Source of the DNA: a virus
Length of the DNA stretch: 27,511 nucleotides
Direction: 5' to 3' (one strand)
Virus record (IMG/VR): IMGVR_UViG_3300042889_001846
Span: 1 to 27,511 of that record
Numbering within the stretch: the stretch's first letter is position 1; the number at the start of each line of letters is the position of its first letter. The position numbers were made by a program, and so were the translations under genes. A model generated the notes under the pieces. That model was not told the origin of the DNA, did no database searches, and worked only from the letters and a program-made list of their open reading frames with translations. Below are positions 1 through 27,511 of the stretch, in pieces.

Positions 1-3
1 AGC

Positions 4-378
4 GTGACTGCTCTTCATCCCGTGGCTCACAAGCGTATTCTTGTGGTTGAAGACAACGCCGCCGTCCTGGACATCATTCATGCCGCCATGACCAATCAGA
101 ACTATCTGGTTACAACCGCAACTGCAGGTCTAGAAGCTTTCCGTTTGATTAAGGAGCAGGAATTTGATCTTCTGATTGTCGATCTAACTCTTCCAGGCCT
201 AGCATCAGGAACCGAAGTCGCTGACGCTATGATTGAAGAACATCCGTGTGCAAAGATCCTGCTAACTACTGGTAGACTAGATCGCCAAGACATCGCTGTT
301 AATTCTGAGTACCATCTTCTTATCAAACCATTCTCCATGGAGAAGCTCACAAAGACTGTTAAGAAAATCCTGACCTAG
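4..378 (+). CDS. Stand-alone response-regulator receiver domain (CheY-like)
   Basis: The 124-residue protein is a single receiver domain with no output domain. It carries the residues needed for phosphotransfer: the acidic pair E16-D17 (motif VVEDN), the phospho-acceptor D60 in LLIVDLTLPG, T88/T89 in ILLTTG, and K108 in LIKPF. Proteins of this family accept phosphate from a histidine kinase; stand-alone versions act by protein contact or as phosphate shuttles. The start is a GTG three bases into the window. Nothing upstream is visible and the frame is still open at base 1, so the true start may lie outside the window. The next gene begins 9 bases after its stop, so the two are probably co-transcribed. 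A receiver in a phage suggests interference with a host two-component pathway, but that is inference. Confidence 0.85.
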   Translation: MTALHPVAHKRILVVEDNAAVLDIIHAAMTNQNYLVTTATAGLEAFRLIKEQEFDLLIVDLTLPGLASGTEVADAMIEEHPCAKILLTTGRLDRQDIAVNSEYHLLIKPFSMEKLTKTVKKILT

Positions 379-386
379 GAGTCGTC

Positions 387-770
387 ATGAAGAATATCAA
401 TAGCCGATTTAACGCTTTGGCCGAGTGGACCTCAAAGAGCACAGGTAGTCCCTTGAGTTTCTTCATAGCTTTGGCTCTGGTCTTGGGATGGGCTGCCACG
501 GGTCCCATATTTGAATTCTCGCCCACTTGGCAGCTAGTAATCAATACGGGTACCACCATCGCGACTTTCCTAATGGTCTTCCTTCTGCAGAACACGCAGA
601 ACCGTACCACCAACGAACTCAACAAGAACACCGAGGAGTTGAAGAAGATGGTACGACGTATGGCCAGTGACAATCGTAAGCTATTGGCCAAGCTCGAGGA
701 GATCGAAGAAGACATCGAGGAACTTGCAGAAGACGACGAGGTTGACTCAACGCCCCCGTCCGAGTTATAA
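387..770 (+). CDS. Low-affinity iron permease family-like small membrane protein
   Basis: This 127-residue protein starts with ATG behind a TAGGAG ribosome binding site. It has two hydrophobic segments (about residues 22-40 and 48-65), the second holding the block TWQLVINTGTTIATFLMVFL followed by QNTQNR. I recognise that pattern from the bacterial 'low affinity iron permease' family (Pfam Iron_permease). A charged tail follows (about 70-127), predicted to form a coiled coil and ending very acidic. The gene lies 9 bases after the receiver-domain gene. The family name comes from yeast Fet4, and transport by the short bacterial forms is not well established, so a role in iron uptake or membrane modification is only a suggestion. 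A perfect late promoter (766-773) overlaps the stop codon. Confidence 0.7.
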   Translation: MKNINSRFNALAEWTSKSTGSPLSFFIALALVLGWAATGPIFEFSPTWQLVINTGTTIATFLMVFLLQNTQNRTTNELNKNTEELKKMVRRMASDNRKLLAKLEEIEEDIEELAEDDEVDSTPPSEL

Positions 771-773
771 ATA
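766..773 (+). promoter_or_regulatory. T4-type late promoter, exact TATAAATA
   Basis: An exact match to the T4 late-promoter octamer overlaps the stop codon of the iron-permease-like gene. It lies 75 bases before the homing endonuclease start and could drive that gene and the following tRNA-Ser. In T4-like phages such sites are read by host RNA polymerase carrying the phage gp55-type sigma factor. A short inverted repeat (CACG-TGGC-CGTG) lies between this site and the second late box. Confidence 0.6.
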
Positions 774-820
774 GAGCATTGGATAGTTAATTCACGTGGC
801 CGTGGACCCAGTCTTGATTT

Positions 821-828
821 GATAAATA
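821..828 (+). promoter_or_regulatory. Late promoter, GATAAATA
   Basis: A second late-type octamer lies 20 bases before the ATG of the homing endonuclease, with a GGAG ribosome binding site in between. It is the better-placed of the two late boxes for this gene. Confidence 0.5.
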
Positions 829-848
829 CCTCTGGAAACGGAGGCTTT

Positions 849-1448
849 ATGGCAAATCATTGGACGGGTAAAACCCATACTCCAGAAACAAAGCAAAAGC
901 TTTCTGAGATTAGTCAGAAGCGATGGGCTGATGGTGTCTGCAAGCCACGGCGTATCCAATCTGAAGAAACCAAAGAAAAGATTCGTGCTGCCCTTGCTGG
1001 TAAGCCTAGAACTCCTAGGACAATTTCACCTGAGCGTGAAGCGATTCGCCGTGAGAAGATTAGACAATCCGCTCTTAATCGCAAACTTGGTGGCTACCAA
1101 GAAGGATCTGGGAGAGGGAAGAAAGGTCGATACAAAGGATATTGGTGTGATAGCAGCTATGAGCTCGCATGGGTGATCTACCAATTGGATCATGGAGTCT
1201 CATTCACAAGAAACACCAAGAAGTTTCCCTATGAGTTTGAGGGGAAGACATGTCATTGGATTCCGGACTTCATTTTAGCTGATGGATCGTATGTAGAAAT
1301 CAAGGGTTATGAGACAGATCAATCACGAGCCAAGCTAAAGGATTTCATCCATCCAATCGTTCTTCTCAAGGAGAAAGATTTGCATGATGTGTTCAGTTAT
1401 GTTAAAGATAAATATGGAAGCGATTTCATATCGCTTTATGGAGGGTAG
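849..1448 (+). CDS. Free-standing homing endonuclease: NUMOD3-like repeats plus PD-(D/E)xK-like nuclease domain
   Basis: I chose the ATG at 849 because a GGAG ribosome binding site lies 5 bases upstream; a start at 819 would have no such site. The 199-residue protein begins with short basic repeats of the NUMOD3 type (HTPETKQKLSEISQKRW and SEETKEKIRAALAGKPR), which usually grip DNA in phage homing endonucleases. The C-terminal half has an SSYELAW helix, then WIPDFILADGSYVEIKGY, a pattern like the PD-(D/E)xK active site (D, then ExK). Its last three codons and stop fall inside the acceptor stem of the tRNA-Ser, an unusual overlap that suggests insertion at the tRNA's 5' edge. Codon use is more AT-rich than in neighbouring metabolic genes, as expected for a mobile gene. 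Confidence 0.75.
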   Translation: MANHWTGKTHTPETKQKLSEISQKRWADGVCKPRRIQSEETKEKIRAALAGKPRTPRTISPEREAIRREKIRQSALNRKLGGYQEGSGRGKKGRYKGYWCDSSYELAWVIYQLDHGVSFTRNTKKFPYEFEGKTCHWIPDFILADGSYVEIKGYETDQSRAKLKDFIHPIVLLKEKDLHDVFSYVKDKYGSDFISLYGG

Positions 1449-1525
1449 GGTACCTGGTGGTACAAACGGTCTTGAAAACCGTCCTAACCGAAAGGTTAAG
1501 GGTTCGACTCCTTTACCCTCCGCCA
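1440..1525 (+). tRNA. tRNA-Ser (anticodon TGA)
   Basis: A full class II cloverleaf is visible. The acceptor stem is GGAGGGT/ACCCTCC, with discriminator G and an encoded CCA. The anticodon arm is ACGGT-CTTGAAA-ACCGT, giving anticodon TGA. There is a long variable arm (TAACC-GAAA-GGTTA) and a T arm with loop TTCGACT. It reads UCA codons. The 5' nine bases also encode the end of the preceding homing endonuclease. Confidence 0.93.
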
Positions 1526-1542
1526 ACCCCATAGATTTAACA

Positions 1543-1821
1543 ATGAATCCTTTAGATCCATGCTCGGTGGTGTCGATTGTGGCGTGCCATGCGTACGAAA
1601 CGCAAGCTTACGAGGGTCACCTCGCGTCAGGCTTACCATTTAGGATTCGTTGTTGGCGGGGACAAGTGTATATTGGTTATGGGTTCTCCATTCCAGTTAC
1701 TCATATGATCACACCTGATTGCATCAAATTTTTCTATGATCTTGGTCCAGATTATTTCTTAACTGAAGAATTGGCTCGTGATCTAGTAGAACTTGGTTGG
1801 GTGGAGTGGGATGAACCCTAG
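1543..1821 (+). CDS. Hypothetical protein, 92 aa
   Basis: The reading frame is open further upstream through the tRNA, so the first start codon after the tRNA (ATG 1543, 17 bases past its CCA) is the sensible one. No good ribosome binding site is visible. The protein is acidic toward its C-terminus (ELGWVEWDEP) and has three cysteines near the N-terminus. I do not recognise it. It sits between the tRNA-Ser and the ADP-ribosylglycohydrolase gene and ends 20 bases before the latter's promoter. Confidence 0.5.
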   Translation: MNPLDPCSVVSIVACHAYETQAYEGHLASGLPFRIRCWRGQVYIGYGFSIPVTHMITPDCIKFFYDLGPDYFLTEELARDLVELGWVEWDEP

Positions 1822-1839
1822 TACCTTCCGACAACGCTC

Positions 1840-1872
1840 TAGACATATTGGCAAACTGCTCTAATATAGAGC
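1840..1872 (+). promoter_or_regulatory. Early promoter with palindrome over the -10, ADP-ribosylglycohydrolase gene
   Basis: TAGACA (1840-1845), 16 bases, TAATAT (1862-1867). A perfect palindrome GCTCTA-ATA-TAGAGC (1858-1872) covers the -10 and ends one base before the ATG at 1874. Expected transcription start is at or next to the ATG, so the mRNA may be leaderless. The palindrome could be an operator. Confidence 0.6.
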
Positions 1873-1873
1873 A

Positions 1874-2749
1874 ATGACATTTGAACTAGAACGTGACCGC
1901 GCCCTTGGTGCGATGATTGGTTTGGCGGTTGGTGATGCCGTGGGAACCACCCTAGAGTTCAAAGAACGTGGTGAATTCACTCCTATTACTGACATGATCG
2001 GAGGTGGCCCTTTCCGTCTCGCGGTTGGCGAGTGGACCGATGACACGTCGATGGCATTGTGCCTCTTGGATTGTCTATTGACTCACGAAGCCATCCTACC
2101 TGATGAACTCCTCTATATGTTCTACCTCTGGTATGAGAAGGGCTACAACTCTCACAACAAACGGTGCTTTGACATCGGAACGACCACCCGTGACGCGCTG
2201 AATCAGTGGAAGCGCACTGGACAGACTATTGCTCCTGACCTGAACTACCTCTCGGGTAACGGTGGTATCATGCGCCTCGCACCCGTTCCCATCTACTGGT
2301 GGTATAATGACACGCTGGCCGCAGAGAATGCACGGCTTCAAAGCCAGACCACGCATGGTAGCGCCGAATGCCTGGATACTGCGGACAAGCTGGCTCGTAT
2401 CATTGCTCGCGGGATCAGGGGTGAAGATCAGGGCTTGAATGAAAAGCTCAAGTCATTCCAAGAGAATGTCATCAGCTCATCCGGCTATGTCATTGATACC
2501 TTTGTTGCAGCGCAATGGGCCGTGGTCACCACAGACAACTTCCGTGATGCCATTCTGAAGGCTGCTAACCTAGGCGATGATGCTGACACTGTTGCCGCGG
2601 TGGCTGGACAGATCGCTGGCTCACTGTATGGCCTGTCGGGCATCCCCGTGGAATGGGTAGAGAAGCTGGCCTGGAAGGATCGCATCCTCGATCTCACGAA
2701 CACTCTGTTCGATATGAGTCTGTCCAATCCACTGGCACCTTCCGCTTGA
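1874..2749 (+). CDS. ADP-ribosylglycohydrolase (DraG/ARH family)
   Basis: The 291-residue protein has the full signature of the ADP-ribosylglycohydrolase family. These are the N-terminal GLAVGDAVG stretch (about 16-24), the metal-binding GEWTDDTSM (about 52-60), a central NGGIMRLAPVP, and the C-terminal LGDDADTVAAVAGQIAG (about 233-249). Length fits the family. These magnesium enzymes remove ADP-ribose from proteins or other targets, as DraG does for nitrogenase reductase. In a phage it could undo ADP-ribosylation imposed by host defences or by the phage itself. The same window carries a complete NAD+ salvage pathway, which makes an ADP-ribose/NAD theme likely. The start codon follows its -10 box by 6 bases with no ribosome binding site. 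Its stop overlaps the -35 of the next promoter. Confidence 0.9.
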   Translation: MTFELERDRALGAMIGLAVGDAVGTTLEFKERGEFTPITDMIGGGPFRLAVGEWTDDTSMALCLLDCLLTHEAILPDELLYMFYLWYEKGYNSHNKRCFDIGTTTRDALNQWKRTGQTIAPDLNYLSGNGGIMRLAPVPIYWWYNDTLAAENARLQSQTTHGSAECLDTADKLARIIARGIRGEDQGLNEKLKSFQENVISSSGYVIDTFVAAQWAVVTTDNFRDAILKAANLGDDADTVAAVAGQIAGSLYGLSGIPVEWVEKLAWKDRILDLTNTLFDMSLSNPLAPSA

Positions 2750-2773
2750 CACTCTGGTAGCCAGTGTTAGATT
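2746..2773 (+). promoter_or_regulatory. Early promoter, TTGACA-16-TAGATT
   Basis: TTGACA (2746-2751) overlaps the preceding stop codon, followed by 16 bases and TAGATT (2768-2773). It drives the four-gene coupled operon starting at 2798. The spacer holds the small inverted repeat CTGG-TAG-CCAG. Confidence 0.7.
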
Positions 2774-2797
2774 GGCCTTCGAACAGAGGAGGCCACC

Positions 2798-2905
2798 ATG
2801 CAGGAACGCAAAGAACAATCGCTGGCGCAAACAATCGCTCAGCTGCTTCGTGGCCTTTCCCCGCAGGAACGTAATTTCTATCTGCCCGGAGACCAACGCA
2901 AGTGA
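2798..2905 (+). CDS. Small hypothetical protein, 35 aa
   Basis: A 35-residue reading frame starts at an ATG with a very strong ribosome binding site (GAGGAGG, 7 bases away) directly behind an early promoter. The peptide is polar, with a middle that could form an amphipathic helix (SLAQTIAQLLRGLSPQERNF). It is the first gene of the operon, and its stop overlaps the GTG of the next gene (GTGA). The signal quality argues it is translated, but I see no homology. It may chiefly serve as a leader that feeds ribosomes into the coupled genes. Confidence 0.6.
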   Translation: MQERKEQSLAQTIAQLLRGLSPQERNFYLPGDQRK

Positions 2906-3054
2906 GCGACCTGTTCGGCGAGTCACATCACCTCGAGGCAGAGGATGAGAACCATGAGGCTCCCAAGGAGTTGGTGATCGCCCTGCCATGCACACCATTC
3001 AAGTTGGGTGCGAATGGCGCAATGGTCGTCATCGTGCCGGAGAAAAAGCAATGA
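2902..3054 (+). CDS. Small hypothetical protein, 50 aa
   Basis: It starts with GTG overlapping the previous stop (GTGA) and ends with TGA overlapping the ATG of the synthetase gene (ATGA). The N-terminal half is acidic and histidine-containing (HHLEAEDENHEAP), and the C-terminal half is hydrophobic (LVIALPCTPFKLGANGAMVVIV). I do not recognise it. The paired 4-base overlaps on both sides are the main evidence that it is a real, translationally coupled gene. Confidence 0.5.
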   Translation: MSDLFGESHHLEAEDENHEAPKELVIALPCTPFKLGANGAMVVIVPEKKQ

Positions 3055-3974
3055 CGCCTTACATCACTCGCGTCGCCCCCAGCCCCACGGGCGTGATGCA
3101 CATCGGTACCGCGCGTACCGCACTCTTCAACTGGCTCGCGGCTCGCGCCTCGGGCGGCAAGTTCTATCTGCGCATCGACGACACCGATGATTCGCGGAAC
3201 GATGCCGCTCACGTCGACCTCATCAAGGCCTCGCTGGCCTGGCTGAATCTCGACTACGATGATATTTTGTTCCAAAGCTCTGATGTCTCGCGCGATCGTG
3301 CGGTGGCCTGGGCCAATGATCTTGTGGCCATGAACCTCGCACAAGTTCTGGACAACGGTGCGATCGCGCTCGTGTGGGATCGCATGATGCCCGACAGCTG
3401 GGACGACGTGGTCTCCGGCCATCACGACATCACGGATGATTCCATCGACAAGACCATTGATGGAACCATCCTGATCCGAGGTGGTGATAACGTGGGCAAG
3501 CCCACCTACCACTGGAACAGTGTGTGCGATGATTTCGCGATGGGCATCAACTATATCATCCGCGGCAACGACCACATCACGAACACTGATCGTCAAGTCG
3601 CGATGTGGTGGGCGCTGGACCGCATCAATGGCAGCCTTCCCGCTGCTGATATGCTGGATCGTCCCCTTCCCACGTTCGCTCACGTGTCCTTGATTTTCAA
3701 GGACAAGAAGAAGCTGAGCAAGCGCGATGGCGCGGCATCGCTGATGCATTATCGTGACGCCGGCTATGACCGGGACGCCATCTTCGGCTTCCTGTTGGGT
3801 CAAGGCTGGGGCCGCAGCGACGGCAACACCAAGCACCTTATGACGCGGGACGACGCCCTGGCGATGTTCCTCGACGGTGGTAACTTCATCAGCCGAACCA
3901 ATACGGGATTCGACCAATTCATCTTGGATTCGTTGGATCGTAAGTGGAAGGCCCGCAAGGAGAAGGCTGCATGA
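3051..3974 (+). CDS. Glutamyl-tRNA synthetase-like protein, catalytic domain only
   Basis: The 307-residue protein is a class I aminoacyl-tRNA synthetase of the Glu type. It has APSPTGVMHIGTART (about 9-23, HIGH-type motif), RIDDTD (41-46), YHWNSVCDDFAMGINYIIRG (about 153-172, then NDHITNTDRQ) and KLSKRDG (221-227, KMSKS-type motif). Bacterial GluRS is about 470 residues; here the C-terminal anticodon-binding helical cage is nearly absent. The protein may therefore charge tRNA with relaxed anticodon recognition, act on a phage tRNA or non-tRNA substrate, or work like the short GluQ-RS group. It lacks the cysteine zinc site usual in GluQ-RS. The ATG overlaps the previous stop, and the SPFH gene follows with another ATGA overlap. 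Codons are GC-rich compared with the late genes. Confidence 0.85.
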   Translation: MTPYITRVAPSPTGVMHIGTARTALFNWLAARASGGKFYLRIDDTDDSRNDAAHVDLIKASLAWLNLDYDDILFQSSDVSRDRAVAWANDLVAMNLAQVLDNGAIALVWDRMMPDSWDDVVSGHHDITDDSIDKTIDGTILIRGGDNVGKPTYHWNSVCDDFAMGINYIIRGNDHITNTDRQVAMWWALDRINGSLPAADMLDRPLPTFAHVSLIFKDKKKLSKRDGAASLMHYRDAGYDRDAIFGFLLGQGWGRSDGNTKHLMTRDDALAMFLDGGNFISRTNTGFDQFILDSLDRKWKARKEKAA

Positions 3975-4903
3975 CCTGGCTGTTCAACATTCTCATTGTG
4001 GTCGGTGCTACGGCACTGACCCTAAGTGTGATCTCGTTCCTTCTCCACTTCGTCTTCGTGGGATGGCGCAAGGATCTTCTTAAGTGGGGTAAGGCTCTGT
4101 TCATCATCGGCGCCGTACTGGTGATCGTACCGAGTGGAGCCAAGCCACTTGTTGGTTGGCTGACCCGAGGGCCAACCGCGGAACAGGTGGCCGAACAGGA
4201 AGCCGCTGCCAAGTTGGTTGCCGATCGTAAGGCTGCCCAGGAACGTGAAGAAGCCGCCAACCTGGCCAGAGATCGACAGGTCATTGAATCACAGAGACAG
4301 CAAGCCGCCGCGCTGGCTGCCCGCAATCAACCACCCGCCCCTGTGCGCCCCGTAGCCGCCCCTCGAGTCTGGATTGTACCTTCGGGCTCGGCTGGTTTCT
4401 TCATGTCTTCCCAGGGCGTCATTGACGGTTCTCGGGCATATCTTCCGGGCAGTCACCCCCAGCGTCCTGGAGGTCGAGTATTTCTCGTAAACATTGAACC
4501 TGAGATTATTCTTTTCAATCAAGCGGTGGGCGAGGATGCTGCAACCATAAGTGCCACCTCTCGCGATAATGAAGTCACGAATGTTACCGTGGCGATTACA
4601 TGGCTCGTGGTTCCAGAGAACGTGGCCCTCTTTAAGAGTAAGATGGGGCAGCGTACTCTCTATACTCCGATCTTCTATGATATTGCCCGAGGCTCTGTTC
4701 GTACGAGCATCTCACGATTTGATTGGTCGCCTGCAACCAATGCCACGAGTGTTATGAATCGACAGGCTTTCGCCCGAGACATTCAGGCAGAGCTGGAACG
4801 CCACACTGAAGCTCACTTCCGTCGACTGGGCTTCGGAGACCAAAGTGGCAACATTATCCGCTTTGGTGAAGTCAGTCTCCGGCAAATCACACACGATCGT
4901 TGA
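3971..4903 (+). CDS. SPFH/band-7 (prohibitin-like) membrane protein
   Basis: I chose the ATG at 3971 because it overlaps the synthetase stop (ATGA). The 310-residue protein has two N-terminal transmembrane segments (about 4-30 and 41-57), an Ala/Glu/Arg-rich coiled coil (about 68-115) and a proline linker. A band-7 domain follows from about 125, with the PG.H turn, the repeated short beta strands (VFLVNIEPEIILFN), AATISATSRDNEVTNVTVAITWLVVPENV and a helical end. SPFH proteins form large ring-shaped membrane microdomains (prohibitin, HflK/C, stomatin). For a phage this could shape the inner membrane, protect against proteolysis by FtsH, or exclude superinfecting phage; all three are inference. 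Its tight coupling to the synthetase is unexplained. Confidence 0.8.
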   Translation: MTWLFNILIVVGATALTLSVISFLLHFVFVGWRKDLLKWGKALFIIGAVLVIVPSGAKPLVGWLTRGPTAEQVAEQEAAAKLVADRKAAQEREEAANLARDRQVIESQRQQAAALAARNQPPAPVRPVAAPRVWIVPSGSAGFFMSSQGVIDGSRAYLPGSHPQRPGGRVFLVNIEPEIILFNQAVGEDAATISATSRDNEVTNVTVAITWLVVPENVALFKSKMGQRTLYTPIFYDIARGSVRTSISRFDWSPATNATSVMNRQAFARDIQAELERHTEAHFRRLGFGDQSGNIIRFGEVSLRQITHDR

Positions 4904-4928
4904 CAATGTAGAATGCGCTCTTTAGAAG
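4900..4928 (+). promoter_or_regulatory. Possible early promoter embedded in a long inverted repeat
   Basis: TTGACA (4900-4905) overlaps the SPFH stop region, and the best -10 at 17 bases is the poor TAGAAG (4923-4928). The -10 lies in the centre of the 14-bp inverted repeat at 4909-4939. Activity may depend on whatever binds that repeat. Confidence 0.35.
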
Positions 4929-4939
4929 AGCGCATTCTA
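4909..4939 (+). repeat. Perfect 14-bp inverted repeat with 3-base loop
   Basis: TAGAATGCGCTCTT (4909-4922) pairs perfectly with 4926-4939 around the loop TAG. No T-run follows, so it is not a classic terminator. It could protect the 3' end of the upstream mRNA or act as an operator. It shares the core GCTCT-N5-AGAGC with the palindrome at 1858-1872. Confidence 0.7.
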
Positions 4940-4969
4940 GCCCCTCCAGGGCTTAGATCGAAACCTTGG

Positions 4970-4977
4970 CGTAAATA
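4970..4977 (+). promoter_or_regulatory. Possible late promoter, CGTAAATA
   Basis: A late-type box lies 22 bases before the small gene at 5000, with GGAGGA in between. The first two bases differ from the usual A/T-rich form, so this is a moderate call. Confidence 0.4.
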
Positions 4978-4999
4978 CCAAGTGGACCTGGAGGATGAT

Positions 5000-5128
5000 A
5001 TGTTTGCACTTGTTCGTGATGGCATCTGCATTTGTCGCTCAAGCGACCGTGTCTATTTGGAAAAGATATTACGTTGCCAACGCACATTGTCGCGCCTGAG
5101 CAACTTCCTCATCAAAACCATTTCTTGA
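5000..5128 (+). CDS. Small hypothetical protein, 42 aa
   Basis: I chose the ATG at 5000 over upstream in-frame starts because GGAGGA lies 4 bases before it, and because starting upstream would put the stem-loop inside the gene. The peptide is basic and contains two cysteines in ICICR and another in LRCQR. No homology is recognised. Its stop overlaps the TTGACA of the next promoter. Confidence 0.5.
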   Translation: MFALVRDGICICRSSDRVYLEKILRCQRTLSRLSNFLIKTIS

Positions 5129-5154
5129 CAGTTCTCCAAGCCGTGCTCTATTCA
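5125..5154 (+). promoter_or_regulatory. Early promoter, TTGACA-18-TATTCA
   Basis: TTGACA (5125-5130) and TATTCA (5149-5154), or TCTATT with a 16-base spacer. The -10 region carries CTCT-ATTC-AGAG and the element ATTCAGAGTA, the reverse complement of TACTCTGAAT found at the promoter at 20617. Confidence 0.6.
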
Positions 5155-5175
5155 GAGTAGAAGTAGGAGGATATC

Positions 5176-5448
5176 ATGGCTGGTGACATCACAGAAGGAC
5201 AAAAAGCCGCGAAGGTAGCTTGTCTGAATCATGGCATCGAGGGTCTACTCCATCAAGACTTTGCGAGTATGGCCAACGCCATTTACACAATGGGCCCAAT
5301 AGGCGACACACATTGGGCTGTCAGGGATTACTTCCGTAGGAACCACAAAGAAGTAGAGCTCACCCAGGAAGCGGTTGCGGAAATCGCAGAAGCCACTTAT
5401 ATCGCTCTTAACGGCTACCAGCAGATTCAAAGAATAAATAAGGCATGA
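5176..5448 (+). CDS. Hypothetical protein, 90 aa
   Basis: The start is supported by an AGGAGG ribosome binding site 5 bases before the ATG and an early promoter just upstream. The protein looks fully helical and slightly acidic in the C-terminal half (ELTQEAVAEIAEATYIALNGYQQI), with no membrane segment. I do not recognise a family. It stands alone between a promoter and the structured segment that follows. Confidence 0.65.
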   Translation: MAGDITEGQKAAKVACLNHGIEGLLHQDFASMANAIYTMGPIGDTHWAVRDYFRRNHKEVELTQEAVAEIAEATYIALNGYQQIQRINKA

Positions 5449-5587
5449 ACACCGCTTATCAGATATGACGCTGCCAAAACCATAGGCTTCCTATGGGCGT
5501 ACATCTGATGGTGACAAGAGCCTTATAATCTCTTTTGGCGGTAGATCCCCGCTTTGTTCTCGGTTTGATCCCGAGTGCGCCTACCAA
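5449..5587 (+). ncRNA. Structured non-coding segment with a tRNA-like 3' end
   Basis: No gene fits here, but the plus strand is full of complementary pairs. ATCAGAT (5458-5464) pairs with ATCTGAT (5503-5509), ACGC with GCGT inside it, then the hairpin CCATAGG-CTT-CCTATGG (5480-5496). AAGAG/CTCTT (5516-5520/5530-5534) and GCGG/CCGC (5538-5541/5549-5552) follow. The 3' end reads like the end of a tRNA: CTCGG-TTTGATC-CCGAG (5559-5575), then TGCGCCT-A-CCA (5576-5586). GGGCGTA (5495-5501) could serve as 5' acceptor strand, giving a 92-nt class II-like molecule, but the D arm and anticodon loop are poor. GCCAAAA (5473-5479) can also pair with TTTTGGC (5533-5539). It may be a degenerate tRNA or a tRNA-like RNA. 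Confidence 0.4.
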
Positions 5588-6346
5588 TTAACCGATAACC
5601 CAACCATAGCCCATGCCCTGCTCTACGCCGTTCTTGAGTTCTTCAAGAAGCGCGTCGTATTCGGCTTGGCCCTCGGCCTTCAGGCTATCGCCATTGAGTG
5701 TGGTTCCACCCTGTGGGCCCGCTATGCTACCAAACTTACTTCGGGCTTCACCAAGAATCATCTTGGATCTGGCGATGGTGCATCGCAGTAGCCATGGACG
5801 AGCATAGGTGTCGGCCAAGAGAGCATCAGTTGGACGATAATTGTAGATCCAAAGCAATACGGTCTCGGGGCCACGAATGTCACGTATGAGTTCGATACGA
5901 TGAGCTGAGTGATCCCAAGAGAAATTGATGTAGGCACCAAACATTTTACCTACGAGTTCCTGAAAACCGGTCATAAGCTCGTAAGTAACCAAGGTACCAG
6001 CATTGCCACCCTGAAGTCCTAGAGTCATCTGATTGATGAACGCCGCGCCAAAGGGTTCAAAATTCATACCCGTTCCACTCGCCGTTCCGGTCGTCGCCCT
6101 GCGGAATATCTGGCGAACTTCTATGATCTCGTTTGGAAGAATGTAGGTGTTCTGTCCTGGTATAAGTTCCAAGAATGCCGTCCGCTCCTGGGTGGCGTTG
6201 CTGGATCGCTGACGATAGGTGTCGAGAGCGAAGTTCATCGCATCATCGAAGTGTTCAGGTGTGAGCTCAACTCGAACAATCCCGCCACCTAGAGCCCTGT
6301 GGGCTTCACCGATTAGCTTCTGACGTGGTGTGGTTATTTGAGTCAT
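5588..6346 (-). CDS. T4 gp13-like neck (head-tail connector) protein
   Basis: The 252-residue protein runs on the minus strand. Its N-terminal pattern (LGGGIVRVELTPEHFDDAMNFALDTYRQRSSNATQERTAF, in two stretches) matches what I know of T4-type neck proteins in large myoviruses and cyanophages, where a helical region opens onto a beta-rich middle. Supporting context is strong: gp14-like and gp15-like genes follow within 5 kb, in the T4 order. Gp13 with gp14 closes the head and forms the tail docking site. A late promoter (AATAAATA, minus strand) lies 24 bases before the ATG. The opposite strand direction relative to gp14 is a local rearrangement compared with T4. Another virion connector role is possible. 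Confidence 0.55.
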   Translation of the reverse strand: MTQITTPRQKLIGEAHRALGGGIVRVELTPEHFDDAMNFALDTYRQRSSNATQERTAFLELIPGQNTYILPNEIIEVRQIFRRATTGTASGTGMNFEPFGAAFINQMTLGLQGGNAGTLVTYELMTGFQELVGKMFGAYINFSWDHSAHRIELIRDIRGPETVLLWIYNYRPTDALLADTYARPWLLRCTIARSKMILGEARSKFGSIAGPQGGTTLNGDSLKAEGQAEYDALLEELKNGVEQGMGYGWVIG

Positions 6347-6370
6347 AGTATTCTCCCGGTGCGCTCGCCG

Positions 6371-6378
6371 TATTTATT
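6371..6378 (-). promoter_or_regulatory. Late promoter, AATAAATA (minus strand)
   Basis: A late box faces the gp13-like gene and leaves a 24-base leader. It lies back to back with the late box at 6386 that faces the cell wall hydrolase gene, so the two genes are divergently transcribed late. Confidence 0.6.
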
Positions 6379-6385
6379 GGATGTA

Positions 6386-6393
6386 GATAAATA
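6386..6393 (+). promoter_or_regulatory. Late promoter, GATAAATA, 5 bases before ATG
   Basis: The box ends 5 bases before the ATG at 6399. In T4 the transcript begins at that distance, so the hydrolase mRNA may be leaderless. The minus-strand gene at 24768-25223 shows the same 5-base spacing. Confidence 0.6.
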
Positions 6394-6398
6394 GGTAT

Positions 6399-7139
6399 AT
6401 GGCCAAAGTTGAAATCCTACTCCAAGAATATCATCAGTATCTTGAAGAAAAGAAAGCTCTAGCCGCCATTGGTGCGGCTGGCGCAATTGCACTGGGTGGT
6501 GCGCATTTCATGAATAAGGACGCGGACGCGGCCACAGTTCAAAGTGATGGTGGTCATATATGGGGCGACGGAGACTGGGCATATCAGGATGATGAAGATA
6601 CCGAAGCCACCGATCAGGATGATTCCGAAGAAGAAGAGCTCGGTGGTGATGTCAACTTCAATCGTCACGATGTGGACGTATTGAGTATGACCCTGTGGGG
6701 TGAAGCGCGTGGCGAAGGCGAGTCTGGCATGAGGGCGGTAGCCCACGTCATCGTCAACCGTGCCCGACATTCTCGTTGGAGTGACACCATCAGTGGGGTT
6801 GCCCAAGAAGATAGCCAATTCTCATGTTGGAATGACAACGACATCAACAGTGACCTGATGCCAAAGATGCTGGAGTTCTACAACTACTTGAAGCACAAGC
6901 CGGATGGTTGGGAAGAATGGTATTCGGAATTCAAGAGAAGTCCTGACTATCCCGGATTTAAGAAATATCTCGAAGCCCGTGAGATCGCACGAGACGTCTT
7001 GGAGAACCAAGACGACGATCCCACCAACGGAGCGGTGTTCTACCACACCGGCGCGGTATCACCGGATTGGGCTCGTGGTCAGCGTGTTGTGGCTCGCATC
7101 GGCGCCCATCAATTCTACCGTACCGACCGTAAAGTCTGA
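6399..7139 (+). CDS. SleB-type cell wall hydrolase (Hydrolase_2 family)
   Basis: The C-terminal two thirds match the SleB/CwlJ hydrolase domain: LSMTLWGEARGEGESGMRAVAHVIVNR (in two stretches, catalytic Glu expected in GEARGEG), then VAQEDSQFSCWN, and the C-terminal AVFYHTGAVSPDWARGQRVVARIGAHQFYR. These enzymes cut peptidoglycan glycan strands. The N-terminus has an Ala/Gly-rich hydrophobic stretch (about 23-38), perhaps an anchor or signal, then a long acidic linker (about 50-85). It may be a lysis enzyme or a virion-associated wall-degrading protein; its place between neck genes slightly favours the latter. A late promoter abuts the ATG and no ribosome binding site is seen. Confidence 0.85.
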   Translation: MAKVEILLQEYHQYLEEKKALAAIGAAGAIALGGAHFMNKDADAATVQSDGGHIWGDGDWAYQDDEDTEATDQDDSEEEELGGDVNFNRHDVDVLSMTLWGEARGEGESGMRAVAHVIVNRARHSRWSDTISGVAQEDSQFSCWNDNDINSDLMPKMLEFYNYLKHKPDGWEEWYSEFKRSPDYPGFKKYLEAREIARDVLENQDDDPTNGAVFYHTGAVSPDWARGQRVVARIGAHQFYRTDRKV

Positions 7140-7153
7140 GCCCTCCACGCCCT

Positions 7154-7161
7154 ACTAAATA
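7154..7161 (+). promoter_or_regulatory. Late promoter, ACTAAATA
   Basis: A late box lies 21 bases before the gp14-like ATG, with an AGGAGG ribosome binding site between them. Confidence 0.6.
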
Positions 7162-7182
7162 CAGGGCGGTAGGAGGATACCT

Positions 7183-8241
7183 ATGAAGTCATTCGGTCTA
7201 TGGGACAACAAGAAAAACGAGGACTACTATTTCCTCGATGGGGTGATCCTTGAGCAGTTTGAACGTGGTGGCATGGCCGCCCTCGTTCATAAGTATCTTG
7301 GTGTGCATGACCAGGGTGAAACCGGTGATGCCACACAACCCAGCGCAGCTAAGAGTAAGACCAAGAAGGAGCGGCAGATCCAAGACCTTCTCTTTCTAGA
7401 GAACCGTGATCGTCACTATTCTCCTGACCTCTTTGAACTCCGCGCCGTCTACAATTTGCAGGACAATGAATTCAACATGAGCCAGTTTGGTCTCTTCGTT
7501 GATGCCGACACCTTCTACGTCGAGATCCATCTCAATGATTGTCTGACCAAGATTGGTCGCAAGCTTATGAGTGGCGACGTCTTGGAGTTCCCACACCTAC
7601 GAGATGACGCGCTCTTGGACGAGGACGCTCCGGCGATCAACAAATACTACCAGATCACCGATGTGAATCGTGCCGCTGGTGGATGGAGTCCAGTATGGCG
7701 CCCACACATACTCCGCATCAAAATCAAGCCCATGACTGCAAGTCAGGAATTTAGCGACATCTTGGATCGTGAAGAGGGTGACTTCAATGTGCGTGATCTC
7801 ATTGGAGACTGGCAGGATCAAATCAACATCAGTCAGAGCATCGTTGAACAAGCTGAGTCAGACGTTCCCTTCCGTAACTTCCAGACTCTGCAATTCTACG
7901 TCGTTCCTGGCGACGAGGATGGTACCCAATATCCATGGATATTTGCCGGCGATGGCGAACCACCCAACGGAGCGGAAGTCGTGGGGTCGGGTAGAGACTT
8001 CCCTGAGTCCCCCTCTCTGGGTGACTGGTTCCTCAACACGGCACACGAGCCTAATGTTCTCTACCAACGAATAGAGGGTGGATGGAAGCGCAAGGAAGTG
8101 GACCTTCGAAGGAAATGGTCCGCCGCCCATAGAATATTGGAATCGTTTATTTCGAATAGGAATGTCTCGGAAATTCAAGGTGAGAGTGTAATCGAAAGAC
8201 AACCATTGTCCAAAGTTCTAAAGCCCAGAGCTGATTTTTGA
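7183..8241 (+). CDS. T4 gp14-like neck protein
   Basis: The 352-residue protein shows the gp14 pattern. RDRHYSPDLFELRAVYN resembles T4 gp14's tyrosine/proline-rich YVSPDLIFGE region. A MSQFGLFVDADTFYVEIHLN block and then GDVLEFPHL...KYYQITDVNRAAGGWSP correspond to T4's GDLIYFPM...FEINWVEPYD region. T4 gp14 is 256 residues. The extra C-terminal part contains LGDWFLNTAHEPNVLYQRIEGGWK, a short beta motif common in phage tail and fibre proteins. Gp14 with gp13 completes the neck. The last codons (8218-8241) overlap, tail to tail, the end of the minus-strand homing endonuclease, so the natural C-terminus may have been altered by that insertion. Base use in the last 100 bases is more AT-rich. Confidence 0.7.
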   Translation: MKSFGLWDNKKNEDYYFLDGVILEQFERGGMAALVHKYLGVHDQGETGDATQPSAAKSKTKKERQIQDLLFLENRDRHYSPDLFELRAVYNLQDNEFNMSQFGLFVDADTFYVEIHLNDCLTKIGRKLMSGDVLEFPHLRDDALLDEDAPAINKYYQITDVNRAAGGWSPVWRPHILRIKIKPMTASQEFSDILDREEGDFNVRDLIGDWQDQINISQSIVEQAESDVPFRNFQTLQFYVVPGDEDGTQYPWIFAGDGEPPNGAEVVGSGRDFPESPSLGDWFLNTAHEPNVLYQRIEGGWKRKEVDLRRKWSAAHRILESFISNRNVSEIQGESVIERQPLSKVLKPRADF

Positions 8242-9138
8242 TTTCCACTTAGACTCCCAAATTTCCATAATCTGATATCCTGATTTCAGAATCTTATCTC
8301 TCTTAGACAAAGTTTTGTTATATAGAGATCCGTAGGAAACCTTGCACACTGGATGAATGTCATTCTGGTTGGTAGTCAAGGGATTACCATGCCATTTATC
8401 ACCCCAGAATTCGTACACCGTTAATGTGGTCGCATCGTAGCCATCGGCCACAATGAACGAACCATCTTCCATGAAGAGCTTAACCTGACGATGGAACCGA
8501 TCATCAGGCAAGCCTAGATGATCCAACCAAGCATCTTGCATCCTATAGCGATTGGAACATTTGGGACAACCACTCCCCGCCAAATGGTTACATGCCAATT
8601 GATCGAATATACCATGCCTGGCACATTTTATTTGGACTTTCTGATTCAATCCAGAGTAAGTGACCAAATCATATAGGTATTTTTGGCCATGAATCTCGAT
8701 GGATCTCTCAATGAAACTCTCTGTCGTCAATGGTTTGACCTTGGCGCATTCTTGACAACCCGCTCCACCCAAATGAAGATGTGGCAATTGCCAGAATTCT
8801 CCATGATCTCGGCAAATGATTCTAATTTTGGTGGTCACAGATTTGTACTCAACTTGTGAGTAATCATATCTATCACCATGTGTTTGAGTTGCTCTATCTA
8901 CAAAACCAGATAATCCATAGCCACGCCTTTCACTTTCTTTGGTGGATGCGCATTTTGGACAACCCGATCCACTGAGATGGTTCGATGGTCTTTGATCAAA
9001 GTCTCCATGAATTTTGCAGGTGATGCACACTGGCCGATCTATTCTAGAATATTCAACCTTGGAATAATCATAAGTATCACCATGCGCCTTTGTGAATCTG
9101 TTTAGGATTCTTTCTAGAGTCTGCATTGGTCTTGCCAT
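8218..9138 (-). CDS. Free-standing homing endonuclease with three treble-clef zinc repeats
   Basis: I chose the ATG at 9138 (MARPMQT...) because AGGA lies 8 bases upstream; 9177 is an in-frame alternative without one. The 306-residue protein has three copies of a repeat of about 55 residues: HGD.YDYS.V.Y...., then CxxHG.F.Q...HL.G.GCP.C, DUF723-like zinc-binding modules that bind DNA. The C-terminal domain (YEFWGDKWHGNP, then RDKILKSGYQIMEIWES.W) resembles the very-short-patch-repair-like nuclease of phage and cyanophage mobile genes. It lies on the opposite strand between two late genes and is AT-rich, both signs of mobility. Its stop lies within the last codons of the gp14-like gene. Confidence 0.75.
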   Translation of the reverse strand: MARPMQTLERILNRFTKAHGDTYDYSKVEYSRIDRPVCITCKIHGDFDQRPSNHLSGSGCPKCASTKESERRGYGLSGFVDRATQTHGDRYDYSQVEYKSVTTKIRIICRDHGEFWQLPHLHLGGAGCQECAKVKPLTTESFIERSIEIHGQKYLYDLVTYSGLNQKVQIKCARHGIFDQLACNHLAGSGCPKCSNRYRMQDAWLDHLGLPDDRFHRQVKLFMEDGSFIVADGYDATTLTVYEFWGDKWHGNPLTTNQNDIHPVCKVSYGSLYNKTLSKRDKILKSGYQIMEIWESKWKSKISSGL

Positions 9139-9193
9139 ACTGCTTTTCCTTGATTGGTATAAATCTAAACTTATCAATTACTTATCTCCTTTG

Positions 9194-9201
9194 GCTAAAT
9201 A
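9194..9201 (+). promoter_or_regulatory. Late promoter, GCTAAATA
   Basis: A late box lies 25 bases before the lysozyme ATG, with AAGGAGA as ribosome binding site. A near-match TATAAATC at 9158-9165 may be a second start. Confidence 0.6.
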
Positions 9202-9226
9202 CTGCATATAACCATAAGGAGACGCT

Positions 9227-9688
9227 ATGAATGACTTCCACATGAGTGCAAACGGAATTGCACTGATCAAACACTTTGAGAGCTTCGTTGCTGGTGCCTA
9301 TGTTTGTCCAGCAGGTGTTCTTACTATTGGTTATGGTACCACTCTGGGTGTGAAGCGTGGTCAGGTTGTTTCGGAGAAACAAGCTACCGCTCTACTGGCT
9401 CGTGATCTCCTGGGCTTTGAAGCGGCGGTCAAGCGCCTCGTCAAGGTACAACTGACACAGAACCAGTTCGACGCCCTTGTGAGCTTCGCCTACAACTGTG
9501 GTGCTGCGAATCTCGCAAGTAGTACGATGTTGAAGCTTATCAACAACCGTCAATTTCAACTTGTGCCTGCTCAGTTCCTACGCTGGAACAAGGGAGGCGG
9601 CAAGGTCCTTGCTGGTCTGACTCGTCGTCGACGCAGCGAGATGTGGCTATGGCAGACCGGTACGCTCAAGTACGATTTCGAGGTATAA
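9227..9688 (+). CDS. GH24 phage lysozyme (endolysin)
   Basis: The 153-residue protein is a GH24 muramidase. The catalytic series is E18 (HFESF), C27 and T33 (VLTIGYGTT), i.e. Glu-8aa-Cys-5aa-Thr. That is the P1-endolysin version of the family triad, with Cys in the position where T4 lysozyme has Asp. The second half has LTQNQFDALVSFAYNCG and LTRRRRSE, both typical of the family. It cuts the MurNAc-GlcNAc bond of peptidoglycan. No signal peptide is visible, so export needs a holin or virion delivery. A late promoter and AAGGAGA ribosome binding site support the start. The gp15-like gene follows after 3 bases, so they are probably co-transcribed. Confidence 0.93.
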   Translation: MNDFHMSANGIALIKHFESFVAGAYVCPAGVLTIGYGTTLGVKRGQVVSEKQATALLARDLLGFEAAVKRLVKVQLTQNQFDALVSFAYNCGAANLASSTMLKLINNRQFQLVPAQFLRWNKGGGKVLAGLTRRRRSEMWLWQTGTLKYDFEV

Positions 9689-9691
9689 TTC

Positions 9692-11056
9692 ATGGCACTT
9701 GACTACTTCTATGACGCCCAACTTCGGAGATATTGGACTCAATTCGTTCGGATCTTTGAGGGCTTTCAATACCGCTCCGGTCGCAACGGTAGTGGTCAAG
9801 TCTCCATGCGTACCGTTCCTGTTAAACTAGCCAGTAAGGATCGCCTTGTCGGTCACATCCTGAGAAACAACTCTGAGAACACTACCCTGTCTACTCCACA
9901 GATGAGTTGCTGGATGAATAGTCTCTCAAGGGTTCCAGAGCGCGTACAAAGCCCCAACTTCACCAGCACGGTCAACGTGTGGGAACGAGCCATTGATCCC
10001 CTCACGAATAGTTACACTGGTGACCAGGGTAGGAGTTACACCGTTGAACGTATGATGGGTGTGCCCTACGACATGGTAATGAGTCTGGATATCTGGACCT
10101 CCAACGAGGATCAGAAGAGTCAGATCGTTGAGCAGATTCTTCAGCTATTCAACCCCAGTATTGACATGCAGGTCAGCGACAATCCCTTGGATTGGAATGC
10201 CCTTGGCATCGTGGAGTTTGAGAACATTGAATGGAGTTCCCGCTCTTTCCCAATCGGCACTGAGGATGACATCGACATCACAACGATGACTTTCCGTGTA
10301 CCCATTTGGATCAGCCCGCCCGCAAAGGTAAAGAAACAGAATATCATCCAACAGATCATCACAAACATCACGGCAACTCCTACGATTGAACCACGCGAGG
10401 GCATCGTGACTGATACACATTACAGTGAATCTGATATGCGGAGTCGTCTAGTCATCACACCGGGTGATTATCACGTGGAGCTCTCAGGTGCCGTTGCCAC
10501 TCTGTTGACTAGTGGTCAGGGTCTCACTGACGCTGATGACAACGAACTCGATTGGGCTAAGGTATTAGGCCTATATGGTAAGGTTCGTCCCGGTATTAGC
10601 CAGATCCGTTTCAAGACCACGGGTGATCTCGAGAACCACGACAATGACGTCATTGGTACGTTTGATCTCGACTTCGAGGTCAACAAAATGAACATTACGT
10701 TTGATCTCGAGACCCTACCCACCAATACCCTTCCGGGTATCAAGGGTGTGGTTGATCCACACCTCAATCACCCAGGCAACACCACCCCATTGACATCTCC
10801 TGTGATTGGCGATCGTTGGATGATACTCAATAGCATCGCAGCCAACACCACATGGGGCGCCTTCAGTGCTGGTGAGAATGATATCATTCAGTTCACTAAC
10901 TCGGGATGGTCAGTGGTCTTCGACGCCAGCGCGACAGAAACCGCGGCCCGACTGACTCACAACACCACTGGCGTTCAATACAAGTGGACGGGTGGTGAGT
11001 GGGTCAACTCTCTGGAGGGGATTTATCGCCCTGGGTTTTGGAGGATATTCTTGTGA
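9692..11056 (+). CDS. T4 gp15-like proximal tail sheath stabiliser
   Basis: The N-terminal 240 residues match the gp15 family of T4-like phages: FYDAQLRRYWTQFVRIFEGF, then RTVPVKLASKDR, ILRNNSENTTLSTPQMSCWMN, YTVERMMGVPYDMVMSLDIWTSN, QILQLFNPSIDMQVSDNPLDW and WSSRSFPIGTEDDIDI, ending in IWISPPAKVKKQN. Gp15 caps the tail tube and sheath and joins the tail to the neck. T4 gp15 is 272 residues; this one has about 200 more. The addition includes a beta-rich GDRWMILN...GWSVVF module like that in phage fibre proteins. The start follows the lysozyme stop by 3 bases, with GAGG upstream. The 3' end overlaps a minus-strand small gene by 53 bases. Confidence 0.85.
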   Translation: MALDYFYDAQLRRYWTQFVRIFEGFQYRSGRNGSGQVSMRTVPVKLASKDRLVGHILRNNSENTTLSTPQMSCWMNSLSRVPERVQSPNFTSTVNVWERAIDPLTNSYTGDQGRSYTVERMMGVPYDMVMSLDIWTSNEDQKSQIVEQILQLFNPSIDMQVSDNPLDWNALGIVEFENIEWSSRSFPIGTEDDIDITTMTFRVPIWISPPAKVKKQNIIQQIITNITATPTIEPREGIVTDTHYSESDMRSRLVITPGDYHVELSGAVATLLTSGQGLTDADDNELDWAKVLGLYGKVRPGISQIRFKTTGDLENHDNDVIGTFDLDFEVNKMNITFDLETLPTNTLPGIKGVVDPHLNHPGNTTPLTSPVIGDRWMILNSIAANTTWGAFSAGENDIIQFTNSGWSVVFDASATETAARLTHNTTGVQYKWTGGEWVNSLEGIYRPGFWRIFL

Positions 11057-11234
11057 TTCTAGCCACACACCATTCCGTAGAATGTGCTGGTCCACAGAAA
11101 TACACAGGAGCCGTGAGTTCCTTGAACAGCACTGGGTTGGCCCAGTACAGAGTCTGACCCTTCTCGTCACGTCGGAATGAGGGATCAAGCGGTCCCTTAC
11201 CACAAACCTCACAACGTATGGTGCCGCCAATCAT
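11004..11234 (-). CDS. Small zinc-ribbon-like protein, 76 aa
   Basis: The ATG at 11234 has AGGA 9 bases before it; the frame is open upstream to 11306 but without a better start. The protein contains RCEVCGKGP, then an aromatic stretch, then YFCGPAH, a CxxC...CxxxH pattern typical of small zinc-binding phage and bacterial proteins. The last 20 residues are low in structure and overlap the end of the gp15-like gene tail to tail. It could bind nucleic acid or another protein; no specific function can be given. The overlap means the C-terminal portion is uncertain. Confidence 0.5.
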   Translation of the reverse strand: MIGGTIRCEVCGKGPLDPSFRRDEKGQTLYWANPVLFKELTAPVYFCGPAHSTEWCVARITRISSKTQGDKSPPES

Positions 11235-11288
11235 TCTTGACTTCCTATAACCAAACCCGTAAATGTTTGGTAAATCTAGGTAGCAGAT

Positions 11289-11717
11289 ATGCCATCCAAC
11301 ATTCAAGAACTATATTGCTTCAGAGTCAAACAGGTGGTACAGGACGATGACGCCGCATATTGGCGCTACGCCCGAGACAATCACCGGAGTGATTACGAAC
11401 CCAGCTTCATCACGAAAGCTGACGAGGCCACGCAATTCACGCTGGATCAAACCACAGATATCATCAAGCTTTATCAGAAGCTGATAAAGATATCTAAGGT
11501 CGTAGAAGCTCAGCTCGTGAAGGTCACCATCACCACGCAGATTGATGTCATTCCCATGGATCAGGAAGAGTTCCTTGAAGAACGCCGCCGGATCGCAATC
11601 GAAAAGTTGACTATGGATGACATCCACGCCCTGGGTGTGGAAAGTATGGCCACCTACAGCAAGCTCAAGTTTCACAAGTCTCCCACACCCGCGCTTCGTG
11701 AAAGCCCTCCCTTTTGA
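11289..11717 (+). CDS. Hypothetical protein, 142 aa
   Basis: A 142-residue protein with predicted helices and strands and no membrane segment. The middle (KLIKISKVVEAQLVKVTITTQIDVIPM) looks like a helix leading into a beta strand. The ATG at 11289 lacks a strong ribosome binding site. Its stop overlaps the TTG start of the next gene (TTGA), so the two genes are coupled. I do not recognise a family. Confidence 0.65.
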   Translation: MPSNIQELYCFRVKQVVQDDDAAYWRYARDNHRSDYEPSFITKADEATQFTLDQTTDIIKLYQKLIKISKVVEAQLVKVTITTQIDVIPMDQEEFLEERRRIAIEKLTMDDIHALGVESMATYSKLKFHKSPTPALRESPPF

Positions 11718-12331
11718 CCACTAGCTCTCTATATCGCATCCGCAACGGTAAGGGTCTGTGGAGCAATGGTGGCATGTCACCGACTTTCTCGAGTAAGGGA
11801 AAGGCCTGGGTCAGCCTTGGTGCTTTGAAGACTCACATCCGCTGTCTTGTTGAGAAGAGCCATTATGATAAGGTGAATCCTTTGGAGCCTTGGCGTAAGA
11901 TTACCAAATCCCTTCCAGAGGATTGGGAGATCGTTGAGTTCGTGATCGTTGAATCGAATACGGATCTCATTCGTCCCGCCAGCACCATCGTTGATGTGAT
12001 GAAGCGCCGTGAAACATTGGTGCATCATCACGGTGAGGCCTTTGCCAATCTAGTGGATCGTTTGGAGAAGAACGGCCAAGAGGTTGAGTACCAGTGGTGT
12101 TTGTGTAGCAAAGACCCCTACCGCCATGCTGGAATTCAGGTAGAGCTCTTGACTCTCTTGAAGTCTAAGAAGCTCAAGAGGGGCACTGACATTCAGACAG
12201 CGACCCTAGGTGGTGATACCGCAGTGGCATTCAAGGACAAGAGTCAGGCGATGTTGTTCAAGCTTGAATTCAAACACAAGCTCACGGCTGTGAATCTCAA
12301 GGAATTCGTAGAAACAAATCTTGACAGTTAG
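11714..12331 (+). CDS. Hypothetical protein, 205 aa; paralogue of the protein at 22272
   Basis: It starts with TTG overlapping the preceding stop. The protein begins YRIRNGKGLWSNGG, contains PEDWEIVEFVIVES in the middle, and near the end has TAVAFKDKSQAMLFKLEFKHK. The protein at 22272-22853 has the same three landmarks (YMIRNKTTGKFWNG, DDWEIVEVDVA, GFLDRQQAMQARL) at similar spacing, so the two look like distant paralogues. The C-terminal segment resembles a small alpha/beta fold seen in many T4-like phage orphans. The function is unknown. A TTGACA overlaps the end of the gene. Confidence 0.7.
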   Translation: MTTSSLYRIRNGKGLWSNGGMSPTFSSKGKAWVSLGALKTHIRCLVEKSHYDKVNPLEPWRKITKSLPEDWEIVEFVIVESNTDLIRPASTIVDVMKRRETLVHHHGEAFANLVDRLEKNGQEVEYQWCLCSKDPYRHAGIQVELLTLLKSKKLKRGTDIQTATLGGDTAVAFKDKSQAMLFKLEFKHKLTAVNLKEFVETNLDS

Positions 12332-12347
12332 ACTGTCTGGCTAAATA
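12321..12347 (+). promoter_or_regulatory. TTGACA element plus late box GCTAAATA before the NAD operon
   Basis: TTGACA (12321-12326) lies 15 bases before TAAATA (12342-12347). The octamer GCTAAATA (12340-12347) is also a late-type box. The site could act early, late or both. The 86-base leader to nadE holds a hairpin (GTTG...CAAC around GGGGTTACCC) and no gene. Confidence 0.5.
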
Positions 12348-12433
12348 ATGGCATAGAATTGGTTGCGAATCCCGCGTTGTGGGGTTACCCAACTGCTCTA
12401 ACATCAAACACCCATCCTGAAAGGTGAGGTATC

Positions 12434-13462
12434 ATGTCGCATATCAAGACCATCCTCGAGATCAGCCGCCAAGACCAAGTGGGCCCACTGAGCTCCTGGT
12501 TCGCCGGGCAACTCGAAAAGTCGATTCAAATCGGCCACTACGCACTTCCCTCTCAAGTCCAAAAGGACGGCGAGGCCATTATCGAATGGTTGACCAAATA
12601 CCGTGAACAGACGGGCTGCTCGACAGCTACCATGGGAATCAGCGGCGGCGTTGATTCGGCCCTCACGGCGGCCCTGCTCAAGCAAGCCGGCTGGCGCGTC
12701 CTCGGCTACGCCCTTCCCATTCACCAAGACCCCACGGAGACCGAACGCGGTCGTGAAGCTGCAGAAGCTCTCGGCCTCGAGTTCGAAGTCTTCGACGTCT
12801 CGGATACCTACGATGCGCTGGTGAAGTCCGTGGCGGTCCTGGACCCCACCCTCACTGATCCCAACATGGCCGATGATTTCGGCGTCAAGGTTCGTCGGGG
12901 CAACATTCGGGCGCGGTCGCGGATGATTCCACTCTACAACATGGCACACCGTCACGGCGGTCTGGTGGCCAGCACGGACAACCTGTCGGAGTTGCAGGCT
13001 GCATTCTTCTCCCTGCACGGTGACGTCGGTGATATCTCGCCCATCCAGGCCTTCAACAAGAGCTGGGAGATTCCCATGCTGGCCAAACTGTTCGGTGTTC
13101 CAGAAGCTACGTGGCGCGCCAAGCCCACTGACGGCCTGGGTATTGCCGCCGGCGATGAAGCCCAGCTGGGTTGCACCTACCTGGAATGGGACCTCATGTT
13201 CCAGGCGATGAGCACGGCCCACCTGGCTGTGTCGACTCTTCCCGCGAAGAAAGACTTCATCATCTCGCAGATGGAATTCGAGGGTGACGAGCGCGCCATG
13301 CAGGTGTTCGAGTTGGTCTACAACCGCGCCGGCCGCAACTGGTTCAAGCGTATGAACCCCGTGAACTTCGAGCATCCTCGCCTGCGTACTCTGAGCGCAC
13401 TGGAGCGCACTGACCGCAAGATGTTCTGGCCAGAGGTGGTTCGGTCGGGAGCGAGCAACTAA
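12434..13462 (+). CDS. nadE: NH3-dependent NAD+ synthetase
   Basis: The 342-residue protein carries the PP-loop SGGVDSA (70-76), then GNIRARSRMIPLYNMAHRH, STDNLSELQAAFFSLHGDVGDISPI (two stretches) and KPTDGL, the expected order of ATP, deamido-NAD and ammonia-tunnel elements in NadE. It lacks the N-terminal nitrilase domain of glutamine-dependent enzymes, so it should use ammonia. It makes NAD+ from nicotinate adenine dinucleotide, the last Preiss-Handler step. The stop overlaps the start of pncB (TAATG), so the two are coupled. This gene opens a run holding every other enzyme needed from nicotinamide. It has high-GC codon use compared with the late genes. Confidence 0.93.
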   Translation: MSHIKTILEISRQDQVGPLSSWFAGQLEKSIQIGHYALPSQVQKDGEAIIEWLTKYREQTGCSTATMGISGGVDSALTAALLKQAGWRVLGYALPIHQDPTETERGREAAEALGLEFEVFDVSDTYDALVKSVAVLDPTLTDPNMADDFGVKVRRGNIRARSRMIPLYNMAHRHGGLVASTDNLSELQAAFFSLHGDVGDISPIQAFNKSWEIPMLAKLFGVPEATWRAKPTDGLGIAAGDEAQLGCTYLEWDLMFQAMSTAHLAVSTLPAKKDFIISQMEFEGDERAMQVFELVYNRAGRNWFKRMNPVNFEHPRLRTLSALERTDRKMFWPEVVRSGASN

Positions 13463-14835
13463 TGGCTCATCCCAACCTCGCCCGCCGCGCATACGATCAT
13501 CAGTTTCGGTACGACTGGATTGTCCGTGATCTTCTGGATACGGACTTCTACAAGCTGCTGATGCTCCAGTTCATCTGGCGCAACTTCCTGTTCGTCCGTA
13601 ACGTGTTCAAGGTCATCAACCGTACCAAGACGGTTCGACTGGCCGATGACATTGATATCGATGAGCTGCGGGCGCAGTTGGATCACGTCCGGACCCTGAG
13701 CTGGTCCAATCAGGCCATCAACTACCTGAAGTCACAGGAATTCTACGGCAAGCGTGATCTGTTCTCCAGCGGCTTCCTGGACTACCTGATTAAGACGTGG
13801 AAACTCAGCGACTATACGCTGGGTTATGAGGGGCGGCTGGGTGAAGGCTGGGAACACGCCAAGATCCGAACCGGCCAGCTTGAGCTGACGTTCCACGGCA
13901 CGTGGGCCGAGGTTACGATGTGGGAGATCTACGCTCTAACGATCATCAACGAGATGCGTAACCGCAAGCTCATGGCAGACATGAGTGAGCTGGATCTGGA
14001 CATCATGTACGCCCAGGCCAAGACCAAGCTGTTCAAGAAGCTTCAACGCCTGAAGGGTTCGACTGCGAAGATCGCAGAGTTCGGTACTCGTCGTCGGCAC
14101 GGACACCTCTGGCAGGAGTTCGTCATCCAGATGATGATAGAGCACCTGGGCGAGAACTTCGTCGGCACCAGTAACGTCTACTTCGCTATGAAGTACGGTC
14201 TCAACGCCATCGGGACCAACGCGCACGAACTTCCCATGACCCTGGCTGCTCTGGCCAAGGACGATGAGGAACTCAGGGAATCGCAGTACAAGGTCTGCCA
14301 GCTCTGGCAGGACGACTATCGTGGTGGTCTGCTGGTCATGCTCCCCGACACCTTCGGGACCACACAGTTTCTCAAGAACGCTCCACTGTGGTTGGCGGAC
14401 TGGAACGGTGCTCGTCCCGACTCGAAGAAGCCCCTTCCCGGTGGTGAAGAGCTGATTGAATATTGGCAAGAGCACGGCCAGGACGCTACGCAGAAGCTGG
14501 TTATCTTCAGCGACGGAATGGACGTCCGCATCGACGGCTTCGAACCCAACGGTGAAGATATCATTGATGTGCATGAGCACTTCAAGGGACGGATCCGTGA
14601 CAGCTACGGCTGGGGAACGATGGCTACCAATGACTTCATCGGCTGCCACCCCACGGACCCGGATCGCATGAAGGCGATCTCGCTGGTCTGCAAGGTTGAT
14701 TCGGCAGAGGATCGCGCTGCGGTCAAACTGTCGGACAACTACACCAAGGCAACCAGCAGCAACCCTGAGGAAATTCAACGCTACCGAGACGTGTTCGGCC
14801 ATGAAGGCATGGCCGATGCTCCGGTTCTAGTCTGA
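13462..14835 (+). CDS. pncB: Nicotinate phosphoribosyltransferase
   Basis: The 457-residue protein shows the nicotinate phosphoribosyltransferase signatures: LLDTDFYKLLM (about 24-34), EFGTRRRHG (206-214), FVGTSNVYFA (about 233-242), GTNAHELPM (H255 expected to be the phosphorylated His), DTFGTTQFL, VIFSDGMD and a WGTMATNDF near the C-terminus. It joins nicotinate and PRPP to give NaMN, with ATP hydrolysis. The pattern fits PncB better than the nicotinamide-specific NAMPT/NadV of some other phages. Length is close to the bacterial enzyme. It is coupled to nadE by a one-base overlap and followed after 7 bases by a small gene. Confidence 0.9.
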   Translation: MAHPNLARRAYDHQFRYDWIVRDLLDTDFYKLLMLQFIWRNFLFVRNVFKVINRTKTVRLADDIDIDELRAQLDHVRTLSWSNQAINYLKSQEFYGKRDLFSSGFLDYLIKTWKLSDYTLGYEGRLGEGWEHAKIRTGQLELTFHGTWAEVTMWEIYALTIINEMRNRKLMADMSELDLDIMYAQAKTKLFKKLQRLKGSTAKIAEFGTRRRHGHLWQEFVIQMMIEHLGENFVGTSNVYFAMKYGLNAIGTNAHELPMTLAALAKDDEELRESQYKVCQLWQDDYRGGLLVMLPDTFGTTQFLKNAPLWLADWNGARPDSKKPLPGGEELIEYWQEHGQDATQKLVIFSDGMDVRIDGFEPNGEDIIDVHEHFKGRIRDSYGWGTMATNDFIGCHPTDPDRMKAISLVCKVDSAEDRAAVKLSDNYTKATSSNPEEIQRYRDVFGHEGMADAPVLV

Positions 14836-14842
14836 GGAAACA

Positions 14843-15025
14843 ATGAAGTATTTCATCCGCGGTGGTATCTACACCGATATGTCGTTCACCACCGTGACTC
14901 CGGGTACCGAAGAGGAATACGGTCCCTTTGATACCTACGTGGAAGCTGCTGATGCCTGGAAGGGCTACATGTTCGCCAAGGTGGATATCTGCCCACACCG
15001 TCTGAGCATTATTCCTGAGGAATAA
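14843..15025 (+). CDS. Small DUF4170-like protein, 60 aa
   Basis: The 60-residue protein (KYFIRGGIYTDMSFTTV, then GTEEEYGPFDTYVEAADAWKG and VDICPHRLSII) strongly recalls the small DUF4170 family, which I know mainly from alphaproteobacteria. This recollection has not been checked by search. It lies 7 bases after pncB with GAGGAAA as ribosome binding site, so it belongs to the same transcript. Its function is unknown. If the match is right it hints at an alphaproteobacterial host or donor. Confidence 0.6.
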   Translation: MKYFIRGGIYTDMSFTTVTPGTEEEYGPFDTYVEAADAWKGYMFAKVDICPHRLSIIPEE

Positions 15026-15027
15026 TC

Positions 15028-15055
15028 TAGACAAACTCTGATTCTAGTGTAGATT
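15028..15055 (+). promoter_or_regulatory. Early promoter, TAGACA-16-TAGATT
   Basis: TAGACA (15028-15033), 16 bases, TAGATT (15050-15055). ACTCTGA and TCAGAGT flank the -10 as an inverted repeat, and the element ATTCAGAGTAGAAG is shared with the promoter at 5125. It gives the Nudix-to-PncA part of the NAD operon its own start. Confidence 0.65.
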
Positions 15056-15079
15056 CAGAGTAGAAGAAAAGGAGCATCC

Positions 15080-15667
15080 ATGCACAGTTATCCCTTCCGA
15101 ATGTCGAGCAACACGGCCACCATGCTGGTAATCGACCGTAACCCTGACGACCTTCTGATGAGCCGGGTGTGCATTGGTATCCGCGGCCGTAACGTGGAAG
15201 TTCATCCCAGCAAGCCAAGTCTGCCGGGTGGCTTCATGGAGGCTAAGTTCTCCGCAGCGCAAGCGGCCTTTATGCTCAAGGGTAGCACCTCGGACTTCAT
15301 TCCCCCTGATCTGCATCCGGGTGAAGATCTCGAGACCACTGCCTTGCGTGAGCTCAAGGAAGAGCTCTGCACAGACTTCGAACGTGGGCAGCTCGTTCAG
15401 TATTACACCTGCAGCCTACCGGGTCTGGATCCGCGGGCTCATGTTGTGAACCTCTGCTTCTACCTCGAAGCAACTCCCGAACAAGTCGCATCGATCAAGG
15501 CCGGTGACGACCTCGAGGAGATCGAATGGTGGACCGTATTGGACTGCCTAGAAATGTACCACGAAATCGCCTTCAATCACCGAGACCTGATGCAACGTGG
15601 CCTCAAGGCTTGGGCAAAGGAAGAGCGCTACAAAGAAATGGAGGCCCAACTTGGCCGACCGGCGTAA
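15080..15667 (+). CDS. Nudix hydrolase
   Basis: The 195-residue protein has the catalytic part of the Nudix box, E82-x7-RELKEEL (R90 to L96), including the metal-binding glutamates E94 and E95. The usual leading glycine is displaced. PGG lies at 49-51, and about 30 extra residues separate it from E82, so the box loop is enlarged. Nudix enzymes split nucleoside diphosphates linked to another group. In this operon, ADP-ribose, NADH or NaAD are plausible substrates, but the sequence does not decide. A promoter lies directly upstream and the ATG has a GGAG ribosome binding site. Its end overlaps the start of the adenylyltransferase gene by 17 bases. Confidence 0.85.
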   Translation: MHSYPFRMSSNTATMLVIDRNPDDLLMSRVCIGIRGRNVEVHPSKPSLPGGFMEAKFSAAQAAFMLKGSTSDFIPPDLHPGEDLETTALRELKEELCTDFERGQLVQYYTCSLPGLDPRAHVVNLCFYLEATPEQVASIKAGDDLEEIEWWTVLDCLEMYHEIAFNHRDLMQRGLKAWAKEERYKEMEAQLGRPA

Positions 15668-16316
15668 GTTCGCGGAGATTAAGAATCCGCAAAAGCGTGT
15701 TGGCTTGGCCAATATGCGTACCCAACCCATGCACTTGGGACACCTGGGTATTCTGAATACCATGATTGGTGCCTGCGAGACTGTGATCCTCGGCCTGGGC
15801 TCTGCTCAGAAGGCTCCGGACGAACATGATCCCTGGCCCATCGACAACCGCATTCAACAGGCCCGCAATGTCTACGGTGATCGGATCAAGATCATCCCCC
15901 TGAATGATCTGGGAACCACGGCGGGCACCAACGATTGGATCGATTACGTCTTGGATAAGGCTCAGAAGCTGGGCCTTCCCGAACCGACTGATTACTACAC
16001 GGGCAGCGAGGCCGACGCCATCTGGTATCGGGAACGCTTCTACCGCAAGTTCTTCAGCCCCGTCCCCGAGGATGTCACTCTGCCTCCTGTCTGGGACGAG
16101 AGTGTAGACGAAGCCTACGATGGCTATTATACCGAGGGTGGCGTCCTGCGCCATCTTCATATTCGCGCTCGGGATATGACGCAAGTTCCCAGCGCAACCG
16201 AGATCCGTACCTTCATGGCACTTCGCAATGATGGGTGGAAGCGGTTCGTCCCCCAGGTTAACCATTCACTTGTGGAGGAGACTTATCCACAAGAATTCAG
16301 AGTGAAGAATTCCTAA
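15651..16316 (+). CDS. Nicotinamide/nicotinate mononucleotide adenylyltransferase (HxGH nucleotidyltransferase)
   Basis: I chose the TTG at 15651 because GGAGG lies 6 bases before it. Upstream starts lack a site, and the first ATG (15714) would cut into the fold. The 221-residue protein has the nucleotidyltransferase motif RTQPMHLGH (HLGH at 28-31), then PWPIDNRIQQA, and the C-terminal VPSATEIRTFMA, equivalent to the ISSTxIR motif. This is the NMNAT pattern, closer to the NadM/archaeal type than to NadD. It should adenylate NaMN to NaAD, or NMN to NAD+. Its last 19 codons are a recoded replacement brought by the adjacent homing endonuclease; the original codons remain at 16940-17005. Confidence 0.85.
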   Translation: MADRRKFAEIKNPQKRVGLANMRTQPMHLGHLGILNTMIGACETVILGLGSAQKAPDEHDPWPIDNRIQQARNVYGDRIKIIPLNDLGTTAGTNDWIDYVLDKAQKLGLPEPTDYYTGSEADAIWYRERFYRKFFSPVPEDVTLPPVWDESVDEAYDGYYTEGGVLRHLHIRARDMTQVPSATEIRTFMALRNDGWKRFVPQVNHSLVEETYPQEFRVKNS

Positions 16317-16896
16317 GGATCTTTTTAACCTTTTCTCGGAGGCTGGCCGCGGCAGACATCTTTGCTTTTGCTTCTGGACTACAAACTCTACCCACAGCCT
16401 TCATACGACGAGCCTCTCGGGCTTCAGGGTCTAGGCTATCCCAATAGGTTGATGCACTCTTTGACATCAAACTCTTGGTATCATCACTTGCTTTGGTTCC
16501 GAAACGATGACTGTCCTCTCCAGGTTTATGAGGGTTGTTGTTCCTCATGTATTCTTTGAAAGATTCTGGTTTGGTTTTGCCTTTTGAAGAAGGTGGATTT
16601 GCAGACACACATAGATTGGTAAGTATGCCTTTCTCATCAAATCTCCTCCTACCAAGATCTTTGATGAGTTTCTCTTCGAGTTGATACGCATCGGCTTCGG
16701 AGAGGTCATCGGATATGATCTTAATCACTGGCTCCAAACCTTCTGATCTGATCTGTCCAATAACATTGTCCTTGTATGGATTTTCACCTTTTGTGTAACC
16801 CTTCAAATGGTTGAAGGCGCGAGTCCCAGTGCCCTTTCCGATATAGAAGGGAAGTTCAGTTCTCGGGTCACAGAGTGAATAAACATAGAAAGACAT
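16297..16896 (-). CDS. GIY-YIG homing endonuclease
   Basis: The ATG at 16896 is used because the late promoter (16931-16938) overlaps the longer reading frame. The 199-residue protein has YVYSLCD (GIY element, 4-10), FYIGKGTGTRAFNHL (YIG element plus catalytic Arg) and a later QLEEKLIKDLG that supplies the metal-binding Glu. The C-terminal part carries a basic NUMOD-like tail (SPEAKAKMSAAASLREKVKKIL). It lies opposite to the operon and its last seven codons overlap the end of the adenylyltransferase gene tail to tail. It is AT-rich compared with its GC-rich neighbours and has its own exact TATAAATA promoter. It cuts DNA, probably at the uninterrupted adenylyltransferase 3' end. Confidence 0.85.
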   Translation of the reverse strand: MSFYVYSLCDPRTELPFYIGKGTGTRAFNHLKGYTKGENPYKDNVIGQIRSEGLEPVIKIISDDLSEADAYQLEEKLIKDLGRRRFDEKGILTNLCVSANPPSSKGKTKPESFKEYMRNNNPHKPGEDSHRFGTKASDDTKSLMSKSASTYWDSLDPEAREARRMKAVGRVCSPEAKAKMSAAASLREKVKKILRNSSL

Positions 16897-16930
16897 AGAC
16901 AAACGACCGATCCTAAGTATTATGATCGTG

Positions 16931-16938
16931 TATTTATA
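16931..16938 (-). promoter_or_regulatory. Exact late promoter TATAAATA (minus strand) for the GIY-YIG gene
   Basis: A perfect octamer lies 34 bases before the endonuclease ATG. It lies just inside the insertion edge, next to the stranded adenylyltransferase codons, so the mobile unit carries its own late promoter. Confidence 0.7.
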
Positions 16939-16939
16939 C

Positions 16940-17005
16940 GTCAATCATTCACTGGTTGACGAAACCTACCCGGAAGAGTTCCGGGTAAGGAAACCTGGAG
17001 AATAA
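16940..17005 (+). pseudogene. Stranded original C-terminal codons of the adenylyltransferase gene
   Basis: Read from 16940, the plus strand gives VNHSLVDETYPEEFRVRKPGE and a stop. The working gene now ends VNHSLVEETYPQEFRVKNS (16257-16313). Of 19 aligned residues 14 are identical, yet 11 of those 14 codons differ at silent positions (my count: 39 of 57 bases identical). This is the pre-insertion end of the gene. It ends one base before the pncA ATG and still contains the pncA ribosome binding site (GGAG). Confidence 0.85.
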
Positions 17006-17006
17006 A

Positions 17007-17660
17007 ATGACCAACACCATCGAACTACTGTCCACCGATGCACTCATCGTTGTGGATCCGCAACTGGACTTCTGCCCCGGCGGCGCTCTTGCCGTGACCG
17101 ACGGCGACGAAGTCATGCCACTGATCGTGAACCTGATGGGTCGCTTCGACACCGCCGGCGCCACTATTGTGTTCACCCAGGACTGGCACACTCAGGACCA
17201 AGTCAGCTTCGCTTCCAACCACGGCGTCGCCCCGTTCACTGACATCGAGGTCAGCTACGGAACGCAGACGACCTGGCCCGACCATTGCCTGCAAGGCAGC
17301 ACGGGCGCAGACTTCCACCCCTCACTGAACATGAACAAGGTGGACCTGATCATCCGTAAGGGTGCCCATCCCACCATTGACAGCTACTCGGCTTTCAATG
17401 AGAACGACCGCACGACCAGCACTGGTCTGGCCGGACTGCTCCGTGATCGTGGTATCACGCGCGTCTTCCTCGTGGGTCTGGCTTACGACTTCTGCGTGGG
17501 CTACAGCGCACTGGATGCCGTGACTGAAGGCTTTGACGTCATCATCCTCAAGGACGCCACCCGTGCCATCGACCTCAACGGCAGCGTGGCTATCATGGAA
17601 GAACAGTTCACCCTGGCGGGTGTTCAACTTGTGGACAATCTGAACCCCTACAATGGGTAG
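17007..17660 (+). CDS. pncA: Nicotinamidase
   Basis: The 217-residue protein is a PncA-type isochorismatase-fold hydrolase. The catalytic triad is visible: D17 (IVVDPQLDFCPGG), K118 (IIRKG) and C163 (LAYDFCVGYSA). The metal site is D59-x-H61 (TQDWH) with H93 in WPDHC. It hydrolyses nicotinamide to nicotinate and ammonia, which feed PncB and, for the ammonia, NadE. Before the homing endonuclease arrived, this gene followed the adenylyltransferase stop by one base. Its own GGAG ribosome binding site lies in the stranded codons. The 3' end overlaps the next gene by 8 bases. Confidence 0.93.
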   Translation: MTNTIELLSTDALIVVDPQLDFCPGGALAVTDGDEVMPLIVNLMGRFDTAGATIVFTQDWHTQDQVSFASNHGVAPFTDIEVSYGTQTTWPDHCLQGSTGADFHPSLNMNKVDLIIRKGAHPTIDSYSAFNENDRTTSTGLAGLLRDRGITRVFLVGLAYDFCVGYSALDAVTEGFDVIILKDATRAIDLNGSVAIMEEQFTLAGVQLVDNLNPYNG

Positions 17661-18147
17661 GATTATCCGGGCACCGGAGACCTGGGAGCGCACCTACGCT
17701 CCTGGTGTCTTCCTTGCAGGTGGCATCTCGAACTGTGTGGACTGGCAGGAAGCTGTCGCTCATAAAATCTCCCAGGCGACCGACTTGGATGTGATCAATC
17801 CTCGGCGCTATGACTGGAACATGGACAGTCAGAGCGAAGAGAGTATTGCCCAGATCGAGTGGGAATACAAGCAGATCCACGACTGTGATTATATGCTGTT
17901 CTGGTTCTGTGAAGAGACACTCTGTCCTATCACGCTCTATGAGTTGGGTATGGCCGTGAGTCGTCGAGAACTTCGTAGGTCTCCCGATCATGTGCCGCTC
18001 GTCGTGGGTGTGCATCCCAACTATCAGAGAAAGCTGGACGTCTACACTCAGGTTGGATTGCATCGTCCCGAGGTCACCCTATATGAGGATCTCGACTTTA
18101 TGGTTGATGAGTTCGTAGCTCAGTATCTGGAAGCATCCAAGCGTTGA
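17653..18147 (+). CDS. Nucleoside 2-deoxyribosyltransferase-like protein
   Basis: The 164-residue protein has GVFLAGGISNCVDWQ at the N-terminus, then INPRRYDWNM, HDCDYMLFWFCEETLCPITLYELG with the family's acidic residues, and a C-terminal VHPNYQRKLDV. This fits the second nucleoside deoxyribosyltransferase family (Nuc_deoxyri_tr2), proteins with a Rossmann-like fold that cleave or swap bases on nucleosides. The start overlaps the end of pncA by 8 bases, so it belongs to the NAD operon. A role in base exchange on NAD-related or nucleoside substrates is possible but not shown. Its stop overlaps the next promoter. Confidence 0.75.
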   Translation: MGRIIRAPETWERTYAPGVFLAGGISNCVDWQEAVAHKISQATDLDVINPRRYDWNMDSQSEESIAQIEWEYKQIHDCDYMLFWFCEETLCPITLYELGMAVSRRELRRSPDHVPLVVGVHPNYQRKLDVYTQVGLHRPEVTLYEDLDFMVDEFVAQYLEASKR

Positions 18148-18171
18148 CACTTTGGAGAGGTAGTGTACTCT
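18144..18171 (+). promoter_or_regulatory. Early promoter, TTGACA-16-TACTCT
   Basis: TTGACA (18144-18149), 16 bases, TACTCT (18166-18171). The ATG of the RNA ligase is 7 bases past the -10, so transcription should begin at the start codon. GGAGAG and CTCTCC flank the -10 as an inverted repeat. Confidence 0.7.
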
Positions 18172-18178
18172 CTCCTAC

Positions 18179-18838
18179 ATGGAAACGCCGCACAAATATC
18201 CGTCAACGCTGCATTGGGTCGATAGTCCCGAGGTGCACCGTGATGACAACGTGCATCAGCACCCGGAGAACTTCCTCAACGTCGAGGTCGTGATCTCCGA
18301 GAAGCTTGATGGCGGCAACACCTGCCTGTGGAAGGGTGACGTTTACGCTCGCTCCACGGGACAGCCTGCCACGCAGGGTTGGTTCGCCATGGTGAAGAAG
18401 CATCACGCCTGGAAGACCATGAGCCTCGATTCCTCGTACCAAGTCTACGGTGAGGACCTCTACGGCATTCACAGTATCGAATACGAGGCTCTCCGTGAGG
18501 ATGAGACCTATCGGGTGTTCAACATCCGAGAAGACGATACTTGGATGAGCTGGGACGATATGCAGGAACTGGCAGGTGATCTCGACCTCATGACCGTGCC
18601 CACCTTGTTCCGTGGAACCTTCGATCGTGTCCAAGACATCACGGCTTGGATGCAAGAGCAAATCAATCTGCCCAGCAGCATAGGTGGTCCCCGTGAGGGA
18701 TTCGTGATGCGCTATGCTGATGCGTTCCATAACGATGACTTCCAGGCACGGACGGCCAAGTTCGTTCGAAGGGGCCATGTGCAAACCGATGAGCACTGGA
18801 CCAAGAACTGGAAGCCCATTCCCTTGGTGAAAAGCTAA
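18179..18838 (+). CDS. ATP-dependent RNA ligase
   Basis: The 219-residue protein carries the nucleotidyltransferase motifs of covalent RNA ligases: motif I EKLDGGN (41-47, adenylated K42), YARSTGQ, YGEDLYGIHSIEY (motif III region), EGFVMRYADAF (motif IV) and TAKFVRRGHV (motif V). It is close to the minimal catalytic domain, shorter than T4 Rnl1 or Rnl2, and without an extra C-terminal domain. Such ligases repair nicked tRNAs or RNAs after host anticodon nucleases act. The AMP product could be recycled, and ligases related to NAD metabolism exist, but this one should use ATP. It starts a three-gene operon with one-base overlaps. No ribosome binding site precedes the ATG. Confidence 0.88.
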   Translation: METPHKYPSTLHWVDSPEVHRDDNVHQHPENFLNVEVVISEKLDGGNTCLWKGDVYARSTGQPATQGWFAMVKKHHAWKTMSLDSSYQVYGEDLYGIHSIEYEALREDETYRVFNIREDDTWMSWDDMQELAGDLDLMTVPTLFRGTFDRVQDITAWMQEQINLPSSIGGPREGFVMRYADAFHNDDFQARTAKFVRRGHVQTDEHWTKNWKPIPLVKS

Positions 18839-19515
18839 TGAGCTGGACCTCCATTACCACTCGCGTGGGAGTCGCGGCTAGTATGCCAAAACCGGCCGAG
18901 CCCATTGATGTGGGTTTGGAGGCCATGGCCTCGCGACTGGATATGCACCCCAGGGTGGTCAAGGTACTCATGGCATCGGCTCTCAAGAGCGACCACGAGG
19001 GCATCCAAAAGCAAATCGCGGATCTCCTGGTCATAACGAAGATGACTCATCCCGAGGCGGCGGCCAAGGAAGCCGCCCAGATCGCGTTTGAAGAGAAGCT
19101 ACGCATTCAAGAGGAGAGGCAGAAGCGAGAGCAGGCCCTTGCTCAGATGGATGCGTATCGCCGGCAAGAGCAGAGAGAAAAGGACGTTGAGGCTAGGCTT
19201 GGAGCGGCACGTCACCAAAATCTCCTTAACGCTCAGAAGGTCGTGGATGAACTCTACGACAAGATCAAGGGTGGGTTGAGTTTTGACCGCCTGGGCTATC
19301 AGGAGCAGAGTCTCGTAGGAGCGATCACTGATCTTCATGGTAACCATATCGAGCGTGGTGGCTTCCTGTGGTTCAAGGTGACCTGGACTGGACCTACGAT
19401 CCAGCTTGATCGAAATCATGAGCTCTACGAGTGGTTGAAGAAGAATCGCTTTGCGCTCTTTGCCGAGGAACCCAAGCGCGTCAGCCATGGCTTCTACACC
19501 AGGTGGGAGGAGTAA
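18838..19515 (+). CDS. Hypothetical coiled-coil protein, 225 aa
   Basis: Its ATG overlaps the RNA ligase stop (TAATG) and its stop overlaps the next ATG (TAATG), so all three genes are coupled. The middle (about 75-135) is a charged Ala/Glu/Gln/Arg-rich coiled coil (KEAAQIAFEEKLRIQEERQK and on). The C-terminal part (about 160-225) is a small mixed fold rich in Trp (GGFLWFKVTWTGP...YEWLKKNRFALF). I do not recognise a family. Context suggests a partner or structural helper for the RNA ligase, but that is only co-location. Confidence 0.7.
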   Translation: MSWTSITTRVGVAASMPKPAEPIDVGLEAMASRLDMHPRVVKVLMASALKSDHEGIQKQIADLLVITKMTHPEAAAKEAAQIAFEEKLRIQEERQKREQALAQMDAYRRQEQREKDVEARLGAARHQNLLNAQKVVDELYDKIKGGLSFDRLGYQEQSLVGAITDLHGNHIERGGFLWFKVTWTGPTIQLDRNHELYEWLKKNRFALFAEEPKRVSHGFYTRWEE

Positions 19516-20612
19516 TGGCCTATAGTGAAGCCCTGAGTTCGCTGGTGGATGGCTACGACGCTGGAACGGCTACCATCATCCCTCCAGTGGAGGAGGATGC
19601 ACGGCCCAGATGTATCTTGGTTCGACCCACTATCATCTCTGCCAAGGTCAAAGCCGATTCGCATGAGAAGGTGTCTACAGAGAAACTTGCTTCTCTTCCA
19701 CTAGAACCAATTGACCGGCCACCACCGTCTGCTGAGCCCTACCGATCTCTAGGTAAGAAGTACAACGTCTGTGGTGTTGAGTTGGAATTCATCATGAAAG
19801 CTCTGCTTCATGATGAAAATGAAACCGTAGATCGTGCGTTCCGTCAATTTCTCATGATTGCCAAGTTGAGTGCTGTTGAGCCACTTGAACAAGCCCATAC
19901 TCTAATCCGAAATACTGATGATTTGAATCGCACCGTGCGCGAAACTTGGATTAGTAATACTGCGGCAATCAAACAGAGAAACGCGGCATTGAAGCGCCGT
20001 CTCACCCAGGCCAAAAAGGCCATGGATGCTCCCTGGCAGGGCGTACTGTCTACCCTCAAGACTCTTCTCGAGGAAGACAATCGTGTTGAAAGTCTGCACC
20101 CTCATGACTTCTTTATGGTTCAGGCCATGCAGAAGCATATGGGTAAGAAGCTGGTGGTGATCCGTGATGGTAAGATCAGGATCAAGTTCGACGACCTCAA
20201 GATTCTCAACGCTGACTTTGGTCTTCGGGTCATGGAAACCGCTCTGGCTATGAGCGATCGGTACCACGCGAATGCGGTACAAGACTGGCTGAATGATCGT
20301 AAGAACGTCAAACAGATCCGAGAAATCCTTGAATCGCCCATGGTGACTAAGCTCAAGACCCAAGAAGTCAATGAGATGACGCGGATCGTCCTCGCTGCTG
20401 ACAAGCGGATCATCATAGTCACCGCAGATGGAGATGTCTGCGATGGCGGACCGCGTATCAAGGGTCAACCTCATGTGGTCTATGAACAGGAAGAGCGTTG
20501 GAATAGTTACAGCAAAAACGGTGGTTATCAGAACATCACAATTGACTTCGGCAATAGGTCAGTATGGGAGCTCGAGAGAATAAGACGCCATCTAAAGGAT
20601 TACACTTCCTAA
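19515..20612 (+). CDS. Hypothetical protein, 365 aa
   Basis: The ATG at 19515 overlaps the previous stop and has a strong GGGAGGAG ribosome binding site. The first 100 residues are proline-rich and probably disordered. The central part is helical and basic (ALKRRLTQAKKAMD). The end is beta-rich and close to the C-terminal pattern of other phage orphans (QNITIDFGNRSVWELERIRRHLKDY). No known domain is recognised. It closes the RNA ligase operon. Confidence 0.7.
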   Translation: MAYSEALSSLVDGYDAGTATIIPPVEEDARPRCILVRPTIISAKVKADSHEKVSTEKLASLPLEPIDRPPPSAEPYRSLGKKYNVCGVELEFIMKALLHDENETVDRAFRQFLMIAKLSAVEPLEQAHTLIRNTDDLNRTVRETWISNTAAIKQRNAALKRRLTQAKKAMDAPWQGVLSTLKTLLEEDNRVESLHPHDFFMVQAMQKHMGKKLVVIRDGKIRIKFDDLKILNADFGLRVMETALAMSDRYHANAVQDWLNDRKNVKQIREILESPMVTKLKTQEVNEMTRIVLAADKRIIIVTADGDVCDGGPRIKGQPHVVYEQEERWNSYSKNGGYQNITIDFGNRSVWELERIRRHLKDYTS

Positions 20613-20616
20613 ACGG

Positions 20617-20644
20617 TTGACGATCTCACCATCAGTGTTACTCT
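20617..20644 (+). promoter_or_regulatory. Early promoter, TTGACG-16-TACTCT
   Basis: TTGACG (20617-20622), 16 bases, TACTCT (20639-20644), followed by GAAT. It leaves a 25-base leader with AAGGAG before the FtsK-like gene. TACTCTGAA is shared with the promoter at 22860. Confidence 0.75.
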
Positions 20645-20668
20645 GAATTAAGAAATAAGGAGAACCCG

Positions 20669-21883
20669 ATGACCATGTTTGAAAGCCCTCTCATGACCCC
20701 GTTCGTGGATCTCGGTGAGGCGACCGCCGATGTGGTTTCTCCCCTCTCGCAGGAGAGTCAATTGCTTCTGAGCGTTCTCAAGGAGTTCGGCTTTCAGGGC
20801 GTGATCGGTAAGGTGCGTCGTGGCCCGGTGGTCACCATCCACGAGTTCATCCCCAGCGGTGGCGTGAAGATGCGCAACATCATCGCTTGCGCTGACGACA
20901 TCGCGCGTAACATGGCGGTGCAAAGCTGCCGCATCGCAACCGTGCCCGGAAGCAAGGCTCTGGGCTTTGAAATCCCCAACCAAGTTCGTGAGACGGTCAA
21001 GTTCAGCGACATGCTGAAGTGGCTGGAATACAATGCTGGTGACATGGTTCTGCCCATGGCCATCGGTGAGAGCATTGATGGCGAGCCAGTAGTCGCAGAC
21101 CTGACCAAGATGCCTCACCTGCTGGTTGGTGGCACCACGGGCTCGGGTAAGAGCGTGGGACTCAACACGATGATCCTGAGCCTGGTCGAACGCTACAAGG
21201 CCGATTACGCCCAGTTCGTTATGATCGATACCAAGATGCTTGAGCTGGGTGTCTACAACGGCATCCCGCATCTGCAACGGCCGGTGATCACCGACGCGGA
21301 ACAGGCCGTGTTGGCCCTCAACGATGTCGTGCAGGAGATGGAACGTCGGTACAAGCTCATGGCGGACTTCCGTGTCCGTAACATCAAGAGCTACAACGAC
21401 TTCATGCAGGAAGCTCGTGACGCCAACCATGTCTTCAAGTTCACCGATCAAACGGGTGAGACCATGGGCGGTATGCCCATCTACGAAAGCCGCATCGTTG
21501 AACCCAAGGCCCTGCCCTACATCGTGGTTGTCATTGATGAAGTGGCGGACCTCATGCTCGTGGCGGGCAAGGAAGTGGAGAAGGCGGTACAGCGACTGGC
21601 TCAGATGGCTCGGGCTGCTGGCATCCACCTCATCATGGCCACCCAACGGCCGTCGGTCGATGTCATCACCGGGACGATCAAGGCGAACTTCCCCAGTCGG
21701 ATTGCATTCCAGAGCGCCAGCGCCATCGACTCCCGGACCATCCTGGGTGCAATGGGTGCCGAGAAGCTGCTGGGTATGGGAGACTTGTTGATGAGCCTCA
21801 CGGGTAGTGAACCCCGTCGAGTCCACGGTAGTTTCATCAGCGATGCCGGCGTCCAAGAAGTTGTTGATCGGTTGCGCGTCTAG
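20669..21883 (+). CDS. FtsK/SpoIIIE-type DNA translocase motor
   Basis: The 404-residue protein covers the alpha and beta motor domains of FtsK/SpoIIIE. The Walker A is GTTGSGKS (155-162), the Walker B is YIVVVIDEVADLM (284-296), and between them VMIDTKMLELGVYNGIPHL is a close variant of the family's IDPK(M)LELSxYxGIPHL. MATQRPSVDVITGTIKANFPSRIAF (two stretches) follows, then GMGDLLM. It lacks the N-terminal membrane segments and the C-terminal gamma (KOPS-binding) domain, and ends just after the motor with a short SDAGVQEVVDRLR. It should be a soluble hexameric double-stranded DNA pump. Possible roles are genome segregation, clearing DNA of proteins or packaging support. It has a dedicated promoter and an AAGGAG ribosome binding site. 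Confidence 0.92.
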   Translation: MTMFESPLMTPFVDLGEATADVVSPLSQESQLLLSVLKEFGFQGVIGKVRRGPVVTIHEFIPSGGVKMRNIIACADDIARNMAVQSCRIATVPGSKALGFEIPNQVRETVKFSDMLKWLEYNAGDMVLPMAIGESIDGEPVVADLTKMPHLLVGGTTGSGKSVGLNTMILSLVERYKADYAQFVMIDTKMLELGVYNGIPHLQRPVITDAEQAVLALNDVVQEMERRYKLMADFRVRNIKSYNDFMQEARDANHVFKFTDQTGETMGGMPIYESRIVEPKALPYIVVVIDEVADLMLVAGKEVEKAVQRLAQMARAAGIHLIMATQRPSVDVITGTIKANFPSRIAFQSASAIDSRTILGAMGAEKLLGMGDLLMSLTGSEPRRVHGSFISDAGVQEVVDRLRV

Positions 21884-21887
21884 AATA

Positions 21888-21951
21888 TAGACAAATCTGG
21901 TGTGTTGAAAATAGGCTGGTCTCATAGGGGCAATATCCCCAGGAGACCAGC
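21888..21951 (+). promoter_or_regulatory. Weak early promoter and ribosome-site-masking hairpin before 21952
   Basis: TAGACA (21888-21893) lies 16 bases before a poor -10 (AATAGG, 21910-21915). GCTGGTCTC (21915-21923) pairs perfectly with GAGACCAGC (21943-21951), with GGGG/CCCC (21927-21930/21937-21940) nested inside. The right arm contains most of the AGGAGA ribosome site and ends at the base before the TTG start, so folding should block translation. Confidence 0.6.
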
Positions 21952-22275
21952 TTGTCCACCCTTACTGACATTGAAGATCAAGCCTTTCTTGTAGATCTAC
22001 TTACCCAATCGAGTGAGGATCTAAAGGATCTACTCGACCATCTCACAGATGGCTTTCAGGAGAGATTTGGCGAAGAAGCCAATCCCCTGTACCTGCATAT
22101 TCAGCTTCTCTCGCAGCATCTAGGCCGCGCCATAGCGCAGGGACCATTAGATATGCGGGCGCAACTCATGAGTGAAGCACGGGATCAAGAGGCCCTTGTG
22201 CTCGCGCATTGGGATGAACCTGACGAAGATGATCCAACTGGCCTCTTGGGCATGAGTACCAAAGGTAGCGCATGA
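21952..22275 (+). CDS. Hypothetical acidic protein, 107 aa
   Basis: It starts with TTG behind AGGAGA (5 bases), inside the base of a strong hairpin. The protein is acidic and helical (DQAFLVDLLTQSSEDLKDLL, then HWDEPDEDDPTGLLG near the end). No family is recognised. The stop overlaps the ATG of the next gene (ATGA), so the pair is coupled. The same arrangement, a small gene overlapping a paralogue of the next gene, is seen at 11289-12331. Confidence 0.6.
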   Translation: MSTLTDIEDQAFLVDLLTQSSEDLKDLLDHLTDGFQERFGEEANPLYLHIQLLSQHLGRAIAQGPLDMRAQLMSEARDQEALVLAHWDEPDEDDPTGLLGMSTKGSA

Positions 22276-22853
22276 TCGCGTATATGATTAGAAACAAGAC
22301 TACTGGTAAGTTCTGGAATGGACGAGCCTCTTGGAGTCAATGGGCGGACACCGGCCGACAGTGGAGAAAGAAGAAGGGTGTGGAGGATCAAATCGCCTAC
22401 TACTTCCGCTACCATGTTCGATACAAGGCTGGCCTCCCTCTGACCTTGGACGACTGGGAGATTGTTGAAGTCGACGTGGCGCCTCTGGTTCAGAAGTCCG
22501 AGGACATCGTGGGTCTTATTCGCCATGTGAAGATCCGCCAAAAGCTCTCGGAGACCAGTGAGAACTTCAGCAGTTTCTTGAGTATGATGCGAGACAAAGG
22601 AGTCGAGGACACCATTGAATTCATCATGGATCTGGAACCCACGCCGGGACAACGCTGGGTGGACCGGGACCGTATCAAGGAAGCTCGTGCCCAACTTCGC
22701 GGCATGGGTATCAAGACTCGTACCTTCCGAGAATACCGTGGAATGTTTGGGTTCTTGGATCGCCAGCAGGCCATGCAAGCCCGCCTGGTTCTTAACGCCA
22801 AGCGGTTCATCGATGTGTCGGCTATTCGGAAAGAAGTGGACGGTGCGGTCTAA
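22272..22853 (+). CDS. Hypothetical protein, 193 aa; paralogue of the protein at 11714
   Basis: The N-terminus (YMIRNKTTGKFWNG), the DDWEIVEVDV block and the C-terminal GFLDRQQAMQARLVLNAKRF line up with YRIRNGKGLWSNGG, PEDWEIVEFVIV and AFKDKSQAMLFKLEFKHK of the protein at 11714-12331. They look like distant members of one family. The start overlaps the preceding stop. The function is unknown; the family seems to be one of the small-fold orphans common in T4-like phages. Confidence 0.7.
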   Translation: MIAYMIRNKTTGKFWNGRASWSQWADTGRQWRKKKGVEDQIAYYFRYHVRYKAGLPLTLDDWEIVEVDVAPLVQKSEDIVGLIRHVKIRQKLSETSENFSSFLSMMRDKGVEDTIEFIMDLEPTPGQRWVDRDRIKEARAQLRGMGIKTRTFREYRGMFGFLDRQQAMQARLVLNAKRFIDVSAIRKEVDGAV

Positions 22854-22859
22854 AAACGG

Positions 22860-22887
22860 TTGACCTTTGGTGTCCTGAGTTTACTCT
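22860..22887 (+). promoter_or_regulatory. Early promoter, TTGACC-16-TACTCT
   Basis: TTGACC (22860-22865), 16 bases, TACTCT (22882-22887), then GAA. ACTCT-GAACGTA-AGAGT forms an inverted repeat at the expected start of transcription. An AAAGGAG site follows before the ATG at 22918. Confidence 0.75.
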
Positions 22888-22917
22888 GAACGTAAGAGTT
22901 AAGCAAAGGAGATCTAA

Positions 22918-23280
22918 ATGGCAACCGTGCTTCAAGACTTCGGCCGTGATTCGGAACGCTTCGGTGACATCCCCTTCTACTACGGCTTCCCGCATCGCTT
23001 CTACTTCGGCCAACACCAGATCATGCCCGAGGATGTGGAGACCTGGTGCCGTGAGAACTGCCGGGGTTACTACAAGACGGTGACCTACACCCACAAGTCG
23101 TCCAAGCGGGACCGCAAGGGCAACTACGATGAACGGGTCATCTACGTGGACAAGATCTACCTGGCCAGTGACGAAGACGCGATGCTGATCAAGCTGAGCT
23201 TCAACGTCACAGACCAGATCGTCAAGGGCCGGCCGCGTATCAAGAACCGCCGCAAGGTTCGGCGTATCAAGACCAAATAA
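22918..23280 (+). CDS. Hypothetical basic protein, 120 aa
   Basis: The start has a good AAAGGAG ribosome binding site and its own promoter. The N-terminal part is aromatic (DIPFYYGFPHRFYFGQHQI), the middle has two cysteines (ETWCRENCRGYY), and the end is very basic (KGRPRIKNRRKVRRIKTK), suggesting nucleic acid binding. YLASDEDAMLIKLSF recalls the C-terminal element of the proteins at 11714 and 22272. No known family is assigned. The next gene follows after 9 bases. Confidence 0.65.
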   Translation: MATVLQDFGRDSERFGDIPFYYGFPHRFYFGQHQIMPEDVETWCRENCRGYYKTVTYTHKSSKRDRKGNYDERVIYVDKIYLASDEDAMLIKLSFNVTDQIVKGRPRIKNRRKVRRIKTK

Positions 23281-23289
23281 GGAGATGAC

Positions 23290-23745
23290 GTGACCAAAGA
23301 ACAGAAAGCAAAGGTGTGGGCCTGGGGGATCTATTGGTCCTTCATGGCCTACTATGTCGCGGCCTACATCACCCAGGACAGTTTCCTGCTACGGCATCTC
23401 GAACTGGTGGTCAACGTGGACCTCTGGATCTTCACCCTCATTCCCGCATTGCTCATGGCGGGAGGTGTTGCCATCATGCGCCGCAACATACCATCCATGC
23501 TCAGAGAGATGCGGGAGAAGGGTGCCACCGAAGAAAACATTGCCAACTTCCTGGAGGTAGTAAGACCCAAGGTCACCGGAGAGAATGGTGTGGCCCTTGT
23601 GAGTGCTCTATGGTTGAGTATCATGGTCAGTCTGCTGGGATTGCATTTCCAGGCTATCGCGATGCTGTCCATCACGGTACTGGCCCACAGTGTTCTCATT
23701 CTTTTGCCTATTAAGAAAGTTGACGAGATCACTCCCGTAATCTAA
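23290..23745 (+). CDS. Four-helix membrane protein, 151 aa
   Basis: It starts with GTG behind AAGGAG. Four hydrophobic segments are visible (about 10-28, 43-63, 99-116, 119-141), in two pairs separated by a charged loop of about 35 residues (RRNIPSMLREMREKGATEEN). Its function is unknown; a holin-like, exclusion or membrane-remodelling role is possible. It is co-transcribed with the basic protein before it. The end of the gene contains a TTGACG element for the RNA that follows. Confidence 0.65.
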   Translation: MTKEQKAKVWAWGIYWSFMAYYVAAYITQDSFLLRHLELVVNVDLWIFTLIPALLMAGGVAIMRRNIPSMLREMREKGATEENIANFLEVVRPKVTGENGVALVSALWLSIMVSLLGLHFQAIAMLSITVLAHSVLILLPIKKVDEITPVI

Positions 23746-23748
23746 AGT
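23720..23748 (+). promoter_or_regulatory. Possible promoter, TTGACG-17-TAAAGT, for structured RNA
   Basis: TTGACG (23720-23725) lies inside the end of the membrane protein gene and TAAAGT (23743-23748) on its stop codon, 17 bases apart. Transcription would start near 23755, at the head of the structured segment. Confidence 0.45.
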
Positions 23749-23754
23749 AAAGAT

Positions 23755-23958
23755 GTAGTAGCCTGGGATCGTAGCCCTTGTTAGTGGTGGAGAAACCATT
23801 CACCGACGGCAAGGACCGACCAGGCGGTCCGGTAGGGACGGGGTGGTTACCGTTGTACCTACTTCAAGTAAGTGCCAGCGTATCTTACAGTTGAGCGAGG
23901 ACTGCGGAAGTCGTCAACGCGCTGGGCGAGGATCAGCAAGTCCCTAATAAGGACTTGC
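23755..23958 (+). ncRNA. Candidate structured RNA A, about 200 nt
   Basis: No gene fits between 23745 and 23989. Nested complementary pairs are visible on the plus strand. CCTTG/CAAGG (23776-23780/23810-23814) encloses GGTG/CACC (23786-23789/23801-23804). GGACCG/CGGTCC (23813-23818/23825-23830) follows. CCAGCG/CGCTGG (23875-23880/23920-23925) encloses GTTGA/TCAAC (23890-23894/23914-23918). The end is the perfect hairpin GCAAGTCC-CTAATAA-GGACTTGC (23936-23958), which lacks a T-run. I do not recognise the RNA family. Confidence 0.5.
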
Positions 23959-23969
23959 GTGTAGGATGA

Positions 23970-24012
23970 TTTGGCGTAAACTGGCAGCATGTCTGATCCA
24001 GTTTACGCCAAA
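23970..24012 (+). promoter_or_regulatory. 15-bp perfect hairpin with the start codon in its loop
   Basis: TTTGGCGTAAACTGG (23970-23984) pairs perfectly with 23998-24012, leaving a 13-base loop that holds the ATG of the next gene (23989-23991). No ribosome binding site lies within the loop; the nearest purine-rich site (AGGA, 23963-23966) is outside the stem. It could control translation or be a protein-bound operator. Confidence 0.7.
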
Positions 24013-24222
24013 CTCATATTCAATGAGTTCCATGTAGAATATACGAATGACCCTTACGATACCGAGGGCTTCGAGGTATTCACCGCGCGTGAACTTCATC
24101 TCAATGGCTTCAAGACTGTTCCCACCGTCGAGGAATTCGTAGCCTCTGCGGAGGGAAACTGGGGTGTTGATATCAAGGAGGTCAAGGACAAGTATGGCAA
24201 CGTCCTCTACCCTACTCAATAA
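23989..24222 (+). CDS. Hypothetical protein, 77 aa
   Basis: The ATG lies in the loop of a 15-bp hairpin and the first eight codons form one arm of it. The protein is acidic (IFNEFHVEYTNDPYDTEG, then FVASAEGNWGVDIKEVKDKYG) with mixed helix and strand, and no family is recognised. The next gene starts inside its 3' end with AAGGA upstream. Confidence 0.5.
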   Translation: MSDPVYAKLIFNEFHVEYTNDPYDTEGFEVFTARELHLNGFKTVPTVEEFVASAEGNWGVDIKEVKDKYGNVLYPTQ

Positions 24223-24511
24223 ACTGAGCTGGAATGGTCTGATCATCATCTTTGCAATCAAGACGATGATGACCGATGGTTCGATGTACACCGACTTCAG
24301 CCGGCAGACTTTTGATGACTGGGAGGATCTGTCATTCAAGGACTGGAAGGTTCCACCTAGCAGTCCCTATCCTGACATTGATGAGATCCTTGCAGAGCTC
24401 TACAACTATTCCTTTGGTGAAAGCCCTCTAGCAGTTTTTGATAAGAACCGGAACCTCATCTGGGAACGGGACACTGGTGCTTGGGAGGCTAGTGGCCTCC
24501 CAGTTCCTTGA
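24194..24511 (+). CDS. Hypothetical protein, 105 aa
   Basis: I chose the ATG at 24194 for its AAGGA site 8 bases upstream, giving a 29-base overlap with the previous gene; an internal start at 24260 is possible. Acidic and aromatic segments (DFSRQTFDDWEDLSFKDWKV, DIDEILAELYNYSFGE) fill the middle. A short hydrophobic stretch (WNGLIIIFAI) lies near the N-terminus. It has no recognised homology. Confidence 0.45.
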   Translation: MATSSTLLNKLSWNGLIIIFAIKTMMTDGSMYTDFSRQTFDDWEDLSFKDWKVPPSSPYPDIDEILAELYNYSFGESPLAVFDKNRNLIWERDTGAWEASGLPVP

Positions 24512-24549
24512 GTTCCAACCTTCTACCCAAATCTCTACAAGGTATGTAG

Positions 24550-24577
24550 TTGACGAATCAGGAACTGGCGTTACACT
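24550..24577 (+). promoter_or_regulatory. Early promoter, TTGACG-16-TACACT, with no protein gene behind it
   Basis: TTGACG (24550-24555), 16 bases, TACACT (24572-24577), followed by GAA as in the other early promoters. The expected start near 24584 coincides with the first stem of structured RNA B, so it probably drives that RNA. Confidence 0.6.
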
Positions 24578-24580
24578 GAA

Positions 24581-24767
24581 GACTCAACTACGAGACTGGG
24601 CTGCAATGCCTGAAGGGGGTCGGTATCCCTGGGATGATCCACATGGACCTTGTACGTCCGGATGAGTCCTGTACGCCTACGGCCAGTGCGGCTGCGGCGG
24701 TTCTCCTTCGGGAGGGTCTGGTGCTTTAGGGTCCAGGTGGACCCGGTGGGAGGTGAGGATTCTCCCC
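24581..24767 (+). ncRNA. Candidate structured RNA B, about 185 nt
   Basis: GC-rich sequence with a promoter directly upstream. GACTCA/TGAGTC (24581-24586/24663-24668) encloses ATCC-CTG-GGAT (24625-24635) and GGAC-CTTGTAC-GTCC (24645-24659). Downstream lie CTCC-TTCG-GGAG (24703-24714, a stable UUCG tetraloop), the perfect GGGTCC-AGGT-GGACCC (24729-24744) and a last hairpin GGGAG/CTCCC (24748-24766) ending at the stop codon of the facing gene. A short open frame (24438-24665) crosses it but lacks a start signal. The family is not recognised. Confidence 0.55.
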
Positions 24768-25223
24768 TTAGTTGTAATCGCCGTCTATCTTCTCAAGTGT
24801 GAAGAAGCTGGCCTCGTCTGTGTCATCAACAGCCGTGCGATAACCAAGCTCAGCAACCTGACCCTTAAGCTTCCTTGCGATCGCCATGTAGAGTGAACTC
24901 TTGTTGTCATAGCTTTTGTCAGCGGCAAAGCGGAGTTCTTCGGGTTGCTCGTCAGCTAAGAAGTCTTTGATGCCCTGTACGACATGACCGAGGACCTGAA
25001 TGGCACCACTGCCTTGTTGCCCCGTGTTACCCATCTCGAAGTCTGTGGTCTCTTTATCACGAGCACCGAAAATGATGTTCCAGATGTTGTTATGACCATG
25101 TAGGAATACACCAGTGAAATCCTGCTCCCCTACACCAAAACGAAAGACCTGTTTACCATGGGATTTCTCCCAATTAAGGTCTTTGTCATCAAAGGTTTCG
25201 GTTACGATTTCACGCCATCTCAT
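24768..25223 (-). CDS. Hypothetical protein, 151 aa
   Basis: I chose the ATG at 25223 (MRWREIVTETF) because a late box (AGTAAATA) ends 5 bases before it, exactly where the transcript should start; a longer start at 25289 would span the promoter. GGAG also lies 12 bases upstream of the ATG. The protein has a beta-rich first half (KQVFRFGVGEQDFTGVFLHG) and a C-terminal half (IKDFLADEQPEELRFAADKS, then SLYMAIARKL) like small alpha/beta proteins found in many large phages. No function can be assigned. Confidence 0.65.
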   Translation of the reverse strand: MRWREIVTETFDDKDLNWEKSHGKQVFRFGVGEQDFTGVFLHGHNNIWNIIFGARDKETTDFEMGNTGQQGSGAIQVLGHVVQGIKDFLADEQPEELRFAADKSYDNKSSLYMAIARKLKGQVAELGYRTAVDDTDEASFFTLEKIDGDYN

Positions 25224-25228
25224 GTGGT

Positions 25229-25236
25229 TATTTACT
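25229..25236 (-). promoter_or_regulatory. Late promoter, AGTAAATA (minus strand), 5 bases before ATG
   Basis: The box faces the gene at 24768-25223 and has the same 5-base gap to the ATG as the one at 6386, suggesting a leaderless late transcript. Confidence 0.55.
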
Positions 25237-25259
25237 CCAAAGAGTCTGTCCGCTACAAT
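25231..25259 (+). promoter_or_regulatory. Sigma70-like promoter, TTTACT-17-TACAAT
   Basis: TTTACT (25231-25236) and TACAAT (25254-25259) are 17 bases apart and face the gene at 25265. They overlap the divergent late box, so the two directions may exclude each other. The ATG lies 5 bases past the -10. Confidence 0.5.
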
Positions 25260-25264
25260 AAGGA

Positions 25265-25516
25265 ATGACTCGAGAAGAACGCTCCTCATTCCTCCGCGAA
25301 CAATTGATTCGCAATGGTACCTATACCGAAGAAGTGATGGCCAAGGCCGAGCAGATCTTCTATGATACCCACCCTCGTGGTCTCACGTCTCCCTTCCAGC
25401 ACTGGATCGAAACGGCTAGTGCGCCAACACAAAGCTACTTTGCCAAACTGGCACGGGTTGCTCTGGCTAATGAAGAGAAGCTAAAAGCAGAAGGTGAAGT
25501 GACTACTCTTAAGTAG
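25265..25516 (+). CDS. Hypothetical helical protein, 83 aa
   Basis: An 83-residue, mostly helical protein (TREERSSFLREQLIRNG, AKLARVALANEEKLKAEGE). The ATG follows the -10 box by 5 bases, and AAGG immediately precedes it, too close for a normal ribosome site, so it may be read from a leaderless transcript. The stop codon lies in a perfect hairpin (ACTACT-CTTA-AGTAGT, 25502-25517). No family is recognised. Confidence 0.6.
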   Translation: MTREERSSFLREQLIRNGTYTEEVMAKAEQIFYDTHPRGLTSPFQHWIETASAPTQSYFAKLARVALANEEKLKAEGEVTTLK

Positions 25517-25704
25517 TGAACGGAGTAGTCGGTGCGGATTGGAGGCGGCCGCATAGGTCGCTTGCTGGACTTGTCCGGTAGTTGGAAGAGCATAAATCAC
25601 TCGGCTGGTATAGGGCCGGACTGTTCGAGGACAGGGACGGGAACGATAATTCCGTATGAAACTTTTCCGGAGGATCCTGGGTCGGGGAAGCCCAGGGCTT
25701 CACA
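25517..25704 (+). ncRNA. Candidate structured RNA C, about 185 nt
   Basis: No gene fits between the two convergent genes. Visible pairs are CTGT/ACAG (25621-25624/25631-25634), ACGG-G-AA/TT-CCGT (25637-25643/25650-25655) and CCTGGG-TCGGGGAAG-CCCAGG (25676-25696). GTCCGGTAG and AGGGACGGG strings are shared with RNA A, which may be chance. Orientation is uncertain; plus is assumed from the upstream gene. The evidence is weaker than for the other candidates. Confidence 0.35.
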
Positions 25705-25902
25705 TTAGAGTTCTAGACTCCCATCAGGTTTGATAGTCACGGATTCTAGACCATCAATGATGGCTTGGAAGTTGGCATTCCGCAGAGCTTCATGTTCGCG
25801 CACGATTGACCGCTTCTGCTCATTGAGCTTGATCTTACGCTTCTGAGCCTTACGGGTCTTGGCTGCTTGGTGTAGTCTGGACTGACTAGTTGGCTTCTTC
25901 AT
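25705..25902 (-). CDS. Small basic protein, 65 aa
   Basis: The ATG at 25902 has a strong GGAGG site 5 bases upstream and a late box ACTAAATA behind it; an in-frame ATG at 25941 precedes the promoter. The first half is very basic (RLHQAAKTRKAQKRKIKLNE), suggesting RNA or DNA binding, and the C-terminal half is acidic. Its place among structured RNAs makes RNA binding worth testing. No family is recognised. Confidence 0.6.
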   Translation of the reverse strand: MKKPTSQSRLHQAAKTRKAQKRKIKLNEQKRSIVREHEALRNANFQAIIDGLESVTIKPDGSLEL

Positions 25903-25924
25903 GGGGACCTCCGTTATGGTCTGA

Positions 25925-25932
25925 TATTTAGT
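25925..25932 (-). promoter_or_regulatory. Late promoter, ACTAAATA (minus strand)
   Basis: A late box lies 22 bases before the ATG of the small basic protein, with GGAGG between. Confidence 0.6.
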
Positions 25933-25975
25933 TGACCCCAATGTTTGGTTTCAGTATAAGTAGAAATGCACACCT

Positions 25976-26061
25976 GCCCAGGTGGCGGAACGGTAGACGC
26001 GCAGCCTTGAGGTGGCTGTGTCCGAAAGGACGTGGAGATTCGAATTCTCTCCTGGGCACCA
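25976..26061 (+). tRNA. tRNA-Leu (anticodon GAG)
   Basis: A complete class II cloverleaf is visible. The acceptor is GCCCAGG/CCTGGGC with discriminator A and encoded CCA. The D arm has GGCGGAACGGTAGACGC. The anticodon arm is CAGCC-TTGAGGT-GGCTG (GAG). There is a long variable arm (GTCC-GAAA-GGAC) and a T loop TTCGAAT. It reads CUC/CUU. A large structured segment starts immediately after the CCA. Confidence 0.95.
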
Positions 26062-26670
26062 AACTGTTGTTCTCCTAGAACATCAGCCAGCAGGGACCGG
26101 GTAACCGGCCCTTTGATATGACGAGAGTTACTGCTGGACGCTAATGTTGCCTGGGTCGATAAAGGGGCTGGGCGACTTCTTCGGATAGGCGTAACACTGG
26201 ATCTAGGGGAAGGGGCATGAAGTCAACCCGTTATCTCCGGGGACGAATGGTGTGGGGTGAGGAAACCCATCAACAGTTAGAGATTCACAGAGCCCCAGCG
26301 GCGGCATCCGGATGCCAAAGTAGAGGCTGGATGCAGTCGACCTAGGAAGCTGCGGCGTGCCGTGGTGGAGGAAGGGTGCTGGCGAGAGGGGATGCCAGCC
26401 TGTGGATACTACAGAGGCCTCCTGTCGTGGGATCAAGGCCTGGAGCGAGCGCTGGTCCCAGAGGGATAATTGTGATGGCACAACCGGCGGTGAGGGGACG
26501 AGGAACCTCTCCTGTAGATCGACTACTGAACCCTGTGAGTAATATGCGGATGCTGAGCTCGTGTGCCAATATGGACCTCCTGAATATCAGGCACCGGGGT
26601 TGGTTGCTGTAGTCAAGGTGTTTCTAGTGAACTGGCGTCTTGACGGTGATGGGAATGTGGAGTCCATCCA
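26062..26670 (+). ncRNA. Large structured RNA candidate D, about 600 nt, downstream of tRNA-Leu
   Basis: No protein gene fits in 660 bases. Many pairs are visible: TGTTCT-CCT-AGAACA (26068-26082), CCAGCAG/CTGCTGG (26087-26093/26131-26137) enclosing CCGG-GTAA-CCGG (26097-26108, a GNRA-type loop), GGCAT-CCGG-ATGCC (26303-26316), GCTGGC/GCCAGC (26378-26383/26394-26399), AGGCCT/AGGCCT (26415-26420/26436-26441) and CCTGA-ATA-TCAGG (26579-26591). Size, complexity and a position right after a phage tRNA fit giant phage RNAs of the ROOL or GOLLD kind, but I cannot confirm a family match. It may be processed from the tRNA transcript, since no separate promoter is obvious. Confidence 0.55.
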
Positions 26671-26674
26671 GTAG

Positions 26675-26702
26675 TTGACATTCTGGAATCCAATGTTACA
26701 CT
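26675..26702 (+). promoter_or_regulatory. Early promoter, TTGACA-16-TACACT
   Basis: TTGACA (26675-26680), 16 bases, TACACT (26697-26702). It precedes the small membrane protein gene at 26726, with a GAGGAGA ribosome site. Confidence 0.75.
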
Positions 26703-26725
26703 ATGGCTTTGCAGAGGAGACATTT

Positions 26726-26854
26726 ATGGGACTAATCATTATCGGCCTCACCCTGGTCGGCGCTGTGGCCTATCTCATCTTCGGTCCGAAGCCGGAATAT
26801 CCCATGACTCCCGAAGAAGAAGCCGAAGACATCGAACTGTGGCGTGGCCTCTGA
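26726..26854 (+). CDS. Small single-span membrane protein, 42 aa
   Basis: A 42-residue protein with a strong GAGGAGA ribosome binding site and its own promoter. Residues 2-19 (GLIIIGLTLVGAVAYLIF) form one membrane segment, followed by an acidic tail (TPEEEAEDIELW). No homologue is recognised. Its signals make it a likely real gene; small phage proteins of this form often modify host membrane complexes, though nothing specific can be said. Confidence 0.65.
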   Translation: MGLIIIGLTLVGAVAYLIFGPKPEYPMTPEEEAEDIELWRGL

Positions 26855-27099
26855 ACCAGTCCTATTGGACTTGGATATCCTTTCAAGCCATGGACCTCGA
26901 AACGAGGCTTCGTGGCTGGAAGTACGTCAATGAAGATTGGCGATCCAGTGAATACGACATAATCAGGCACAACTTCGAGGCCTGTAACGACAACGACGAC
27001 GCTGTCCGGTTCATATATGATGAAGAACTGGAGCGCCTTCTACGGCTCTGGATAGTATGTGGTCAGGATGATGTGCTGACCAAACTTTCCTGGGTATGA
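26839..27099 (+). CDS. Hypothetical protein, up to 86 aa
   Basis: The start is uncertain: a GTG at 26839 overlaps the previous gene, and the first ATG is at 26890 (MDLETRLRGWKYVNEDW), neither with a clear ribosome site. The body is acidic and aromatic (DNDDAVRFIYDEELERLLRLW). It is probably read by coupling to the membrane protein gene. No family is recognised. Confidence 0.5.
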   Translation: MAWPLNQSYWTWISFQAMDLETRLRGWKYVNEDWRSSEYDIIRHNFEACNDNDDAVRFIYDEELERLLRLWIVCGQDDVLTKLSWV

Positions 27100-27116
27100 T
27101 TCACGAGAATTAGAAA

Positions 27117-27145
27117 TAGACAAGTGCTTCTTCCCGCACTATTCT
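27117..27145 (+). promoter_or_regulatory. Promoter, TAGACA-17-TATTCT, for structured RNA E
   Basis: TAGACA (27117-27122), 17 bases, TATTCT (27140-27145). The expected start is about 27152, one base before the 5' strand of the RNA's closing stem at 27153. Confidence 0.65.
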
Positions 27146-27152
27146 AAAGGAA

Positions 27153-27315
27153 GATTTGCTGCTAAGGCGAGTGTGGGTGCATCTCTTGTACGACCCATCT
27201 AGTCCGGGCCCGCAGGAGCGATAAAGGTTCCTGCCCGGAGCAAGCTTGGTTGCTATGGTGCTCACTTTGAATGGGTTCCGGTGTGGGAAACGAGGATGCC
27301 CACTAGCAGCAAGTC
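27153..27315 (+). ncRNA. Structured RNA E, 163 nt, closed by a 12-bp terminal stem
   Basis: The ends pair over 12 positions (27153-27164 with 27304-27315, one G-T pair). P2 follows directly on the 3' side: GTGGGTGCATC (27173-27183) with GATGCCCAC (27295-27303), two bulged bases. Then P3 GACCCAT/ATGGGTT (27192-27198/27271-27277) encloses two hairpins: TCCGGGC/GCCCGGA with inner AGGA/TCCT (27203-27239), and GCAA/TTGC (27240-27253). No gene fits. A promoter places the 5' end at the stem. No U-run follows the stem; TCTATAATGAC does. The architecture, a long terminal stem and a multibranched head, is clear, but no known family is recognised. Confidence 0.7.
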
Positions 27316-27354
27316 TATAATGACTACCCGATCGACCGCCTGTTACTATTTAGA

Positions 27355-27511
27355 ATGACAGGCACATTGGCATTGACGTGGGACGTTTCAGATCTCACGG
27401 AAATACTCCAAGGATCAGGTAGCAGTAATATGTACGATCATTTCGTCTCCCGAGTAGTACTCAATCTTCTTCGCACCTGGAAGCCTACGTTCACTGAGGA
27501 CAACTTCCTCA
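27355..27511 (+). CDS. Partial hypothetical protein, runs off the window
   Basis: From the ATG at 27355 the frame stays open for 52 codons to the window end (TGTLALTWDVSDLTEILQGS, then MYDHFVSRVVLNLLRTWKP). A weak promoter (-10 TACTAT at 27344-27349) lies 5 bases before the ATG and no ribosome site is seen, as in other possible leaderless genes here. A minus-strand late-like box TCTAAATA overlaps the start. No family is recognised. Confidence 0.5.
   Translation, partial: MTGTLALTWDVSDLTEILQGSGSSNMYDHFVSRVVLNLLRTWKPTFTEDNFL

Follow-up and report, generated by a model that had tools for sequence, protein, structure and literature searches.

A jumbo-phage gene cluster predicted to salvage nicotinamide to NAD+ by a deamidating route

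The window, by which we mean the whole stretch of viral DNA that was analysed, is a 27.5-kb genome fragment from a myovirus, a relative of Sinorhizobium phage Phosso. Positions 12434-17660 encode NadE, PncB, a Nudix hydrolase, an NMN/NaMN adenylyltransferase of the NadM type and PncA with intact catalytic residues, and these genes make up a predicted jumbo-phage cluster for nicotinamide to NAD+ salvage. Every gene named in an earlier sequence-only reading of this DNA (NadE, PncB, NMNAT, PncA, a Nudix and an NDT-like gene) was recovered by Pfam or NCBIfam profile matches, which rule out chance or misread ORFs, and the residues it had singled out, PncA C163 and the NadE PP-loop SGGVDS (residues 70-75), were correctly placed. 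Bacterial contamination of the window was ruled out as well, the flanks consisting of tail, head-tail adaptor, endolysin and virion genes syntenic with Phosso.

The first gene, nadE (12434..13462, plus strand), encodes a single-domain NAD synthetase of the ammonia type (PF02540, E 9e-36; TIGR00552 above cut-off), and by its sequence the protein is certainly a member of the NadE family. The top fold matches of its AlphaFold model (pLDDT 91) are NAD synthetases and an NMN synthetase. In the tree it falls within a virus-specific clade (virus-only, SH-aLRT 99), in which 62 of 76 loci, in many other viral contigs, have no partner gene nearby; since NadE of this clade so often stands alone, the window protein may draw on NaAD or NaMN from the host and do without the pathway. 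The frequent solitary occurrence near IMPDH-like, sugar and radical-SAM genes might even indicate an ATP-dependent amidase or ligase acting on another substrate, outside the NAD pathway and here by chance. We regard this as highly improbable, because in the block NadE directly adjoins pncB and is swapped with bona fide NadE types, and because the family motifs are retained.

The adjoining pncB (13462..14835, plus strand; PF04095, 6e-35) scores 403 bits against NF003704 (cut-off 379), has as its top PDB match 1ybe, labelled nicotinate phosphoribosyltransferase (449 bits), and shares 50% identity with Phosso PncB; by sequence family its product is predicted to be a phosphoribosyltransferase for nicotinate, not nicotinamide. 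The predicted nicotinamidase gene pncA (17007..17660, plus strand) reaches 198 bits against NF008623 (cut-off 174) and matches the nicotinamidase 2wt9 in the PDB (1.7e-62). The alignment shows the catalytic residues D17/K118/C163 and the metal ligands D59, H61 and H93; C163, D17, D59, H61 and H93 are invariant across 13 phage homologues and K118 is nearly so. In most sister clusters the PncA-like protein is divergent, and the Phosso copy, the sole one scored, lies under the nicotinamidase cut-off.

Between these genes lie a small DUF4170 gene (14843..15025, plus strand; PF13773, 2.5e-14), with GAGGAAACA upstream of its ATG, a Nudix gene (15080..15667, plus strand) and nadM (15651..16316, plus strand). 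The Nudix enzyme (PF00293, 6e-10), which keeps REx2EE, is a predicted ADP-ribose/NAD pyrophosphatase, and it is the counterpart of the Nudix half of the fused NMNAT-Nudix proteins found in two other loci (L008, L035). Translation of nadM most likely starts at the TTG at 15651, which has a Shine-Dalgarno GGAGG upstream, rather than at 15597. Its product (PF01467, 23.6 bits, cut-off 21) carries the HxGH and SATEIR motifs, lies nearest to the NCBIfam models NF002243/TIGR01527 with scores under their cut-offs, and gives an AlphaFold model (pLDDT 79) whose top folds are the archaeal NMNAT structures 1m8k/1ej2; motifs and fold place it in the NadM family, while a preference for NMN or NaMN is not readable from sequence.

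The run, which had been read as an operon, is built of co-directional genes and is interrupted once: a minus-strand GIY-YIG/NUMOD3 endonuclease-like ORF (16297..16944; PF22945, 2e-6, and PF07460; homing endonuclease in PHROG) sits at the 3' end of nadM and splits it from pncA. What is left of the former nadM 3' end, NHSLVDETYPEEFRVRKPGE followed by its stop codon 1 nt upstream of the pncA start, is found at 16940..17005 (plus strand) as a 53-nt direct repeat (72%) of 16257-16309. The endonuclease gene has been inserted into the nadM 3' end of a formerly co-directional run nadE-pncB-DUF4170-nudix-nadM-pncA-NDT, and a homologue occupies the same place in L023. The nucleoside 2-deoxyribosyltransferase-like (NDT-like) gene (17653..18147, plus strand; PF15891, 2.8e-20) is conserved beside pncA, where Phosso and other loci have it too, and the comparison of neighbourhoods across viral loci placed the Nudix gene and the NDT-like gene together in this one conserved block. 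Downstream follows an RNA ligase gene (18179..18838, plus strand; PF09414, 1.8e-21), which also lies 3' of the block in L013, L016, L018, L022, L023, L030 and L038. Promoter and terminator scans of the window were near chance level, with TTGACA-17-AATAAT at 12321-12349, upstream of nadE, as the sole suggestive promoter match.

The sequence-only reading had proposed a search of phage genomes for the same four-gene set, and this search found about 22 non-redundant viral records in which the genes for all four lie near one another (searched neighbourhoods), Phosso and Bacillus phage G among them, with at least five gene orders. Among 37 viral records bearing PncB, whole-record searches found NadE in 31, a PncA-like protein in 29 and NMNAT in 26. 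Two Acinetobacter 'phage' records with pncB/pncA matches were left out; the one inspected is host chromosome, since its pncB sits among serB, psd and other housekeeping genes. The NadE proteins of the clusters represent four or more lineages, and one syntenic slot beside pncB is shared by three of them: in relatives of the window it holds the virus-clade type, a canonical type or a glutamine-dependent type with a CN_hydrolase domain, all unrelated, and on the gp15 tree the loci of the glutamine type are nested within those of the virus type. Phosso genes 366-377 comprise the same enzyme set, with gene order and neighbouring virion genes also shared, but with another NadE type and a divergent PncA-like protein. 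Atu_ph07 (gp236-242) differs likewise in NadE type and in its divergent PncA-like protein, and it has all four enzymes with nadE 85 kb away. The kit of phage G (gp273-283) is separate, with a Firmicutes-type PncB, a bacterial NadD instead of NadM and its own NadE. These comparisons of genes and neighbourhoods show that the enzyme set has been assembled several times by unrelated large phages from different gene stocks. Such repeated assembly suggests that phages gain from sustaining NAD+ during infection and, together with the in-place exchange of NadE types, points to selection for the pathway itself.

We consider it likely that the cluster is a phage-borne module for deamidating NAD+ salvage, and what we infer for this module is its activity, the direction of flux and its purpose. 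PncA would convert nicotinamide to nicotinate and ammonia, PncB would join nicotinate with host PRPP to give NaMN, and adenylation by NadM and amidation by NadE would lead to NAD+ at an extra cost in ATP; the Nudix enzyme probably cleaves ADP-ribose (or NAD+) to AMP and ribose phosphate. That the route provides its own ammonia, as suggested earlier, is true of the single-domain NadE of the window, but it is not the design principle, since in sister phages this slot is taken by a glutamine-dependent NadE.

The route had also been drawn through nicotinate, NaMN and NaAD. The enzyme set for it is complete, but the order NaMN to NaAD to NAD+ is not established over NaMN to NMN to NAD+, because the adenylyltransferase is of the NadM type, a family that prefers NMN in some bacteria. 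Re-amidation might precede adenylation: NadE, as an NMN synthetase, would make NMN from NaMN, and NadM would adenylate this NMN directly to NAD+. Such a pairing of NadM with a NadE homologue acting as NMN synthetase exists in Francisella (PMC3376133). A profile built from 27 NadE rows of viral and cellular origin places Francisella 3fiu first among PDB matches (206 bits; Pyrococcus NadE, 196), but the margin is small, and the single sequence and the fold favour Pyrococcus NadE. In addition, archaeal NadM accepts both NMN and NaMN (PMC3376133), relatives fill the NadE slot with curated NAD+ synthase families, and phage G has NadD, so that the Francisella-like order appears unlikely. The Francisella route resembles the block in combining a NadM-type NMNAT, a Nudix domain and a NadE homologue, whereas here salvage would start from nicotinamide through PncA/PncB.

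Rebuilding of NAD+ by phages is a recent theme in counter-defence, with two designs known. NARP1 (Adps and Namat), in which ADPR-pyrophosphate and nicotinamide are joined in two steps (PMC12774641), is similar in that it would restore NAD+ lost to host NADases. No PF13793 match indicative of Adps was found in the 27.5-kb window fragment and each of 19 records has one PF04095 gene; PRPP-synthetase-type domains occur in only 3 of these 19, and PRPP synthetase was accordingly rejected as a regular partner. The NARP2-type pairing of NadV/NAMPT with NadM/NadR (Vibrio phage KVP40) resembles the cluster in starting from nicotinamide and PRPP to restore NAD+ and in having a NadM-family adenylyltransferase and a Nudix enzyme, but here PncA would deamidate nicotinamide first, the transferase is PncB and NadE would re-amidate. 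NadV/NAMPT was not found, the PncB gene being the sole match to PF04095 (19 records) or phrog_448 (23 records), and its absence from 23 records implies that phage NadM works here with PncB. Chemistry and enzyme families are those of the bacterial PncA-PncB-NadD-NadE route (Preiss-Handler with nicotinamidase), with NadM in place of NadD and the genes clustered on phage genomes; bacteria themselves tend towards either the PncA-PncB or the NAMPT route (PMC9316036). The deamidating route, which had been taken for a different design, is distinct from NARP1 and NadV/NAMPT and conserved in phages, but not unique to this phage, given Phosso, phage G and Atu_ph07.

As to purpose, the most likely one, at about even chances, is that the module upholds NAD+ in infection under drain by host NADases, recycling the nicotinamide released by NAD+ cleavage; a role in anti-NADase counter-defence is plausible. 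A general supply of NAD(H) to enzymes of the phage itself and for its redox needs (NAD+-dependent DNA ligase, RNA repair, nucleotide synthesis) is a serious rival to counter-defence, and we hold this rival to be quite possible though on balance somewhat improbable. LigA, the NAD+-dependent DNA ligase, is present in 7 of 19 records (Phosso, Atu_ph07, G008, G015, G022, G030 and phage G), and the phage G cluster contains a KptA-like RNA 2'-phosphotransferase, a member of an NAD+-using family. Only 1 of 23 records yielded the Thoeris sponge Tad2, a result that also fits a general supply, and Tad2 was rejected as an indicator of Thoeris pressure. On the other hand, two cluster-bearing records of more than 550 kb (G004, G009) have no LigA match, and PncA specifically recycles nicotinamide, a product of the glycosidic cleavage of NAD+ but not of the LigA reaction.

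The Nudix and NDT-like genes, conserved across the block shared by Phosso and the window, could instead be a functional core that breaks ADP-ribose-type immune signals, with NAD+ synthesis secondary, and phage Nudix enzymes have been proposed to clear ADP-ribose derivatives (PMC7824862). This is very unlikely, as neither gene was detected in the compact PncB-NadE-NadM-PncA clusters (L024-27, L031), and NDT was not detected in phage G or in L008-type clusters either.

A survey of 21,191 viral proteomes described only NadV with NadM/NadR and found phage NadM strictly tied to NadV (PMC9503650). The occurrence of NadM (or a substitute) with PncB, PncA and NadE and without NadV contradicts this strict pairing (PMC9503650), and sequence comparison supports the deamidating route as a genuine variant that recurs in phage NAD+ salvage. 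The literature searched yielded no account of PncA, PncB and NadE together as a phage system. We tentatively propose, at somewhat less than even confidence, a third widespread phage pathway of NAD+ reconstitution ('NARP3-like'), by which jumbo phages would counter NADase immunity through PncA-PncB-NadM-NadE; it would have been assembled independently several times, and a rhizobial-phage-like lineage would swap ammonia- and glutamine-dependent NadE in one slot, possibly in an NMN-first order. Screens for defence-related genes gain four more gene families to seek in phage genomes. The set is already carried in the annotated public genomes of Phosso and phage G, as well as in Atu_ph07 with nadE elsewhere, and the pathway can be tested in Phosso, which is cultured on Sinorhizobium meliloti.

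The PncA-PncB-NMNAT-NadE set appears, from sequence comparison, to constitute a variant of phage NAD+ salvage that is new as a described system. The window encodes it within eight plus-strand genes, nadE (12434-13462), pncB (13462-14835), a DUF4170 gene (14843-15025), nudix (15080-15667), nadM (15651-16316), pncA (17007-17660), a nucleoside 2-deoxyribosyltransferase-like (NDT-like, PF15891) gene (17653-18147) and an RNA ligase gene (18179-18838), which overlap (nadE/pncB, nudix/nadM, pncA/NDT) or are closely spaced, one insertion between nadM and pncA excepted. NadE scored above the TIGR00552 domain cut-off, and PncB (nicotinate phosphoribosyltransferase) and PncA (nicotinamidase) above the curated NCBIfam cut-offs. 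The adenylyltransferase is the most divergent, with NadM models as its best NCBIfam matches, below their cut-offs. A profile of 15 phage sequences found archaeal NMNAT in the PDB (1e-15), and the best fold matches of the window AlphaFold model (pLDDT 79) were archaeal NMNAT and NadM-Nudix. Since nadM homologues start about 30 residues inside the listed ORF and TTG 15651 is preceded by GGAGG, the nadM start was set there.

Catalytic motifs and residues are retained: SGGVDS, GNIRAR, STDN, HGDVGD, PTDGLG, GDE and FKR in NadE, D17, K118, C163 and D59/H61/H93 in PncA, HxGH and SATEIR in NadM, and REx2EE in the Nudix protein. The residues singled out by the sequence-only reading, PncA C163 and the NadE PP-loop (SGGVDS), are both present. 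The lysine of the TK(Y/F)GD motif is absent from the window NadE, as it is from the aligned glutamine-dependent forms.

A PncB-alignment scan of viral contigs gave 32 loci. Of the 37 PncB-bearing records searched whole with Pfam, 31 had a NadE match, 29 a PncA-like protein of the isochorismatase family and 26 an NMNAT. The search for the same four-gene set in phage genomes, suggested by the earlier reading, yielded about 22 viral loci with all four enzymes within roughly 10 kb, near-identical contigs counted once, of which L004 and L005 rest on weak NMNAT matches and L035 and L039 are phage by their IMG/VR label, with no Terminase_6N match in either. These are the window and the viral contig loci L002, L004, L005, L006, L008, L011, L012, L013, L016, L017, L018, L022, L023, L024, L030, L035, L038, L039, L123, L140 and L145. 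Gene order is gp15-x-x-NadE-PncB-Nudix-NadM-x-PncA-NDT-ligase in the group of the window and Sinorhizobium phage Phosso (gp15, T4 gp15-like tail sheath stabiliser), where the NDT-like gene adjoining pncA is conserved. It is NMNAT-Nudix fusion-PncB-PncA-NadE in L008, L011 and L017, PncB-NadE-NadM-PncA in the L024 group, NMNAT-Nudix-PncA-NadE-PncB in L035 and PncB-NMNAT-PncA-NadE in L039. Bacillus phage G has a gene order of its own, unlike the other groups, and its kit is independent of the other clusters: a Firmicutes-type PncB, a bacterial NadD and its own NadE each exceed at least one curated cut-off, whereas its isochorismatase-family protein falls below the nicotinamidase cut-off. In Atu_ph07 (NC_042013.1), gp236 (185173-185781), annotated 'hypothetical protein', is PncA-like, and NadE (100831-101658) lies 85 kb away in a 561-aa frame of glutamine-type length; Atu_ph07 therefore has the whole set. 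CAKLQH020000008.1 (L007), labelled Acinetobacter phage MD-2021a, was rejected; it appears to be a bacterial chromosome, with pncB beside serB, dtd, psd and phoR.

Within the Phosso/window group, the NadE encoded between gp15 and pncB is of the virus clade in the window, L012, L013, L018, L022, L030 and others; Phosso and L037 have a canonical ammonia NadE there, and L016 and L023 a glutamine-dependent NadE of 591-606 aa with a CN_hydrolase domain. These three types are separated in the NadE tree. In the gp15 tree the two glutamine-NadE loci fall inside the virus-clade carriers (SH-aLRT 99-100); two changes are enough to account for the pattern. Of the PncA proteins at this group's pncA position, those of the window and L018 are full nicotinamidases, the others divergent relatives. 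That unrelated isozymes replace one another in a single slot speaks for the reaction being what is kept. Self-supply of ammonia, proposed earlier, is undercut as a general design, because the glutamine-dependent forms in L016 and L023 need no such ammonia.

NadV/NAMPT was found neither by PF04095 (19 records) nor by phrog_448 (23 records), the PncB gene alone being matched per record. Since PRPP-synthetase-like genes were rare among the PncB-bearing records searched, PRPP for phage PncB presumably comes from the host, and there is no sign of NARP1. Two surveys by one group attributed NAD+ synthesis in phages to NadV together with NadM/NadR (PMC7824862; PMC9503650), the later one reporting NadV in all NadM-bearing phages (PMC9503650). 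In the Atu_ph07 paper PncB appears solely as a PCR target; NadR and PnuC are discussed there, the whole set is not (PMC6102473). No description of the phage four-enzyme set as a system was found in the literature compared, which did not extend to the 2024 NARP paper. NadM enzymes accept NMN, archaeal ones NaMN too, and in Francisella a NadE homologue works as NMN synthetase beside NadM (PMC3376133). The Francisella enzyme was the best match in the NadE profile search, by a small margin; fold and single-sequence searches with the window NadE favoured Pyrococcus NadE. The intermediate of the last two steps may thus be either NaAD or NMN.

TIR or SIR2 NADases release nicotinamide and ADPR (PMC12847820). 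Recycling of nicotinamide by the four enzymes would fit infection under such NADases, and the Nudix protein could clear ADPR; there is about an even chance that the cluster serves counter-defence. An own supply of NAD+ for the phage, which does not exclude counter-defence, is a more tentative purpose, favoured by an NAD+-dependent DNA ligase in 7 of 19 records and by the near absence of the Thoeris sponge Tad2 (1 of 23).

The insertion between nadM and pncA is a minus-strand GIY-YIG/NUMOD3 ORF flanked by a direct repeat of 53 nt (16257-16309 and 16940-16992; 72% identity, 683 apart); with the duplicated, diverged nadM end the region covers 16257-17005. Translation of the downstream copy gives another nadM C-terminus, NHSLVDETYPEEFRVRKPGE, with its stop codon 1 base 5' of the pncA start. 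Read most simply, an endonuclease element inserted in the nadM 3' end and brought a recoded end with it; before that, nadM and pncA would have been neighbours, as they are in Phosso (10 nt gap) and the L024 group. L023 has a homologous ORF at the same site. In sister phages this slot holds a conserved protein of about 145 aa (L013:13674-14117, L016:13605-14048, L030:13284-13712) with no Pfam match, which may serve the separate RNA ligase as a partner domain.

In a quick tree, the large virus NadE clade stands apart from cellular NadE (support 97-99), Bacteroidota and Pelagibacterales being nearest. The closest match in the genome collection (48%) lies on a 32-kb Paracoccaceae MAG contig, which may be phage DNA; remaining cellular matches reach at most 39%. 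Most of its members occur on their own in other viral contigs (L120-L195, e.g. L150:6901-8978, L178, L186), so phages have captured NadE more widely than this pathway. Lone copies often lie directly 3' of an IMPDH-like gene or adjoin sugar-nucleotide or radical-SAM genes.

The 27,511-base IMG/VR virus record carries myovirus genes for a head-tail adaptor (5588-6346), a virion protein (7183-8241), an endolysin (9227-9688) and the gp15-like stabiliser (9692-11056). Phosso (469 kb), its nearest named relative, has the same gene order and 48-62% protein identity in virion genes; DNA similarity to phage records is almost nil, with a single 47-base match, in Phosso pncB. The window also encodes a response-regulator receiver (4-378), a low-affinity iron permease (387-770), a GluRS/GluQRS catalytic-domain protein (2988-3974), an FtsK/SpoIIIE ATPase (20669-21883) and a NUMOD3/endonuclease-like ORF (819-1525) whose end falls within a tRNA-Ser gene (1440-1525). 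An ADP-ribosylglycohydrolase (1874-2749), closest in type to the ADP-ribosylarginine hydrolase Tri1 and 47% identical to genes of the Salmonella jumbo phages SE_PL and Munch, could serve to reverse ADP-ribosylation that is defensive or toxic.

Follow-up and report, generated by a model that had tools for sequence, protein, structure and literature searches.

A candidate homing cassette with a substitute C-terminal exon in the NMN adenylyltransferase gene of a myovirus-like phage

The NMN adenylyltransferase (NMNAT) gene of an uncultured phage very probably contains a homing cassette, composed of a substitute C-terminal exon and a convergent GIY-YIG endonuclease gene with a late promoter of its own. 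The putative recognition site would span the insertion junction, and the enzyme would be left whole. The window analyzed here, i.e., the whole 27.5-kb IMG/VR virus record, is an uncultured contig whose tail sheath and head-tail adaptor genes point to a myovirus-like phage. At the level of sequence, the structure of the cassette, its precise junctions, the kept reading frame, the native remnant and the association of altered tails with endonucleases are established by the comparisons described below.

Two NMNAT tails and the endonuclease gene between them

The window carries an NAD-salvage cluster with genes for NAD synthetase, nicotinate phosphoribosyltransferase, a NUDIX hydrolase, NMNAT and nicotinamidase. 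Sinorhizobium phage Phosso carries these genes in an identical order, and Agrobacterium phage Atu_ph07 possesses the NUDIX-NMNAT pair. The NMNAT protein matched phrog_3462 (nicotinamide-nucleotide adenylyltransferase). In the window, a GIY-YIG endonuclease gene on the opposite strand stands between NMNAT and nicotinamidase (Table 1).

Table 1. Features in and around the NMNAT gene of the window.
Feature	Position	Strand	Remarks
NUDIX hydrolase, upstream neighbour	15080..15667	+	PF00293; synteny kept in Phosso and Atu_ph07
NMNAT body (NadM/cytidylyltransferase-like), native part	15654..16256	+	PF01467, 23.9 bits, above cutoff
Recoded C-terminal exon of NMNAT, 19 codons and stop, in use	16257..16316	+	in frame with body
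GIY-YIG homing endonuclease (predicted), 199 aa, NUMOD3 motif	16297..16896	-	PF22945 and PF07460 above cutoff
TATAAATA, T4-type late promoter -10 element of endonuclease (putative)	16931..16938	-	abuts right junction
Native NMNAT 3' end, left as remnant	16940..17005	+	followed directly by nicotinamidase, as in Phosso and L007
Nicotinamidase-like isochorismatase, ancestral downstream neighbour	17007..17660	+	PF00857, 86 bits

The sequence-only reading had reported that the last 19 codons of NMNAT are duplicated beyond the GIY-YIG gene. This was reproduced exactly with regard to the coordinates, the identical residues (14 of 19) and the silent differences (11 of the 14 codons for shared residues). 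The tail in use (16257-16313) encodes VNHSLVEETYPQEFRVKNS and ends with the stop codon 16314-16316, and the second tail (16940-17002) encodes VNHSLVDETYPEEFRVRKPGE, followed by the stop codon 17003-17005. The two tails are identical in 39 of 57 nt, and 14 of the 18 nucleotide differences fall on third codon positions. An independent repeat finder ranked this pair first among direct repeats (53 nt, 72%, spacing 683), and searching NMNAT against the window record matched the second copy at 16937-16990. In its codon choice, the substitute tail was closer to the endonuclease gene than to the phage genes, by about 7 log units (200 codons, a small sample); this is only suggestive of a tie between the altered tail and the endonuclease gene.

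The remnant contains the Shine-Dalgarno-like GGAGAATAA of the nicotinamidase gene. A perfect 9-bp inverted repeat is present at 16967-16987 (TACCCGGAA GAG TTCCGGGTA) and absent from the substitute tail. Moreover, an in-frame ATG at 16922 turns the remnant into a possible ORF of 27 aa (16922-17005, plus strand; MIVYLYVNHSLVDETYPEEFRVRKPGE).

The endonuclease matched PF22945 with 28.2 bits, as compared to a cutoff of 27. In an alignment of nine endonucleases, the GIY-YIG residues Y4, Y6, Y18, G20, R26, H30, E74 and N94 were invariant, including the conserved Y, G, R, E and N of the predicted catalytic core. The endonuclease gene has its own start and stop codons, NMNAT has its own stop codon, and no intron family was matched in Rfam within 15600-17400 at E ≤ 1. 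The gene thus appears to be free-standing, i.e., located outside any self-splicing intron or intein. It is convergent with NMNAT, and its final 20 bp overlap the end of the substitute exon in antisense orientation, with base pairs shared between NMNAT ...RVKNS* and endonuclease ...LRNSSL*. The sequence-only reading had included neither the minus-strand course of the gene (16896 to 16297) with its 20-bp overlap with the recoded end, nor the 5'-end versions in other phages described below. The octamer TATAAATA upstream of the gene has a single further copy in the 27.5 kb (two seen, 0.10 expected); this second copy (766-773, plus strand) lies just before an endonuclease-like gene at 819-1448. In four other loci with terminal duplication, the octamer likewise precedes the endonuclease by 32-38 nt. 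Taken together, the foreign unit extends from 16257 to 16939 and comprises 683 bp, with the substitute exon (60 bp) and the endonuclease gene facing it. Besides the tail, it codes only for the GIY-YIG protein, and an integrase gene was not found in it.

Two further endonuclease-like genes are present in the window. The gene at 819-1448 (plus strand) shows NUMOD3 and endonuclease I-like matches, its stop codon lies inside tRNA-Ser(TGA) (1440-1525), and no tRNA fragment repeat flanks it. The gene at 8218-9140 (minus strand, DUF723) is convergent with the gene at 7183-8241 and overlaps its 3' end by 24 bp. This layout is the same as at NMNAT, yet a displaced tail was not detected; neither of the two genes is flanked by a terminal duplication.

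Insert-free relatives of NMNAT and of other target genes

The NMNAT of the window is 45-54% identical to its counterparts in Phosso, Atu_ph07 and the loci L007 and L008. In all four, which lack the insert, the gene is uninterrupted and possesses a single tail of the VNH/VNW...F type. In Phosso and L007, this tail is directly followed by a Shine-Dalgarno-like GGAG(A) and the start of the nicotinamidase gene. Since 16940-17005 occupies the same position as the tail of the relatives and holds that ribosome-binding site, it is read as the displaced native end of NMNAT, on the basis of position and synteny and with the closest relative being only about 54% identical. The altered and the native tail each match L007 in 33 of 57 nt, and their shortness and divergence preclude a tree. 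A scan of IMG/VR with NMNAT as a single protein gave no match, and one scan of genome contigs confirmed no relative.

For the target gene of the loci L158, L149 and L153, 78 related loci were fetched, which provided 45 complete endonuclease-free genes and three distinct endonuclease loci. A native tail of the ACI or SCI type was present in 45 of 45 endonuclease-free genes and the altered tail in none of them. In contrast, the altered tail (AAI type) occurred in 3 of 3 endonuclease loci, with a native remnant beyond the endonuclease (0/45 vs. 3/3; Fisher P = 6e-5, not corrected for shared ancestry). Pairs of genes with and without the endonuclease were compared at the nucleotide level. Between L271 (L158 locus) and the endonuclease-free L272, the gene bodies are 98.2% identical and the sequences after the remnant match in 150 of 150 nt; the tail of L272 matches the remnant of L271 in 73 of 75 nt and the own tail of the L271 gene in 51 of 75 nt. 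The pair L291 and L315 gave 96.6% for the body, 148/150 after the remnant, 72/75 for the remnant and 36/75 for the own tail. Similarly, the RNase HII gene matches the endonuclease-free L351 in 441 of 501 positions of the body, 71 of 84 nt of the remnant and 53 of 84 nt of the working tail. The three pairs show that the inserted unit consists of the altered tail plus the endonuclease. The proposal of a mobile unit that supplies a C-terminal exon of its own and leaves the enzyme whole was therefore supported by the NMNAT tails as well as by with/without comparisons for two other target genes.

The same arrangement in other phages

In GIY-YIG endonuclease loci taken from IMG/VR and from phages in GenBank, direct repeats flanking the endonuclease were sought at the translated level; further ORFs of these loci served as controls. 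Repeat scores of at least 55 were obtained for 11 of 164 non-redundant endonucleases and 6 of 265 controls. After the "control" L046, an endonuclease with a long N-terminus, had been moved, the counts were 12/164 and 5/265 (P = 0.006). Since control cases exist and only part of the 12 hits were checked by hand, the enrichment over control genes (P about 0.006-0.02) is modest. The signature was found in only about 7% of the surveyed GIY-YIG endonucleases; most other GenBank endonuclease loci tested showed no terminal duplication, and T4 segA-F and mobA are not flanked by one.

C-terminal versions were found at four kinds of target: RNase HII (L157; convergent with a 9-bp overlap, i.e., the layout of the window), the baseplate hub assembly catalyst (L229, L221 and L212; convergent), the ribonucleotide reductase small subunit (L046) and a family of 117-126 aa with a weak match to phrog_398 (L158, L149 and L153). 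Among 13 pairs of gene ends, differences at the first, second and third codon positions amounted to 94/51/139, third positions being the most frequent. One of these pairs is L219, with a Pyr_excise-type target; its insert ORF lacks a Pfam match, and the case is not proven to involve an endonuclease.

In the N-terminal layout, a short stub is followed by the endonuclease and then by the intact gene with a differently spelled start. It was seen at a gp25-like baseplate gene of the cultured Achromobacter phage Motura, at one gene each of the cultured phages Atu_ph07 and S-SRM01, at a DnaB-like helicase gene (metagenomic L136) and at a glycosyltransferase gene (metagenomic L074), where the substitute N-terminus lies inside the 3' end of the endonuclease gene in another frame. 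In the cyanophage S-SRM01, which infects Synechococcus (L022, 3307-3642), the substitute N-terminus begins at 3307/3310. By comparison, position 3415, annotated as the start of the target, seems too late, making the annotated gene about 100 bp too short; the stub ahead of the endonuclease lacks an annotation in this phage. For Motura, the start in BcepSauron is nearer to the altered copy than to the stub, with BcepSauron being too distant, and the stub coordinate one base off, for a clean comparison. In the case of Atu_ph07, the start in Phosso (MESVKD) is similar to the stub (MDNVKD) and not to the altered start (MTTLDL), and 60-nt blocks do not separate stub and altered start (36 vs. 40 of 60). 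Given these two comparisons, the N-terminal cases rest on their anatomy rather than on insert-free close relatives.

Several high-scoring loci were not counted as verified. In L230, L249, L216 and L191, the scores arose from repeats that are not tied to a gene end; L079 may be a tandem paralogue; the gene-end repeat of L005/L006 (FIIG) is too short to judge; and the high control scores of L255 and L219 belong to unknown ORFs. In L255, 26-residue copies at 534-614 and 1101-1181 (GHFNNWH.DTHKVPVIPY.TF), in an open frame that lacks a start, flank an ORF with a weak DUF6686 match below the cutoff. A non-endonuclease gene of the DAHP-synthase family (kdsA-like; L103, 2432-3292) is flanked by two gene-tail copies (RLRTAGMEDIQV and RLRSAGMEDIQV), which suggests that other phage genes may also be inserted with substitute ends.

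Proposed mechanism, alternatives and known systems

According to the proposed model, a cassette of about 683 bp would have been inserted in NMNAT just before the VNH codons. NMNAT would now read from the body through the substitute exon to the stop codon, giving a full-length enzyme, and the displaced native exon, with the ribosome-binding site of nicotinamidase still in it, would persist as a remnant further downstream. The endonuclease would cut both strands of alleles lacking the insert, at a site that spans the junction of body and tail, and the cassette would be copied in during repair, as for known homing endonucleases. Insertion may remove the recognition site, as the sequence-only reading had proposed, and the new allele would then be immune to self-cleavage. 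The native 57 bp are intact in the remnant, so immunity of the element would require a recognition site that straddles body and tail. With an unaltered tail, this site would reappear at the left junction; a perfect direct repeat would also arise, and recombination between its copies could remove the insert. Because of these two risks, a different spelling of the tail is probably needed. As to generality, we lean, with considerable reserve, towards the view that free-standing phage endonucleases recurrently invade essential genes near either end, with a divergent substitute exon repairing the gene and conferring immunity.

Alternatively, the altered tail may be a passenger, i.e., flanking DNA of a distant donor phage acquired by homeologous recombination or co-conversion and lacking a selected role in immunity. 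We regard this as possible, if doubtful. The sequence-only reading had described the tail as recoded; its different spelling was borne out, but recoding beyond ordinary divergence was not, since 11 silent codon changes were seen and 8.2 are expected at synonymous saturation (P = 0.09). Since silent change does not exceed saturation, a distant allele may be the plain source of the altered tail, with no recoding for escape involved. The passenger explanation also agrees with the reading of the fungal cases as horizontal transfer from another species (PMC3630166) and with the two tails around the non-endonuclease kdsA-like gene of L103. On the other hand, the overlap of tail and endonuclease, of 20 bp in the window and likewise at the glycosyltransferase target of L074, argues for one unit. 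In addition, the altered tails of the L158, L149 and L153 targets are mutually alike (EAAI/QAAI), whereas all endonuclease-free tails there are ACI or SCI. The enrichment over control genes is modest.

The remnant could have been kept for a function of its own, e.g., as a nicotinamidase leader, a hairpin, a ribosome-binding site or the 27-aa peptide from ATG 16922. The Shine-Dalgarno-like motif, the inverted repeat and the in-frame ATG within or before the remnant fit this idea, which is nevertheless unlikely as an explanation, since no ribosome-binding site is visible before ATG 16922 and the upstream altered copy is left unexplained. Such a function would be compatible with the cassette model.

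A local duplication of the gene end in tandem, followed by insertion of the endonuclease between the copies, would account for their direct orientation around the insert and is highly improbable. When neutral divergence to 18 of 57 nt differences was simulated, a mean of 8 residues matched and at least 14 did so in no more than 1 of 10,000 runs (P ≤ 1e-4). This excludes decay of a local duplicate and indicates that both tails were under protein-level selection before coming together; furthermore, close endonuclease-free relatives of the other targets have one tail, which matches only the remnant. An assembly chimera of two phage strains, conceivable for an uncultured metagenome contig of 27.5 kb, deserves equally little credence, since the pattern recurs in the complete cultured phages Motura, Atu_ph07 and S-SRM01 and in the duplicate contigs L276/L277, L291/L292 and L349/L350.

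The cassette model may be compared with known systems. Integrase-type elements (e14 and phage 21 in icd) rebuild the 3' end of their target gene in a differently spelled form. The NMNAT unit is like them in supplying a differently spelled gene end; it differs in that the insert codes for no integrase and its enzyme is a GIY-YIG nuclease. The sequence-only reading had likewise compared the unit with prophages that rebuild the 3' end of a target gene. The device is not without precedent. Fungal mitochondrial mobile ORFs (mORFs) with a foreign C-terminus are known from atp6 of Allomyces, atp6, atp9, cox2 and nad3 of Glomus, atp9 of Rhizopus and cox2 of Mortierella (PMC3630166). They consist of an endonuclease ORF (LAGLIDADG, or GIY-YIG in Glomus atp9) and a substitute C-terminus fused in frame, with the native C-terminus downstream; the copies diverged mostly synonymously, with 63.5% nucleotide identity in atp6 (PMC3630166). 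Likewise, the endonuclease of the window adjoins a second, divergent NMNAT C-terminus fused in frame to the body, and a displaced native C-terminus lies beyond it, as judged from position and synteny in the window and from clear nucleotide matches in two other targets. In contrast to mORFs, the unit resides in a T4-like phage and not in mitochondrial DNA, is convergent with an antisense overlap and has its own late promoter, and in other phages the substitute exon is N-terminal. Thus, the NMNAT unit appears to work like an mORF without being one. Fungi already provide the principle; its occurrence in phages, the convergent and overlapping layout and the use of either gene end are apparently new.

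The free-standing Seg and Mob endonucleases of T4 are intergenic or split genes (mobE, mobA) (PMC2988022). The unit shares with them the free-standing GIY-YIG gene, the late promoter that some possess and the T4-type phage background (PMC2988022); it differs from segA-F and mobA in its terminal duplication. At the T4 mobA/gene 60 bypass cassette, the endonuclease lies within the gene, and added sequence is thought to protect the recipient from cleavage (PMC5009743). There, however, the gene is split and protection is provided by a 50-nt bypassed insert rather than a substitute exon. Duplicated gene ends are not mentioned in the text of the T4 review (PMC2988022), the matching passages of a phage nuclease survey (PMC10448857) do not describe substitute gene ends, and no phage description of substitute-end cassettes was found in the open-licence papers searched.

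Substitution of a gene end explains how an endonuclease can enter the coding part of a needed gene without breaking it. The genes invaded in this way include those for NMNAT, RNase HII, the ribonucleotide reductase small subunit, a DnaB-type helicase and baseplate proteins. Under the model, some ORFs now annotated as hypothetical or with a wrong start should be short stubs or odd gene ends, as for the S-SRM01 target, and the model provides a testable rule for the location of recognition sites, namely across the body/tail junction. The same device would operate in fungal mitochondria and in phages. If this is true, endonucleases would spread, and gene ends would be exchanged between phages, in a general way that has so far not been described.

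Follow-up and report, generated by a model that had tools for sequence, protein, structure and literature searches.

The right end of virus record IMGVR_UViG_3300042889_001846 (positions 1 to 27,511, the whole of which was analyzed and is called the window here) carries a candidate for a compact RNA whose 5' end is set by a promoter. This description is supported in silico by a closing helix, the register between this helix and a promoter, a location within a non-coding, G-rich patch, and a fold that is better on the plus strand than on the minus strand. The element extends one previously described at positions 27153 to 27315 by one base pair, and the main observation of that preliminary description is partly confirmed: the helix, the promoter, and the non-coding context hold, and the inner fold is unsettled. 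We tentatively read positions 27152 to 27316 as a stand-alone, trans-acting small RNA of a jumbo phage similar to Agrobacterium phage Atu_ph07. The features discussed below are as follows.

27117 to 27145, plus strand: sigma-70-like promoter TAGACA-17-TATTCT, 9 of 12 consensus matches
27152 to 27316, plus strand: candidate structured RNA, with a fold z score of −3.97, a 13-bp closing helix, and no overlapping open reading frame (ORF) of at least 60 amino acids
27152 to 27164, plus strand: 5' arm of the terminal helix
27173 to 27183, plus strand: 5' arm of the second helix in the best fold, with a 2-nt bulge at 27177 to 27178
27212 to 27234, plus strand: hairpin with a GCAGGA/TCCTGC core, found in the best fold and in a majority of the alternative folds listed
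27238 to 27263, plus strand: second hairpin of the branched tip, its pairing differing between near-best folds
27295 to 27303, plus strand: 3' arm of the second helix in the best fold, abutting the terminal helix
27304 to 27316, plus strand: 3' arm of the terminal helix
27355 to 27511, plus strand: downstream ORF, truncated where the window ends, without a Pfam match

The terminal stem, originally given as 12 bp, was borne out as a helix of 13 bp including one G-U pair. None of 400 shuffles reached a 13-bp helix with at most one G-U pair; when G-U pairs were allowed without limit, a helix of this length was reached by 4% of 1,000 shuffles of positions 27100 to 27354. With G-U pairs likewise unrestricted, the whole window contains 24 helices of at least 12 bp and comparable span, showing that helix length alone is not rare. 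The second stem, proposed as 9 bp stacked on the 3' side of the terminal stem, is present in the best fold and directly adjoins the 3' arm; here, positions 27173 to 27176 and 27179 to 27183 pair with 27295 to 27303 (9 bp, with the 2-nt bulge).

Transcription is expected to start about 6 to 9 nt past the promoter hexamer. Since the TAGACA-17-TATTCT site ends at position 27145, the start is expected at 27151 to 27154, and the promoter predicted from the sequence therefore sets the +1 position at the first base pair of the helix, as had been claimed. The chance that such a site falls no more than 2 nt from the required position is about 0.2% given the frequency in shuffles (3.0 sites per 3,812 bases, both strands) and about 0.5% given the frequency actually observed in the surrounding patch (8 sites). 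A predicted promoter of its own at the 5' end, with a consensus match in register, is what an independently transcribed small RNA would have. A terminator-like site was not found 3' of the candidate RNA on the plus strand.

The complete element folds with −71.6 kcal/mol (z score of −3.97; 0 of 200 shuffles were as good), and when the test was repeated with 100 shuffles, the z scores were −3.3 for the plus strand and −2.39 for the minus strand. For the inner part alone (27165 to 27303), the z score was −1.86, with 5 of 100 shuffles equally good, and several alternative inner folds lay within 3 kcal/mol of the best one. The consistent multibranched fold put forward in the preliminary description was thus upheld for the first two stems and for the stability of the whole piece but not for the weakly folding inner part or the third stem, which we take to be ACCCAT/ATGGGT (27193 to 27198 with 27271 to 27276) and which, when forced, raises the energy by 4.4 kcal/mol relative to the best fold. 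Fold energy alone proves little, since 10 of 684 segments (160 nt long, on a fixed 80-base grid) had z scores below −4, many of them inside genes.

According to the open reading frame list, no ORF of at least 60 amino acids overlaps the candidate RNA, and the longest ORF over it encodes 51 amino acids on the minus strand. The RNA lies in a gene-poor patch (23746 to 27511) that contains a tRNA-Leu and in which 1,678 of 3,766 bases (44.6%) are outside ORFs and the tRNA, versus 1,451 of 23,745 bases (6.1%) elsewhere (based on our own gene list, drawn up from the ORF list and by inspection). G exceeds C on the plus strand in all five gaps of the patch (519 versus 360 in total), whereas in the four other gaps of at least 100 nt in the window, taken together, it does not (166 versus 182). 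Sigma-70-like sites number 8 in the patch, compared to 3.0 in shuffles (standard deviation, 1.8). From its composition, the patch could consist of a row of RNA genes. Three of its five non-coding units are unlikely to be leaders, because the next gene is on the opposite strand (24512 to 24767 and 25517 to 25704) or has its own promoter (26062 to 26726). Fold z scores of the other units were mixed, at −3.09, −0.55, and −2.59, the two halves of the longest unit scoring −1.09 and −0.19. A common origin of the units was not supported by the 10 pairwise local alignments (best P value, 0.08).

Judging from protein identities, the record represents part of a jumbo-phage genome with Atu_ph07 and Sinorhizobium phage Phosso among its relatives: a 120-amino-acid protein (22918 to 23280) is 50.5 to 56.7% identical to proteins of these two phages, and an enzyme (13462 to 14835) is 48.7 to 50.0% identical to its counterparts there. 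The gene set at 11714 to 23280 is largely common to five IMG/VR loci (L009 to L013), in similar order.

Non-coding status, helix, promoter match, and context were computed directly, and transcription, processing, and protein binding are what we infer for the RNA. It would be one of several plus-strand non-coding units in the tRNA-associated patch. Host sigma-70 RNA polymerase would begin transcription at the first base of the terminal helix, and the transcript would fold into a rod of two stacked helices with a branched tip. With no terminator 3' of the RNA, we propose that the transcript would be cleaved within an AU-rich sequence immediately past the helix (CTATAATGAC) and then trimmed to the helix, which would generate its 3' end. 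The closed helix would shield both ends, and the stable RNA could bind a protein of the phage or of the host while infection proceeds, although protein binding as its mode of action is an unlikely guess at this stage.

The main rival to a stand-alone RNA is that the element forms a structured 5' leader for the gene that follows, with a transcript that continues into the ORF at 27355 or to a later in-frame start and a fold that controls expression; we consider this rather unlikely. The ORF is on the same strand, with its ATG only 39 nt on, and neither a terminator nor a second promoter-like site lies between it and the RNA; the missing terminator is what keeps the leader in consideration. However, inspection revealed no clear ribosome-binding site ahead of this first ATG that the fold could mask, the RNA is self-closed and makes no pairs with the start region when a longer sequence is folded, at least three further units in the patch are unlikely to be leaders, and no riboswitch family of Rfam matches the RNA.

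Relatives of the putative stand-alone RNA were sought at several levels. With Rfam, only tRNA was found at the gathering score and nothing credible at loose thresholds, the sole match within 27130 to 27360 being LPR10 on the opposite strand (E value of 3.3). In blastn searches, the candidate RNA had no match at an E value of ≤1 in 50,697 phage records or in 72,556 plasmid records; the whole patch matched 49 phage records at an E value of ≤5, and in each of the 20 listed, the match falls on the tRNA-Leu. A covariance model built from the one sequence recovered the candidate RNA itself and nothing at an E value of ≤5 in any of 12 related or candidate phage records. When it was run with filters off on 11 stretches of relatives (most of them from tRNA islands), only short hairpins were returned (best E value, 0.068), most of which cover hardly more than the terminal helix. 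As a one-sequence model detects close relatives only, this null result is weak evidence of absence. The five loci with shared gene order contain no tRNA, have 0 to 3 gaps of at least 130 nt per locus after the shared gene, and yielded no homologue. No homologue was reached through relatives of the genes at 24768 to 25289 and 25265 to 25516 in viral contigs or of those at 25265 to 25516 and 26893 to 27099 in phage records, and the single match for 27355 to 27510 (E value of 0.3) led to none. The tRNA-bearing stretches of relatives include gene-free gaps of 418 to 723 nt (L125, 8594 to 9316; L127, 5103 to 5520; L130, 1 to 697; L134, 2343 to 2854), and in an Rfam search of such stretches of related jumbo phages, the 150 of 162 matches listed were all tRNA. 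Searches of open-licence literature showed no description of the candidate RNA, and the main text of the Atu_ph07 genome paper does not use the words non-coding, ncRNA, promoter, terminator, or intergenic (PMC6102473).

The lack of a relative would suit a non-functional intergenic sequence in which helix and promoter match both arose by chance, a reading to which we also give a low probability. It is favored by the z scores near −4 elsewhere in the window, genes included, and by the 4% of shuffles that reach such a helix when G-U pairs are unrestricted; moreover, as PMC8250186 cautions, a fold computed from one sequence alone does not show that a structure is conserved, which holds for the candidate RNA also. 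In contrast, the failure of all 400 shuffles to match the helix under the limit of one G-U pair, the promoter in register with the helix, the strand asymmetry of the fold, and the non-coding, G-rich nature of the patch argue against chance. Overall, a stand-alone RNA is suggested by the closing helix, the z score of −3.97, the promoter register, the non-coding gap, and the G-rich patch; against it stand the single sequence without homologue, the unsettled inner fold, the missing terminator, and the mixed, unaligned units of the patch. We keep this reading as a tentative one, and since it concerns one sequence without relatives, the RNA is a candidate rather than a finding.

Several sequence matches were set aside. 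A 32-base near-repeat of the candidate RNA at 2860 to 2891 is a chance match, located inside a small reading frame (at about 2798 to 2905 by our own reading) with flanks that cannot be aligned, and so is a match of 24 nt to a related phage (E value of 0.01), which lies within an ORF and has no hairpin. An exact 17-base match to GGGAAACGAGGATGCCC (from the region of 27284 to 27301) was found in two phage contigs, both times in non-coding sequence ahead of a terminator. We rejected it as a shared hairpin, and chance is the best explanation. Because the two contigs are homologous at the match, it counts as one event, and a 16-base control pattern from the candidate RNA gave 10 matches (all 10 in ORFs of at least 101 amino acids), indicating that the number of GGGAAACGAGGATGCCC matches is about that expected by chance. 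The inner 15 bases were located in stop-free frames of at least 102 codons at 39 of 41 viral loci, the other two being the same two contigs (L038 to L041, repeats of these contigs, were excluded from the frame count); of the 37 bacterial loci with the 17 bases, 36 had them in frames of at least 138 codons and one in a frame of 99. The hairpin core is not enriched in the tRNA islands of relatives (AACGAG, 12 of 78; ACGAGG, 11 of 68; eight other six-base cores, 15 to 22%). It is a slight oddity that both non-coding matches have a hairpin-like context.

Rows of non-coding stretches were observed in two other phage contigs, L040 (8000 to 8224, 9430 to 9664, and 8232 to 8510) and L041 (7378 to 7600 and 7865 to 8143, minus strand). 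By inspection, they have promoter- and terminator-like ends; they share the motif GTAAGACC and have no Rfam match. One kind has two copies in L040 (72.6% alike) and a single copy in L041 (78.9%), and another is present once in each contig (90% alike). In a three-sequence alignment, 10 of 44 predicted pairs were changed on both sides with pairing kept.

The functions suggested earlier (6S-like regulator, ribozyme, or scaffold) found no support: 6S and ribozyme families are included in Rfam, and no family matched even at loose thresholds. 6S RNA has a similar length, a closed terminal stem, and a large central bubble mimicking an open promoter. The candidate RNA resembles it in length and closed stem, but 27130 to 27360 has no 6S match in Rfam at an E value of ≤10 and the best and near-best predicted folds lack a large central bubble, making a 6S-like role in binding host RNA polymerase very improbable. 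ROOL RNAs are several hundred nucleotides long. ROOL and GOLLD are phage non-coding RNAs often found near tRNA islands, and many GOLLD members exceed 800 nt, according to PMC12286853. The candidate RNA likewise shares its patch with a tRNA-Leu, but it is only about 165 nt long and has no Rfam match, and neither covariance model matched within 23700 to 27511 at an E value of ≤5. A setting like that of ROOL and GOLLD is also seen for 26062 to 26726, a stretch of 665 nt without genes directly after the tRNA-Leu (G, 223; C, 143); it has no Rfam match, and neither half has an unusual fold energy. Like RNA candidates from comparative genomics (for example, PMC2864571), the candidate RNA is non-coding, with a predicted structure and no assigned role, but those rest on comparison of homologues and ours on one sequence.

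Sponges for CsrA/RsmA-type proteins repeat ANGGA, the fuller binding motif, in hairpin loops. We rejected such a sponge, with GGA motifs in hairpin loops, as the least probable reading: GGA occurs 55 times in the five patch units versus 41.0 in shuffles (z score of 3.2, for a motif chosen after viewing the sequences), but ANGGA is not enriched in the patch (9 versus 8.5; z score of 0.2) and is absent from the candidate RNA.

If the stand-alone RNA is real, it adds one more structured RNA of jumbo phages, and tRNA-rich, gene-poor patches of these phages may hold RNA genes missed by annotation. More speculatively, and in our estimate improbably, the right end could be a jumbo-phage RNA island of a tRNA and about five unrelated, undescribed structured RNAs, with the candidate RNA as a compact, promoter-driven member founding its own family.

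Other features of the record were also observed. ARAGORN predicts a tRNA-Ser (tga) at 1440 to 1525, where the best Rfam match is the tRNA-Sec model (53.3 bits); the preceding ORF (819 to 1448) carries a NUMOD3 motif and may thus encode a homing endonuclease beside this tRNA. A perfect 12-bp inverted repeat is located at 4912 to 4936, and the segments overlying it have the lowest fold z scores of the scan (down to −6.4). A response-regulator receiver domain lies next to a low-affinity iron permease-like protein (4 to 770), and adjacent NAD-salvage genes encode NAD synthetase-like and nicotinamide phosphoribosyltransferase-like proteins (12434 to 14835).
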